Below, piece after piece: positions 1 through 64,000 of a stretch of 64,000 bases of DNA (within the stretch, counting starts at the first letter, position 1; each line of letters opens with the position of its first letter). A program made the translations under genes and the position numbers. Source of the DNA: Mesostigma viride (Eukaryota > Streptophyta > Mesostigmatophyceae > Mesostigmatales > Mesostigmataceae); the NCBI GenBank assembly GCA_009746045.1, contig RPFO01000132.1, forward strand, positions 889,090 to 953,089. Reading direction: 5' to 3'. The notes beneath the pieces were generated by a model that searched no databases, had not been told where the DNA came from, and was given only the letters and a program-made list of their open reading frames with translations.

Positions 1-436
1 ACTGCATTTGCTGACCACCCCGCATTTGCTAGCTGGACCCTGTATGTAGTGGCCTCCCATTTCCCATCGGACCATGCTGAATTTCTCATCCAATGAATCT
101 GCTACGTTGGAAACATGGCTGTGTTTTTTGGCATGCAGCGCCCCGGCAACCCATGGCAGTTTTCCGAAATGCGACTACCAGTCCTTGCTCCAGGTGCGTT
201 GGCGCTTCGCCGGTGTGCCGCTTTTCTGCTCCACAAACAGATACGAAAATCCGGGAAATACAAGGGATGAAAATCAAGTTCATACATTAGAAAGCAAGCA
301 CTAGCAGCCGTAACTTAAAAAATCAAGAGATGTTCCAATGATACGTTATGGATGGGTGACATGGCTGTGAACAGCCTACGCAAAAATTCATGATATGCAT
401 GCAAAATACACGGCATGGGCAAACATATCTTGAGCT
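1..436. other. Flanking DNA, no gene seen
   Basis: No convincing coding region, RNA gene or repeat is visible here. The short open frames overlap on both strands and look like chance. The last five bases before the LTR (CCTTA, 437-441) are the target-site duplication of the adjoining LTR element. Confidence 0.5.
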
Positions 437-441
437 CCTTA

Positions 442-924
442 AGTTGCAATCTGTTGCATGACCGACATGCGTGTATAAACCGGTGCATGCATCATGGAAT
501 GTAAATCTGTGAAACAATACTCACAATTGCTGCACACAGCTTGTGTGCATGACCATGGTGGCAGTATAGCCAAGTTGATGCATTATCATTAGTGGTCACG
601 CTGACTGTCAGGCTGTTGAAGTCGTGCCAAGGATTGATGAGATAAAACACCCCTTCAGCGGGCAGAAAAATACGGCAATATTCCCTGCTAATGGATATTT
701 GTAAATGGTTCTAGAAGCGTCTAGAAGCATTGTGCAACGCTGGCGTAACGCTAGTTCAGTGTGCCTCTTGGAAATCGCTAATGCACATGAAATGTGATTG
801 GTGCAATGTCGATAAGGCCTATCGCAATCTTGGGGTTGCACACATGACTTGTAAACATATAAATTGATAATAAACCCAGGCACCTAGTGCCGCATTCTTG
901 CAAACATCATTCTCATTCTCAACT
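442..924 (+). repeat. 5' LTR of Copia-A
   Basis: This 483-bp LTR begins AGTTG and ends CAACT, a perfect 5-bp inverted terminal repeat that replaces the usual TG...CA. Near its 3' end it has a TATA-like stretch (ATATAAAT, about 858) and an AATAAA-type signal (about 872), consistent with promoter and polyadenylation roles. The single difference from the 3' LTR is in the segment around 848. Confidence 0.9.
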
Positions 925-949
925 CGTACTCAAAAGCTGCTATTTACAA

Positions 950-1641
950 TGGCTCGCGGCTCCCGTTCCGACACGGACGCCATTCAGTTGACTGGCGATG
1001 GTGCCGATGCTTACAAGGAGCTGCGACAGCACGAACTGGTGCCGGTTCGCATGCTGCCAGAGCCGTTGGCCGACAAGGCTACAGACAAGGAAAACCGTGA
1101 CTTTGTCTGGGCAATCAAGGCCTGGGAGGAGAAAGTCCGCACTGTAGTGAAGACTCCCGCGCAGATTTTTCGGATCTTGCGGGGGGCTCCACTGGCCAGC
1201 AATTAAGGGCCGCAGGCGGTGCGGGACCTGATTCGGATCGCCCAGGAGAAGGCATGGGACTGGAATCAGTTCCTTGAGCGGCTCACTGAGCTTCTCGCGC
1301 CGACAGGGCTGGTGAAGTCCATCAAGGACGTCATGCAGATTCTGACGTTCGAAGAGTCAGGTGACACTGCCAAGGCCACGCTGGCCTTCGAGCGGATGCT
1401 AGAAGAAACCAATCTAAAATTTGCTGATGATTTTTCGGTGGTCCTGTTCTTGGGCAAGGCCCTTGGCAGCGGTGCTATGTCAGAAAGCACCGTGCAGAGC
1501 CTGGCGTCCGTCCTGACCAAGGAGAAGCTGGCAAGCAAGGCTGCTGCTTTCGCCTGCATCCGCGAGATCATGGCGCTCGGTGGCGCTGCTCAGGAGCTGG
1601 CCGGCAAGGGTGCCGTGAAGCCGACGCCAGCAGTCAATGAT
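950..1641 (+). pseudogene. Gag-like frame of Copia-A with one in-frame stop
   Basis: The frame starts at the first ATG after the 5' LTR (MARGSRSDTD). It runs in one frame to the transposon junction, interrupted only by TAA at 1204-1206. The product is helical and charged, with stretches such as FVWAIKAWEEKV and WDWNQFLERLTELL. This fits a Gag capsid segment, but I see no zinc knuckle and cannot name a family from sequence. Position directly after the LTR is the main reason for the call. The stop sits in the context AAT TAA GGG, and the frame stays open for about 145 codons after it. Confidence 0.55.
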
Positions 1642-2529
1642 AATACAGGGGTCACCCGCAGTATCGCAACAAGAATCGCAACTCAAAAAAAAAAAATTTA
1701 TCATCCACTTCGATTAATGGCAGGTATGGGCACACCATGGCACCTTCACTTTTCAAAAGTGATGTTTGGATGAAAAATGGGAGCGTGCTCGAGTATCGCA
1801 ACACCTAGTTCCGCAACTGAAAACCCACCAATTCTAGAGTTCCGCAATGCAACAGAATCGCAACAAACCTGGCACGTATACCAAAAGTACGCCGTACACG
1901 TGCGCCGAAAGGAATAAATTGTCGCCAATCGGTGTGCAGGATCCAATATGTACTTGCAATAGTTACCGCCGTTGACGATTGATTGGCCGCGCGGTGTTCA
2001 GTTCAGTTCAGTGGGATTCATCGCGCGGAAGTCAGTGCAATAATGAACAAAAACAGAAGTGTGCCGCCTCTTCATTGAATAATCAACGACCTATAATTAG
2101 TCTACAACCACTAACCTTTCGTTATCAAACAGTTCCCTAATCATCACGCGCGTCATCGTCTCGTCATTGCGCGTCATTACCCCGTCATTGTCCCGCCGAC
2201 ATTACTCAGCTATGGTCTTGAGGTATAGTCGGCGCCGTGGCATGTTAAACAAACTGCGTTGTTTCATTCACAGTGTGGTTTCATTATGTCGCTCTTTCGA
2301 ACGGGGATGCATTAGGCAACAATACTGGACAGATTCTGAAAGAGGGTGTGTTTGTGAAGTGGGGATGGCAGCGGCCCAGCATTTGCTGGCCGTGCGGGTG
2401 CAACTTTGATGCGACTACATATATCGCCCTGAACCGTCTTTGTTAAAGCGGTGAGACAGTCCAGTGTTACAGTCCGGCCGCAGGCCGGGCAAGGGAAATG
2501 CTGTGTTCACCATGATGCTGCGGGCCGAG

Positions 2530-3310
2530 GATGGGTGGCTGCATGGAAACGTGAATGCTTGCATCGAATGGATGGCGGTGTCTGCATGCATGGATTGCAC
2601 GTGAATGTTCGCAGGATGGGTGGTAATTGCATGGATGCTCGCAGGATGGGTGCTAATTACACGAATCGATATTGCATTAATGCTTGCAGGGATGGATGGT
2701 GTTTGCATGCGTGGATACGTGAATGCTTGCAGGGATGGATGGTGTTTGCATGCATGGATACGTGAATGCTTGCAGGGATGGGTGGTGTTTGCATGCATGG
2801 ATACGTAAATGCTTGCAGGGATGGATGGTGTTTGCATGCATGAATGTGTGAATGCTTGCATGGGTGGATGGTGTTTGCATGCATGGATGGGTGGTGTTTG
2901 CATGCATGGATACCTGAAAGCTTGGGGTGGATGGTGTTTGCATGCATGGATACGTGAATGCTTGCATGGGTGGATGGTGTTTGCATGCATGGATGCGTGA
3001 ATGCTTGCACGGATGGGTGGTGTTTGCATGCATGGATACGTGAATGCTTGCCTGGGTGGATGGTGTTTGCATGCATGGATACGTGAATGCTTGCACGGAT
3101 GGGTGGTGTTTGCATGCATGGATACGTGAATGCTAGCATGGATGGATGGTGTTTGCATGCATGAATGTGTGAATGCTTGGGGTGGATGGTGTTTGCATGC
3201 ATGGATACGTGAATGCTTGCGTGGATGGATGGTGTTTGCATGCATGGATGCGTGAATGCTTGCAGGGATGGAAGTGATTGCATGCATGGATACGCGAATG
3301 CATGCATGAA
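2530..3310. repeat. Minisatellite of about 43 bp within the TIR transposon
   Basis: Roughly 15-18 imperfect copies contain the core GGTGTTTGCATGCATGGATA followed by a GTGAATGCTTGC-type segment. The repeats are stop-poor on the minus strand and give a long histidine/serine/cysteine-rich reading frame (about 2415-3287). That frame is a by-product of the repeat, not a gene. The repeat appears confined to this transposon. Confidence 0.9.
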
Positions 3311-3319
3311 TGCGACCGA

Positions 3320-4890
3320 GGACAGTGTAAGCACCTTTTAGGGATTAATATAGTGGTGAATATGGGCAGGCCCCCTGACCCATGTGAGTTATACATGTAT
3401 TCAAGGAGACAACGATTCCAGTCCATGGCAGGATATATAAAGGATACCAACCCCAAGTCGGTGGGGGTATGCATGTGACCCAATTCAGTACAAGTGTAAT
3501 AACAGTGATTCGGGCCGTGGTGTCAGCAACCCTGTCACTCAAGGTTACATTATAGATACTCATTCCATCTCCGCCTCCACATCATTGAGGATGTAATATA
3601 CGCGACAACTATTAATGTTCGCATGGCGGTCACGCGACGCCTGATCAACGCGTAGCGTCTGCGTGTCGTAATTTAATTTTTTAATATTAATGCACAGTCA
3701 CCATTTTACCGCGTGCTGGCCTGCACTTAGCCCTTGGATGACCAGTGTGTAACTCTACCCCTAATTATGGCTGGTTGCACCTTGCATGATAATGTCCAGA
3801 AACCAGCCTGATAACAATCTAGTGTCCATACTGGGACCAAAGCACACGCATATAGGGAGTTACTTCGGGGTCATGTCATTAGTCATGTTGCAATGTCCTA
3901 TATGTCCTATGGGTGCTAAATACAGCACTAATCTCAGGGGGGTGCACGGGTGCGATAAAAAAGACACTTACAATGCAATGTTAAGTGATAATGCAATATT
4001 GGACGTCTTCACAAACCAAGGCCCAAATGCACACGTAGCAAGGGGGTGCAAGGGGCGGTGTTACCCATGCATCCAGAACATGAGAAATGACCTCCATTTG
4101 CATGCCTAGGATGAAAATATACAAACACTGCATCGAACTTCTTTTCTACGTCAGCAAGGCACTGGGGCCTCCATAGATGTTGCACGGACTGCACAACTGC
4201 ACAGGCGTCCTTTACTAGCAAAGCCAAAAGGCTGACAAAAAACTGGCCATGATACCATCTTTCCTGAAGAATTTAGGCAATAGAAACCATCGTGCTACCA
4301 TCTACAACTCCTTTAGATGTTAAATCAATCGTCATTCTAGAAAATTAGGTACAGACGCAGCTAATCATGAACAAAACTGATGAAAATCTTACGACGACGG
4401 TTGTACAAAACCACAACCACAAACTAGTACACAGGAGTAGTAAGTTAGCGAACTTAACACCACAAACCTTCAACAACGTGTCCGAGATTACTTACCGAAT
4501 GATATAACGACTTTACCTTGTTGACGGTATCCGCAGGTACACTAAACTGCGCCATGCCGAAACCGCAAAAAGAAGGCTAGCGGAAAGCTAGCAATCTCAT
4601 GACAGAAAGGCAATCTCATCACGGCGTCGAGACTTTCCTGGCCCTGAACGATGATGAAATACGCGAAATACATCATACGAAAACTACTGGTTGCGAAAAA
4701 TTCAATGATACAGAAGCTAATAACAAGTGCTGCCTTTCATCGTCACCCCCGTGATGATTAACGCGTGTAGACGCAGTAAAAACCAGCCCGAGATAATGTG
4801 CGCATCATTAGATGTTGCGCGACTGCGGCTATAGCATTTTTCTGACGCCGCTCATTTCAGTTCGGTTGATTCTTCGCGCCGGTCAGCCAA
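3320..4890. other. Transposon interior, no gene seen
   Basis: The rest of the TIR transposon is moderately AT-rich, with only short scattered open frames and no transposase motif that I recognise. I see no tRNA or rRNA gene in it. Confidence 0.5.
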
Positions 4891-5064
4891 GGAGTGACAT
4901 ACTTCACGTCGGGGTGTATCTTTAGTTGCGATACCACGCGTTTGCCGTTTCGCAACTTTTCGTCCAAATCGGTCCTCGCAAGAATCGCAACAAAAGTGTT
5001 TTTTGGTCCTCCTGGAAAGTTGCGTAGTTGCGATTCTTGTTGCGATACTGCGGGTGACCCCTGT

Positions 5065-5206
5065 AATGCATCAACTTGGCTATACTGCCACCATGGTCAT
5101 GCACACAAGCTGTGTGCAGCAATTGTGAGTATTGTTTCACAGATTTACATTCCATTATGCATGCACCAGGTTATACACGCATGTCGGTCATGCAACAGAT
5201 TGCAAC
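5065..5206 (-). repeat. Inverted copy of the first part of the Copia-A LTR
   Basis: This stretch is the reverse complement of roughly the first 150 bp of the Copia-A LTR, with a few mismatches. About nine more bases of the same inverted copy lie left of the TIR transposon (1636-1644). The transposon therefore inserted into this inverted LTR piece. The RT frame starts directly after it. Confidence 0.85.
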
Positions 5207-6268
5207 CGGGCGTGGCGCAAGAGTTTAGAGCGCCTTCTACTTAACCGCGCACGCATGATGTACAGCGACCTGGACCCCTCCTTGTTTGTTGGTGTCTGGA
5301 AGGGGGAGCTCGTGTTTGTTTTCGTGCATGCCGATGACTGTGACTGCCTGGGGCCACGGGAGTGGATTGTGTGGTTCCATTCGCTCGTGCACTCAGTGTA
5401 CCCTGTGGGCAAGCTCGTCTTTAGGGAGCCGGGCAAGATCGTGCCCTTCATGGGCATGGACACTATTCTCGATCACGATGAGCACGGGCAGTGGGTCATG
5501 TTGCTGCATCCTAAGGGTAGCTATGTCCCCGACCTGGTCAAGGAGGTCATGGCCCGCACTGGGCCTATCCTTCCCTCTGAGTGTGGTGCGCTGCGTGGCA
5601 AACTCAATTGGCTTGCGTGTACCACGAGCCCTGACTTGGCTGTCCTTCGTCGGTTGACAGACGATGTTCTCTGCTTGTTGGCCCGCCCGGTTGTAGCTGA
5701 GTATGTGCAGGCCTCACCGGGGTTGGTCCTGCAGGGTGTTGACTGGGACAAGCCCATCGAGCTAGGGGCTTATTGTGACAGTTCTTTGGATGCGCGGATG
5801 CTTACCAAGATGCGTGGTAGGTGTGCGGCTGTTAGCTATATCTCAAACCCTGAACAATCTGCGCCATCCTCCATCTTTGCGTGGTTCTCACGTCTCCACC
5901 GCCGTGTGTATGTGGGGTCGGACACCGCCGAGGCGCGTGCGTACTGCGAGGCTGCAAGTGAGCTCGCGTATTTCCACGCGCTACTCTGCTGGATCCTCAA
6001 GCTGGGCGGTCTCACCACACGCATCGATCGCGTCATGCGCACCGACAGCCAAGCGCTGGTGGACTTCATTGAGAACCCCTACGCTCGCACGAGAGACCTT
6101 GACTTCCTCCGGGTGAAGGAATTTTCTGATGCGCTCCATACCGAGCACGTGGCAGGCGACCAGAATTGCTCGGATGCTCTTACCAAGCTCTATAGCTCCG
6201 CCAAGGCACAGTATACTCTTCTTAGGCACCAAATGAACAATATGTCGCTGGGTCAGCCACGGCACTAG
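5207..6268 (+). pseudogene. Copia-type RT C-terminal half plus RNase H
   Basis: The frame enters mid-domain with WRKSLERLLL and DPSLFVG. It then carries the catalytic motif as HADD (about 5327-5338) in place of the usual YVDD. RNase H follows, with acidic positions in YCDSSLD, TAEARAYCE, RTDSQALVDF and the end motif CSDALTK. The segment matches the C-terminal third of Copia pol, and stops at 6266-6268, about 220 bp before the 3' LTR. The finger and palm start of RT, integrase and protease are absent, so it is a deletion remnant despite being open for 354 codons. Confidence 0.85.
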
Positions 6269-6466
6269 TTGAGATGTCGTGGAGTGTGAATGGCCCCTTG
6301 ACTCGGGTTTTACCTTGGTAGGTTTTCCCGGTAGCGATGCTCTGGTGTAATTTGTTTGGCTGGGGATTACCCTCCAAAACCATGTGGGGCCTAAGGTGCG
6401 TTCATGATGGCAAGGCCTGCACGGCCGTAGTTCTTACAGATTTGAGTACGCAGTCCTTTTGCCACA

Positions 6467-6485
6467 TGAAAAAAGAAAGGGCTGG
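6467..6485 (+). promoter_or_regulatory. Polypurine tract of Copia-A
   Basis: A purine-rich run (AAAAAAGAAAGGGCTGG) lies immediately before the AGTTG start of the 3' LTR, where plus-strand DNA synthesis would be primed. Its position supports the LTR border. Confidence 0.75.
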
Positions 6486-6968
6486 AGTTGCAATCTGTTG
6501 CATGACCGACATGCGTGTATAAACCGGTGCATGCATCATGGAATGTAAATCTGTGAAACAATACTCACAATTGCTGCACACAGCTTGTGTGCATGACCAT
6601 GGTGGCAGTATAGCCAAGTTGATGCATTATCATTAGTGGTCACGCTGACTGTCAGGCTGTTGAAGTCGTGCCAAGGATTGATGAGATAAAACACCCCTTC
6701 AGCGGGCAGAAAAATACGGCAATATTCCCTGCTAATGGATATTTGTAAATGGTTCTAGAAGCGTCTAGAAGCATTGTGCAACGCTGGCGTAACGCTAGTT
6801 CAGTGTGCCTCTTGGAAATCGCTAATGCACATGAAATGTGATTGGTGCAATGTCGATAAGGCCTATCGCAATCTTGGGGTTGCACACATAACTTGTAAAC
6901 ATATAAATTGATAATAAACCCAGGCACCTAGTGCCGCATTCTTGCAAACATCATTCTCATTCTCAACT
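6486..6968 (+). repeat. 3' LTR of Copia-A
   Basis: This LTR is 483 bp, the same length as the 5' copy, and has the same AGTTG...CAACT ends. The target duplication CCTTA follows at 6969-6973. Confidence 0.9.
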
Positions 6969-6973
6969 CCTTA

Positions 6974-7513
6974 CTCGTCAATGATTCGCATTTGGTTGGC
7001 GTCCAGAGCTTCTGCACCACAAAAACATCACATCCAGAAGGCTAGCATGAAGAGAAACGAGGAGCTAACCTATGTACCTGTGCACAAAACCCCTACCTTG
7101 CTTCCTTGACAATTCCTTGCCTACATAAATGTGGTGGGGTGGCATGCATAAATGGATGTGGTTAGGGTGCCCCAATGAAAAATAATACCCATTCAATTCC
7201 CCACTGAAAAGTAAGGAACAATAACCTTACCTGCCTGCCCCCGGCCATATCAATCAAAGAATTAAATGAAAGATGCCTGCCGCCCCTAAAAAAAAAAAGA
7301 AACTGATGCCTGCCCCCGACACCCAAAAAAGATTTACCCCCTGCAACCGCTCCCTTGGTATGATTGATGGAATAAATGATTAATGCCTCTGCATGCCCTC
7401 ATTGGAACAGGTATAGCAGATGTCAAAAAGAATGCAACAACAAATTTCCCTTGCACACACATTCTTATGTAAACTAAAAAACAACACGAGTACTGTAACC
7501 GAAACCAAAATAC
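6974..7513. other. Intergenic or intronic DNA, no feature seen
   Basis: AT-rich with short A runs. It lies downstream (minus strand) of the last exon I can place for the neighbouring gene. It may hold the rest of that gene's final intron or 3' end, cut off by the Copia-A insertion. Confidence 0.4.
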
Positions 7514-10114
7514 CTTGAGTGGTGAGGACACCCCGGAAGAGCCCACACTGGCATCATCACTGTCTGAGTCATCACCAGCATGGCGCCCCATGGCTCTCTC
7601 TTGGCGCGTCCAGTCAACCTGCAAAGAAATGGAAACAAGATATCGGAAAACCATTGAATGGCGCTGAATACACAACTCTCACACAACATACTAGCACATT
7701 CATAAATTCATTTCATGCAGATCAACGACGATAAAAAAACAAAAAAACTCTGACAACCGCAACTCTGTGAGCACCTACCGATGTTGCTGTCATCGCGTGA
7801 CTTGACATCGAGGCATCAGCATTCCTTTGCCGCTGAACAAGGGCCTTTTGCCTCATTATCAACGCCTCCAGCCTTGCCAATTCCACCTCCGCTTCCGTCA
7901 GGGCTGGCGGCTCTGGTGGTTCAGCATCACAGAAAGCAGGCTGCCGCATTGCAGGAAGTGGCGATGTGAAGTTGCACGGCAGCGCCCCCCCCCCCCCGAG
8001 GCAACGGCCCCATCGCCACCCTGGTCCTTAGAAAACCCCATGCTCTCCGCTTTGGCCTTGGCCTCCGCCTCCGCTTTGGCCTTGGCCTTGGCCTCCGCCT
8101 CCGCTTTGGCCTTGGCCTCCGCCTCCGCTTTGGCCTTGGCCTCCGCCTCCGCTTTGGCCTTGGCCTTGGCCTCCGCTTTGGCCTTGGCCTCCGCCTGCGC
8201 TTTGGCCTTGGCCTCCGCCTGCGCTTTGGCCTTGGCCTCCGCCTGTGCTTTGGCCTTGGCCTCCGGCTCGGCTTTGGAGTCCGCCTCCGCTTTGGCCTTG
8301 GCTTTGACCTCTGCTCCCCCCTCCGTCTCCGCCTCCCTCCCGTCCTCCGCCTCCTCACCCTCACTGTCCCCACCCTCCTCCTCGTCTGCCATCCTCTTCT
8401 TCTTCTTTTCTTGCTTCTTTAGCTGACGCTCTTCCTCTGCCTTGACCTGGCACTTGGCGTACCACTGGCGGCGCTTGACTTTGCCGTAGTTGACGAGGTC
8501 ATCCTGGACAACATTGTCCAGGACCACCCAGGCATGCAGCTCCTTGCTATCTCCACCCTGCGGCAAATTGTCCAGGGGAGCATTGTAGACAGCTGTCTGC
8601 CCGGAATAATCCACAAACTTGATTGCCCACGGATTTTTTTTTTCCGTGGATTGTGCGCTTGTATCTTGCCGATCTCCCAAATGATCGAGCTCGGCTCGTC
8701 CGGCAGAACCAGAAGGTAGCGCTGGGCCACAAAAAGGCCAACCTCTGGTTGTGCCGCGGTGGATCCCGCACCGTGGCCTTGGTAGAAAGCGCAGCAAGAA
8801 AATGTTGCAGGCCCAGGTCAAGAGGGGGGGAGCCTTCTGCCTGCTTGGCTGCCTTCTTGCCCCCTTTCTGGGCCGCCAGGTTGCCTGCCTTGTCGCCCGC
8901 CACCTCACTCGCCTTGCCGTCTGCCTTCTTTCCCCCCACCTCGCCCGCCTTCTTTCCCCCCGTCCCGGCCACCTTCTTTTCCGCCATCTCCCCCGCCGTC
9001 TCGCCCATCTTCTTTCCCACCTTGTCACCCTCACCCCCCTCCTTGCGGGCAGAATTTTCCACCTTCTTGACGGCCGGTACAAAACCAGCCTTGGCAGATG
9101 GACCATCTTGGACTGCAATGAGGCACTCCTTCGCTTTGCTAGCAGCAAAGGCTGCTGGCGGGAGTGGTGGCGTGATGAAAATAGTGGGCCCCGCGGCTGA
9201 TTTCTGCATCAACGGCTGAGCTGGGGGCCCTGCGGTGGCCGCTGCAGCCCTCCGCATTTTCACCTCCGCCAGCTCGCGCTCGAGCCTTTCGATGTGGTCG
9301 TCCTGCGTCGTTTGGATGTCCATCGGCTTGATCTCGTCGGTCTGCACAAGAGAGCATTGATACGAAATGAAGGGTCCGAGTTAATGCTTCAGCGAGTACA
9401 CTGAGGGGCCGGGTACACTGACGCATTGGTAGTTTCATTAAATAATTATGACACTGGCGGCGCTGGCCACCTGCAAACGATAAATAAAACAAAAGATTTT
9501 CGAATAGCTAAATTTACCTTGGCGGCATTCTCGAAAGCGACGATGTTCGTCAGGGAACTCAGAGGCTGCCGACTGCCGGTGGGCGAGTTGGCATTGACTG
9601 TGCTGACCCGCTCTTTCGCTTGCTTTTTCCTCATCTTCCGTGGGGGACCCGCGGCCTCATTGTCGTCATCGTCACTAGGACTCTTCAAATCCTTGTCCTT
9701 GTGGTTTGAGAGGTATCGGGACCACTGCGTCTCAATGTACTGGGCGGCTGTCTCCTGTTTCGGTTCGAGGGGGGGTTGTTTCCGATTTCCTGTCTTGAAC
9801 TTTTCTAGACTGGCTGCATAAGTAGCTTTTGCAGCCTGAAACTCTGACGCTGCCAGCGCCCCAGCCCAAGGACAAATTACGAGCAAACGGGCAACGCAGG
9901 CCTGGAAATGGTCCTCGTCCTGGTATTCTCTAACAATCCCCGGCGCGAGATAACGCTCGCTCAGGACGGCGATCTGCTTGCGCAGCGTTGACCGATATTG
10001 TAGGGGACTGACGCAAACTATGGGCTGCCCCTCGTCCAAGTACTTGTTCTGCAAGAATCGCTTCTTCACCTCGTCGGAAGCTACCTGGACAGGCTGCGGA
10101 TGATGTTTGCCCAT
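7514..10114 (-). CDS. Unrecognised spliced gene, low-complexity charged protein
   Basis: I do not recognise this gene. Exon 1 (10114-9518) starts [10 protein letters not shown] and encodes 199 residues ending in an acidic/basic stretch ([20 protein letters not shown]). A 176-bp GT-AG intron (9517-9342) joins in phase to exon 2, which starts [10 protein letters not shown] and has a coiled-coil-like segment ([16 protein letters not shown]). After a K/A/G-rich tract comes a compact region ([38 protein letters not shown]). An E/K-rich stretch and an 18-bp KAKAEA repeat follow. Reading frames switch at homopolymers (near 8636 and 7983-8000). An exon containing [20 protein letters not shown] ends at 7779. 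The next, 7618-7514, encodes 35 residues ([10 protein letters not shown]). A further exon should follow the donor at 7513 but is not seen. Frame switches may be assembly indels, extra introns or decay. Confidence 0.5.
8050..8300. repeat. 18-bp coding repeat (Lys/Ala/Glu)
   Basis: About a dozen imperfect copies of a TTGGCCTTGGCCTCCGCC-type unit encode alternating KAKAEAEA on the minus strand. They lie within the charged tail of the unrecognised gene. The unit is a multiple of three, so copy-number change would keep the frame. Confidence 0.85.
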
Positions 10115-10300
10115 CCTGGAATCACCATCTCACGAGCACAGCATCAGAATCACCATCTCACGATCAAATCTCCTGTTGTCGCGTACTCGTGCCAAACTCC
10201 CTGCACTGACAGTAGCCCACGACCTCGTTGGCCCTCATGAGGTATGGCTGCATGGGTGATCGATGGGCCACATGTTAGCCTTACCCCACTAGTGCTGCCC
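10115..10300. other. Spacer, possible 3' LTR start of MT1
   Basis: This lies just after the MT1 polypurine tract on the minus strand, where a 3' LTR would begin (TGGGCAGCACTAG). I could not find a second copy of it in the window, so no LTR can be confirmed. A short duplication, GAATCACCATCTCACGA, occurs twice at about 10111-10165. Confidence 0.35.
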
Positions 10301-10320
10301 ACTTTTCTCCCCCCCCTCGC
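10301..10320 (-). promoter_or_regulatory. Polypurine tract of MT1
   Basis: On the minus strand the purine run GCGAGGGGGGGGAGAAAAG directly follows the pol stop codon (10320-10322). A similar tract (AGCGAGGGGGGGAA) ends MT2 at 18461-18478. Confidence 0.7.
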
Positions 10321-12699
10321 TACCAAGTCCTTTGCTGGGTAGCGAGCAACAAAGTGGCAGTAGCTGCTTGAATCGCATGGGTGGTGAACCCCGCAGCAAT
10401 GCACACAGGGCAAAACCAGGAACCCTCAGCCGGTACCTGAGACAGAGGGGGTTGAAGGCAGTGAAGATGCCAGCCGCAGTTGCAGTGATCACACAGCAAC
10501 ATGACCTCAGGCTGGTCGACCCGGTGACAAATTTGACACTGCGCATCGCGGATGCGCCTAGCGGTGTGCGGCTGGATGCTCCGTGCCAGGTGGGGCATGC
10601 CAGAAGCAAGGAGACAGGTTCGACACATTGTCGGTGGTCTTACTACCATCCGCACCTTCGATCGAAGAGTACTACCATCCTCGAGGACGGCCACCCCCGA
10701 AGGCTTAATCTCCACAATGCGAAGGATGGTGGGCCCGGCCGTGACGTCCAGCGTGTGTTGGGGTTGAGTCCGCAGAAACACATACTGGCCGGGGTGGAAC
10801 TGCAGCCGCCTGGCCATATACTTGCCACCCCGTCGCTGGGCGTACCGCAGTGTGTCGCGGTGCTGCGCGATCAACAGATTGTTCATCGCGATGGGCATCA
10901 CCTTCTTAAATGTGGCGGCGCGCGCCACAACCTCCCGCAGCCACTCATTGGCGTCATCCCATTGAATCGGCTGGGGGTGAGCTTCCTGCACCTCAGAGGG
11001 CAACAATGGTGCCCGACCAAAGAGCAGAAAATAGGGGGAGAACTGGGCGAGGGATTCTTGTGGGCTCATCCGGTAGCCCATGGCGATCCAGGGGAGTTCC
11101 CTATCCCAGGTGGCCACACGTGCTGCTTGCAACGCCCATTTGCGCAGCGCCTGTTTGACTGTCTGAACCAAACGCTCAGCCAGTCCATTGGCCTGAGGGT
11201 GCTCCCGCGACGTGTGCCGATGATCGATGGAGCAGGAATCCAATAGCTCTTGGAATTCCCCACGAAATTCCCCGCCTTGGTCTGAAACCACCTCTGCCGG
11301 TGCCCCATACTGAGCAATAACATCCAGGAAGTAGGTGGCTGTGGTGGCGGCGTGCTTGTCGGGTAGGGGAATCAGTTCCAGCCACTTGCTGAACGATTCC
11401 ACACACACCATGACGTAACGGTTGCCGGAAGTGCTGAGCTCAAAGGGCCCACACAAGTCGACGTGCCACCGGTAGAACAAGCCCCGGATGGGCAAGCTCA
11501 TGAGCTCCTTGTCATGATGGTCCAGGTTGAAACGCGCTTTCGCGCGAGCACACTCAGCACAACTGGCTACCTGCCGTGCTATGGCATGCTTCATGCCTGC
11601 CCACCAATAGACCCCACGCACCATGGCACCTGTGCGGTTTGCACCCATGTGCCCGAACCGCTCATGGTAATGTGCAACGAGGGCAGCACGCTTGTCAGGG
11701 GGCGGCACGACCAGCTTGCGGCGCCCCACAAGCTTGTAGACCTGGTTGCCCTCCCAGGTATAATTCACAGCCCGGCGCCCCACGCGCTCTTGCTCGGCTT
11801 GCCTCTGCGTCGGTGTCCAGTCAGCAGGGGCTGGAGAGGCAGGCAAACCCTGCACCCGCTCGAGAACCCTCCCATCCAGCCACACGTCCCCAGCGCAGCA
11901 CTCCACCGCAATGGCGTGACTATCGGCAGCATGCAGCACCACACAGCCCATGCTCGCCGGATCCACCGGCTGCGCAAGCATGTCCTCAGCCAAAGGAAGA
12001 AATATCACGCCCTGGGATGGCGTGAAAGCCGCTGGCCGTACGGGATTGGCGTAGCACGCAAACTCCGCCACGGCATCACTGTAGGAAAGCCATCGCGACT
12101 CGGAATCGCATGGCCCGGCTGCGTTGACAAAGACGACTGAGCCCTGTGGTCCCTCCGCGCCCTGCGCTCGCGCCCCCGTCCGGTCCTCTGACGTTGCCAA
12201 AGCATAGCGTGATAAGACATCGGCGTTGGAATGGTCCACCCCAGCGCGGTGTACAATGGTCATGTTATATTCTTGAATAATCATGGCCCAGCGCGCCAGC
12301 TTGCCTGTCAGATTAGCACTTGTCATCAACCACTGCAGTGGCTGATGGTCGGTGACCAGCATGAACTGACGCCCGAACAAGTATGGCCGAAAATGTTTGA
12401 TGGCCCACACCACGGCCAGCAGAGCCTCGCCCTCATACGATGAGTACACGGCCTCAGCCGTGTTGTTGCTCCTGCTGGCATACGCCACCACATGTTCCTT
12501 GCCATGCACGTCCTTCTGTGCCAACACAGCACCAAGTCCAACCCTGGACCAATCCGTGTATAGCACAAATGGCTGGGCATAGTCGGGCTGACGGAGTATC
12601 GGCGCTGAGGTGAGCTCTGCCTTGATGGTCTCAATGGCGCGTTGCTGCGCCGGACCCCATGCCCAGACTGCACCTTTCTTCAACAGCTCCGTCAGTGGC
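10320..12699 (-). CDS. MT1 pol, second part: RNase H, integrase, PHD finger
   Basis: The frame is open from the transposon junction to a stop at 10320. RNase H has YTDWSRVGLG, YEGEALLAVVWA, VTDHQPLQWL and DHSNADVLSR. Integrase has a zinc-binding HERFGHMG...CAEC module (about 11690-11540) and the catalytic triad in WHVDLCGPF, SDQGGEF and NGLAERL. The C-terminus is a PHD finger (about 10545-10395) with all eight ligands of the C4HC3 pattern: CQIC, CDHC, the H of NCGWH, LHC and FCPVC. PHD fingers usually read histone H3 tails, so here it may steer integration, a role chromodomains play in other Gypsy elements. The preceding part of the same frame lies at 14603-16977. Confidence 0.92.
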
Positions 12700-12703
12700 T
12701 TAA

Positions 12704-14602
12704 GGGGAGGGTCCCATGGAAATGTATCAAAACTGAAGCCCCCTAATAACTACAGAAATGCAACTGACAACCACTGAATGATGTTTGGGGACCATAAACA
12801 TGATGTTTGGGCATGCATACCACCACTTGTTGGGGGTACTAACCCCAGCCATACACCGGCTATGAGCTAAAAATAGAAAAAAACGCTGTCCGGGGCACAT
12901 CTTGCCCAGAACAGTGGGAGAACCAGCTGCATGAAAAAAGTAATACCCATATAAAAATGTCATGGGACATGGTTTCTACCTAATTGGATCAACAAAATCA
13001 GCACATCCCTTTGAGTTATTAATTTTTGGGCCAAAAATACGCTTTTTTAGGCGGGGCGTTCCCATACACACTCATAACACATCAATTAGGCCTAAAAAGT
13101 ATTAGTCAAATTCTGTCATGACCATAGAAGGCACTGTCAAAGTTTGGTGGCATTCTGAGCTCAGCTGTAGCAGTTATTAATTTTGGCAGTTGGCCACCTG
13201 TGCAGACGCTAAGGAAGGCATTAGTGAGTATTAAGGCACACTAACACTTCCTATGCCATCCAAAAGGCTCCTGACCATGCCCAATTCGACCACAATGTAC
13301 AAGGAGGTGGCTGGGCATGTCATGTGCCCTTGCCTTACCTCGACACGGGCAACCTGTTGCGCGTGTGCACAACAATGAGGCAGGTAGCTCTACTACATGC
13401 CTAGCCGACACTTCTAAAGCATATTCCAGGTTCATGGTGTGGGCATCATCCCCAAACCAAGCTCAAACACACCCTAGAAAGCCATATCCACTAATTGCCC
13501 TACAAGGGTAACAACAGACAGTCCACAGAGAAAGCAGATTTATCATACATGCTGATTGCCAAGGCTTCTCACCATGGTTACCTTGCCTTGCTAGCATATG
13601 AATTAGGGCTCTCCCATTTTAGCGGGAGAAAGGCCAACAAGACAACGATAACCCCTACCTACGTGCAGTTCCACCCATGCAGTATGCCCCTCAGAAAAAC
13701 CACTGCCACCTTTCTTTCCAGCGCAATTGTTTGCCAAGAAACAAACTCAAGCTTGTGAGCCTCTAGCCACAATGAAGCCTCTGCTAAGAAAGGCCGCGTC
13801 AATATTCACACAAAACTGAGTGCTATTAGCAATCTCCTTCCAAGAAACCACTCAGCAAATCCCTGACAACTTGACGATATGCCACGGTCACGCTTCGACA
13901 CGTCCCAGCCATGCAACGTACATAAAAACCACTGAAAGGTGCCAGGAATCTGGCGATGCGCAGCACGGAATGGCATTATACCTGGCGCTAACTGCACGGA
14001 AAAAAGCCGAAAACTTGCGTTGATAACCCATAAAGGAAGCGAAACATTAATAGGGTCACGTTGATCACACGACCGTACCATTACCGGAATTGTCCTTCGC
14101 CCAGCGGCGCAAGAAAGAACAACCTTCCATGGAATAATAAGACGCGCATCCCGCGAGCCTGGAGAGTGTCTTACCGATCATGACGGAAATCTTGCCGAAA
14201 CCCAGCAAATTTTTTAAAGCTTTACCAATAACAATTTAAACGCATCCTTGACGCTAGGTAAAGCCCATAAAACCTGACAATCACCGCCGCCAGCGTGCAT
14301 TCTAATTTATTCCTCTCGACGAAAACATCAGATTGGACCCCCGTGGCGATGGTCATCAATAAAATCATCGACACTGCAAAAAACGCGAACTCCGCTACGT
14401 AGCAGTATCATTTACTCATCGTCTTTAAGATTCGCTCAGTCTCTCTGCATTCCGGGAGCTATCTTTTTCTACTCTGCCTGAAAGCACGTCGCCATGGCCA
14501 GCTCCGGTAGGGGTGCGCGCCCCGTGCACCACTTTTTCACGGTACGGACGGGTATACCGCGAATTTTTCGGCGCCAAAAATATTCGCGCCGGGACCGTCC
14601 CC
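12704..14602. mobile_element. Non-autonomous piggyBac-like element
   Basis: A 1,899-bp insertion is flanked by TTAA on both sides (12700-12703 and 14603-14606). Its short inverted ends are GGGGAGGGTCCC at the left and, read inward on the other strand, GGGGACGGTCCC at the right. A TTAA duplication is the hallmark of piggyBac-type transposition. No transposase frame is visible. Removing the element plus one TTAA takes out 1,903 bp, which brings the two MT1 pol frames into register, as expected for a clean insertion. Confidence 0.88.
14559..14587. repeat. Near-perfect palindrome at the piggyBac-like end
   Basis: A 29-bp near-palindrome centred on GGCGCC with arms GCGAATTTTT and AAAAATATTCGC sits 15 bp inside the right end. 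It could be a subterminal transposase site; that role is inference. Confidence 0.6.
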
Positions 14603-16977
14603 TTAACCTTGGTGCTGAAGTTGGGGATATAACCTCGGTAATACCCCGCCAGCCCCAGGTAAGCCCGCACACCCGCCACATCCGTGGGCGTTGCCGCGTT
14701 GACGATCGCTTCCACCTTGGACGCTTGTGGAGTTCTGCCGCCAGGAATGATCTGGTGTCCGAGGAAGTCGAGGCTCCGCTGCGCAAACCGACACTTCTCG
14801 GGATGCAGCTTTAGGTTGGCTCGCGCCAGTGCCATGCGCACCTGCTCAAGGTGCTGGAGGTGTTGCTCAAATGTCTCACCGAAGATGATCACATCATCAA
14901 TGTAACACGCAGCGAATGGCATGCCATTCAACACTTGATCCATGGCACGCTGAAAGATGGCACTCGCATTCCTATGCCCGAAAGGCATGCTGACCCACTC
15001 ATAGAGTCGGTGGCCCCCCCAGAACGCGAGCTTGCGTTGGTCACCCTCCGCCACTTGGATTTGGTGAAACCCACTGCGGAGGTCTAGGGATGAGATGAAC
15101 TGCACGCGTGGCGATATCCGGTCAAGCACATCTTCCACTCGCGGCATGGGGTACGTATACCTGTCCATCGGGGTGTGTGCGTTGAGTTGCCGCAGGTCCG
15201 TCGCCATGCGCATCCCAGTCCATTCACCTGTCACCGCATCCTTCTTGGGCGCCACAACGGTCGCGGCCGCATAGTTGGATGTGGATGACCGAATGATGCC
15301 AGCAGCCTCCAGCTCCTCGCATTGTTGCTGCACAAACTCCAGCTCAGCTTGACTCAGCCGGTGTTGTCGGCGAAACAGTGGCTGATCGGTGTCCAGCGGG
15401 ACCCGCATCTGCCCACCATTGTAGCATCCCAGCTCTTGACTGCTGAATGCAAACGCGTTGCGCGCACCTTCCAGCCACTTGAGCAGCCTCGCGCGTTGCT
15501 CAGCTGTGAGGTGCTCACAGACGCTCCATTGATGGTTTGCTGCCGGGTCGCTTGCGCTCGAGACATTGTGCACAGCCACCGTGGGACCGCGCACGGCCGC
15601 CGACTGAAACAGCATGTATGCCGCCGCTCCCGGCGTAATGCCTCGCTCTCCCACCTGCTGTTGTGCCTTCGCCACGAGGAACTGAAAGGCCGGAGCCGCC
15701 GAGAACACACAGCTGGTGAGGAGCGCAGTCATGAGGATGACTGACCATACCTGGCGCCAGGTGTAGGACCACCCTTGGCCCCTGCCGCCTGCACGCTCCG
15801 CCTTAGGCACACCAGCCGGCGCAGCACCGGTGGGTGGAGAAGTGTCACTCTGCGCCTGTGCAGTCACAGCATGGACGGGGAGTGCAACCCGCTGCACCCT
15901 CCGCACACCTTGCGCTGCTAGCAAGGTGTACCCCACCTGCCAGGCTGACATGGCCTGGCCAATGAGCGACCATCGCTCCACCTCCAGGAGCCCTGGGGCG
16001 GCGGATGCACCTTCAGCAAAGCCCATGCTTAGTTCACGAAACCCCGTGGGTGGCTGAACCAAGAGGCCTGTGGCACGCTCCCACACAAGCCCCTTGCCCC
16101 GATCACGATAAGCCTGGGACCCTTGGTAACTGACAAGGGTGGGCAGTGCTCGCATGGGGGCGCCTGCCTTGTTGACGAGCGCGTAGGGTGCCTGATCATC
16201 GTGCTCCACATACTGCGCCCTGAGTTGACTGGGCAACACGACATCGACCGGTGGCAGCTCAATGTGGCTAGCGACATGCTGCATCACCGCCTGCGTAGAA
16301 CCTTGGCCAGCGATGTTGGTCCAGAACGCGCGCAGCCGATGGGTATTCCCTCCCAGCCCGGCATTGTCCGACACCACGGGTTCCCCCCAAATACCCACAA
16401 TGGTGCCCCAATCCTCCCGAACAGTGGGGCTGGGACTGTCCACCGCCCCTACGTTTTCAAATAAGTAGGCGGGTGGCACCTGCTGCAGCTGCTGGAGCTC
16501 GCCCACAATGCGCAGCATGTCCCAAAATAGGCCGCTCCTGCTGTCGGCAAGGCCCCGGCCATGCCCAGCCTGGCTCATGCCTTGGCACTCCCAGCCAGCA
16601 ATGACCAACCCTACCTCGCCATGTTGTGAGATGAGGCGGCGCAGCTGCTGCTGCCCAAGGAAGCGCACGTCATGAGTGCCCTCGCCGAAGACATCAGCCC
16701 AGGCGGATGGAGGAAATTGTGCTGGGTATGCTTGCGACAAGATAGCGCAGTGGTGCAAATATGCCGCCCTGGCTGTGAGCGATGCCTCCACCGCAATGAG
16801 CTTGCTGCATACCCCCCCGCTGCTCAGGAAACCGGCTATGCCGCCACCCATACCTGCAAACAGCTCCAGCACGACGGTGGCACGCCCGAAGTCCGGGATG
16901 CGTTCCAGCACCTCTGCGCTATAAAGCCGGGGTACGGCGTGATGGCACCCGGCTGGCGCCGCTTCCCCCCAGCACCC
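14603..16977 (-). CDS. MT1 pol, first part: C5 cytosine DNA methyltransferase fused to RT
   Basis: The frame reads on from just after the TAA at 16978-16980. Methyltransferase motifs appear in order: I, LELFAGMGGG (AdoMet binding, about 16870); IV, GWECQGMSQAG with the catalytic Cys; VI, FENVGAV; VIII, THRLRAFW; IX, FRELSMGF; X, RWSLIGQAMSAWQ. Motif IV has Glu where Pro is usual. A hydrophobic stretch (VILMTALLTSCVFSAAP) follows, then Gypsy RT with RQHRLSQAELEFV, MRMATDLRQLN, FISSLDLRSGFHQI, the catalytic CYIDDVIIF, and FLGHQIIPGG. The frame is cut at AYLGLAGYYRGYIPNFSTKVK by the piggyBac-like insertion. The product should methylate cytosines in DNA, presumably on the element or its targets; activity is untested. 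Confidence 0.93.
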
Positions 16978-17740
16978 TTAATTGGGCAGTGCCTGACATG
17001 CCGCCATCACCCGTGCGCGCACATCGCGCAGGCGTGGCAGGGGCGCAACCTGGGCAAGCCAACTTTGCCTCTGCGCATCCCGCGCTGGCAACGCCGCAGG
17101 CAGCACACACCGGTGCCTATCGCGCGCGCGCTTGTCGCTAGCCGCTTGCGCCATGTGCACCGCTTGCGCGTCCGGCCACACGCCCCCCCCCCAGTTCTCA
17201 GCCGCATCCCCTGGCTCCACCTCTATGCTGGCGGGCGACACCACTGCAGCCACACACGCGTCTAGCGACACCACCCCCTGCGGGTTAGGCTCCGGGTCGC
17301 TGCTGCACTGAATGGGAAGAAGCGCCTTTTGCTTCCCCTCCCCCTGCCAATCACGGCGGTAGGTCGCAACCTCCAGCCAAGGGTCAATTATGAGCCCGAG
17401 GCGATACATGACGTCCATCCCGATAAGGGCTGCATACCCACACCTGTCGACCACCAAGGCCGGCACAGCCACGCAGGCCATCCGCTTTGGGTCCGTGGGG
17501 TTGAGGATGACGTTGATCAGCATGGAAGTCATTGCATCGGGTCGCGCCGCTGGCCCTTTCCATCCCTCTGTCGCGTCTGCGTACCACAATCTCCGGCGCC
17601 ACCATGGCGGCTGGCCATGCTCAGCTTTGGTAAAACCCAAATGAGCTGAGCTGCCGTGCCTGCCTTAACTGCACAGTGCCCGGTGTGGTGGGCGAGGACC
17701 TGTTCCATGGCATTTCTGTCCCTGGGAATGTCCGGCATTT
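16978..17740 (-). pseudogene. MT1 aspartic protease remnant
   Basis: The region from EGWKGPAARPD through ALIGMDVMYRLGL matches the C-terminal half of the retropepsin-like domain of MT2 (AGWQGPAAKPF, DVLVGMEVMF). Upstream, in another frame, KAGTAAQ aligns with MT2 KLDSGAQ, so the catalytic Asp is lost. The frame ends at TAA 16978-16980 and the methyltransferase continues in the same frame right after it. This suggests one polyprotein interrupted by a single stop (context AAT TAA GGG). Confidence 0.65.
17573..17712. repeat. Copy A of a direct repeat of about 138 bp
   Basis: The segment beginning TCGCGTCTGCGTACCACAAT is repeated in the same orientation at 18326-18462 with about 98% identity. 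Copy A lies within the MT1 protease remnant. Confidence 0.85.
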
Positions 17741-18325
17741 AGTCACGACCACCAAGGTCGAAGCATAATATCCTTCAAACAATCTGCACGCTCACACCTT
17801 GCGTGTGAGTGGCCCAGCAAATATTGCTTCTGATCTTTCCTTTCTAGAAGAAATCCCTTTGTAGGGCTGCCAGCGATTTCGCATTCATTCCAGCGATCTG
17901 GCTCCGCACCGCAAATTGTCCTTTTCCATTTTCTGTCCAGTCCTCATAACGTTGACCCGCTATTCTACACCACAAAGACACCTGGCCTGTCAATAGCCTC
18001 GGCGCTGTTGAAGTCCAGCAGTCCAGCTCCAGCTCCAGCTCCAGCTCCAGCTCCAGCTGTCCACTAACTCGCGTATGATCCTCTCGACGCTGCGCACTTG
18101 TGCTGCCGTCCGTTCAAGTCCGTGCCGGTGCGCGCCCAGTTGTGCCTGGCCCGGCGCGCGCGCACGTACACTTTCGTCCGCTCTTATGCTGCAAGTGCTA
18201 GTGTCCCCCCCCCGGTCACTAGCCTTTGTCGAAAATGCGCAGAAAACAAATTCCTTGCGCACGTCACCGGTCTTGTGCATAGCGGGCGCCCGGATGACAT
18301 AGCTCGCGTCCGTGACAGCTGTCGC
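17713..18325. other. Spacer between the direct repeats
   Basis: No gene is seen. It contains a short (CCAGCT)n microsatellite at 18016-18060. The spacer separates MT1 from MT2 and may be LTR or leader sequence of this family, but no partner copy is available to test that. Confidence 0.4.
18016..18060. repeat. (CCAGCT)n microsatellite
   Basis: Seven or so tandem CCAGCT-type hexamers within the spacer between MT1 and MT2. Confidence 0.9.
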
Positions 18326-18462
18326 GTCTGCGTACCACAATCTCCGGCGCCACCATGGCGGCTGGCCATGCTCAGCTTTGGTAAAAGCCAAATGAGCTGA
18401 GCTGCCGTGCCTGCCTTAACTGCACAGTGCCCGGTGTGGTGGGCGAGGACCTGTCCCATGAT
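18326..18462. repeat. Copy B of the direct repeat of about 138 bp
   Basis: This copy directly abuts the MT2 polypurine tract, exactly where a 3' LTR should start on the minus strand. It could be a true LTR start or a duplicated protease fragment. Confidence 0.7.
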
Positions 18463-18539
18463 TCCCCCCCTCGCTGGCTCTCATGGCTCCTCACATGGCC
18501 AGCGACCGTGCCAACACCACAGCAGCTAAGGAAATGGTG

Positions 18540-19890
18540 ACGCTACTGGTTGCGAAACGGGCAGCGACACAAACTGGGCAAAACCACTGGCCTGCTGGCA
18601 CGGTGGTGAGCGCTGGCTGCAAGCAGTGCATGTGCCACCCACAATTACAGCGATCACACAGCAACATGGTATCCCCCTGGCTGTACGCGATTGCAAACCT
18701 GACACTGTGCGTCCTTGACCCGCCTGGCCGTGTGCGGGGCGAGGTCAGGCAATAAGTTGGGCAACGAACACGGACTGAGGTTGCTTACGTTATCGGTGGT
18801 GCGACTGCCGTCGACGCCCTCCAAAATGGCGACCCCAGATGGCTTGATGGCGACGATCCGCAAGATGGTCGGCCCCGCAGTCACGTCAAGAGTGTCGGTC
18901 AGCTGCGTGCGGAGAAATACGAACTGCCCCGGACGAAAATGCAGCTGACGGGCCATGTAAGCGCCCCCCCGGCGCTGAGCGTAGCGCAGGGTATCTCGGT
19001 GCTGGGCGATGAACAAGTTGTTCATGGCGATGGGCATAACCTTGCGGAAAGTAGCCGCCCGTGCGGTCACCTCAGCCAGAAACTGACTGGCGTTGTCAAA
19101 CGCCATAGGGGTGGGGTGTGCACTCTGCGCCTCCGTGGGGAGCAAGGGTGCGCGCCCAAACAACAGGAAATACGGGGAGAAACAGGCGAGCGACTCCTGG
19201 GGTGACATTCGGTAACCCATGGCTATCCACGCCAGTTCACGATCCCACATAGTGAATGATGCTGACTGCAGGCTCCACTTGCGCAAAGCCTGCTTGACAG
19301 TCTGCACCAATCTCTCAGCCAAACCATTGGCCTGAGGATGCTCCGAGAAGTGCGACGGTGATCAATGAGACATGCATCCAACAATTCCTGAAATTCCCCC
19401 GAAACTCCCCGCCCTGGTCGGTGACCACCTCCGCGGGGGCGCCAAACCTGGCGATGATGTCGGCGAAGTGCTTGGCGGTGGTGGCGGCCTGCTTGTCAGC
19501 AATGGGGATGAGCTCGACCCACTTGCTAAAACTTTCGACACACACCATGACATACTTGTGGCCATCTGCACTTTCATCAAAGGGCCCACACAGGTCTACG
19601 TGCCAGCGGTAGAAGAGCCCTCTGATGGGTAGGCTCATCAATTCTTTCGCATCGTGGTCCACATTGAACCTGGCCTTCACCCGGGCACACTGCGCGCAGC
19701 TAGCGACGACCTGCGCGACTGTGGCACGCATGCCGTTCCACCAATAAGAGGCGCGCACTAGCGCCAAAGTGCGGTTACCACCCAGGTGGCCATACCGCTC
19801 ATGGCTTGCTGGACGATGGCGACCCGCTTGTGAGGCGGCGGCACCACCACTTTGCGCTTGCCGATCATTTTGTGGAGGACCCCGGCATCC
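18540..19890 (-). pseudogene. MT2 integrase and PHD finger, frameshifted
   Basis: Integrase is seen as a zinc-binding module (SHERYGHLGGNRT...CAQC), WHVDLCGPFDE, TDQGGEFRG and, after a frameshift near 19320, AERLVQTVKQALRKW. The PHD finger starts RRVKDAQCQVC (about 18700). One frameshift at the GGGGGAT run near 18672 puts its remaining ligands (CDRC, NCGWHMHC, WFCPVC) in another frame, down to about 18570. The fold is preserved in sequence, so the shift is recent or an assembly indel. Confidence 0.8.
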
Positions 19891-22560
19891 CACGAGTAGG
19901 TGACCGCCCTATGTTGCACCCTATTCAACTCAGCGTCACGCTGGGCTGAGGACCAATCAACAGGGGTTGGGGTGAGAGCTATCCCTTGGACCTGCTCCAA
20001 CACACGCCCATCGAGCCACACATCACCCATGTTGCATTCCACTGTGAGATGGCCAACCAACACCACCTGGAGTGCTAGGTATCGTGCCAAGGTATTGTCA
20101 ATGTCAAAGGACGGAGAATTACCTTCCTCCAACGCGAGGAGGCCAGCGGCAGGGGTGAAGGGAGAAGGGTGAACTGCATTGCAGCTTGCCGCAAAGTCTG
20201 CGACTGTATACTCGACTGCGCGCCAGTCTGCCTCGGCGTCGGCGTCAGCGAAGCCTGCAGCATTAACAAAAACCACAGACCCAGGCGAGCTCTCGGCCCC
20301 TAGGGCCCGCGCACCAGTGTTGTCAACAGTGGTTGGTAGAGCATACCTGGACAGGACGTCCGCGTTGGAGTGATCCACACCTGGCCGATGGACGATTGTC
20401 AGGTGGTACTCCTGAATGATCATTGCCCACCGGGCCAGCTTACCCGTGAGTTTGTCGCTGGTCATCAACCACAATAAGGGCTGGTGATCAGTGACAAGTG
20501 TGAACACCCGCCCAAAGAGATATGGCCTGAAGTGCTTGATGGCCCACACAACGGCTAACGCTTCCCCCTCGTAGGAAGAGTACCGACTCTCGGCAGAGTT
20601 GTTACTCCGACTAGCGTACGCGATAACATGCTCGCGCCCCGCATCGTCCTTTTGTGCTAGCACAGCCCCTAGGCCTACCTTGGACCAATCGGTGTAAAGA
20701 ATGAAGGGCAGAGCATAGTCGGGGGCGCGTAGGATAGGAGCGGCAGTCAGTTCCTGTTTGATGGTATCGATGGCTCGCTGCTGAGCCGGACCCCACGCCC
20801 AGACATTGCCCTTCTTCAACAACTCAGTCAGGGGTTTGACTTTGGTGCTGAAATTCTGAATATATCCTCGATAATAGCCAGCTAGCCCGAGATACGCGCG
20901 CACCCCCGAGATGTCGATGGGCACTGCGGCGTTGCTGATGGCTTCCACTTTGGCTGCCTCAGGGGTCCGGCCACCTGGTACAATCTGATGACCAAGAAAC
21001 CCTATGGTCTGTTGGGCGAACTTGCACTTTTCAGGGTGCAGCCGCAGGTTGGCCTTATCTAGGGCGATCCGAACCTGATCGAGGTGAGCTAAGTGCTGGT
21101 CAAATGTCTCGCTAAAGACAATGACATCGTCTATGTAGCAGGCTGCAAATGGCAACCCTGCCAGCACCTGGTCCATGGCACGTTGGAACACCGCACTAGC
21201 GTTGCGATGTCCGAATGGCATGCGAACCCACTCGTACAGACGGGTCCCACCCCAAAAGGCCAGCTTGCGCTGATCTGCCTCTACGACCTTGATCTGATGG
21301 AAGCCGCTACGCAAATCTAGCGACGACACATACTTGACCTGGGGAGATATTTTATCCAAAACATCATCGACCCGAGGCATGGGGTACCTATCAACAGGAG
21401 TGTGCGCGTTCAGCTGACGCAGGTCAGTGGCCATGCGCATACCTGTCCACTCGCCTGTGATGGTATCCTTCTTGGGTGCGACCACCGTGGCAGCTGCATA
21501 ACTGGAGGATGAAGCGCGGATGATCCCAGCTGCCTCTAGCTCTCGACAGTTAGCATCTACGAATTCCAGCTCAGCCAAGCTCAGCCTATGCTGCCGCCTG
21601 AATAAGGGCTGATCCGTATCTAGTGGGACCCCCATGCAGCCCCCGTTGTAGCACCCTAGTTCTTCACTGCTGAAAGCGAATACTGAGCGTGCAGAATGCA
21701 ACCAGTGCTCCATAGCCTTGCGTTGCGTGGCGGTGAGGTGCTCACCTATGGCCCATATGTGAGAGGCAGCAGGATCTGCGACTGCGGCACTCCTACTGTC
21801 GAGACAAGGCCCCCGGACAGCGGCATCGTGGAAAAGGGAAAATGCGGCTACACCGGGTGTGACGCTCACCTGCTGAATGGCACGGACTGCGCGACCGACC
21901 GATTGCTGCAGGGTGGGCGCTCCAGCGAACACCGTGCTGGACAACAAGGACGTCATGAGGATAACGCTCCATAGTTGAAGCAGCCGCGATCTCCATGGCG
22001 ACCCAGTGCCGCCGGACGCTGTTGGCCGGACACCAGCCGCGTGGGCACTGACAGGCGGTGGCGGTGTGGGGATATCTCCCCCACCCTGGCGCACTTGCAT
22101 TGCGGCCCGCAGAACATACCCAACCTGGAAGGCTGACATGGCTTGCCCAACGAGAGACCACCTAGTGGCCTCTAAAACCCCCTCAGCGGCGGACGCCCCC
22201 ACATGGAACCCCATGCTCACCTCCCGAAACTCAGCGGGCGGCTGCACCAACAAACCCGTACCGGTGTCCCATACCAAACCCTTGCCCCGGTCCCTGTAGG
22301 CCGATGACCCCTGGTAACTAACCAAGGTGGGAAGAGCGCACATAGGCTTACCTACGTGATTGACGGGTGCGTAAGGGTGCCGATCGGCGACATCTACACG
22401 CTGCGTGACCAAATGTGGTGGCAGCGCCACCTCCGCGGGCATGCCGTCGTGCTGTCGTGTGATCGCATCTACCACTGCCTGGATGGTGGTGGTGAGTGCA
22501 AGGTTGGTCCAGAATGCGCGGTACCTGTGGGTGAGCCCGCCCAATCCTGCATTGTCGCAC
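19891..22560 (-). pseudogene. MT2 methyltransferase C-terminus, RT and RNase H
   Basis: One long open frame carries methyltransferase motifs VIII (THRYRAFWTN), IX (FREVSMGF) and X (RWSLVGQAMSAFQ). It continues through a hydrophobic stretch (VILMTSLLSSTVF), RT with CYIDDVIVF and FLGHQIVPGG, and RNase H with YTDWSKVGLG, YEGEALAVVWA, VTDHQPLLWL and DHSNADVLSR. It is listed as a pseudogene because the methyltransferase N-terminus and the integrase end are in other frames, although this central part is intact. Confidence 0.88.
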
Positions 22561-23300
22561 GTGACTGGGCCCCTAAGATGTCCACGATCTGGGCCCAGTC
22601 CTTCCTCACTACCTCGTGAGGGCTGTCGTCGGCCACCACGTTCTCAAAAAGATACGCTAGTGGCTGGTCCTGCAGCTGCTGCAAGAGTCCAACGACTCGA
22701 AGCAGATCCCAAAACAACCCGCTCCTAGGATCCGCAAGCCCGCGTCCTACGCCGGCCTGACTCAACCCTTGACATTCCCAGCCCGCGAGGACGAGGTCTA
22801 TCCTCTTGTGCCGCCTCAAAAGGCCTCGCACATGAACCTCCCCAATAGCACGGATATCCTGAGGGCACTCCCCAAACGGATCTGTCCACGCAGACGGAGG
22901 AACTGAGATGGATACAGGGCAGACAGCTGGGCACAGTGATGCCTATACACTGCCCGAGCGGTAGGAGACGGCTCTACGGCGATCAACGTGTGGCACGTAC
23001 CGCCTGCAGCGAGAAAGCCAGCCAGCCCCCCTCCCATCCCAGCAAACAATTCTAGCAATACAACCCCTTCGGACAAGACCCGCGACTCTGCCACAACATC
23101 GGCACAGAAGTTACCTTCGGTTGTCGCGACAGCCACTTGGACTGCGATTGCCGCGGGAGATGAGAGAGTTGTTGCTGCCGCACCGCGTTGGTGACGTGCT
23201 GACGCAAAAGGGCCTGCCGCGCTTGCGGCTGCTGTCGCGCCGCCCACGTGCTCTGCAATGAGGCCCGTCCCACCAGCGCTGTTGGGATGCACGGCCGATG
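22470..23300 (-). pseudogene. MT2 methyltransferase N-terminal motifs, two frameshifts
   Basis: Motif I (LLELFAGMGGGLAGF) is in one frame (23292-22816). Motifs IV (GWECQGLSQAG) and VI (FENVVADDS) are in the next (22831-22469). The domain then shifts again into the long RT frame near 22540. The catalytic Cys is kept and Glu again precedes it, as in MT1. Confidence 0.85.
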
Positions 23301-23304
23301 CTTA

Positions 23305-24680
23305 TCACGCACAGCCCCCCCAGCTGCCGTGACCTCCCCCATCCGTACCTCCACCACCGCGTCGCGAGCCAGCCTCGACCCGGTTGACCGTCGAGACACG
23401 CACTGCCCCAGTGTCCGAGCTGTAGCAGCTCACCGGGATGCTTGCTTGGCGCATGGCGTCACCGTCTCTGTCAACGATGTACACCGCGCGGCCTTCCCAC
23501 ATGCGTACCTCGAGCCGCATGGGAAACATGACCTCCATGCCGACCAGCACGTCATACGATGACTGCTCGGTCACAAGGGCATTCACAGGGATGCAGGCCA
23601 TGTCGGATGGCCTGAGCGGGTTGAGGATGACCATTACCTGGACCGCAGTCATGGCAAAGGGTTTAGCGGCAGGGCCCTGCCAGCCCGCCACGGACACATG
23701 ACTGTCCCGCAGCCCGCCATTCTCCCTGGTTAGGTTGAGCAACTGGGCCAGCCGAGCACTGATGACGAGTGGCTGGGCCCCGCTGTCCAGTTTCACGACC
23801 AATTCATGGTCAGTACTGTAGACCACGTTGCTCAGGGGCTCCCCGTGCCCCTGCGCCTGAAACGCCATTGCTGGCTCGCCATCCGGATATGAGGTGACAG
23901 TGGGTGCCCTAGGCACTACGCACGCCCGCTGCGCGTTGTCCAAGACACCATGAGCGACATGACCCACGACTACCGAAGCCGATGCAGGGCGATGCCCAAC
24001 AAATGTGGCTGTCTCAGCGTTGTGCAACCTACGGGCGTCCATTGTGTCAGCGTACCGCTGTACCTCTGACGCATGCGACCCGAGCACCTCCACGGCCCGC
24101 TGACCGAACCACTCGACCACTTGCCGGGGAGTGTATGCAGGCGTGTCCACGACCGACGGCATAGGGTATAATGGCAACAACCTGCGCCGCTGCTCTGCCC
24201 CAGCAGGATTGTCGTGTTCCAGGGTGGAGCCGGTCCGAGCGGGAGCCATGCGAAAGGACTGAGGCAGCTGCCCCACAGTCTCACTTGGCTGCCCCACCTG
24301 AAACGACGGCGGTGCACGTGCTTGCTTCCCTCGCGCGCCAACTGCGTGGATGTCCAACGCCATCACGTCGGCTGGCCGCCAGAAGTCCTCGTCCCTGTAT
24401 TGAACCTGCGATCCCCCATCCTCCCTTTCACGTCCCCCCGCCTCGCCCGTCGGCTGAATGATGACCACCCCCGCGTCCACCTTCTTGTCCTCCACGTCCG
24501 CAAAGTGCACCCCCGGCGCTGGGCACTGCCCCGCCAGATGGGTGCGGACCGTTGCCGGGTGTGACTTCTTACACGCCTTGGGACAATCACGTTTGATGTG
24601 CCCATCCTGACCGCACAGGAAGCAGCCCGATTTGCGCGCATCCGTCCTACCCGTCTGTGAGGACGTGCCCCCCCAGCTCG
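23305..24680 (-). pseudogene. MT2 zinc knuckle and aspartic protease
   Basis: A CCHC knuckle, CFLCGQDGHIKRDC, spans about 24630-24585. The retropepsin-like domain has the catalytic KLDSGAQPLVIS (about 23800) and the flap/end region YDVLVGMEVMF. The frame differs from upstream gag by one shift at a C7 run (24668-24674). A stop at 23305 separates it from the methyltransferase. Confidence 0.82.
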
Positions 24681-26057
24681 CGTCGGCGGAGCGGCAGCGT
24701 CCTTGTTGCCGCCAGCGGCGTTACCCTGGGTTGCATCATGCGATGAGGCGTTGCGAGACCCCCCTTGGTTCCTGCTAGCACCGTGGCCGCCTTGCGGGCG
24801 CGCTTGTCTTGTGGCAGACGACTCACCCGACTTGGCCTTGGTCAGCGCGTCGACCTTGGCCTGCAGCTCGGCCACCACCGTGCTTACCGAGATCCGGCCT
24901 TGCGCGTGTCGTCGCATCATGGCCCTGACCTCAATGCACAGTGACCGCAATCGCCACGGCTGGCCGTTGGGCGGCGTGGGCAGCTCCATCTCCTTGGAGC
25001 CTAGCGCTTGCAGCCATTTCTGACACGCCAGCTTTTCGGACCAGTCCTCCACTTCGCCGGCGAACTCCATGAGGCGCTCGTAAGATTGCTCCGGGGTTTC
25101 ACCCTCGGCTATCTTGAAACTGCGCCACTCACGCTCTGCCTTGATGGTCTCCACCGGGTATTCCTGGCGAAGGAGGCCCCACAGTTCCTCGGCAGGGTCG
25201 ACACCATACATGATGTTGTCATAGTCGGGCTGGCCACGCCCGTCGAAGCCGAACCACACGTCCGTGTGACGCGTGTACAGCGAGACCTCTCTCCACTGCT
25301 CCACCAGCCTAGCCACTCGCCTCAGCGTAAGGCCGTGAAAGAAGAAATGCATGTTGTTCATCACAAACTCATGCATTACAGCGCCTTGCGTAGTCATGTA
25401 TTGCAGATCAATCCATGACTTGTACGCGTTGTAGGCCTGCGCCAGCGTGGCCAGATTGCCGGTTGTGGAGAACTTCTCGCGCATGTCCACCCGTGGTAGG
25501 GTGGGCATCTTCGCGCCTTCAGGTATGAGGCGCACCCTTTGCGGGTACTGCACCCCATCGGCATCCTCCGGCGGTCGCTGAGCTGCGCGTCCCTGCGCCA
25601 GCGTGCTTGGGCGTGCTGCCTCCCGTACTCGGAAAGCCAGCGGCGTGGTTATGTCCTCCATGGGCGGAATGCGCCCGATTGGCACACTTGACCACCGTGC
25701 AGTCGACCCGCCGGTCAGCGCCCCACCGCCTCGCCCAAACGGAATTGAGACCCCGCCTGGCAGCATGCGTCCTGGTGCACCCCTGCGTGGGTCCATCGCG
25801 CGCGCCAGCCCTGCCCCGTTCTCCTCGTGCAATCCGTCTCGCGCTTGATCGAAAGGCAGGCGCCTGGGCGCCAGCGTATACTCGCCCCGTGGCTGACCAT
25901 CCGCCTCACCAAGCAAGTCGTGCTGGGTTAGCGACCCAGCCAAAACCCCCGGTTCCATCGGAGCCCTTCCCGCCGCATTACCTGAGGTTGGCGGCTGGTC
26001 CCGCTCCCTCGGCTCCGCGGCAACACCACTTGGGCCCGGCATCGTTGCCTGCCCGTC
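24675..26057 (-). pseudogene. MT2 gag, main part
   Basis: An open frame of about 460 codons encodes a proline-rich start, then a capsid-like helical region (AQAYNAYKSWIDLQY, EELWGLLRQEYPVETIK, EQSYERLMEFAGEVEDW). It ends near STVVAELQAKVDALTKAK and a basic Gly/Ser/Asn-rich tail before the zinc knuckle. The order matches retrotransposon Gag. It joins in frame with 28914-29198 across the nested element. Confidence 0.8.
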
Positions 26058-26619
26058 TGTCAAAATGTAAGACAGGTGGCAGGCTTAAAGATCGAATAAT
26101 GCTTTACTGATTTTATATATTGACTTTGAGTCGGCGTACAAACGGGTAGCCATGACAATTGCAGGGGCAACATTAAGTGGAAAAAACACACTGTCGCAGT
26201 ATCCGTCGATCTGGAAATAATCTACGGTATAAGTTAAAGTGCATCCAGCCGCCACACACAAGTGGGTGGCTTACACCAACACTAAAATGATGCGTCAGAT
26301 CACTAGTATGCAAGTACAAGGACATTGCGCCTCCAGGGCAGCACTTAGTGAACATAGGGTCGGCGCGTAGCGCGGAGCCAGGCAAATTTTGTCAGACGGC
26401 TACAGTACCACTGGCTACAGTACCACTGGTTACAGTACCACTGGTTACAGTACCACTGGGTACAGTACCACTAGGGTACGGATGTCAGCTAGCTAATATA
26501 TTTAGCTAACTAATATATTTAGTAGAATGTAGAAGAAAGTAGTCATATAAGTTCCGGTATACCCGAAACTAGCACACTCAATAAAAAAACTGTCAGGCAT
26601 ATTGGGGCATATCCTGACA
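26058..26619 (-). repeat. 3' LTR of the gag-only element
   Basis: A 562-bp LTR with TG...CA ends. It contains five tandem 15-bp units of the type GGTTACAGTACCACT (26399-26473). Confidence 0.93.
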
Positions 26620-26633
26620 CCCCCCTTGCATAC
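26620..26633 (-). promoter_or_regulatory. Polypurine tract of the gag-only element
   Basis: On the minus strand GCAAGGGGGG lies directly before the 3' LTR start TGTCAGG. Confidence 0.75.
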
Positions 26634-26639
26634 AATGTG

Positions 26640-27138
26640 CCTGTTCCCCCCTTGCTCAGAGAAACCTATAGCTAGTGAGGGTATAGCCGGGTACACTCCC
26701 ATGGCACCCCCCTTACACGGCTATCTGGTTGGAGCTGAGAGGAGACTTGATGACTGTAGCCCCCAGGTGTCCCTGGGAGTGCGCCACAGTGGCTGTCGCT
26801 TGGAGAATGCTGGTGACCCTAGAAAAAACATCCGGTGGCCCCCAGGTGTCCCTGGGAGTGCGCCACAGGAGAAAAGAACACAGGTTGACTGGTTGATGCT
26901 GGTACTGCAGTACTGGTCACTGCTGGCTGCTGGCATGAAGACCTGCACCTGGCACGTCTGGCAGGGTGGGCGACTAGCCGCTAGCAATGCAGGAGGGCCA
27001 GAGGACGGGTTGGGGGGGCTGGCTGCTGTCGCCTGCTGCAGTGCAGGTTGAAAAGCTCCAGGGCCCACGTCTGGTGCTAGCTGGGCCCAGCTGGCTGCTA
27101 CCCCTTGTGCCCTGTCCCGGGGGAGCTGGATAAGGCGT
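26640..27138. other. Non-coding interior of the gag-only element
   Basis: No convincing frame. A 31-bp segment starting GCCCCCAGGTGTCCCTGGG occurs twice, at about 26759 and 26838. Confidence 0.55.
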
Positions 27139-28032
27139 TTAGAAGCAGAAACCGGGGGGGAGGTCGTGGGCCTCGTGGGAGGGCGCCGGTGGGGTGTCGG
27201 TGGTGTGGTGGGCGGCGGGCCCGCCGGTGTTGCCGCGAGTGTTCCGTAGGTGAGGATACTTCCACCAGCAGGTGGGCTCCTGATGAGAGGTGCGACCGCA
27301 GTGAGTGCAGCTGGGCCGCTGGGTCCCGCCATTGTGACCGCCACGCCCCCTGCCACGGCCGGTGCCACGGCCACCGCGTCCAGAGTGGGAGGTATGATAC
27401 ACCCCGGTGGCCTCCGCGGAATCTTTGTTACCGTGCACAAGGTCCCAGGCCTTAAGAAGTGCCGCCTTAGTTTCCTGTAGGGTGATACCGTCCCCAAGGT
27501 TCAATTGGGCAAGGGACGGAAGCAACTCCTCGGTCACGCCGGCGAGCAGATTCTCGGCCAGATCCTCGGGTGCCATTTTGGCGCCGGTGGCAATCAGGTC
27601 GTTATAAGTTAATTCCCCGTCGGTTATATATTGCCGCATTGTAACGCCGGGTTCCAGCTTCATTCGATTTAGCTTGCGGCGTAGTGCTCGCCGGTTGCTC
27701 ATCTGCAGCTTGAGATGCTCATATTCTTCACAGATGCGATGATATGCCACGCTGCCAGTTTTCTGAGTAACACTGTTTGCCACTTTGAGTGCCGGTCCAA
27801 CGAGGCACTGACAAAGGGCCGCAAAAAGAATCAGGTCGCGTTCCTCATTGACCTCGGTGCCAAGCAGGACAGACAGCATCCCGAATGCTGTCACTACGGC
27901 CAGAAAAGGAATCTTGGTGTTATCCCACTTTACTGGGTCGAGGCCGTCGAACTGTGTAATATTTTTGCAGGCCTGTAGAATGTTGAGATCTTTTGTCGCT
28001 TTCGTAGCTGCTGCTGTCGCGGCTGCGGACAT
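27139..28032 (-). CDS. Copia-type Gag of the gag-only element
   Basis: An intact 297-codon frame starts MSAAATAAATKATKDLN, shortly after the 5' LTR and primer-binding site. It has the helical Gag pattern of Copia elements: FDGLDPVKWDNTKIPFLAVV, then VAYHRICEEYEHLKLQMSN, then LLAGVTEELLPSLAQL. A Gly/Arg-rich tract precedes a zinc knuckle, CTHCGRTSHQEPTCWW, whose spacing is close to CX2CX4HX4C. It should form particles that package the element RNA, with RT and integrase supplied in trans. No frameshift is seen, unlike in its neighbours. Confidence 0.88.
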   Translation of the reverse strand: MSAAATAAATKATKDLNILQACKNITQFDGLDPVKWDNTKIPFLAVVTAFGMLSVLLGTEVNEERDLILFAALCQCLVGPALKVANSVTQKTGSVAYHRICEEYEHLKLQMSNRRALRRKLNRMKLEPGVTMRQYITDGELTYNDLIATGAKMAPEDLAENLLAGVTEELLPSLAQLNLGDGITLQETKAALLKAWDLVHGNKDSAEATGVYHTSHSGRGGRGTGRGRGRGGHNGGTQRPSCTHCGRTSHQEPTCWWKYPHLRNTRGNTGGPAAHHTTDTPPAPSHEAHDLPPGFCF

Positions 28033-28331
28033 GATTGTCTCGGCAAGGTTAAAATCTGGTCACAACCGAGTCTCGGCAAGGTGAAAATCTGGAGACAGCC
28101 GAGAAAGCCGGAGACGCTCAATCCGTAATGGTAAAGATTAAGACTAATATGCGACGATGGTTTAGAACAGCAAATACGAGGTAGAGACGATCGTCTAAAT
28201 ACTGGAGTTCTTGAATTTCGATACAGGGAAGCCCGTCTAGGATATGCACGACTGGCATAAAGTGCCGACGTCGGATTCAGGGAGTCAATTTGCCCGATAA
28301 ATCGGACCAGTTTCAGCAATTTAGTAGGCCA

Positions 28332-28346
28332 CCCCGCTCGATACCA
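28332..28346 (-). promoter_or_regulatory. Primer-binding site, initiator tRNA-Met type
   Basis: Directly after the 5' LTR the minus strand reads TGGTATCGAGCGGGG. This resembles the TGGTATC... sites that pair with the 3' end of initiator tRNA-Met in plant Copia elements. Confidence 0.8.
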
Positions 28347-28908
28347 TGTCAAAATGTAAGACAGGTGGCAGGCTTAAAGATCGAATAATGCTTTACTGAT
28401 TTTATATATTGACTTTGAGTCGGCGTACAAACGGGTAGCCATGACAATTGCAGGGGCAACATTAAGTGGAAAAAACACACTGTCGCAGTATCCGTCGATC
28501 TGGAAATAATCTACGGTATAAGTTAAAGTGCATCCAGCCGCCACACACAAGTGGGTGGCTTACACCAACACTAAAATGATGCGTCAGATCACTAGTATGC
28601 AAGTACAAGGACATTGCGCCTCCAGGGCAGCACTTAGTGAACATAGGGTCGGCGCGTAGCGCGGAGCCAGGCAAATTTTGTCAGACGGCTACAGTACCAC
28701 TGGCTACAGTACCACTGGTTACAGTACCACTGGTTACAGTACCACTGGGTACAGTACCACTAGGGTACGGATGTCAGCTAGCTAATATATTTAGCTAACT
28801 AATATATTTAGTAGAATGTAGAAGAAAGTAGTCATATAAGTTCCGGTATACCCGAAACTAGCACACTCAATAAAAAAACTGTCAGGCATATTGGGGCATA
28901 TCCTGACA
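28347..28908 (-). repeat. 5' LTR of the gag-only element
   Basis: A 562-bp LTR that looks identical to the copy at 26058-26619, including the five 15-bp units. Confidence 0.93.
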
Positions 28909-28913
28909 CCGTC

Positions 28914-29198
28914 CCATGGTGTGGACTGCAGATGACGACCCTCTACGGCCACCAATCTGTCATTCACTTCCCGCATCTGCAGCGCCAGTTGCTGCTGCAA
29001 CTGTAGCGACTGTTGCTGCATCTGCGCTTGCATCTGCGCGAACAGCGCCACCATACTCAGCGGCGCTTCTTGGTCGCGACTCTCACCCACTGCGGGTACG
29101 GCGGGAGGAATCCCGCCATTCGACCCCGGAGCGGACGTGTCGGCATCTGCTCTATTTGCATCCGCCATGGCTCGAGTCTGCGCTCGCGTCAGTGGCAT
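28914..29198 (-). pseudogene. MT2 gag, N-terminal part
   Basis: It starts MPLTRAQTRAMADAN at 29198. A Gln-rich coiled-coil follows (ALFAQMQAQMQQQSLQLQQQ). It ends at TPWDG where the gag-only element inserted, and resumes at 26057 in the same frame. A TATAAAG stretch on the minus strand near 29275 could be the MT2 promoter. Confidence 0.75.
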
Positions 29199-29400
29199 GC
29201 ACCAGCTGACCGATGGGCAAAACAAGAACCAACAAGCCTAGGTTTCGCTGAGAAGAAGCAACAACCAAAGGCTTTATAACAGGCGTCAAGGATAACGACT
29301 CGACTAGCCTGCCAGAAAAAGACAAGAGCCAGCAAATTCTGGCTAGTTCTATTTTCTTAAAATCTGTCTCAAGACACTCCTTTACAAACTGTCAGCCCGG
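29199..29400. other. MT2 leader or LTR, border with Copia-C
   Basis: This contains the TATA-like minus-strand motif and no gene. The border with the next element is near 29391-29400 but cannot be fixed, because no partner LTR was found. Confidence 0.4.
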
Positions 29401-29405
29401 GGACC

Positions 29406-29797
29406 TTGCTGGAAGGGCCTGGAGCGGTCCAGGGTGCAGGGCCTGACTTGGGGCGTCAGGACGGCCTGCAGGGAAGCCCTGGAACCTCAGGAGTGGATCA
29501 TGTGTCCCCACACACGGTTCAGACGTCTCGCCAGGTCAGTACTGAGAGAGTGCTGAGCTATGCTGAGGCTGGCCATAGGTTGCATCACATGTTTGGGCAT
29601 TCTGGGCAGGCAGCAATGTTTGCTTGGAAGCTAGGTAGGGAGCCTTTGTGGGAGGCTTGCCAGGCTGCTGCTGAGAACTGTGGTTGCCAGGAGAATGCTG
29701 TTCACCCACCTCAGTCCCATGCTAGGGAGCCTGCTAGGGAGCGTGGCGACATCCAGATGGATATCCAGCATATCAGGAGCTTATATATATTGGTGGG
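29406..29797 (+). pseudogene. Copia-C integrase N-terminal part
   Basis: This encodes the HHCC zinc-binding module (HRLHHMFGHSG...ACQAAAENCGC). It then reaches the start of the catalytic core (GDIQMDIQHIRSLYILVG), where the LINE insertions break it. The frame resumes at 31083 with the same LYILVG residues supplied by the target duplication. Confidence 0.8.
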
Positions 29798-29800
29798 GGG

Positions 29801-30318
29801 TGGCCGGCATCTGCTTATTGACGTTTCGGTGGCGCGGCCCTTGGCTCTTAGCCACGTGGCTGGGGCCTCCCTCACGGCAGGTTACACGGCGGACCGGGCG
29901 GAGCGGGCCAAGCTCCTGGCCTACGGCGACGTCGGGCACCATCGTGTGGTGCCCTTTGTCCTGGAGGAGTTTGGGGCCATGGGGCCCCTGACCTCCGCCT
30001 TCTTCAAGGAGTGTTGCCGGCTCCGGGAGGACCGGCTGGACCTGGAGGGCCAGCGGGCCCCATGGTCGGCGCGGACCTGGACGTCATATTGGCGTCAGCG
30101 CTTGTCGGCGGCGCTGACTCGGGCCATGGCTGACATCATGCTCCGCCGTACGCGGGCTGATTTTGCGGTGCAGCAGGGCTATTAGGTTCCTCCCGTTAGG
30201 CGTTTCCATTGGTCTTATCGTAGTATAGAGCTTTGACATGGCTCTGTACATAGGTTTATAGCTGGGCGTTTGCTTTGGTTTGAGTGATTTCACTCTGCTG
30301 TAAGTAATTATATTTTTA
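29801..30318 (+). mobile_element. LINE 3' fragment, family 1
   Basis: It encodes the C-terminal end of a LINE ORF2 with LLIDVSVARPLALSHVAG and HHRVVPFVLEEFGAMGP, then WSARTWTSYWRQRL. The stop is at 30183-30185 and a 3' tail ends TTATATTTTTA. The LIDVSV segment resembles the restriction-like endonuclease domain at the end of some LINE proteins. It is followed by ATATATATTGGTG, a copy of the target sequence found before it. Confidence 0.7.
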
Positions 30319-30332
30319 ATATATATTGGTGC

Positions 30333-30943
30333 TACGACGGGCAGGGTTGCCACCTGCTCATCGATGTCTCCGTGGCTCGGCCGCTTTCCGGTCGCCACAT
30401 CCTCCGGGCGGCTGTGGATGCCGGCGCTGCTGCCGCTGTGGCTGAGCGCGACAAGTTTGCCTCCTACGGCAATGTGGGGCCCCACCGGGTCATCCCCTTT
30501 GTCCTTGAGGAGTTCGGGGCCATGGGCCCCAAGACAGCGGAGTTTTTCCACGAGTGCTGCCAGCGCCGTGAAGACCGCCTCGACCTCGAGGGTCAGACCG
30601 CCCCGTGGTCGGCCCGCACGTGGTCCTCGTATTGGCGGCAGCGCCTGTCACTCGCCCTCACTCGCACCGTGGCTGATGTGTTATTCCGCCGCACCCGGGC
30701 CGACTTTGTCGCGACCCATGCGGTCTAGATCCCTTCCAGGCCTGCATGGTGGGCCGGCAGCGCTGTTGCTGCGTGTAGTTTTGTGATGTATAGTTAGTTG
30801 TACCTTGTGCCGCTGGCGTGATCCTTGGATGTCTGTGTCAGATTACTATTAATTTCTTCAGGGTTATTCTCCCAGTTATCGGGTTTTTCCTTATGTTGCA
30901 TGCCTATCTCACCTCCGTAATCTATCATTCTCAATGAATATAT
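30333..30943 (+). mobile_element. LINE 3' fragment, family 2
   Basis: It is related to but distinct from family 1: GQGCHLLIDVSVARPLSGRH and HRVIPFVLEEFGAMGP, ending TRADFVATHAV at 30728. The 3' tail ends TCTCAATGA and is again followed by ATATATATTGGTG. A closely related copy lies on the minus strand at 39789-40810. Confidence 0.72.
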
Positions 30944-30954
30944 ATTGGTGTTCT

Positions 30955-31082
30955 CCCGTTAGGCGTTTCCATTGGTCTTATCGTAGTATAGAGCTTTGAC
31001 ATGGCTCTGTACATAGGTTTATAGCTGGGCGTTTGCTTTGGTTTGAGTGATTTCACTCTGCTGTAAGTAATTATATTTTTAA
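30955..31082 (+). mobile_element. Short LINE 3' tail, family 1
   Basis: This repeats the last 130 bp or so of the family 1 tail (CTCCCGTTAGGCGTTTCCAT onwards) and ends at the same ATATATATTGGTG target. Confidence 0.75.
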
Positions 31083-34064
31083 TATATATTGGTGGGGGTG
31101 GACAGGTTCAGCAGATATAGACTGATAGACGTTCTACCTGGTATGCAGGAGCACCACTTGTTGTTGGGTATGAAGGCCCTGATCCCAGGCTTTGGGGTGT
31201 GCAAGAGTGTGCAGGCAGACTTGCAGTTTGACTGTTTGCTCAAGCATCAGGACCAGCTGCCTTGTAAGCTGGTAGTAGTCCCCAGGGAGAGTCATGGGCA
31301 GCAAGGGGCTGTAGAGAGATCCATACGTGAGGTGAAGACAGTGGTGCTAGCAGCAGAGTCAGTGCCACTTGTGGCATCTGCCTTAGAGAGGGCAGCCTGG
31401 TGTAAGGGGATAGAAGAGCAGCTGAACCACAGGGTTAACTATTACTTTGATGGTGTGGCTGTCTCTCCCCTGGCCCTGCAGTATAGCTTGTTGCCTGAGA
31501 ACGTGGTGCAGGCCAGTCTTAGGAAGGCAGATAGGTTATTTGCCCAGCTGAGACGTAAGGACAAGAACTGGAATGTGCTGAGGCCTCAGGTGGGGCTGAA
31601 GGTCAGGATGTGGAAGGAACCATCTATTCCAGGCAAGCGGGGGAAGTGGCAGGATGGGGTTGTCACTCGTGTGGAAGAAGCTAACAGATCTTGCCTGGTG
31701 GCTTTGGAAAAGGATCCAAGGCACGTGTACAGGTTGTCCTGGGCTCATGTCAAGGAAAGAAGGCCACATGCAATCTGGCCTGCAGACGGGCCAGGCCCTC
31801 CCAGCTGGGTTGAGGAGCCAGGCCAGAGCCAGGCAGCAGCAGCTAACAATCCTCTGGTGGTGGATGATGGTCTGTCCCTGCTGGAAGATGACGAGCAGGA
31901 GGAGGCTGCTGAAGCAACTGTCACAAGGCCAGAGGGGACGGGGCAGCCACCTAAGGCCCGGGGGCCTCTCATGGCGGACGTCATCCGAGCACTCATGCGC
32001 AGCAAACATGATCCCAAGGTATCCAAGCTCACGGGGTGGGGGTCGTGCTGGGCAGCTACAATGGAGGTAGATACCAACTCACAGGTGTCTGTCATCAGGG
32101 AAGAGGATGCTGTAGGCTTACAGATGTCCCATCCCAGTTGCCTTGCTGTGTCTGATTTCTCAGGAAAGGTGTCCATGAAGATCCTTGGGGAAGTGAGTGT
32201 GCCTATCTTAGGGGTGCCCACCACGTTCTGTGTGGTAGAGGGCTATCAGGGGCCTGCCATTCTGGGTCAGAACTTCTTGTGCATGCCAGGGGTTACTTTG
32301 ACCTCTGATGAGTTGGCACTAGAAGGCAGGGGCAGCCTCCCCCTTGAAAGATATCACTATTCCCAGGGTCTTGCAGTGGCGGTGAAGGCTGTTAGGAGTC
32401 AGCCAGCTGAGGGTCCTCAAGGTCAGGAGCCCATAGCTGAGGACCTGTTGATAATCCCAACCACCTTTGATCCACGGCAGTTAGGGGTAAACAGGTACCA
32501 GATAGCTGCTCACAGTCCTATTCCCTGGCGCCAGCTAGTCGAGATGATGCAAAGCCCCAAGATGGCTAAGGCATGGACTCTTGGCTTTGTTGCTTCTGGG
32601 CATGAGTGGATAGTTTCCAACTGTGCAGAACCTGTGGATGAGCTGCCAGAAGTTCACCAGCTGCTCAGATTGATGTTTGTCCTCAAGCTCAAGGAGGTAG
32701 ATGGTGTCCAGGTGCCACATGTCAGACCAGTTGTAACCGAGTATCATGGCACTGGCCAGTTGTTAGATGAGGAGCTCTATACTCCAGGGATGCTGCATGA
32801 CACGTGGAGGATTCTGCTGTGTATATTTCTGTCTTTTCTGGTTAAGGGTGTGCCCTATAGCTCTGTGCTGATTGATTTCAAGAGGGCTTTTCTCAAGGGT
32901 GACCAAGATCAGGCTAGGCAGACTTGGAGAGATATCCCTCCTTTCTTTGTGACTGTACCTGCTGTATGGAGAGCAGAGATAAAGGCCAGGTACCTGAGAA
33001 TTCTGAAAGGGTTGGAAGGTCTCAGGTCCAGTCCCATTATCTGGAGAAAGAGCCTAGAGAAATTCTTGAAGAATACTTGTGGGTTTTCTGTGTCTCCAGT
33101 GGATCCCTGTTTGTTCCAAGGGTCCCACAATGGCCTTCCTGTCTTTGCCTCACTGCATGGTGATGACCTGCATCTCATAGGTCCACCAGACTGGGTTGAG
33201 GCTGTTTTGGCTAAGATCCAGAAGCGGTTTGAGCTGGGTAAGATACAGCACATGGTGGAGAATGAGCCTATGGTCTTCTGTGGCATGCAGGCTACGTTGT
33301 TCCAAGCCAAGGGCTCGTGGTTCATCAGGATGGAGGGTGGTAAGGACTACCCACAGCAGATTGTAGATGCATTGCAGGAGCCCATCACGCAGGCTAGGTG
33401 TGCTACCATCAGGGGCATGCTGGCATGGCTTGCAAGTATATGTGCCCCTGACTTGCTGGTTTTGAGTCGACTTACTGATTCCCAGCTGGTTGAGGTGGGT
33501 GCTGAGAGTGTGGTGCAGGCTGTCATGATGTCTCCCCCTCTTATACTGGGTCCTGTGGATTTGTACAAGCCCCTTGACATGGTTCTCTATGTGGACAGTT
33601 CTATGGATAATAGGAAGGTCACAGAGGTCAGGGGCAGGGCAGCAGCATTAGTTACCCTGGAGCAAGATCACACCTCACTTGTTACCTGGTACAGTCGGTT
33701 GCAGAACAGGGTTACACCCAGCAGTGATATTGCTGAGTGCAGGGCAATCTGTGAAGGGCTGCATACTGCTCTTTACTTGAGGGAGCTCTTCTACCAGCTA
33801 TGTCAAGTGGCTTCCTGTAGGTTGCAGCTGCACACACTGGTGAGGACTGATAGCATGGGCATGGTGCAATTTGTGCACAGGCAGCTGGCCAGGAGCAGGG
33901 ACCTTGACTACTTGTTGCTCAAGGAGATGTCCTACCTAGCTCACATTGAACATGTGCCTGGTGTGGACAACCCTGCAGATGCCCTCACCAAGCTGGAGGA
34001 GAAGGCGGAGAGGCAGTACCCCCTGCTCCGTGGGCTCATGGACCCCTTACACGGGCGGCCATAG
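31083..34064 (+). CDS. Copia-C pol: integrase, protease-like segment, RT, RNase H
   Basis: One frame of about 990 codons, entering mid-integrase with LYILVGVDRFSRYRLIDV. Integrase continues with SHGQQGAVERSI (catalytic Glu) and the C-terminal domain. A retropepsin-like segment follows: VDTNSQVSVI (Asp at 32070) and AILGQNFL (about 32258). RT has LIDFKRAFLKG, DPCLFQ and the catalytic HGDD (about 33155). RNase H has LYVDSSMDN, SDIAECRAI, RTDSMGMVQF and NPADALTK. The RT-RNase H part is related to Copia-A. In standard Copia the protease precedes integrase, so its place here is odd. No upstream start codon is intact because of the LINE insertions. Confidence 0.87.
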   Translation, partial: YILVGVDRFSRYRLIDVLPGMQEHHLLLGMKALIPGFGVCKSVQADLQFDCLLKHQDQLPCKLVVVPRESHGQQGAVERSIREVKTVVLAAESVPLVASALERAAWCKGIEEQLNHRVNYYFDGVAVSPLALQYSLLPENVVQASLRKADRLFAQLRRKDKNWNVLRPQVGLKVRMWKEPSIPGKRGKWQDGVVTRVEEANRSCLVALEKDPRHVYRLSWAHVKERRPHAIWPADGPGPPSWVEEPGQSQAAAANNPLVVDDGLSLLEDDEQEEAAEATVTRPEGTGQPPKARGPLMADVIRALMRSKHDPKVSKLTGWGSCWAATMEVDTNSQVSVIREEDAVGLQMSHPSCLAVSDFSGKVSMKILGEVSVPILGVPTTFCVVEGYQGPAILGQNFLCMPGVTLTSDELALEGRGSLPLERYHYSQGLAVAVKAVRSQPAEGPQGQEPIAEDLLIIPTTFDPRQLGVNRYQIAAHSPIPWRQLVEMMQSPKMAKAWTLGFVASGHEWIVSNCAEPVDELPEVHQLLRLMFVLKLKEVDGVQVPHVRPVVTEYHGTGQLLDEELYTPGMLHDTWRILLCIFLSFLVKGVPYSSVLIDFKRAFLKGDQDQARQTWRDIPPFFVTVPAVWRAEIKARYLRILKGLEGLRSSPIIWRKSLEKFLKNTCGFSVSPVDPCLFQGSHNGLPVFASLHGDDLHLIGPPDWVEAVLAKIQKRFELGKIQHMVENEPMVFCGMQATLFQAKGSWFIRMEGGKDYPQQIVDALQEPITQARCATIRGMLAWLASICAPDLLVLSRLTDSQLVEVGAESVVQAVMMSPPLILGPVDLYKPLDMVLYVDSSMDNRKVTEVRGRAAALVTLEQDHTSLVTWYSRLQNRVTPSSDIAECRAICEGLHTALYLRELFYQLCQVASCRLQLHTLVRTDSMGMVQFVHRQLARSRDLDYLLLKEMSYLAHIEHVPGVDNPADALTKLEEKAERQYPLLRGLMDPLHGRP

Positions 34065-34400
34065 AGACCAGGCCTTGCTTCAGCTTGGGTGCCCCAGTGG
34101 GCTGCTTGACCAAAGTACCAAGTGGTGACTGGTGCTTACTGGTTGACAGCCGGTCCTTCAGGGTTAGGTACACCCTCCTGGACAGGAGTTGGTGTGGAAT
34201 GTCACTCCTACCAGCTGAGAATCATGCCTGGCCCTCCCCATGGGGTTCAGAAGAGTCGCCAGGACTTAAGTCGACGCCTTTGGCCTCAAACAGTTAGGCC
34301 ATGCAAGGGCAACCCGAATGTTGGTTCTTACAGGTTGCTGTATATATGTTTTCTAGTGCTTGTTTCCAACCTGTTGCTAATAAAGAACCTGGTTGTGTGA

Positions 34401-36911
34401 CCATGTGGAACATGGTTGCCAGGGCCACATTCTGGGTTATATAATGCTTGAATAAAACATAATCATGTCATGTCATTCTCATGTTGTTCCATGGTTGTAA
34501 TGTTTCTCTTGTGTAAAGTTCCAGGTCACCTATAAACCTGGAGGTTGGGGTGGGGTTCAATTCCCCAGCAGAGCCACAGCCTGGCATGAGTGATTCCTGG
34601 GCTTAACACCCAGTGAAGACATGGGCTCCCCAATAAGGCAGTATTTGTATAGGTGCTACCTGAGTCTCTTTGAGCATAAAAGGGAAAGGCTGGCCAAGGC
34701 GGGCGCCATAAGAACGGGCGCCTGTGATAACTGTGAAAGATCAGGAACTCACAATAATACGTTCTTGGCATCCTTTAATCCCAGCCATTGGACTAGGTAA
34801 TGTGCCTTGACTTTAATCTAACACCAAGTTCCCAAGGAAAGGTTGGGAGCTGACCAAGGGGTCAGGGGATAACCTGGGGTGACCTCTGATTCACTGGCCA
34901 GTACACCTAGCCTGGTCCAAGGGCGTATATGTTGTTACCCAAAGGAGGCAGGACCCTGGGCCCTATCAGGTCTGATCAACCCAAGGGACCAAGCGGTCTG
35001 TGGCTGAGTGGGCACAAGCAAGGTTAGGCTTGTTTCAAGCTGGTCCAGCTCCAAAAGAAGAAAGGGTTGGAGTTAGCATTTTGGGCAACCAATATGCTAA
35101 GTGGATGCAGTTTGGAAAGACCTTTCCAACGCCGTGCTGACCGCCTGAAACAGACAAGGGACGAGAAAGATATCAAGTCCCGAAGTCCTAGCCATCCGTG
35201 GCCGACTAGGGTGCAGTCCTCTGGTATAGTGGACAGGACACGTGGCAGGCCGTGCCTGCACAGGCTTAGCCTGTCTATCACGTGACTGTGGTCCACGTAG
35301 ACCAGGAGGAGCAGCAGCCTGTGACTGGTAGGGTACTGGAGCTGGCACAGGGCTGCAAGGATACTAGGCCTTGCAGGCTTGTGACAGGTCCTGTACTTCC
35401 TAGGTTGCAGAGTCTAGGCAAATCCAGTACGTCCTGGCTCTGCACTGATGCCAGTGGACGTTGTGGATTTACTTGCACGCCTGCACGTGCCTCGTCATGC
35501 CGATGGGAACGAGGAACAACGCAAAGGATATAGCTTGGTCATGGGGGATGACCAGCTATCTCGGAAAGCACGAACCGTGGGTGCCACCTTGGTCGTGGAA
35601 GTGCCCATTGTGGTCGTGGCCTGGTGAACAGATTTAAGGTTGCTGCCTTGCAACATTGGCTAAGACGCGCTGTGAAAGACCAAGAGCTCACATACGTTGG
35701 GAGCTCTTTCTAACTGAATGCTATCGCTCTTGTTCTTCCCTCGGTAGAAAAAACGTAGGTAGGTGGAAATGGTTGATGTAATACTGAAAGAGTCAGTACA
35801 CGGAAACTCGTCCCATGCTTTGATAAGTCTGTTCAGAGGTCAAACCTCCGATTACCAATGTAACAGAATAAAATGGTGGCCTCTGCACTAAATGTACAGA
35901 TCTTTTACCTCCTGTCATTAAAGACAGAACGGACTTATCAAACCCCAAGAGACAGGGGAGATTCCGAGCACTCTCCAGGAATCGTAGAGGGTGGTCGTTT
36001 CCCGTCAAGAGGCCTCTCCTACAGTCCTACGAGACGGTACTTACGCGATAGAGAGCGGTGGTCCCCTTTTGGTCGGGCGTCTCTCTGCTTGTTCATACAG
36101 ACACAAGACTTCCTGTCTATCGGATATGGCTGTCCAATAACAGGGCTTGAAGTGAGCATGTTTGGTTATTAGAAATAACTTCACAGTATCAGGGGTATCC
36201 GCCTGATGGCTATGGTGACAAACAGGCAAAGCTTATGTCCCCGCCGACACAGAGGAGTCCAACGCAATCCTACAGGTCTCAGCCAATCAGAACACAGACG
36301 AACCGGTTAGGTTCTCTCCCTGTATGCTTTACACCCCTAACTTACGAAAGATACTAACTGACATCAGTCAGATTACACATAGATTCCAAGGTACTAAGTG
36401 TCCCGTACCGTCCAGGGCCCAACACAAAGGACCATCAAAAGGCGCGGACCAGGATAAGCCCAGCCCACTTGAGATCTTTCATGACCTCGATCATGGGCAA
36501 AAACAGGATCTTTACCCACGTCATGCCCAATGACAACCCATTAGAAGTCCAGTGGCTTCCGTGGTCTAGCAAGGCTCCGTTTTAGCCACTGACATCTTGA
36601 TACCCTAGGCTTAGCAGGGATTAACTACTGGTTATATTTGGAATAAACGTATGTACACCTATTTATCTGGAAAAAGGACCATCAAAAGGGCACTCCGCAT
36701 TTAAGTCCCAAAAAGTCAAGTCAGGCCAGGAATCATAACACTTTGGCCGTACAAAGGACTCAGCCATAAACACTGAACGCTGAACTACAAGTTAGCGTCC
36801 ACTTGGATGTAACAGTATACACACTGTCAGAAAATACTGTTACACCGGGCAAAATAGTGTGACGGACCGATTTGCCTCAGGCGGCAAAAGGTTCCGGCAC
36901 TATTTATTAAC
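34401..36911. other. Long stretch with no gene recognised
   Basis: No convincing coding frame, RNA gene or LTR. Some short frames on both strands look like chance. Compact hairpins occur, for example GGCGCC...GGGCGCC near 34702-34722. A GGGGTTCAATTCCCC motif near 34556 resembles a tRNA T-arm but has no matching acceptor stem. This may be old retroelement leader or 3' sequence. Confidence 0.4.
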
Positions 36912-37762
36912 CTAACTAGGGCTTAAGTGGCCGACGTAGATGGCCACCCCCTTCCAGTACACTGGCTTCCCCGCCGCGGTCTGCCGGAGCTGGAGGTAGG
37001 TCGGCCACAGCTCCCGTCGCCGTTGTTGCTGCGCCGGGGTCAAGTCGTCGTCCAGCAGGGTGTAGAGAGTCTTCTCGAGCCGCTTGCGGCGTCTGAGGAA
37101 CGAAATCTTGTCCGCCGGGTTCTTAAAGATGAGAAGAAGCGGGGGCACCCCTGCCTTACCCCGCGAGCGGGGAAGGCGGTGGGCGACCAGCTTGATCTCA
37201 CTGACCAAGAAGGCCCATCCATGCGACCAAGGATTTCTCTCTCAAACGCCTGTGCAAGCTTTTCGGAATTCTCACCTTCCATCAGGTCGAAGTTCTTGAC
37301 GACGACGTTAAGGTTGCGCTTGGCGAGCTCGGCCTCCTCGCGGAGGTTGAGCGTCTGCTGCTGAAGCTGTGCTGCGACGGCGGAGGTGGTGGAGGTGGTG
37401 TGTTGCTTGAGCATGTCCGCCCAGGTCTGGGTGGGAGGAGCTGTCCGGAGGAGCATCGCAAGCCGGGCCAGCGGGCGCTGGCTTAATTTGCGGCAATGTC
37501 CTTGACCGCATGGGCGGTGAGGCCTGCATGCGGTGTTTTGCAAGCACTCAATGGCGATGGCGTTGTCCTTGAGGCGCTGGTCGATGTCGTGGGGCTGGGC
37601 GGTGATGGCGTCGGAGGTGGGGGTGGTGGCGGTGACCAGTGGAGGCGCCGCGGGTGGAGGTGGCGGTGGAGAATTAATGGTGGAGAGGAGGGGGAGCTCG
37701 GCAGCCAGCGTGCCGCCCATGTGGCTTCCACATCTAGCTGCAGCGAGGGGGGCCACGTACAT
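36912..37762 (-). pseudogene. LINE ORF1-like RNA-binding protein, frameshifted
   Basis: The minus-strand reading gives a Pro-rich start and a coiled-coil-like stretch (LNLREEAELAKRNL). An RRM-like start, NVVVKNFDLMEGENSEKLAQ, follows. After one frameshift near 37205 comes SEIKLVAHRLPRSRGKAG, PPLLLIFKNPADKISFLRRR, DDLTPAQQQRRRELWPTYLQ and a short end GVAIYVGHLSP. This pattern is typical of LINE ORF1-type proteins that coat their RNA. The assignment rests on motif pattern, not on a search. Confidence 0.55.
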
Positions 37763-37775
37763 GCTGCTTCAGGGC

Positions 37776-37797
37776 CTCCTTAACTCGAGTTAAGGAG
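37776..37797. repeat. Perfect 22-bp palindrome
   Basis: CTCCTTAA-CTCGAG-TTAAGGAG is a perfect inverted repeat without a spacer. No role is evident. Confidence 0.9.
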
Positions 37798-37799
37798 TG

Positions 37800-38640
37800 A
37801 GTGGATGGAGGATTCGGTCAAGGTGGTGGTGATGGGCTGGGGGGGCCAGAGCTCCTCGATGATCGAGCGTCCAAGGAGGGAGAAGAGGGCGAATATGTTT
37901 GCAGTCGGGGGCGGGGGGCGGTGAGGATGGAGTCGAATGGGCGCCTCTGAAAGAAAGTATTGTCGAGGCGACCCTGGTGGAAGAGCGCTGCTTGCACAGT
38001 TCAAGAAGCGAGGTGTGCGATCCCCAGAAGACGTAGCTCAGGAGCTTGCCCTGGTTGAGCTTGTAAAAAAAGCCGGGCTGGCTGGCCGGCATCAAAAGTC
38101 GAACTCCTCCCAGTTCGGCGCGGCAGGGCGACTGCGCTTGGGCTCAGGCGACGCTGCGGGCGAGGCAAGCCCGGCCGGGGCTGGGCGATCACTAGGGCTT
38201 GGCTAGTGGCGCCGCGCTGCCTTGTGGGCTGGTCAGGGCGAAGCTGCAGCCGGAGCTGCAGACGTATTTTCAGGGCTGAGCGCAGCCGCCATGCACTTCT
38301 GACTGCGTTGCGCGGAGGATCGAGCGTTTGCTCGCCATATATTGCGTTATAGCCTCAGAAAATTATATCAGCGCGTGCGTCTCAGAAAGACGAAGCGATT
38401 GTGATATTCACAGCCGAATTTGGTGCCCAAACAAATTAAAGTTATGAGCTCCGCCGTCAGCCATGGCTACCTCGTGGCTCGTGGCTCTCTGCATGTGTGT
38501 ACATTCATCATATGATGCAGGAATGTAAAGCACTGTACACATGCTCTGCTTGTTTCCCATGAGACCGCAGGTTAAATTAAATGCGCTACATGCAGCTGCT
38601 AAGCCGGTGTTTACTATAAATAACGATTTTTTATATGCAC
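37800..38640. other. No gene seen
   Basis: GC-rich at first, then AT-rich. Short frames in both directions show no recognisable motif. It may be LINE 5' leader upstream (minus strand) of the ORF1-like frame. Confidence 0.4.
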
Positions 38641-38679
38641 CATTAAAATTAATTAATTTAATTATTTTATTATGTAAAC

Positions 38680-38900
38680 ACTTGCTCCTGTTGGGGAGTC
38701 ACGGAGTATTAATCCCAATCTTTATTGAGTGCATGACACTTACTGTAATTAATAATTAATTAATTAATTAATTAATTAATTAATTAATTAATTAATTAAT
38801 TAATTAATTAGACTCGTGCTCCCGTTGGGGAGTCACGGAGCATTAACCCCGATGGATGGATGGATGGGTGTGCACAAACAGTCCTACCGGTCTAATCTAT
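38680..38900 (-). repeat. LINE 3' tails ending in (TTAA)n
   Basis: Two related tails, each with GTTGGGGAGTCACGGAG, lie in tandem at about 38692 and 38826. They are followed on the minus strand by a tetranucleotide run of TTAA at 38749-38811. The same tail and run occur at 52224-52300, so this is the 3' end signature of one LINE family. Confidence 0.75.
38749..38811. repeat. (TTAA)n microsatellite
   Basis: About 15 uninterrupted tetranucleotides, forming the 3' tail of a LINE copy. Confidence 0.95.
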
Positions 38901-38943
38901 CTACAACAGCTATCTACAAACATCTATCAACAACAACTCTAGC

Positions 38944-39770
38944 CTAGGGGACCTGTCTGGCATGCTTCCCGTATGTTTGCACACGCGGGCGCTTCCCCAC
39001 GGGGGGGGGCTCGTGGTCCTCTATGACCTGGGCCCACTTGGCCTTGTCCATCATCTTTTTCCAAATCACGGAGAGGCCTAGGCCCCCCATGTCCTCTACT
39101 AGCTGTTCTTTGAAGGTGCGGGCCTTGCGGCTTCTAGCATCACGGGGCCCGGCCCACGTCAGGAGGTGCCGGCCAGGCTGACCTTGGCGCAGTCCCGCGG
39201 GGGGGCCACGGGAGGTGTCTACCTGGTTGGTGCGAGCTAGGTGCCCTACTAGCTGCAGGCGCCGCTGCTGAATGGTGCTGGTGATATATGGCATGCCACG
39301 GTACAGGTCCTCGTTGCGGACATGAGCAGCATATCCTACTCGGAAAATGGATCGCAGCATGTTGGTGACCGCGCCGTCCAGCTTGCGGGCCAGGTCGGCG
39401 GTGAGGGTCCACGTCTCGGCCCCATACGTAAGAACAGACAGGACGAGGACCTTAAACACGGGTCCTGTTTCTCGATCTTGCCCAGCTAGGGGCTTGCGCC
39501 ACAGGGCCCGATATTGGCGTAAAGCGTGCCAGGCGAGGGAGATGCGGTGCCAGGTCCACATCAGCCTCGCAGCTGGGAAGCAGGCTGCCCAGCAACTTGA
39601 CGCGGTCCCAATACAGGACTCGAGGGCCGTCAATGAGAAAGAGGGCTGGCGGTGGGTGGGTGAGCCCATGCAATCGCGAGGGCCTCAGTCTTCTTGCATG
39701 CTGACCTCAAGCCCCACTGCGCGGGCCTCGATAGCCAGACAGTCAAGCCACGTCTGCATGCACGTGCCCA
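38944..39770 (-). pseudogene. LINE reverse transcriptase C-terminal region
   Basis: This encodes the region after the RT palm: VLVLSVLTYGAETWTLT, RSIFRVGYAAHVRNEDLY, RRLQLVGHLAR, FKEQLVEDMGGLGLSVIWKK, then a stop at 38944. These are standard features of non-LTR RT C-termini. Upstream frames (RVLYWDRVKLLGSLLPS) are shifted. It is a 5'-truncated, decayed LINE. Confidence 0.75.
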
Positions 39771-39788
39771 GTGTCCTAAATATATATT

Positions 39789-40810
39789 CATTGAGAATGA
39801 TCGATAGAGTACGGAGGTGAGATGGGCATGCAACATATTAAGGAATAACCCGATAACTGGGAGAATAACCCTGATCGAAGACCCTGATCGAAGAAATTAA
39901 TAGTAATCTGACACGGACATCCAAGGATCACGCCAGCTGCACAAGGTGCAATTACTAACTATACATCACAAAACTACACGCAGCAATTACAGCGCTGCCG
40001 GCCCACCATGCAGGCCTGGAAGGGATCTAGACCGCATGGGTCGCGACAAAGTCGGCCCGGGTGCGGCCGAATAACACATCAGCCACGGTGCGAGTGAGGG
40101 CGAGTGACAGGCGCTGCCGCAAATACGAGGACCACGTGCGGGCCGACCACGGGGCGGTCTGACCCTCGAGGTCGGAGGCGGTCTTCACGGCGCTGGCAGC
40201 ACTCATGGAAAAACTCCGCTGTCTTGGGGCCCATGGATGGCCCCGAACTCCTCATGGACAAAGGGGATGACCCGGTGGGGCCCCACATTGCCGTAGGAGG
40301 CAAACTTGTCGCGCTCAGCCACAGCGGCAGCAGCGCCGGCATCCACAGCCGCCCGGAGGATGCGGCGACCGGAGAGCGGCCGAGCCACGGAGACATCGAT
40401 GAGCAGGTGGCAACCCTGCCCATCGTAGTCAAGCACGGTAATGTCGGGGCGGTGGTTGGGTGAGTAGAGGGCGGCCCCATCCGCGTCCTCGCACTTGATG
40501 GTGGAGTGGGGAAAGACCGACCGAACCATGGCACACACCACCCGGAGGAGAGCGGTATGGAGATATACTGTAGTGGATGGATGGATGGATGGACAAACAA
40601 TCCGGCCGAGGGACATGCCACGTAGCGGGTAGTGCCTAGTTTTAGCGGTCAAGCCGGGCGTGAACTCTTCCCGCACGTTGCCGGCGACGCGCCTCTTCCT
40701 CACTAGCTGGGGGGGCCGGGGCCGATCGTTGTCCTCTACCACCTGCATGGGCCCAGATTGCCTTGGTCTGCATCTTTTTCCACATCACAGAGAGGCCAGA
40801 TCGAGCCGGC
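39789..40810 (-). pseudogene. LINE family 2 C-terminal endonuclease region
   Basis: On the minus strand it encodes PDITVLDYDGQGCHLLIDVS, then RRILRAAVDAGAAAAVAERD and HRVIPFVHEEFGA, with shifts. The spacing PD...D...K suggests a PD-(D/E)XK restriction-like endonuclease. The 3' tail ends TCTCAATGA at 39789, next to ATATATATTTAGG. At 40810 it is cut by the Gypsy-3 insertion and continues at 51550. Confidence 0.7.
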
Positions 40811-41382
40811 TGTTACGTCGCGTAACAATTCGTTGTAGTTACGGACGTAAATTAGGTCCTTTGCCTCGGTTGTCCCTAGGTTTACGTTTAGGCTCCTACC
40901 GGGACATTATTGTCCTCGTAATAGTACTGTGGTACATTGGGTGCCGTTGGGCGCCGTGCCGCGTACTTTACTAGTGGTCCTGATCCTGTGGTAGAATGTA
41001 GTGGACCAGCGTGCATCAGTAGATTTAGTGGACCAGCGTGCACCTGTAGGCGAGGGCCATGTCGGCCCGAGCGTGTTGGACCGTTGGTGACCATTTATGC
41101 GCGTTCTACCCCTTGTGTGCGCACTCGGCGTGTGTTAAATGAATTAACACATCTTAGCTTGGGTCACGGCAGTGTAGTTGTGTTTCCTTCCTCTTTTCCT
41201 GGAGTAAACGGGTTTGATTAAATGGCCTATGGCATATTACAGTAGTACATATGTAAATGCATTGAGATCTGGTTCGTCTCGGTCGTCTTTCGCTAGGGGT
41301 GCAAATAGAAGTGGCCTTACTAGTCTAGGTAGTATCAGGACAGGTAGAGGTAGAGGTGGCGGCCGAGGCTTGCGGCGTAACA
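40811..41382 (+). repeat. 5' LTR of Gypsy-3
   Basis: A 572-bp LTR with 7-bp inverted ends. A frame starting MAYYSSTYVN (about 41228) opens inside it and runs past the LTR end to 41537. It may be a chance or leader ORF. Confidence 0.93.
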
Positions 41383-41383
41383 A

Positions 41384-41401
41384 TGGACTCGGAGGTAGTT
41401 T
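41384..41401 (+). promoter_or_regulatory. Primer-binding site of Gypsy-3
   Basis: TGGACTCGGAGGTAG starts one base after the LTR. The TGG matches the CCA end of a tRNA; which tRNA cannot be told here. Confidence 0.65.
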
Positions 41402-41908
41402 AGATAGAGAGCGAGACGACGATCCTTTGCAACATACGTCATTGAATCAACCCTTCCGCGGCTGGGAAAAAGAAGACGACACCTACTTGACAGGTAATGG
41501 GCGGGTCGCCGTCAAGCTAGGGGATAGTGCTGCCTGATTCAGGACACGCCCTGCCTAGAAGTTAGACCTGCTCGAAGCGGAAAATCCTTTCGTAGATAGC
41601 TCCTTTTCCTCGTCTTGTTTCCTTAGAAAGATGGTTTACTGCCGTAGACAGTTGCTGGTTTTGGTTCGACGATAGAGAGACGGCTAGCGTCTCGTAGATT
41701 ACCCTTTTTCTGCATCGTGCCTGCTTCGTATTTAGACGACCCTTCGCCGGACGCAGAATTCTTGAAACCGGATACTTACGACCACCTGGCGCTGGAAACA
41801 TCGTCCCTACGTGCGTCGTCAATCTGGTTCGGTTTCAGACACCCGAGATAAGTCGCCTTCTCCTCGTTCTCCTCATTTGACTGCTCAAGACCTACCAGGT
41901 GCGTTACC
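41402..41908 (+). other. Gypsy-3 leader
   Basis: This is the untranslated region between primer-binding site and first ORF. No further feature is recognised. Confidence 0.5.
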
Positions 41909-42301
41909 ATGAGCCAACGGCGATCTTTTACTGCTCCTTCCCATTCTTCTAGCGATAATAGTCTAGCTAAATATTACGTAGTGATTACGCCTCAATGGTC
42001 CTCCATTTTCCTTTCTTGGTCCGACGCTAGGAAGATCGTTCAGAATCGTGTATACAACGTAATTAGGTATAAGAAATTTATGTCCTTTGAAGAAGCTCAG
42101 CAGTTCCTTATAGATCATAGCCAAACAGATTTAGGCCTGCATGTACGCCCTATTCCTCATGGTCGCCCTCCAGTAGAAGCTCTAGTCTTTGCTACCCCTC
42201 CTTCTTCTCCCCCTAAACGGGCTGCATCTGCATCTGCTTCAGATACTCCTCTCACTTTGGAGTTTGGTTCCCTATCCATTACTGTTGTTAAAAAGGATTG
42301 A
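41909..42301 (+). CDS. Small ORF with RNase H1 N-terminal (hybrid-binding / Cauli_VI) domain
   Basis: An intact 130-codon frame, MSQRRSFTAP at the start. Residues 21-67 fit the RNase H1 N-terminal fold: KYYVV, then FLSWSDARKIV, then IRYKKFMSFEEAQQFL. The conserved Trp and the YKKF...EEA core are present. The family binds RNA/DNA hybrids and dsRNA, and is also found in the P6 translation factor of caulimoviruses. No RNase H catalytic domain is attached; the tail is Pro/Ser-rich (PPSSPPKRAASASASD). It sits before gag. A role in handling the replication hybrid, packaging or translation of the polycistronic RNA is inference. Confidence 0.78.
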   Translation: MSQRRSFTAPSHSSSDNSLAKYYVVITPQWSSIFLSWSDARKIVQNRVYNVIRYKKFMSFEEAQQFLIDHSQTDLGLHVRPIPHGRPPVEALVFATPPSSPPKRAASASASDTPLTLEFGSLSITVVKKD

Positions 42302-42392
42302 TTTTAATTTTGTTCCTGCTGCAGACCTTCAAGGTTTTTCCTTTTTCTTTTGTTGCTTTCTTCTAGATTCCTATTCCTTTACGTAATTAAAG

Positions 42393-44134
42393 ATGGATCC
42401 AGTGGGTGGAGATATGTCGCCTATACCTACCAATAATAATAATAATACTACTACTAATAACAATAACAATAACAATACTCGTGGTAACCGACGGGACTCC
42501 TTGGAAACGGTACACCATCTCACCCTCAAGGTATTCTGCGTACCTCACCTCCTTCTCCTGTTGCTGGTGGTCGCCGTCGTCCCTCAATTACCCCACCTAC
42601 CTATGAACAACGTATTTCCCAAGTCAGATTTAGATGAACCTTCTTTCGTGTGAACCAGGCCCCTGCCCCTTCTGCAACCTTGGCTCACCCCTCCAGCAGG
42701 TCCTCACTCACTAACAATGCTCCTAGGCCTCCTTCCCACCCTGTGCCTTCAATGCCTGCCATTAACACGGGTCGTACCTCGGCCCCTGTCGGCCCTTCTG
42801 GGCGCCCTAGTGCAGTTCCCTTTTACCCACCTGCTTCCTGGTCCTACCCTGAGACGGCCTATGAGGCTGCCCAGGTCCTACCCGTGTGGCTGATTTAGAA
42901 GTTAATAATGATTTCAGTACCATGCCCCTAGATGATAGGAATTATGATCATTTTGCCTACTCCTCTCTTCGTGAGCAATATACTGTCCCTTCTCCTATGG
43001 GCACCATCCTGAAACGGTGGCTCCCTCTAGACCCCTACCCAAGACTTTTCCTATCCCTTCCTTCTATCCCGCTTATGTAGCAGTGGAAGATAGTGGCCCT
43101 ATGGGAAAAACTGATTCTTCTAATCCCCCTAAGCCTCCTGCTCTTCCCCTCTTTGCCAACCTTCCTAAGCTGGATGTCAAGTCTACCCCTCAACAGTTTT
43201 TCACCTTCATTATGTTGCTCACCCAGAACACAGAGTCCTGGCAGAACCACAATAGGTGGCGCCTCTCTGATGCTGTACTAGTTCCTCATTATCTTACTAC
43301 CTGCATTACTCCTGAACTTGCTAACCTCATCCAGTGTGAGTCTCTTGCCTCTCATGCCTACCCAAACTCTGTAGCAGAATTGTTCAAGCGTTTAGAGAAC
43401 CATTTAGTCCCTCCCGATGCAGATTGGCAGGATAGATTATCCTTTGGCACCTTGCAGCAGGGTACCAAGTCCTTCAAAGAATATATGAAAGAGTTTGATG
43501 CTCAGATGGTACGAATTAGGGATTTGTCGGGTGCAGAAGTACGTGCCGCTTCCTTCAGGGCCTCAGTAGACCCTTATTGCGTGAAGTCAAGCGCCAGTTC
43601 TCTGCCTACCGTTTTACTGACCTGCCCCTCAAGCATGTGCGCCAGCATCTTTTACGAGTAGCAGATTTCTTCTCCACACCTTCTCTTCCTACCCGTTCCC
43701 GTATTAATAATATTAGCCTTACCCCTGAGGAGGAGAACTCCTATGTAGAAGAATTAGATATCTGTGTGACTGACCTTTCAGCTCTGGATGTCTCTCATAT
43801 CACCTGCTATCATTGTAAGGAAGTAGGTCATCTTAAACGTGAGTGCCCCAAGTTCCTTTCGGGTGCTCCCCCTCATCCCGACGCTCGCCCTCCTCGTACC
43901 CCTCAGCGTGCTCCTATTCGTCCCACTTCAGGACGCATTCCTTCAGCTACCCCTAGTAGGCTGAATGCTGTGCAGACAGGATCCCCAGGGTTCCCCTATG
44001 ATAATCAGGCTCCCGCACCCTCTTCAATCCCTCGTGACCCTCCAGCAGTGGCTTTTCCGCCAGGGTCTTCTTCGGGGTTCGTTCCTATGGATTTGGGGGG
44101 GAGGGGGAACAGTAGGCCTGTCAGCCGGGGGTAA
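42393..44134 (+). pseudogene. Gypsy-3 gag with several frameshifts
   Basis: Starts at MDPVGGDMSPIPT with an Asn-rich tract, then shifts through at least three frames. The capsid-like part is clear at 43100-43560: TPQQFFTFIMLLTQNTESWQ, SVAELFKRLENHLVPPDADW and GTKSFKEYMKEFDAQM. After a shift near 43590 come RVADFFSTPSLPTRSR and a CCHC knuckle, CYHCKEVGHLKREC (about 43806-43847). The end overlaps the pol frame. With LTRs about 99% identical, so many shifts are surprising. They may be assembly indels or defects of a mobilised copy. Confidence 0.75.
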
Positions 44135-46643
44135 CCTGGACAGGTCCTTAGATAGTACCCCAGATAATAATTTTTGCTTGCCTGTTTTTATAACCTCTGT
44201 AGGAGCTGAATCATCCCTACCACTACGTGTGCGTCCTCTTATGTTCTTGAATGGTGGCTTAACCGTCCCTCATACTGTTGTAGACCCCTTCCTGCATGCT
44301 GATGAACTCTTGAATGTCTCTGTGTTAGTGGATAGCGGTGCGGCTAGCTCCTTTGTGAGCGAGGCCCTAGTTAGGCGTTTAGGACTAGTCCCTACCCCTC
44401 ACACAAAAACTGTCACTGTCCATTATGCTGACGGTCGCACCAGTCATTCCCCGGGTACGGTGTCCCTTCCCCTGGTCATACAAGGACGTACGGTCAACCT
44501 GACGGCCACTATAGGCCCTATCACTACAGCTGATGTATTACTAGGATTAGACTGGCACCAGGATAATAAAATCACTATTAATTATGATACTATGGTCATT
44601 TGGTTTCCAGATAGCTCTTACTGGGTACCAGAACGACATTATAGGTTAGAAAATTTATCCTTGGTAGATATTACTCCTCCTACACCTGTTGATCCTCCTG
44701 TTAGACCTATACCTGAAGTATTAATGTCCAATGACGAGTTACGTTCTGAACTAAAGGAATATGGATACCTATTATGCATGTTCCTCCAGTTAGAAGTCCA
44801 AGAGATACCTATCACTAATAATAGTGTGGATATAGATGTCAATACAGTGGATACAATAGGAGTGGGATTTACTGAAAATGAAATAGTAAGATACATGGCT
44901 GTGATAGATTCCTCAAAAGTATTTGAAGAAAAGACTCCTTCTTATCCTCCTCCTCGTTCTGTTTTACACCGTGTAGTTATCAAGGACGGTGCAGTTCCTA
45001 CGCACTCTCCGATGTATAGAATGGGCCCTACAGAATTAAAGGAACTAAAACAGATTTTAGTATCACTATTAGAAGCAGGATTGATAGAGCCTAGTAACTC
45101 CCCCTACTCCGCTGGTGTCCTGTTAGTTCCTAAACCAAATGGCAAGTTTCGCCTAGTTACTGATTATAGGAAGTTAAACGATATTACTGTGAAGTCTAAA
45201 TACCCTCTACCTCGTATTGATGATATATTTAATAAGGTTAAAGGTTCTACCTGTTTCACAGTACTAGATTGTGCGGATGGTTTTTGGCAACTACGTATAG
45301 CTCCTGAGGATTGCCACAAAACCGCCTTTGCTACCCCTTTTGGGCATTACCAGTTTAGAGTAGCGGCTATGGGACTCTGTAACTCTCCTGCCTCTTTCCA
45401 AATGTTAATGAATGAAGTGCTTAGACCTGTTATGGGAAATTCCCACCTTCCTCAAGTGTCCTCTGATTTAAAGGATCCTTCCTTCTCCTCTGTTTCTTTA
45501 TCTGAGCATGACCGTTCTTGTGCTCAAGCTTACTTAGATGATATCCTTATTTATTCTCCTGATTTTGAAACGCACCTACGTGATTTAAAGAAAGTATTAG
45601 AAATCATGGCTGAAAATTCTTTATGGGCGCGCCGTGCTAAAGTTCGCTCTGGTAGAAGTGTCCCATTCTTAGGGCACGTTCTGTCAGATGCCGGGGTTGC
45701 TACCGACCCGGATAAGACTAAGTCAATTCAGGAATGGCCTACCCCTACCGACGTTAAAGGTGTACGTAGTTTTCTAGGAATTGCTTCTTACTATAGGCGT
45801 TTTATCCCGCGTTTCGCAACTATAGCAGCCCCTATTAATCATCTATTAAAGAAGGATATCCCCTTTGTTTGGAGTAGTGAATGTCAGTCGGCTTTTCAGT
45901 GTCTAAAATCCCTACTCCTCTCCCCTCCTGTACTCATCCTACCGGATACTACTAAACCCTTTGTTGTAGCTACAGATGCTAGCAAGGTAGCTATAGGGGG
46001 CGTCCTTCTCCAGGATCAGGGTCAGGGCTTACAGCCAATCGAGTATATCTCTAGGACAATGCTTCCTGCGGAGCGTAACTATCCCGTCCACCAGCAAGAA
46101 CTATTAGCTGTGGTGTATTGTTGCCACGCGTGGCAGCACTTTCTTAAAGGTGCTCAATTTGATGTTTGTCTGAATGAACCCTGTGAGATTGATCCTTATA
46201 GATTAGTTATCCAGACAGATCACCGCCCTCTTACCCATCTTCTCTCACAACCCAACCTTACCCCTCGTCAAGCGCGCTGGATGGAGTTTTTAGCACAGTT
46301 CTCCCCTTTTAAACTTCAGTATGTTAAGGGTGTAGATAACATAGTACCAGATGCACTCTCTCGTCGTGCAGATTACTCCTTTTTCGAGGACCTTGATGTT
46401 CTCAATACTACTCTAGTTCCTACTACTATGGGTGTAACCCCGTATGGTGAACTACCTGATGATGAATCCTATGCCTACCTCTTTCATACAGCTGTTCGCA
46501 TGCCTGATCTCCTTTCTCACGTAGGACTCTCTCTCCCGTGTGAGGCCCTTCCTGTGGTCTCGGTGGGGGGGGAGGGGAAAAATAAAATTTCTATACCGCT
46601 TAGCCATATAGCGACTAGGTCAGGAAAGTCTTATGAAACATAG
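43965..46643 (+). CDS. Gypsy-3 pol: protease, reverse transcriptase, RNase H
   Basis: An open frame of 892 codons. Protease has VLVDSGAASSFV (about 44325) and DVLLGLDWH. RT has VLLVPKPNGKFRLVTDYRKL, VLDCADGFWQLRI, the catalytic AYLDDILIYS (about 45528) and FLGHVLSDAG. RNase H has VVATDASK, QELLAVVY, QTDHRPLTHL and VPDALSR. An insertion-like stretch between the FQMLMNEV helix and YLDD (about 30 residues, SSDLKDPSFSSVSLSEHD) is longer than usual. The frame stops at 46643, before integrase, and the 5' end overlaps gag in another frame. Confidence 0.92.
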   Translation: MLCRQDPQGSPMIIRLPHPLQSLVTLQQWLFRQGLLRGSFLWIWGGGGTVGLSAGGNLDRSLDSTPDNNFCLPVFITSVGAESSLPLRVRPLMFLNGGLTVPHTVVDPFLHADELLNVSVLVDSGAASSFVSEALVRRLGLVPTPHTKTVTVHYADGRTSHSPGTVSLPLVIQGRTVNLTATIGPITTADVLLGLDWHQDNKITINYDTMVIWFPDSSYWVPERHYRLENLSLVDITPPTPVDPPVRPIPEVLMSNDELRSELKEYGYLLCMFLQLEVQEIPITNNSVDIDVNTVDTIGVGFTENEIVRYMAVIDSSKVFEEKTPSYPPPRSVLHRVVIKDGAVPTHSPMYRMGPTELKELKQILVSLLEAGLIEPSNSPYSAGVLLVPKPNGKFRLVTDYRKLNDITVKSKYPLPRIDDIFNKVKGSTCFTVLDCADGFWQLRIAPEDCHKTAFATPFGHYQFRVAAMGLCNSPASFQMLMNEVLRPVMGNSHLPQVSSDLKDPSFSSVSLSEHDRSCAQAYLDDILIYSPDFETHLRDLKKVLEIMAENSLWARRAKVRSGRSVPFLGHVLSDAGVATDPDKTKSIQEWPTPTDVKGVRSFLGIASYYRRFIPRFATIAAPINHLLKKDIPFVWSSECQSAFQCLKSLLLSPPVLILPDTTKPFVVATDASKVAIGGVLLQDQGQGLQPIEYISRTMLPAERNYPVHQQELLAVVYCCHAWQHFLKGAQFDVCLNEPCEIDPYRLVIQTDHRPLTHLLSQPNLTPRQARWMEFLAQFSPFKLQYVKGVDNIVPDALSRRADYSFFEDLDVLNTTLVPTTMGVTPYGELPDDESYAYLFHTAVRMPDLLSHVGLSLPCEALPVVSVGGEGKNKISIPLSHIATRSGKSYET

Positions 46644-46720
46644 TCCCTCTAGGACCTCCCCTTCTCTTTGGCAAGGCGGTAGGAGATCTCTTTAAACCTG
46701 TTCTGGATACCTCTGTAGCG

Positions 46721-48246
46721 ATGCCTACCTCTGATCTTGAACGTCTTATTAGTAGATTTACGGCCACTGAGCCGGAAGCATTAGCTGCCATTGCTGCCCA
46801 TCCCCAACAATTAGGCAAGCACCCTTGTAAATTTGTAGGTGGATTTTTATATGTGCAGATAGCAGATTCTCCCCCTCAATGGCGCCTGTATGTCCCTCCT
46901 ATCTGTCGCTCCTCCTTGCTCTTTGAGTTGCATGACTTAGCTGCTCACCAGGGTGGTAAACGGGTACGGGACCTAGTAGCCCGCTCTTACTACTGGCCTT
47001 CCCTTTTAAAGGATGTAGATGAGTATGTTAGAACCTGTCAATCTTGCCAGGAGATGAAACCCAACAATGTAGGACAGATAGCAGAGCCTAGGACCTTACC
47101 TGATCCCATCATGCCGTGGGACTCCATTATGATGGATTTTGTAGGACCTTTTAGGAAGAATGATAGAGGTAACGCCCAGATCCTTGTTTTTGTAGATCGT
47201 TTTACTCGTATGTGTCATCTCGTGCCGTGTCCCTTAGAACTCACCGCACGCGATTGCGCACGCCTATACCTTAATAACGTATATAGATATCATGGTTTGA
47301 GTAGGCAGTTTATTAGTGATAAGGATAAGTTATTTACTTCTGATTTTTGGCAGCAGTTCTTCGCTGCTATCGGTACCAAGGTCACCTTCGGTACTGCCTA
47401 CCACTCCTCCTCGTCTCATTTAGTAGAACGTTTGAATAGGGTAGTGGAAGAAGCTCTGCGTCACTATGTGAATGGCTCTGGGAGTGATTGGGAGGATTAC
47501 CTATGTTTGGTAGAGTTTTCCCTTAACAACTGCCCTCAGGCTGCGCATGGTTATACGCCCTTCTTCCTAGATACTGGTAGACAACCTCTTACCCCTACCT
47601 CTCTCTTAGCTAGTCCTTTAAGGGACAAGGATGATGTGTCCCGGGATACTGTAGAAGGTGTGCAGGCGTTATTAGATAAGATGAAGAATGCACACGACAA
47701 CGCTATTGCAGGGTACCATAGGGCGCAGGCCAAATACCTTGCTAGGTTGCGTGCCTCATTAGATAGAAGAGCACCTGAGATAGAAATAGGAGATTTAGTC
47801 TTAGTAGAAGGCCCCCGTGTTGGCCGCTTCGCTCATAAGTTCGAAGCTGAACTGAAAGTGAAACTTAGGCCCGCCTTCTTAGGACCTTCCGTGTGTTGTC
47901 TAGAGTAGGTAATTTTCTGTATGAGATAGATATTCCTACCTCTTGGCAGACCCACTCTCGCACCTTTCATAGAAGCCAGCTGAAGCTCTATCATCAGAGC
48001 ACGTTCGCTGGTAGAGAATTAGCCCCTGCCCCTTTAGAGCATAACCCGGATACTGGTGAGGTAGAGGATGAGGTAGAGGGTATCGTGGCCCATAGAGATA
48101 TCAAAAAAGGCCGCGGTACCCAGCGCCAGTATAAGGTGAAGTGGATGTATGCTCGTAGTGAGGTAGATAAGGTCTGGTATACTGAGAGTGAGCTAGATGG
48201 GTGTAGTCGCCTGCTGCAGGAGTATAAAACCCTGCATAAGCTCTAG
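46721..48246 (+). pseudogene. Gypsy-3 integrase with C-terminal chromodomain, one frameshift
   Basis: The zinc module is LHDLAAHQGG...CQSCQ. The core has DSIMMDFVGPF, ISDKDKLFTSDFW and HLVERLNRVV (D, D, E). After a frameshift near 47895, the SH3-like end reads THSRTFHRSQLKLY. A chromodomain follows (about 48075-48230): EGIVAHRDIKKGRGTQRQYK, VKWMYARSEVDKVWYTESEL. The chromodomain marks this as a chromovirus, whose integration is guided to marked chromatin. The stop is at 48246. Confidence 0.87.
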
Positions 48247-48322
48247 TTGTAGACCTTCTCCTCTCTTATGTTATGTCTGCTGTCGACGGATGGTTGGTTG
48301 TCCCCTCCCCTCCGCAGCCGTC

Positions 48323-50608
48323 ATGTCAGAGCCTACCCCTCCGGCTGAGAGCTCGCTGCCGTCCCCGCCCCCACCGGACCCTGAGCTGTATTTCGAGGCC
48401 CTTCCGGGCCGCTGGGTGTCGCGATCAAGTTACCCGGGTGGCGTGGTGCAGCCGGCCCTTCAGGCCCAACATGCGGGCTTAGTCAGGGCGGCCCTCTTCG
48501 GGGTCACGTGGTATGGTCCTTCCCCTGATGAGCCGCACCAGCTTGTCCTGCACGGGTTCGATGATGCCGGACACTGTTTGTTGGGGTGTGGTTCCGCTGT
48601 CCCGCCTTGGGGCAGATAGATGCGGTTCTCCGGTGTTGCCGTGTGTTCTCCTACCTCTCTACCCTGTGGGCCGTACCTGCCTACGGGAGGTGTTCCCTTG
48701 GCTTCCGGCTGAGGGTGATGCTGAGGTAGATGAGAACCCCTGCGACCTTTTACGGGCCGTAGAATTCATGGAGATAGCTGATCAGTCGGCGGGACTAGCG
48801 GTTAGTGGTCCTGCCCCTTCGGGCGCCCCAGCCGAGGTACATTATACTCCAGATTATTCTGCCTCGAGCGCTGCGTCCGCCTCCTCGGCGTCTGTTCCTC
48901 CCTCTCCGGTCCCGTCGTCCCCTCGGTCGACCCGGGATGTTGCAGTGGAGCCTACCCCTTCGGGTTTGCCTGATCCTCTTTCGGCGACGGTCTCGGCTAT
49001 GCAGGCTCAGATCCAGTCCTTGACCACGGCGTTTGGGGCCTTCCTTGCGGCCCAGGCGCAGGTCCCGGCCACGCCAGCTGGATCCGCGCCCCCTACCCCT
49101 TCTGTCGCCCCGGCGACTACGGCTTCGCCCGCGCCCCCGCCTGCGCCCGCGGTCGCTGTGGTTCCGGCGGCTCCTGCGACTCCTGCTGCCTCTGCGCCTG
49201 TTACCGCTGTACCTGCGCCTACGCGGAGTCTCCTGCCCCTGTTAGCGCGCCCTCCGTCGCTGCTTCCGAGCCTCCTCCAGCTCAGGCGCAGACGTCGCGG
49301 GGCTTCTTTGGCGATACTAGCGGGCTTCCCAGACTTTGGGAGGGTGGTCCTCCGCAGCGGATTCCGGTTCCTGACTGGAGCCTGGATGGTAGTCAATCTT
49401 ATGCAGGCCTACCTGTCCCTACGGGCCCCATTTTTAACATGTGGCCTGAGGGTGCACCGGCAACCGAGACCGGCGCGCCAGCTTCGGTGGCGGGTCCGTC
49501 ACGGCCCCCTCTGGCGTCGGGTCCGGCGCGACCGCCTGCTGTACCAGTGTCACCTGCGACGGTGTCGGCTCCTGCCCCTGCCCCTTCGGCCTCGCGGTCT
49601 TTGGCTGCGGTTGTTCGGTCCACCGGCCAGGATCCTCGCGCTACCCGCGCTACCGACTCCCTCCGGGAGTTGTCCCAGGGTGATCGGGACAGGGCTCCTT
49701 CTGTGGTGCACGCGACTCCGGAGTCGCGCGACACGCCCGTGCCTGGATGTGGTATGTCCGCACTCGCATGCCGCCAGTGTGACCTGCCGCGTGCCTCCGC
49801 CGAGCTCGCCATCTCGCCCATGTCCTACGGGTTTTCCCAGGTGTGCCGGGCGCCTCGTGATCGTAACCTACCCATTGAGACTGATCGGCCTCCTTTCGAC
49901 ATGGTTATTTTAGCTGATCCTGTGTTCCAGGGTGAGGTCCTGGTTCGGCGCGTTCTGTATCGCTGGGCTAGGCGCCACAACGACTTGGACACCTACGGTG
50001 GGTTCCAGTGGGCTTACCCTCCGCCTCTGGGCATTATGGCTTCGGATGCCCTTACGGTAGAGTTTCCTGCGGTGCCGGGTGTTACGTATACCACGGTCCT
50101 CCAGCCCATCCTCGAGTGGGATGCCCGACGTCCGGCGCCCCTCCCGGGCCAGGGTCTAGACTCCCGCGGTCACCCTCCTCCTCGGGCCAGCGACTACCTA
50201 GAGACATTCGGGTCGCGCCAGTGTACGCGTCGGTGGCGCTCCCGAGAGGTTCGGCACATCCGGTTGTGGCCGTCCAACGTGGAGCCCCTGGTGGACCTGT
50301 TTTTCCCGACGGGTTTGCGCCCTCGGATCCGGTATCATCGCCTCCTCCTGCGGGCCCTCTGTTTGATCGCGGTAGAGCCTTTCCTTCGCCTCTTTGCCTG
50401 TGGCTTCCTGGACTGGGCCCGTGGCCAGGTCGTTCTTACTCAGCATAGGTATTACTGGGCCTTTCTGGGCCTTTTTCCTGACGGCGTGTGGGCCGATGTT
50501 TTCCTCACCGTAGATAGGCATGACAATGTTGAGGATGTGGCCCATTACCAGGCCTACCTGGATGTCCTGCTGGCCTCCCGTGGTACCTACCAGACGGATG
50601 GCCATTAG
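48323..50608 (+). pseudogene. Unidentified accessory ORF after integrase in Gypsy-3
   Basis: I do not recognise this protein. It starts MSEPTPPAESSLPSPPPPDP and shifts frame near 48615 and 49240, giving about 760 codons overall. Parts: an N-terminal region (FEALPGRWVSRSSYPGG), a coiled-coil-like stretch (SAMQAQIQSLTTAFGAFLAA), a long Pro/Ala/Ser-rich linker, and a well-structured C-terminal part (FDMVILADPVFQGEVLVRR, FQWAYPPPLGIMASDALTV, RYYWAFLGLFPDGVWADVFL). A hydrophobic run, LLLRALCLIAVEPFLRLFAC, could be a membrane segment. It occupies the position of env in retroviruses, but no signal peptide is evident and no Env similarity is claimed. Confidence 0.55.
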
Positions 50609-50964
50609 ATAGAGGGCCTTAGGCCCGACCTGAGGGTGTTGTCCCTCCGGTATGTAGAGTCGCCCTCATGTTCTGGCCAGTTGACTGGTCGTTCTTGGTC
50701 CTTGGTGCTGATTGGTTTACTCTGTGTGTCCTGCCCAGTGCCGTTCCCCCCCGGCAAGGACTTTGTTCCAGGCAGTTAGGGGAACCTACCACCAGGCTTG
50801 GTGCTGGCTAACCCTACACCTCCAGGCGTGGTGGTGGAGACCGTGTGAACTATTGGTGCCTTGTATCTTGGATGGCCTGTTGACTGTGTTAGTGTGTGCT
50901 GGGTGCATTAGGTTTCCTACCCCTTGTTTTCCTCCCTGTACGTAGGGAGAGGGCTCCCTACCTT
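50609..50964 (+). other. Gypsy-3 3' untranslated region
   Basis: No gene seen. It links the accessory ORF to the polypurine tract. Confidence 0.5.
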
Positions 50965-50977
50965 TGTGGGGGGGAGG
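50965..50977 (+). promoter_or_regulatory. Polypurine tract of Gypsy-3
   Basis: GTGGGGGGGAGG lies immediately before the TGTTACG start of the 3' LTR. Confidence 0.85.
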
Positions 50978-51549
50978 TGTTACGTCGCGTAACAATTCGT
51001 TGTAGTTACGGACGTAAATTAGGTCCTTTGCCTCGGTTGTCCCTAGGTTTACGTTTAGGCTCCTACCGGGACATTATTGTCCTCGTAATAGTACTGTGGT
51101 ACATTGGGTGCCGTTGGGCGCCGTGCCGCGTACTTTACTAGTGGTCCTGATCCTGTGGTAGAATGTAGTGGACCAGCGTGCATCAGTAGATTTAGTGGAC
51201 CAGCGTGCACCTGTAGGCGAGGGCCATGTCGGCCCGAGCGTGTTGGACCGTTGGTGACCATTTATGCGCGTTCTACCCCTTGTGTGCGCACTCGGCGTGT
51301 GTTAAATGAATTAACACATCTTAGCTTGGGTCACGGCAGTGTAGTTGTGTTTCCTTCCTCTTTTCCTGGAGTAAACGGGTTTGACTAAATGGCCTATGGC
51401 ATATTACAGTAGTACATATGTAAATGCATTGAGATCTGGTTCGTCTCGGTCGTCTTTCGCTAAGGGTGCAAATAGAAGTGGCCTTACTAGTCTAGGTAGT
51501 ATTAGGACAAGTAGAGGTAGAGGTGGCGGCCGAGGCTTGCGGCGTAACA
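50978..51549 (+). repeat. 3' LTR of Gypsy-3
   Basis: A 572-bp LTR, about 99% identical to the 5' copy. The target duplication CCGGC follows it. Confidence 0.93.
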
Positions 51550-51690
51550 CCGGCCCCTCATGTCATCTTCTAGCTGCTCCTTGAACGTGCCGGGGCAGCC
51601 CGGCGTGTCAGCGCCTATTTGCGCCATCAGCACTGCCCGGGTTTTGTGGGTGAACCCGGCCTAGCTGGTTATCAAGTAGGCAGCCAACGC
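51550..51690 (-). pseudogene. Continuation of the LINE split by Gypsy-3
   Basis: The minus strand encodes TFKEQLEDDM just before the Gypsy-3 insertion. It continues into the region at 40810 (SGLSV.WKKM), as in the LINE at 38944-39770 (TFKEQLVEDMGGLGLSVIWK). Confidence 0.7.
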
Positions 51691-52223
51691 AGTAAGTGAG
51701 TATGCCCCTAAACCCCCTCAGGCTCCGGGATCGAGAGGCCTTGTATTCTCCCAAACCGGCCGGCGCCTCTAAATGCGTTCCAAGCCTGTCTGTGCCGGCG
51801 GTGGGCTCTGGACCACATGGGGCTACCTTACTGCATCCGCTATGCTTTTGCTACATGATGTAGAAGCTTGATTGCACCCATGCAGTTGGGTCTGCATGCA
51901 CCATGATGCACATCGAGAGATAGATTGCGCGCCCAAGCGAGCGAGCACGCGCGCACGAGAGAGAGTCCATTGTGGCCTGCCCACTAGCTTGAGGCATCGA
52001 GAGAAGCTAGGGCGCCCTCCCTCCTTCTCGTTGTGTAGGGGTTGAATTAGGTTCCTTTATTGGCACCCACGTGACGCAGATTAATGAATTAATTTATCAG
52101 CACTGCAACTTCATAGATAGGGCGAACCAGAATTTATTAATTGGAATGGACAGAAAATGGTATCAGGTAGGAGTACCAATGAAGTTGCCTCATTGACAGC
52201 ATGACGGTAAGTATATAACTCAG
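51691..52223. other. No gene seen
   Basis: Mixed composition, with a GAGAGA/GCGAGC-rich patch near 51920-51965. No motif is recognised. Confidence 0.4.
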
Positions 52224-52650
52224 AATTAATTAATTAATTAATTAGACTCGTGCTCCCGTTGGGGAGTCACGGAGCATTAACCCCGATGGATGGATGGATG
52301 GGTGCAAACAGTCCTACCGGTCTAATCTGTCTACATTGGCTACATACTACATCTATCTAACAGCATTCTAACTACAACATCTATCTAGGCAGCCGCACGC
52401 TGCCCTAGGGGAGCTATCTGGCGTGCCTCCCACGGGATTGCACACGCGGGCGCTTCCCCACTGGGGGGGGCTCGTTGTCCTCTATGACCTGGGCCCACTT
52501 GGCCTTGTCCATCATCTTCTTCCAAATCACGGAGAGGCCTAGGCCCCCCATGTCTTCTACTAGCTGTTCTTTGAAGGTGCGGGCCTTGCGGCGTCTAACA
52601 TCACTGGGCCCAGCCCACGTCAGGAGGTGCCGGCCAGGCTGGGCTCAGAA
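52224..52650 (-). pseudogene. Truncated LINE 3' end with (TTAA)n tail
   Basis: Reads, on the minus strand, the RT C-terminus FKEQLVEDMGGLGLSVIWKK, then a stop and a 3' tail with GTTGGGGAGTCACGGAG-type sequence. It ends in a short (TTAA)n run (52224-52244). It is a second copy of the family at 38811-39150 and is cut at the 5' side near 52650. Confidence 0.75.
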
Positions 52651-53036
52651 TTGTCACCTTGCAGAACTGTCAACTCATGAAAACTCAGTGTTTAGGTACG
52701 AGATATGTAAACATTTGCTATGCATGCCCCAAACTAGTTCCAATATCATAAGGGAACCATCGAGATCTCTGGTAACCATCGGTATCTCGTCTTACTTACT
52801 ATAGTTCCAATATCATAAGGGAACCATCATCCGCTGTCTCAAACTCAAACACATCTTTGGCTTTGCCACAGCCCGCCACGTCTGCCGTCATACCCAAATC
52901 TAATAAAATACCCAAATCTGGCTCGGTAAATGACCCTTGCACAGCCTACCATGCGGCATGGTTACTAAGGATGCATCTCCCCCCCATTAGGCCTCGTGTC
53001 ACTAGGTCGATCAATCATTAAAGTTAATATACTAAG
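52651..53036. other. CDC73 3' flank
   Basis: A 26-bp segment, AGTTCCAATATCATAAGGGA plus ACCATC, occurs twice (about 52736 and 52803). The flank holds no gene. AT-rich sequence near 53020 may contain the CDC73 polyadenylation region. Confidence 0.45.
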
Positions 53037-56000
53037 TCAATAGTCCACGTTGGGCACCATCTTGGGGTACAGGCAGCCGACTGACTTGTCAATTTCCTGC
53101 CAAAACTCCATCGCTGAACTGTGATCCCGGTGCCGTGTGTTGCGGTAGATCTGTGGGGGGAGTGAGCACAACCATTTAGTATGTGGGGCAGGCATCGCAC
53201 AGGGTTCAGGTTCGGGTTCGGGTTCAGGTTCGGGTTTGGGTTCTGGTTTGGGTTCGGGTTCCAGGTTTTGGTTTGGGTTCGGGTTTGGGCTCGGGTTCGG
53301 GTTTGGGTTCAGGGGTGCCACTTGGACAAGGGCAAGGAGGTGCCAGGAACATGGCTGTCATCTCTGGACCATGGATATTTCTCATCCCAGGCAAGAGGAA
53401 GCAGCATGAGATGAGCCGGAGCGTGGAACTTGTGTCACAGTAGGCACCGTTACAGACGAGCAGCGGATGGTGTCCCAACTTCATGCGGTGTATCGGACCA
53501 TGCGGCCTGCTAATCCTGAATGCCCACACAGCCAGGCATCATAAGATATAGCGGATCTAGTTACGGCAACGAATCACCGCAACCGATCAGGACAACCGAC
53601 ATCCACAGTAAGCCACCAGTCAACCACAGCTACTATCCAAGGCGACCAACCCTAGTCACGCCGGTGAACGATTCCCACCAAACAACCCATCCGACCACAC
53701 ATCGCCATGATCATCTCGCACCATCCACCCATTGAACCACCCATCACCAACCAATCATGCCACGCACCGTCATGACCAGTACGTTCCACGCGCGCACTTT
53801 GGTGGAGTCGGACATCTTGTCATCGTCGAAGCGGAAGAAAAAGCCGCGAGCTGCTCCCCGGAAGCAAAAGCGAGCATGGCAAGGAAAGCGAGCATGACAA
53901 GAAAGCGAGCATCACAAGGAAGCGAGCATGACAAAAAAGCAAGCATGACAAGGAAGCAAGCATGACAAGAAAGCAAGCATGACAAGGAAGCAAGCATGAC
54001 AAGGAAGCGAGCATGACAAGGAAGCGAGCGTGACAAGGAAGCAAGCATGACAAGGAAGCAAGCATGACAAGAAAGCAAGCATGACAAGGAAGCAAGCATG
54101 ACAAGGAAGCAAGCATGACAAGGAAGCGAGCATGACAAGGAAGCGAGCATGACAAGAAAGCAAGCGTGACAAGGAAGCAAGCATGACAAGGAAGCAAACA
54201 TGACAAGGAAGCAAGCATGACAAGGAAGCAAGCGTGACAAGGAAGCAAGCGTGACAAGGAAGCAAGCATGACAAAAAAGCAAGCATGACAAGGAAGCAAG
54301 CATGACAAGGAAGTAAGCATGACAAGAAAGCAAGCGTGACAAAAAAGCAAGCATGACAAGGAAGCGAGCATGACCAGGAAGCAAGCATGACAAGGAAGCG
54401 AGCATGACAAGGAAGCAAGCATGACAAAAAAGCAAGCATGACAAGGAAGCGAGCATGACAAGGAAGCAAGCATGACAAGGAAGCGAGCGTGACAAAAAAG
54501 CAAGCATGACAAGGAAGCGAGCATGACCAGGAAGCGAGCATGACAAGGAAGCAAGCATGACAAGGAAGCAAGCATGACAAGGAAGCAAGCATGACAAGGA
54601 AGCAAGCATGACAAAAAAGCAAGCATGACAAGGAAGCGAGCATGACAAGGAAGCGAGCATGACAAGGAAGCGAGCATGACAAGGAAGCAAGCATGACAAA
54701 AAAGCAAGCATGACAAGGAAGCGAGCATGACAAGGAAGCAGGCATGACAAGAAAGCAAGCATGACAAGGAAAGCGAGCATGACAAAAAAGCAAGCATGAC
54801 AAGGAAGCAAACATGACAAGGAAGCAAGCATGACAAGGAAGCGAGCATGACAAGGAAGCAGGCATGACAAAAAAGCGAGCATGACAAGGAAGCGAGCATG
54901 ACAAGGAAGCGAGCATGACAAGAAAGCAAGCATGACAAGGAAGCAAGCATGACAAGGAAGGGAGCATGACAAGGAAGCAAGCATGACAAGGAAGCAAGCA
55001 TGACAAAAAAGCAAGCATGACGAGGAAGCAAGCATGACAAAAAAGCAAACAAGCATGGCGGGCAACCATGCGCAGTGATGGAAGCAAACGCACACACAGG
55101 CGTGTTTTGAAGCGTTGAGACCAAGGTTGTAGAGTGACTATTGAAGGTTGTATTACTATTACAATAATTTTCATTATTATAATAGTGAAACCATGAGGTT
55201 AAGGTCTATAATGATAAGGTTTTACCATCATTATAATCTATATGATTAATTTGGCAAGGTGGGGGTCATCCCGCACTATACAGGGCATTGCGGAGTACCC
55301 CCCAACCAAAACGAACCGGAGTGACTGCCCACCACTCCGCGCGAAGCGCCCAGCGAGCGCAGCGAGCGGCGAGCGAAGCGAGCACCGTACTGTTCAGCGG
55401 GCCGCGAGCGAAGCGAGCACCGTACTGTTCCCCTCTCCGGAGCGCAGCGAAGGACCACGTACCACGAACTACACGTTACTCCGGAGCGAAGCGAAGGAGC
55501 ACGATGTACCACGAACTACGCGTAGCGGGCAGTCCCTCTACAACTGCCCAAAAGGTCTCTCTACCGACCCAAAGTGACTTTTTTTGGCTGGGCGAAGCCA
55601 GCGGGTCACACTAGTTGTTGTTATTATTGAAGCCTTGAGATGAAGGTTGTATAAGACATGGCAACTGCCGCAGAGCCGGGCACACGATCCTATGGGGCAC
55701 GCGTGCGGACCCAGGAGAAGGAGAAGGATGCCCTTCCCCGCTTTAAAGCCATGCCGGTTTGCCGACGACGTACCTGACAGCTGTCCCTCATTACCGCATG
55801 CTTTTGCGTCGTCAGATGCTAGTATACATTGTAAATGTGCACACCATACACATCGAAAAGCGTGAACCACCAGCCACAATACGTCCCTCCACAGTAGCCA
55901 TCAAACCAGAATGGCAGACCAACAAAGTACTACCCGCCCATGAACAGAGCTACAAACCCCAAAGCTGTGTTCATCTCTGAGTTGTAACGGTCACAACACA

Positions 56001-57385
56001 ACGACACGACCGGGAGACATCCCAGGCATCCCATGCATAACAACTACGGCAGTTACTAACCCCTACAACTTTGAGCATGCCTGGCAATCGATGGGGCAAC
56101 AAGCAGCACATCTGCGGACATACCTCTGCGAAACACCTCCACGATGCCGCCATCCTTGAACCAAGGCCAGCCCTTGAACTGCCACTCCTTGCCGGCGGTG
56201 ACGATGCCAACCACCAGCTTCCTGCGGCCACCAGCACAATGCATACCGAGGGGGTGGGTGGGTATGGGGGGGTGGGCACACACCACATGCAGGGGGCAGG
56301 AAGTGACGGGCCATGGATGAGGAATGGGAGGGAACACGCCACCCAAACGTAAAATGGAGACAGGTCTGTCAACAATAGAAACGGCTTTCAAAAGGAGTTG
56401 CCTCCCGAAGCACAATTTCTCGCCCTGCACGGGCCTTGTTGGACAAGAGAACATGGCGAGGCAGGCAACCACCACCCAGGTGGGGGTGAAGAACAGCCAC
56501 CCCAGGGCAGGCCATGTCGGCACGCACCACTGCTCCTTCTGCAGTCCCGTGACGTTGTCGGTGACCTGGTAGGTGACCTCCCGGTTGCGCCCAATCGACC
56601 GCTTGATGAGCATGGAGGAGGCCTTGGCCTGGGCGGCGCCGGCTGGTTCCAGTTGCTGCCATGGAACAAACCTGAGGCCGGGGGGGCAGGAGAAGAGGAT
56701 GTGGGCGGGTAGGTGCACCAGAGGAACGGGCACCGAACAGCAGGTGACTCTTACTACTGTTAGCGGTTCAATAGTTGCAGTATAAAATGATGTACAGGGT
56801 GGGCGATGTCCAGAGGGCAAGGAGAGGGCGAAGAGGCGCCTGGCCTAGCCGCAAGGGCATCCCCGACCACCGAACAGCACCGATCCCCACAAAAAAACAG
56901 GATGATGCATCCAGGCATCCATGCAGGTTTCCACTGATGGTTGAGACCCAGAACATGGGCCAGCAGATAACATACCCGTCTCACAACTGAAGATAGACAA
57001 TCCTTGCCCACCCACCCACCTTCTTTCCCGTCCCCCCCCCCGCAGCCCTCCCCCCCCCAACCAGCCCTCCACCCCCTGCTGTACTCCTTCCCCTGCCCTA
57101 CTACACCCCCTGCCCTACTCCACCCACCTGCCCCACACCTACCTGCTCTACTCCACCCACCTGCCCTATTCCACCCACCTACTCTACTCGACCCACCTGC
57201 CCCACACCTACCTGCTCTACTCTACCCCCTGCCCTACTCCACCCACCTAACCTACTCCGCCCCCTGCCCTACAGCCCCCCACCTGCCCTCCTCCAGGAAC
57301 TCCTTTGCGTTGAGCATGTTGATCATGGACGCGTAATACGGTGGCACGACAATGATCGGGTGGCCCTTCTTGGCGCCCGAGGAAG

Positions 57386-57470
<85 letters not shown>

Positions 57471-60400
57471 TGTGTGTGTTGGTGGAAGGGAGGAGGAAGG
57501 GGGGAGGGGAGGGGAGGAGGGAAGGGGGAGGGGTGGACGCATAGGAAAGCGACCCATGCACACACACAGACAGGCACACACGCACACACAGGCACACACA
57601 CAGGCACGCACACGCGCACACACGCAGGCACACACGCACACAGGTGTCAGGATACTGGCAGCGATCAGGGTACTGCAACACGAGGCGTGGCAAGGGCCAT
57701 CCCTCGTCAAAAGAGTTCCCATTCAAGTCGCATTCAATTTGGATCCACAGTCGGATTCAAGTTCCCTGGTTCTACAACAGGTGCCCGCAGCAACCAGGAT
57801 ATTGACAGCCACCAGGGTATCAGCAAATAGGGGCGAGCGAATGGGGCGATCAGTCAGGGAGCAATCCACGGGTGCCCAATCGAGTGCTCAAGCGGGCCCG
57901 CATGAAAAATTGCCCGTGTCAATGTTGTCACATGGTGTCGTACGATGTTGCCACAAGATGTCAGCGGAGCCACACGCAAAGGACAAGGACCATGGCCCAA
58001 CAAATACTGGGGCCGTTGCCCTTGAAAATTGGACAACTTGCACACAGAGATCGCCACAGTTCCTGGGGGGGGGGGGGTAAATACTGGTGCATAGTTGGGG
58101 GAAGGGAAGTACATGCCAGATTGGGCGTACAGGTACGTGCTAGATTATGCACATGTCCAAACCGCGGGGCTGTGCATAGACACGCATGACAGCAAGGGCC
58201 ACCCTGCCAGCCCCAACAAGGATGATGCACAAAAATTACCACAGCAGAAGGCCTAACAGGACGCTGCAAGAAAGAAATAAAAACTGCAAACCGTGCCCAG
58301 GATGACCCCAGGCAAGTGCCTTGCGCACGGTTGCCCTGTGAAGCGATTGTGCCATCACTCACTTAAGACCAGCCCCCCAAGGGGAGAAACCCTGTCACTC
58401 ACCCTGGATGGCAGCCGCGTGCCGGTCATTGTGGGACGCGTGGGGCGGCGCTGTGAGGACGCGTGAGGGCGGCGCGGGGCGCGGCCCCGATGCGGATGCG
58501 GGCGCGGGCGCGATGGGTGCTGCTGCATGGGCATCCGGTTTGCGGTTGCCGAACCCTCCCAATGTGTCGATACCCAGGTCCTCCGCATCTGTGGTGGTCC
58601 ACACAGGCCAAGACAAGAGGAAGAGGAAGGGGGCAAGACCAAGACAAGAGGAAGATGGGGCAGGACCATGCATGGGACCAGGAAGGGGAATACGGGTGGG
58701 GGAATGCCACAGAGGATATCAATACCCAGGGGGGGGGTCCTCGGTATGGGGCAACAACACGAGCACACAGAAAGCAGCAGCATGAGCACATGGTACGCCG
58801 TCGCAGCAAGAGGAAGGGGGAGGAAACGTAAGGAAAGGCACATCAGGCGCAACGAAAGGCGCATCAGGCACAAGGTGCTGCTTCTAAATTAGGTGTCAAC
58901 GCCCAGCTCCCCCGCATCTGTGGCTGTCAAAGAAGGGGTGCACAGGACAGGGGGCACAAGGATAAGGGCGTGCGAGCAGGGCCACGGCAAGGCTGCACAA
59001 GGAGCCGGCCATGCGGGGCATCACTACCAAGGATCAGGCAAGGCGATGGGATGCGGTTACTGCAGCACACGACCTGCAGCCGCAACGATAGGCAGGATAC
59101 CCCGTCGACGCACCATGAAACCCTTTGACACCCCCCCCCCTCCCTCCCCCCTTCCCTTCCCCCCTCCCTCCCCTCTGCCCCCCCTCTTCCCTCCTTAATC
59201 TTGCCCCTCTTCCCTGCACAACCCGCCCCTGCTGTGCCTTCACCTGTCACCCCAGCTGGTACGAAACCTGGCATGCCCTCCTAGGCTTTGCAGGGACGAT
59301 CACTTGACAGGGGTTCGAACCCATCACTCCAGCGCCCCCACGCCCACCCACCCTTGATGGTTCTGCACACCCACAGATATAATGCGAGAACGAACCGTTG
59401 GTGTCGCCGATTCCATACAACCGCACACGCACCGTTGGTGCGCAGATATGACTTCCAGAACTGCCCCTCCTCCTCCTCCCCGTAGCGGTGCCGCCCTTGG
59501 CCCGCCACGGGCAGCCGGCGGTCCGCCGGCGCGGGCCCCTTCCCGCCCCCACCCTCCTTGCCTCCCCCATGCGCCCTGCGGTCGTCGTCCGCAGGCTTCT
59601 TGACAGGTGGAGGCTTCTCGTCGGCAAGCTTGAGCACACGCTCCAAATTCTGATGAAGCCACAGTGACGATGGCCAAGAAGACGACATGTGGCGGGTAAG
59701 GGGCACGTGCGGCGACGTGCGGCAATGTGAGAGATTGTGAGGGGCATGAGGTCAGGACGGGTGGGAGGGATAGGTGGGGTAAAAGCGGTGTAAGGGGTTT
59801 GCACGCTTCACGCCGCAGGTTCCCATGAACACACCAAGAGACAAGCCACAAAGGGACCATGACTACGAGCCCCATACACCCTTCAGGATCCAAGACCGAG
59901 CAGAGCCGCCAAGGACCCCCATGTGGTTGCCACAAGGCGAACAACGAAGCAGACGCACGCGTGGTAGACACTCCCAATGTGGACCATCGCAATGCTCCGC
60001 GAACCTGTGTATGCTCCCCACCGACATCACGAACACTGCCACCACCGAACCTGTGTATGCTCCCCACCGACATCACGAACACGGCCACCAGCGCCACCAC
60101 CGCCAGCGCCACCACCACCACCACCACCAGCGCCACCACCGCCAGCGCCACCACCACCACCACCTGCCACCAACCTTTGAGACCTCTGCTCCCACCCTGT
60201 ACTTACTGGGGCATGTTCCCCCCCCGGTCCCCTCCCCCCGCCCCATCCCTCCACGGCGCCCCCCCCCCCGACACCCCCCACCCCACCTTCGCGGGCCCCT
60301 AACACAACCGCCTTTCTACCCCCCTCACCTTCTTGGGCATTCCCCAGCCAGGCACCTACCTTCTTGGGCGTGAGCAGCATGCTGGTGCGGTCGAGCAGGC

Positions 60401-62401
60401 TACTCTCGCGCTCCATAATGAGCGATGTGGGCGACTTGGGCACGGTGATGCCGGCGACGTCCCCCTGCTCGCATGGGGCAGCCAGGGCATATGCAGGGCA
60501 TGGTGGGTTGGGCAAGGGACGCGGGTGTGGATGAAACTCTATGATTAGCACGAGGCATGCGCATGTGGGCACACACTTGCTGTGCACATACTGCAATGCG
60601 TCACCTACGTCCGCCATCACATCCCCCTCAACCCTCCTCCATTCCTCTCGCCCTCCCCCTTCCTCACTCACCCTCACCCAATAATCTATCTCTGCACGTC
60701 CCCACCTCCACAACACCCATGAGCATCCCCTACCCCGCTGCCCTCTCCTCCTTACCTCCCTCTCATCTCCCCGTAATCATACTAGACTCCCCATCTACCG
60801 CTTGCTCTGAGTTCCCACCCCTCACCATCCAGTCACCCATGCTCCCCACTCCCCACTGCTCCTAGCCCCCCCCCTCTCAGCCCCCCAGGTCCATTAGCTC
60901 TTATCCCTCCCCTTCCCCTTGTCTATTGCCCTCTCTCCCCCTTATTGACCGCCCTCCCTGCCCCTTGTTTTTATTGCCCTCTCTCCCCCTTATTGACCGC
61001 CCTCCCTCCCCCTTGTTTTTATTGCCCTCTCTCCCCCTTATTGGCCGCCCTCCCTGCCCCTTGTTTTTATCGCCCTCTCTCCCCCTTGTCTATTGGCCAG
61101 TTCCCTCCCATCCTCCCCCATAACAGCCACCACATTCAGCCGCGCCTTGCCTCCCCCATATTCACTGAGATCATCGTTTTCGCCCCTCCCCACCCCGTCA
61201 CCAATGCTCCACACTCCCCGCCTCCCCCTTGTTTACCCTACTAGCCCCCTCCTCACCTCCCCCTTGTCGGCCGCCACGTCCAGCCGTGCCTTCTTGGCCT
61301 CCGGCGGCTCCGCTGGCTCCACGCGCGCCGGCTCGCGTTCGGGTGCAGAGGGAGTATCTTCCGGCTTCTTGGGCAAGGGGACGGGGGCGGGCACGGGCGC
61401 ATCCGCTTGGATGGCGTCTGTGGCATCCACCTCGCCGCGCAGGTACTGCAGCAAGTTACGCCTGTAGGTGTGTGTGGGCCGGGCCAAGTGCAAGGGAGGG
61501 GCGGGGGGCGTGCGGGGGAGAGGGATGAGGGAAGTACTTGAAGGTTGGGCAGGGGCCCTGGCGGGGTCCCAAACGCCAGGAAAGGGGCGAGGAAGGGGCG
61601 GGGGAAGGGGGGGGGGGCAGGGAAATGAAAGGGGGGTAGGGTGTTCGGAATGCAAGGGGGGCAAGGTGTTCCGAATGCAAGGGAAGCAGAGGTGGAAGCG
61701 GCGGGCAGCACAATCTCCCGAGCATGTCTACAGTATTTAGTATCGAAAACCAACCAACGCGGTTGCCTTGCGAAACACTAGACTCTTAAATCATGGGCAG
61801 GGAGATGCATCAAAGTGCCGGGGAACATTATTAGGATGGGAACATCATCGGTGTGGACCACTGGCGTGGCAACTGGGTACGGATGTCAGCAGCTAGTCGA
61901 GGGAGCGGGCAAAGCTCGCCGCTGCAAAGCCTAGGAAGACAACTAGCTTAGACAGAGCTGACAAGCTGGCTAGAGAGAAAGCAGCTAGAGCAGACGGCAG
62001 AAAGGTTCGCCCATGCTTCCTTCCTTCCTTCCCTCCTTTCTTCATGTGGCTCATTTGGGAGAGTCACGAAGAACATGATAGCACGTGGCAAAGGGATAAG
62101 GAGCTTACTCCTGACCAGCGTTTTACCTGTCGACCAGAGAGACGGGGGGGATGTTGTCTTTCTTCGCATCCCTGAGGTAGGCGGTGTACTGGAACCCGGC
62201 CTCGTTGGCCTCGGCGTACTTGACGCAGTACCAGACGGCGGCCAGGGTGTAGAAGCTCTTGGTGGCCGTACCCATGTAGGACGTCGGCGCGTCCTTGTTG
62301 AAGGCGATCTCATTCCCGAAGCAGAGCGTGTCACCAAGCAAGGCTACCTCCCCGAGCCTCTTGCTCGACGTGTACTCTCGTAAGAGTGTAAGCGGATCCA
62401 T
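53037..62401 (-). CDS. CDC73: CDC73 / parafibromin, Paf1-complex subunit, ten exons
   Basis: Cdc73 is a subunit of the Paf1 complex, which travels with RNA polymerase II and supports elongation, histone modification and 3' processing. Exons: 62401-62127, 61461-61257, 60464-60360, 59649-59433, 58588-58403, 57385-57283, 56671-56528, 56221-56124, 53850-53768, 53150-53037. All nine introns are GT-AG and phases join exactly, giving 509 codons plus stop. The N-terminus (MDPLTLLREY, SFYTLAAVWYCV, NIPPVSLVDRRNLLQYLRGE) matches the Cdc73 N-terminal domain. EAKKARLD suits its nuclear signal, and NLERVLKLADEKP and DLGIDT its middle. HPIIVVPPYYASMINMLNAK, TYQVTDNVTGLQKEQW, WQFKGWPW, FFFRFDDDK, RAWNV and RHRDHSSAMEFWQEID form the Ras-like C-terminal domain (about 335-509). 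Length is close to human (531) and above Arabidopsis (about 415). Confidence 0.94.
53196..53320. repeat. (GGGTTC)n-type hexanucleotide array in CDC73 intron 9
   Basis: About 20 imperfect GGGTTC/GGGTTT/AGGTTC units end about 45 bp upstream of the exon 10 acceptor (53151-53152). The transcribed strand reads GAACCC. Confidence 0.92.
53876..55052. repeat. 17-bp minisatellite, about 69 copies, in CDC73 intron 8
   Basis: The plus-strand unit is AAGGAAGCAAGCATGAC, with variants AAGAAAGC, AAAAAAGC and GCGAGC. It begins about 25 bp upstream of the exon 9 acceptor (53851-53852). In the transcript the unit is pyrimidine-rich (CTTCCTTGTCATGCTTG as RNA-sense DNA). Because the unit is 17 bp and has no minus-strand stop in any frame, all three minus frames stay open for over 400 codons. 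These are not genes. Confidence 0.95.
55330..55600. repeat. Short palindromic GC-rich repeats of organelle type in intron 8
   Basis: Clustered GAGCGAAGCGAGC, GCGAGCGCAGCGAGC and GGAGCGAAGCGAAGGA elements, plus the hairpin GGCTGGGCGAAGCCAGC. Similar SDR palindromes fill some chlorophyte mitochondrial and plastid genomes. The flanks (55140-55250) are AT-rich. A nuclear copy of organelle DNA is possible but no organelle gene is seen. Confidence 0.6.
57085..57282. repeat. CCACCTGCCC-type array in CDC73 intron 6
   Basis: Irregular units of about 20 bp (CTACTCCACCCACCTGCCC) start right at the exon 6 donor and make the 5' part of intron 6 G-rich in the transcript. Confidence 0.8.
57387..57471. repeat. 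(TG)n microsatellite forming the intron 5 acceptor
   Basis: About 42 TG dinucleotides, with one interruption near 57467. In the CDC73 transcript this is (CA)n, which runs directly into the acceptor CACAG|CTTCC of exon 6 at 57386-57385. Confidence 0.95.
58888..58924 (-). other. Decoy copy of the CDC73 exon 5 acceptor and start
   Basis: On the minus strand, CCACAG then ATGCGGGGGAGCTGGGC copies the true exon 5 start (CCACAG then ATGCGGAGGACCTGGG) about 320 bp further upstream in intron 4. Joined to exon 4 it would read DAGELGVDT and then a TAA stop. Confidence 0.7.
60001..60175. repeat. Tandem repeats in CDC73 intron 3
   Basis: Two copies of a 46-bp unit (starting GAACCTGTGTATGCTCCCCA at 60001 and 60047), followed by GCCACCACC-type trinucleotide repeats to about 60175. 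Confidence 0.88.
60915..61095. repeat. 48-bp tandem repeat in CDC73 intron 2
   Basis: Three to four copies of a unit containing TTATTGACCGCCCTCCCT and TGTTTTTATTGCCCTCTCTC, at about 60940, 60988 and 61036. Confidence 0.9.
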
Positions 62402-64000
62402 GATAGCTCTGACTTTTTGCAGACGGAAAGGAGTCAATTAGAGTAACCTTGATAGTATTCCCAATCCTAATCACTGACCCAAAACCAAAAAGAGCGAAAG
62501 ACGCAGATATTGACTTCTGCAGTTGGCCAGGCACCTTCTAGGCAGCCCATGGTTCCCAGCATCGCATTGACTGCAGTGCCACTGCTCCATCGCTCATCAA
62601 ACATGTATAGCCTCCGACGTGTCTAACAAAATGGTAAAGAAGAATGGTGGTACCTTCGTGAGCATTCGTCCCGCGGCGTTACCGGAGCGAAAGCCGATGT
62701 TATGTATAATCAAAGTCCCACAATCAGAGGTATAATCAGATATGACCAAGGGGCACGTCGAAAGCTACCGCCATGATTTCAAGTAAAACCAGCAATTTCT
62801 CACAGCCAAACGGTAAGCTTGTTAAAATCAATTGCACTACAAAGGATTCGGTCTAGACTGCCATTGCTGGTCTATGAACATTTGACCATACTACCCTATG
62901 CACCTGCCATAAACTCACGCGCAAATCGCAACCTTTTTGTGTTTTGTGTTAGGAAAGAGGTTTTGCACGTGCGTCGACTGTCGTGTGCAGAAAATGGGCT
63001 CCTGTTCTGGGCGTACAGAAGAGCCCTGCGCGAGCCCGACTCCTCCCAAGCAGACGAAAACGGCATGAACGGAAAGCGCTTGTATAACGCAGTATCTTGG
63101 ATCTGGAAACTGTGAGACGGGTGCCACCGTACAACCGCCGTCAAGTGGACGCCAAAGCAATTTAATGTTTACAAGGTTTCTTGTGCATCGGAACGACCGA
63201 ACGGGAGGGCAGTCCTGTGCCGGGACGATTGGATGGGAACTAATATCTTTCTTAGGACGTGAGACAACGACAGGACGGGAACTCATCGTTTTCTCACGAC
63301 GTGAGACAAGGACGGGATGGGAACTAATCTTTTTCTCACCCCGTGAGACAACGACGGGATGCGAACTAATATCTTTCTCACCCCCGTTAGACAACGACGG
63401 GATTATCTTTCTCATCAGATAGCGGCGTGGGAATACAGACTGGCTATCGATACTGACTGATCTATATCAAGTCAGACGGTATTAGGCATTAATAATAGTT
63501 ATTTCATATTGTGATAACTCTGTCGGGTGGGAATAAACTGACCGCCTAATTACTGACGTGAGGACTAGCACGTCGATGCATTTTCCTTCGGCCCTGCTGC
63601 TTCGAATAACACCCACCCACTTTTTAAGGAAGCGATAATGTCGAGCAGCTCCATGCATCCATTCTGCCACACAACCATGCGCTTTCCATGCACGAGACGA
63701 CCAGCATATGACGCATGAAATTGTGTGGATCCGGACGCGTGAAAATTGAAGCCTGCCTTTTCAATTGCCGCATTACCGAGTCAATTTCGGGACCATGAAG
63801 ATGAGATGGATTTGGAAATGGATGGCAGTGTACGTTTCAGACAGAACTACGAGGCGTACGGTTACATCTGGACCTAGATGGCTACATGCTTCGAAGGATG
63901 TCGCGTGATCAGTGCGTTTGTTCACAGCGGCCAGGAGTTTAAATTGTGAGCATCACTGCTGCGGGTTCCTCTCTGTATCTCAAATGGAATTACCGTCAAT
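62402..64000. other. CDC73 upstream region
   Basis: This is where the CDC73 promoter should lie on the minus strand. No TATA box stands out. No other gene is seen; short frames in both directions look like chance. A 40-bp tandem repeat lies at 63230-63410. Confidence 0.45.
63230..63410. repeat. 40-bp tandem repeat upstream of CDC73
   Basis: Four imperfect copies built on GTGAGACAACGACGGGATG followed by an AACTAATCTTTTTCTCAC-type segment, about 0.9 kb upstream of the CDC73 start codon. Confidence 0.88.

Follow-up and report, generated by a model that had tools for sequence, protein, structure and literature searches.

Two nested Gypsy copies in the window

We analyzed a 64,000-nucleotide stretch of the Mesostigma viride genome (contig RPFO01000132.1, positions 889,090 to 953,089; hereafter the window) that carries two broken Ty3/Gypsy copies on its minus strand. 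Copy 1 belongs to the first of two sibling families, A and B, and is organized as follows; units A and B are terminal segments of the elements.

10177..17568, minus strand: copy 1, a 5'-truncated family-A Ty3/Gypsy element (excluding the insertion at 12703-14601), 97.7-98.9% identical to siblings L008, L033 and L034
16981..17568, minus strand: C-terminal part of the protease region, recognized by identity to sibling L033 and gene model P0125, without a Pfam match
15868..16920, minus strand: Dnmt3-class C5 methyltransferase domain (Pfam DNA_methylase, 3.9e-11; DNMT3A best by profile and among the best by fold)
14749..15249, minus strand: reverse transcriptase with YIDD (Pfam RVT_1, 4.9e-28)
12703..14601, strand not assigned: foreign insertion between reverse transcriptase and RNase H, with a 5-bp overlap of the flanking element sequence and short inverted ends seen by eye
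12267..12584, minus strand: RNase H (Pfam RT_RNaseH, 1.2e-35)
11196..11705, minus strand: integrase (Integrase_H2C2 at 11532-11705, 5.4e-14; rve core at 11196-11474, 1.6e-12)
10401..10538, minus strand: PHD finger, C4HC3 (Pfam, 2.2e-08; PDB relatives BAZ2B, 1e-13, and UHRF1, 2.4e-13)
10177..10308, minus strand: terminal unit A, 96% identical to unit A over 135; the B and A units expected next are missing

The original prediction placed a Gypsy retrotransposon with both a C5 DNA methyltransferase and a PHD finger at 10301..17740. The element is real, but the copy spans 10177-17568 and is truncated: it begins mid-protease at 17568, where another element ends, and has no gag; 17568-17740 is part of that neighbor (units A and B). 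The minus-strand open reading frame 14428-16977 contains the DNA_methylase and RVT_1 matches, and that at 10323-12749 contains RT_RNaseH, Integrase_H2C2, rve and PHD, all above the Pfam cut-offs. The translations show YIDD, the D,D,E triad and all eight ligands of the C4HC3 finger. Reverse transcriptase, RNase H, integrase and a complete PHD finger do lie in one direction, as predicted. The predicted protease fared less well: Pfam gave zero matches on the minus-strand frame 16981-17664, and the remnant, a C-terminal part, is recognized through identity with a sibling and Mesostigma gene models. Due to the foreign insertion, about 1.9 kb long by comparison with siblings, the domains of copy 1 fall into three separate frames. 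Two jgi/Mesvir1 gene models match the methyltransferase query of copy 1, P0124 (97% identity over 68%) and P0126 (98% over 25%). A hydrophobic stretch, VWSVILMTALLTSCVFSAAP, lies at about 15690-15750 on the minus strand, between methyltransferase and reverse transcriptase; a similar one occurs in copy 2 and in the database protein P0128.

The neighboring element, copy 2, includes these features:

17568..29400, minus strand: copy 2, a mosaic element interrupted by 26058-28910, with gag about 98% and pol 68-79% identical to family B
22117..23061, minus strand: methyltransferase region, frame broken
18558..18703, minus strand: PHD region, spread over three frames with a break between ligand pairs one and two; extent read from the letters
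18319..18463, minus strand: unit A1, at the 3' end of copy 2
17709..18318, minus strand: unit B, which stops at position 588 of 1139
17568..17709, minus strand: unit A2, the right end of copy 2, with the copy-1 protease directly next to it

Copy 2 is about 70% identical to copy 1 in pol and has the identical domain set, but its methyltransferase and PHD frames are broken. The difference between its gag and pol in identity to family B suggests recombination between families. Because position 17568 abuts unit A2, and family-A siblings are uninterrupted at the matching site, the most likely history is an insertion of copy 2 into the copy-1 protease, as judged from one side of the insertion; the window contains neither the left end of copy 2 nor the gag of copy 1.

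Other repeats are found in the same stretch. The interruption of the copy-2 gag at 26058-28910 is a Gag-only Copia-like element (Retrotran_gag_2, 9.1e-07) with 564-bp direct repeats that are 100% identical. A stretch of about 10 kb at 30332-40428, between long inverted repeats that include arms of 192 and 186 bp with 98-99% complementarity, plus further arms, is probably a DNA transposon, and two 100% identical 300-bp direct repeats at 40811-41110 and 50978-51277, spaced 10.2 kb apart, possibly belong to a young LTR element. From 53748 onward there is a long tandem array of 17-bp units, for which 67 overlapping 300-bp copies were reported.

Open siblings and split repeats in the Mesostigma genome

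For M. viride, both 5mC and an LTR-element content of 27.9% have been reported (PMC6947507). A search of the 440-Mb assembly gave 6085 candidate places; 53 were scored, and each of them matches the element. Pol is open over 2074 aa in 24 of these places and over 1642 aa in six more. In the two copies whose extent was checked by coordinates, the frame encloses both domains: in C1613 the frame (1642 aa) opens upstream of the methyltransferase, in L008, and closes beyond the PHD finger, in L034; in C1468 the frame (2074 aa) extends from the zinc knuckle, in L047, to a point beyond the PHD finger, in L048. RNase H, integrase and PHD share one open frame in nine of ten siblings whose ends were fetched; B_C1413 ends before the PHD finger. 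Pfam scores in siblings are 1.8e-10 (L008) and 7.1e-11 (L028) for DNA_methylase, and 9.2e-09 (L034) and 3.4e-09 (L048) for PHD. Thus the searches proposed with the original prediction find both domains, in copy 1 and in siblings, and other genomic copies place them in one frame within the element ends. A single polyprotein is a property of the siblings elsewhere in the genome, not of the two window copies with their broken frames.

The sibling pol order is (protease)-Dnmt3-class methyltransferase-reverse transcriptase-RNase H-integrase-PHD. A gag(-protease) frame lies upstream and overlaps pol, which is in the -1 frame, by 187 nt (family A) or 184 nt (family B), stop to stop. The sibling protease follows a zinc knuckle and has sub-threshold Pfam support only. 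The domain order protease-reverse transcriptase-RNase H-integrase, with H2C2 and a DDE core, is that of Ty3/Gypsy elements. In the frames scanned, no chromodomain was matched by Pfam at the integrase C-terminus, a place occupied by the PHD finger, and no tyrosine recombinase was matched, the integrase being of the DDE type. Divergence among nine family-B copies is 0.00013 per site, and the two B units within one copy are 99.47-100% identical (seven copies), so that on sequence grounds these copies are young. We conclude that this is a multicopy, recently active Ty3/Gypsy family of M. viride. The CpG decay signal is not consistent across comparisons: 8 of 12 transitions between copy 1 and L008 fall at CpG, there is no CpG excess among 45 family-A pairs, whose compared stretches include diverged or broken parts, and the 36 family-B pairs contain 24 differences in total.

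Element ends were read in ten of the 53 siblings, five per family, picked for open frames and mostly on long contigs. Unit B, 1128 or 1139 bp long, stands at the left end in nine of the ten, complete to within one base, and is interrupted in C777. The right end reads A-B-A in seven siblings (one with a shortened outer A) and A only in two, and was not seen in one. The genomic layout is B-coding-A-B-A, a split direct-repeat arrangement in DIRS-like order. Since the outer ends of these ten siblings do not form a pair of identical long terminal repeats, we class the element as a variant with a Gypsy pol rather than a canonical LTR element. The outer ends are TGTCRC...GCGACA. Six of seven copies with both ends readable are flanked by 4-bp target duplications (GGCC, CTTG, TACT, AACC, TAGT and AGCT), within the 4-6 bp of Ty3/Gypsy elements; the seventh, B_C998, has none. 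The inner A|B boundary forms a palindrome, GCGACAG|CTGTCGC in family A, with one base different in family B.

In Tf1-type self-priming, sequence at the transcript start is complementary to the priming site, over 11 nt in Tf1 itself. In the Mesostigma element the 14 bases following unit B are the perfect complement of B positions 883-896 (family A) or 833-846 (family B), so that a priming-site complement of 14 rather than 11 nt lies inside the terminal repeat, in the correct orientation, in both families; the split repeats are a further difference from Tf1-type elements. None of 4199 other inner positions reaches 14 nt in either family, and in shuffles of B even a 12-nt complement arose in just 1 and 0 of 2000 for the two families.

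The B|A joint is variable, with nothing added, +A, +TCCAA or about 90 nt of filler, and unit B of window copy 2 stops at 588. The priming site itself begins with TCCA. We read these joints as traces of a cDNA with A+B repeats whose ends may have been joined before integrase cut at A|B. The genome has 563 B starts; the first 100 give 34 neighbor spacings below 25 kb, of which 18 are 9440-9460 and none is the 1200-1400 expected of the isomer B-A-B-coding-A. The absence of this isomer among the 34 disfavors a random cut of a joined circle; the bias would be explained if the cut fell at the site that is only about 136 bp away from the left end of the cDNA.

The methyltransferase, the PHD finger and their relatives

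The methyltransferase domain is Dnmt3-class by both profile and fold, and the fold is complete in an alignment-based model, which replaced a single-sequence model with a pLDDT of 31. Of the predicted C5 methyltransferase motifs, the motif IV Cys, the motif VI ENV and the motif VIII Arg pair are retained in the rows covering them. Motif IV reads ECQ and lacks Pro-Cys in the window copy and Mesostigma siblings, with Glu where DNMT3A and M.HhaI have Pro. The same replacement of PCQ occurs in the database proteins P0039, P0002 and P0041. The dN/dS ratio is 0.20 in the C-terminal part of the domain and 0.19 in the linker, and because the linker is equally constrained and synonymous change is saturated elsewhere, the argument from selection is a modest one. 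Searches of mobile replicons gave zero matches in plasmids, three pattern matches in viral contigs, with no relative among them, and 35 phage records, all below 60% identity and covering no more than 37% of the query in the matches listed. The protein P0128, labeled Prorocentrum lima, is 66% identical to the Mesostigma methyltransferase over 27% of it, which could be due to either contamination or transfer.

All eight C4HC3 zinc ligands are present in the PHD finger, and BAZ2B and UHRF1 are its best solved relatives. The element has Gly at the place of the BPTF tryptophan that we take to be the K4me3-cage position, which makes a reader of H3 unmodified at K4 the likelier prediction.

A query of RNase H, integrase and PHD returned 665 proteins, of which the 120 listed are described here. 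In a midpoint-rooted integrase tree of 111 rows, a 41-row set (support 100/90), mainly from the green lineage and metagenomes, holds all ten methyltransferase-bearing rows. At least 32 of the 41 carry a PHD finger: 27 of the 38 database rows by pattern, P0015 and P0026 by precomputed Pfam, and three Mesostigma rows by Pfam. Nine rows have no PHD call (P0049, P0062, P0097, P0029, P0038 and P0030-P0033), several of which end before its place. The methyltransferase label requires five changes on this tree, at least four of them forced by well-supported branches, with P0036 and P0043 counted as lacking the domain though both begin downstream of its place. With five changes, one gain followed by losses and several gains are both compatible.

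The position of the methyltransferase varies. It precedes the reverse transcriptase in Mesostigma, P0039 and P0006, whereas in P0028 (Chromochloris), P0049, P0062 (Pseudoscourfieldia), P0041 and P0037 it follows RNase H and precedes integrase, or sits immediately ahead of integrase. Both domains score above the Pfam cut-off in P0041, while in P0028 PHD is above and DNA_methylase just below it (20.6 vs 22 bits). P0006 and P0037 have a PHD finger by Pfam and a partial methyltransferase by the A1 profile only. On the methyltransferase, Pfam is below cut-off in P0028, P0049 and P0062 and gives no score in P0006, P0037 and P0097, and the call in these six rests on the A1 profile, which includes P0037, P0041 and P0028 as rows and excludes P0006 and P0097.

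P0028 additionally scores a G-patch domain (5.1e-05) between methyltransferase and integrase. By eye, DPFCGTGG-, DCWAGTGS- or EPSVGTGS-like motifs with SPWF/SPWW-like motifs are found C-terminally, after the PHD finger in P0036, P0041, P0043 and P0044 and after the integrase in P0062. These stretches are possibly a second methyltransferase-like domain; Pfam had no match at 0.01 (P0036, P0041, P0043) or at 1 (P0062).

Known systems, a putative mechanism and its alternatives

The closest described element is KnitGypsy-Dnmt3 of Klebsormidium nitens, with a Dnmt3 in the Gypsy Pol frame and a DIRS-like repeat arrangement with Gypsy domains (PMC5890265, 2018). We compared it by its published description, with no K. 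nitens sequence among our rows. Both elements have a Dnmt3-class domain in a Gypsy Pol frame, a charophyte host and DIRS-like repeat order, the order of KnitGypsy being that of a figure legend. PHD has no occurrence in the main text of PMC5890265, and the Mesostigma PHD finger looks like an unreported addition. The same article describes two dinoflagellate retrotransposons with cytosine methyltransferases: SymbioDIRS-Dnmt3 shares DIRS-type repeats with our element but has a tyrosine recombinase, and SymbioLINE-Dnmt, from a dinoflagellate host, differs in its LINE machinery and gave no DNA methylation in yeast. A 2025 survey names Copia and DIRS for methyltransferase elements (PMC12344493), at odds with a Gypsy label.

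A PHD finger is also reported in ORF1 of CR1/L2 LINEs, as a suggested integration guide for which the authors knew of no functional study (PMC4120745); these are non-LTR elements without integrase or methyltransferase. Ginger1 DNA transposons have a Gypsy-like integrase, with a PHD finger in one listed family, Ginger1-9_HM (PMC2836005), but encode an Ulp1 domain and neither reverse transcriptase nor methyltransferase. In algae, DNA transposons with an accessory gene for a ParB/N4C-N6A methyltransferase (PMC12477816) share a transposon-borne DNA methyltransferase, of another type and in a separate gene of a class II element. DIRS-type elements share split direct repeats, whereas their tyrosine recombinase and lack of target duplication are not shared by the Mesostigma element.

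Chromoviruses carry a histone-reader module, the chromodomain, at the integrase C-terminus. The Mesostigma element likewise has a predicted reader at this place, the PHD finger, but chromoviruses have no methyltransferase; two database rows, P0047 and P0067, match PF00385 among the 120 of 665 matches listed. A 2011 chapter by Iyer and colleagues on eukaryotic DNA methylation systems reportedly treats methylases in eukaryotic transposons. The pairing of methyltransferase and PHD finger in one Gypsy element, of which the original prediction knew no other example, was not found in the literature searched, although an earlier mention may exist. A Gypsy element with a Dnmt3 in the Pol frame and DIRS-like repeats is already known from Klebsormidium. 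New, as far as the literature was searched, are the pairing in one Gypsy Pol and its presence in several algal and metagenomic rows, as well as features of the ends: a site for self-priming, target duplications of 4 bp flanking split repeats, and joints that vary. The Mesostigma element is thus a well-supported new form of a known kind, with a putative function and an unusual integration anatomy open to testing.

From these features a replication cycle may be proposed. The transcript would begin inside unit B and fold back, its first 14 nt priming reverse transcription just after B in Tf1 fashion, and would yield a cDNA with A+B terminal repeats. The cDNA ends would become joined, and integrase would cut the palindrome at the A|B boundary rather than the cDNA ends. 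The PHD finger at the integrase C-terminus may bind the H3 tail, probably unmodified at K4, and steer integration, and the methyltransferase may methylate the new cDNA or the insertion site, such that the copy passes as resident DNA; these last two steps are the weakest. Several observations weigh against the proposal: motif IV is ECQ, B_C998 lacks a duplication, the B-A-B-coding-A isomer is absent among the 34 spacings, and CpG decay is inconsistent. As a whole explanation, an active Gypsy family with self-priming, end joining, palindrome cutting, PHD steering and methyltransferase marking is slightly favored in our judgment. Sub-threshold Pfam scores in some relatives and the similar linker constraint reduce confidence in the mechanism, and the complete statement, of a Gypsy lineage whose Dnmt3-type writer marks each new copy and whose H3-tail reader steers insertion from the repeat palindrome after self-priming and cDNA end joining, must be called doubtful.

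The methyltransferase may instead be retained for nucleic-acid binding or structure, or act on RNA, with a chromatin role for the PHD finger only. The ECQ motif in Mesostigma, P0039, P0002 and P0041 and the result for SymbioLINE-Dnmt in yeast (PMC5890265) speak for this, whereas the complete fold and the retained motif IV, VI and VIII residues argue against a protein that does not methylate DNA, and we consider this a serious but less probable reading. Of comparable, limited probability is that the split repeats are inherited in DIRS fashion, with a transcript that spans A-B-A and an outer A copied in each round without cDNA end joining. The repeat order equals that of DIRS-type split direct repeats (PMC8969392), two of three exact-end family-B joints are alike, and the B-A-B-coding-A isomer is absent among the listed places; against it, joints vary among near-identical copies, from none to about 90 nt of filler and a B cut at 588, and 4-bp duplications accompany a DDE integrase, where DIRS elements have no duplication and a tyrosine recombinase.

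Both domains might also have been kept for slowing the element, lowering transposition or host damage through self-restraint or targeting to silent chromatin. For DNMT elements, restraint was put forward in the 2018 discussion (PMC5890265), but a young and numerous family B, with 563 B starts, fits it poorly, and we regard it as improbable. The broken, nested window copies by themselves would suit a chance capture or misassembly of host methyltransferase and PHD genes beside a Gypsy element, in the window only. This is refuted by the counts, since 30 of 53 scored places have a whole open frame and relatives from other sources share the architecture, and we give it practically no weight.

Hosts silence such elements by DNA methylation. 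An element that encodes a methyltransferase and a histone reader in one protein would allow a direct test of self-marking by transposons and of chromatin choice, and the split repeats, variable joints and 4-bp duplications suggest a specific route other than insertion of a linear LTR cDNA by its ends. Because there are many young, near-identical copies, the questions of marking and of integration may both be testable in one alga.
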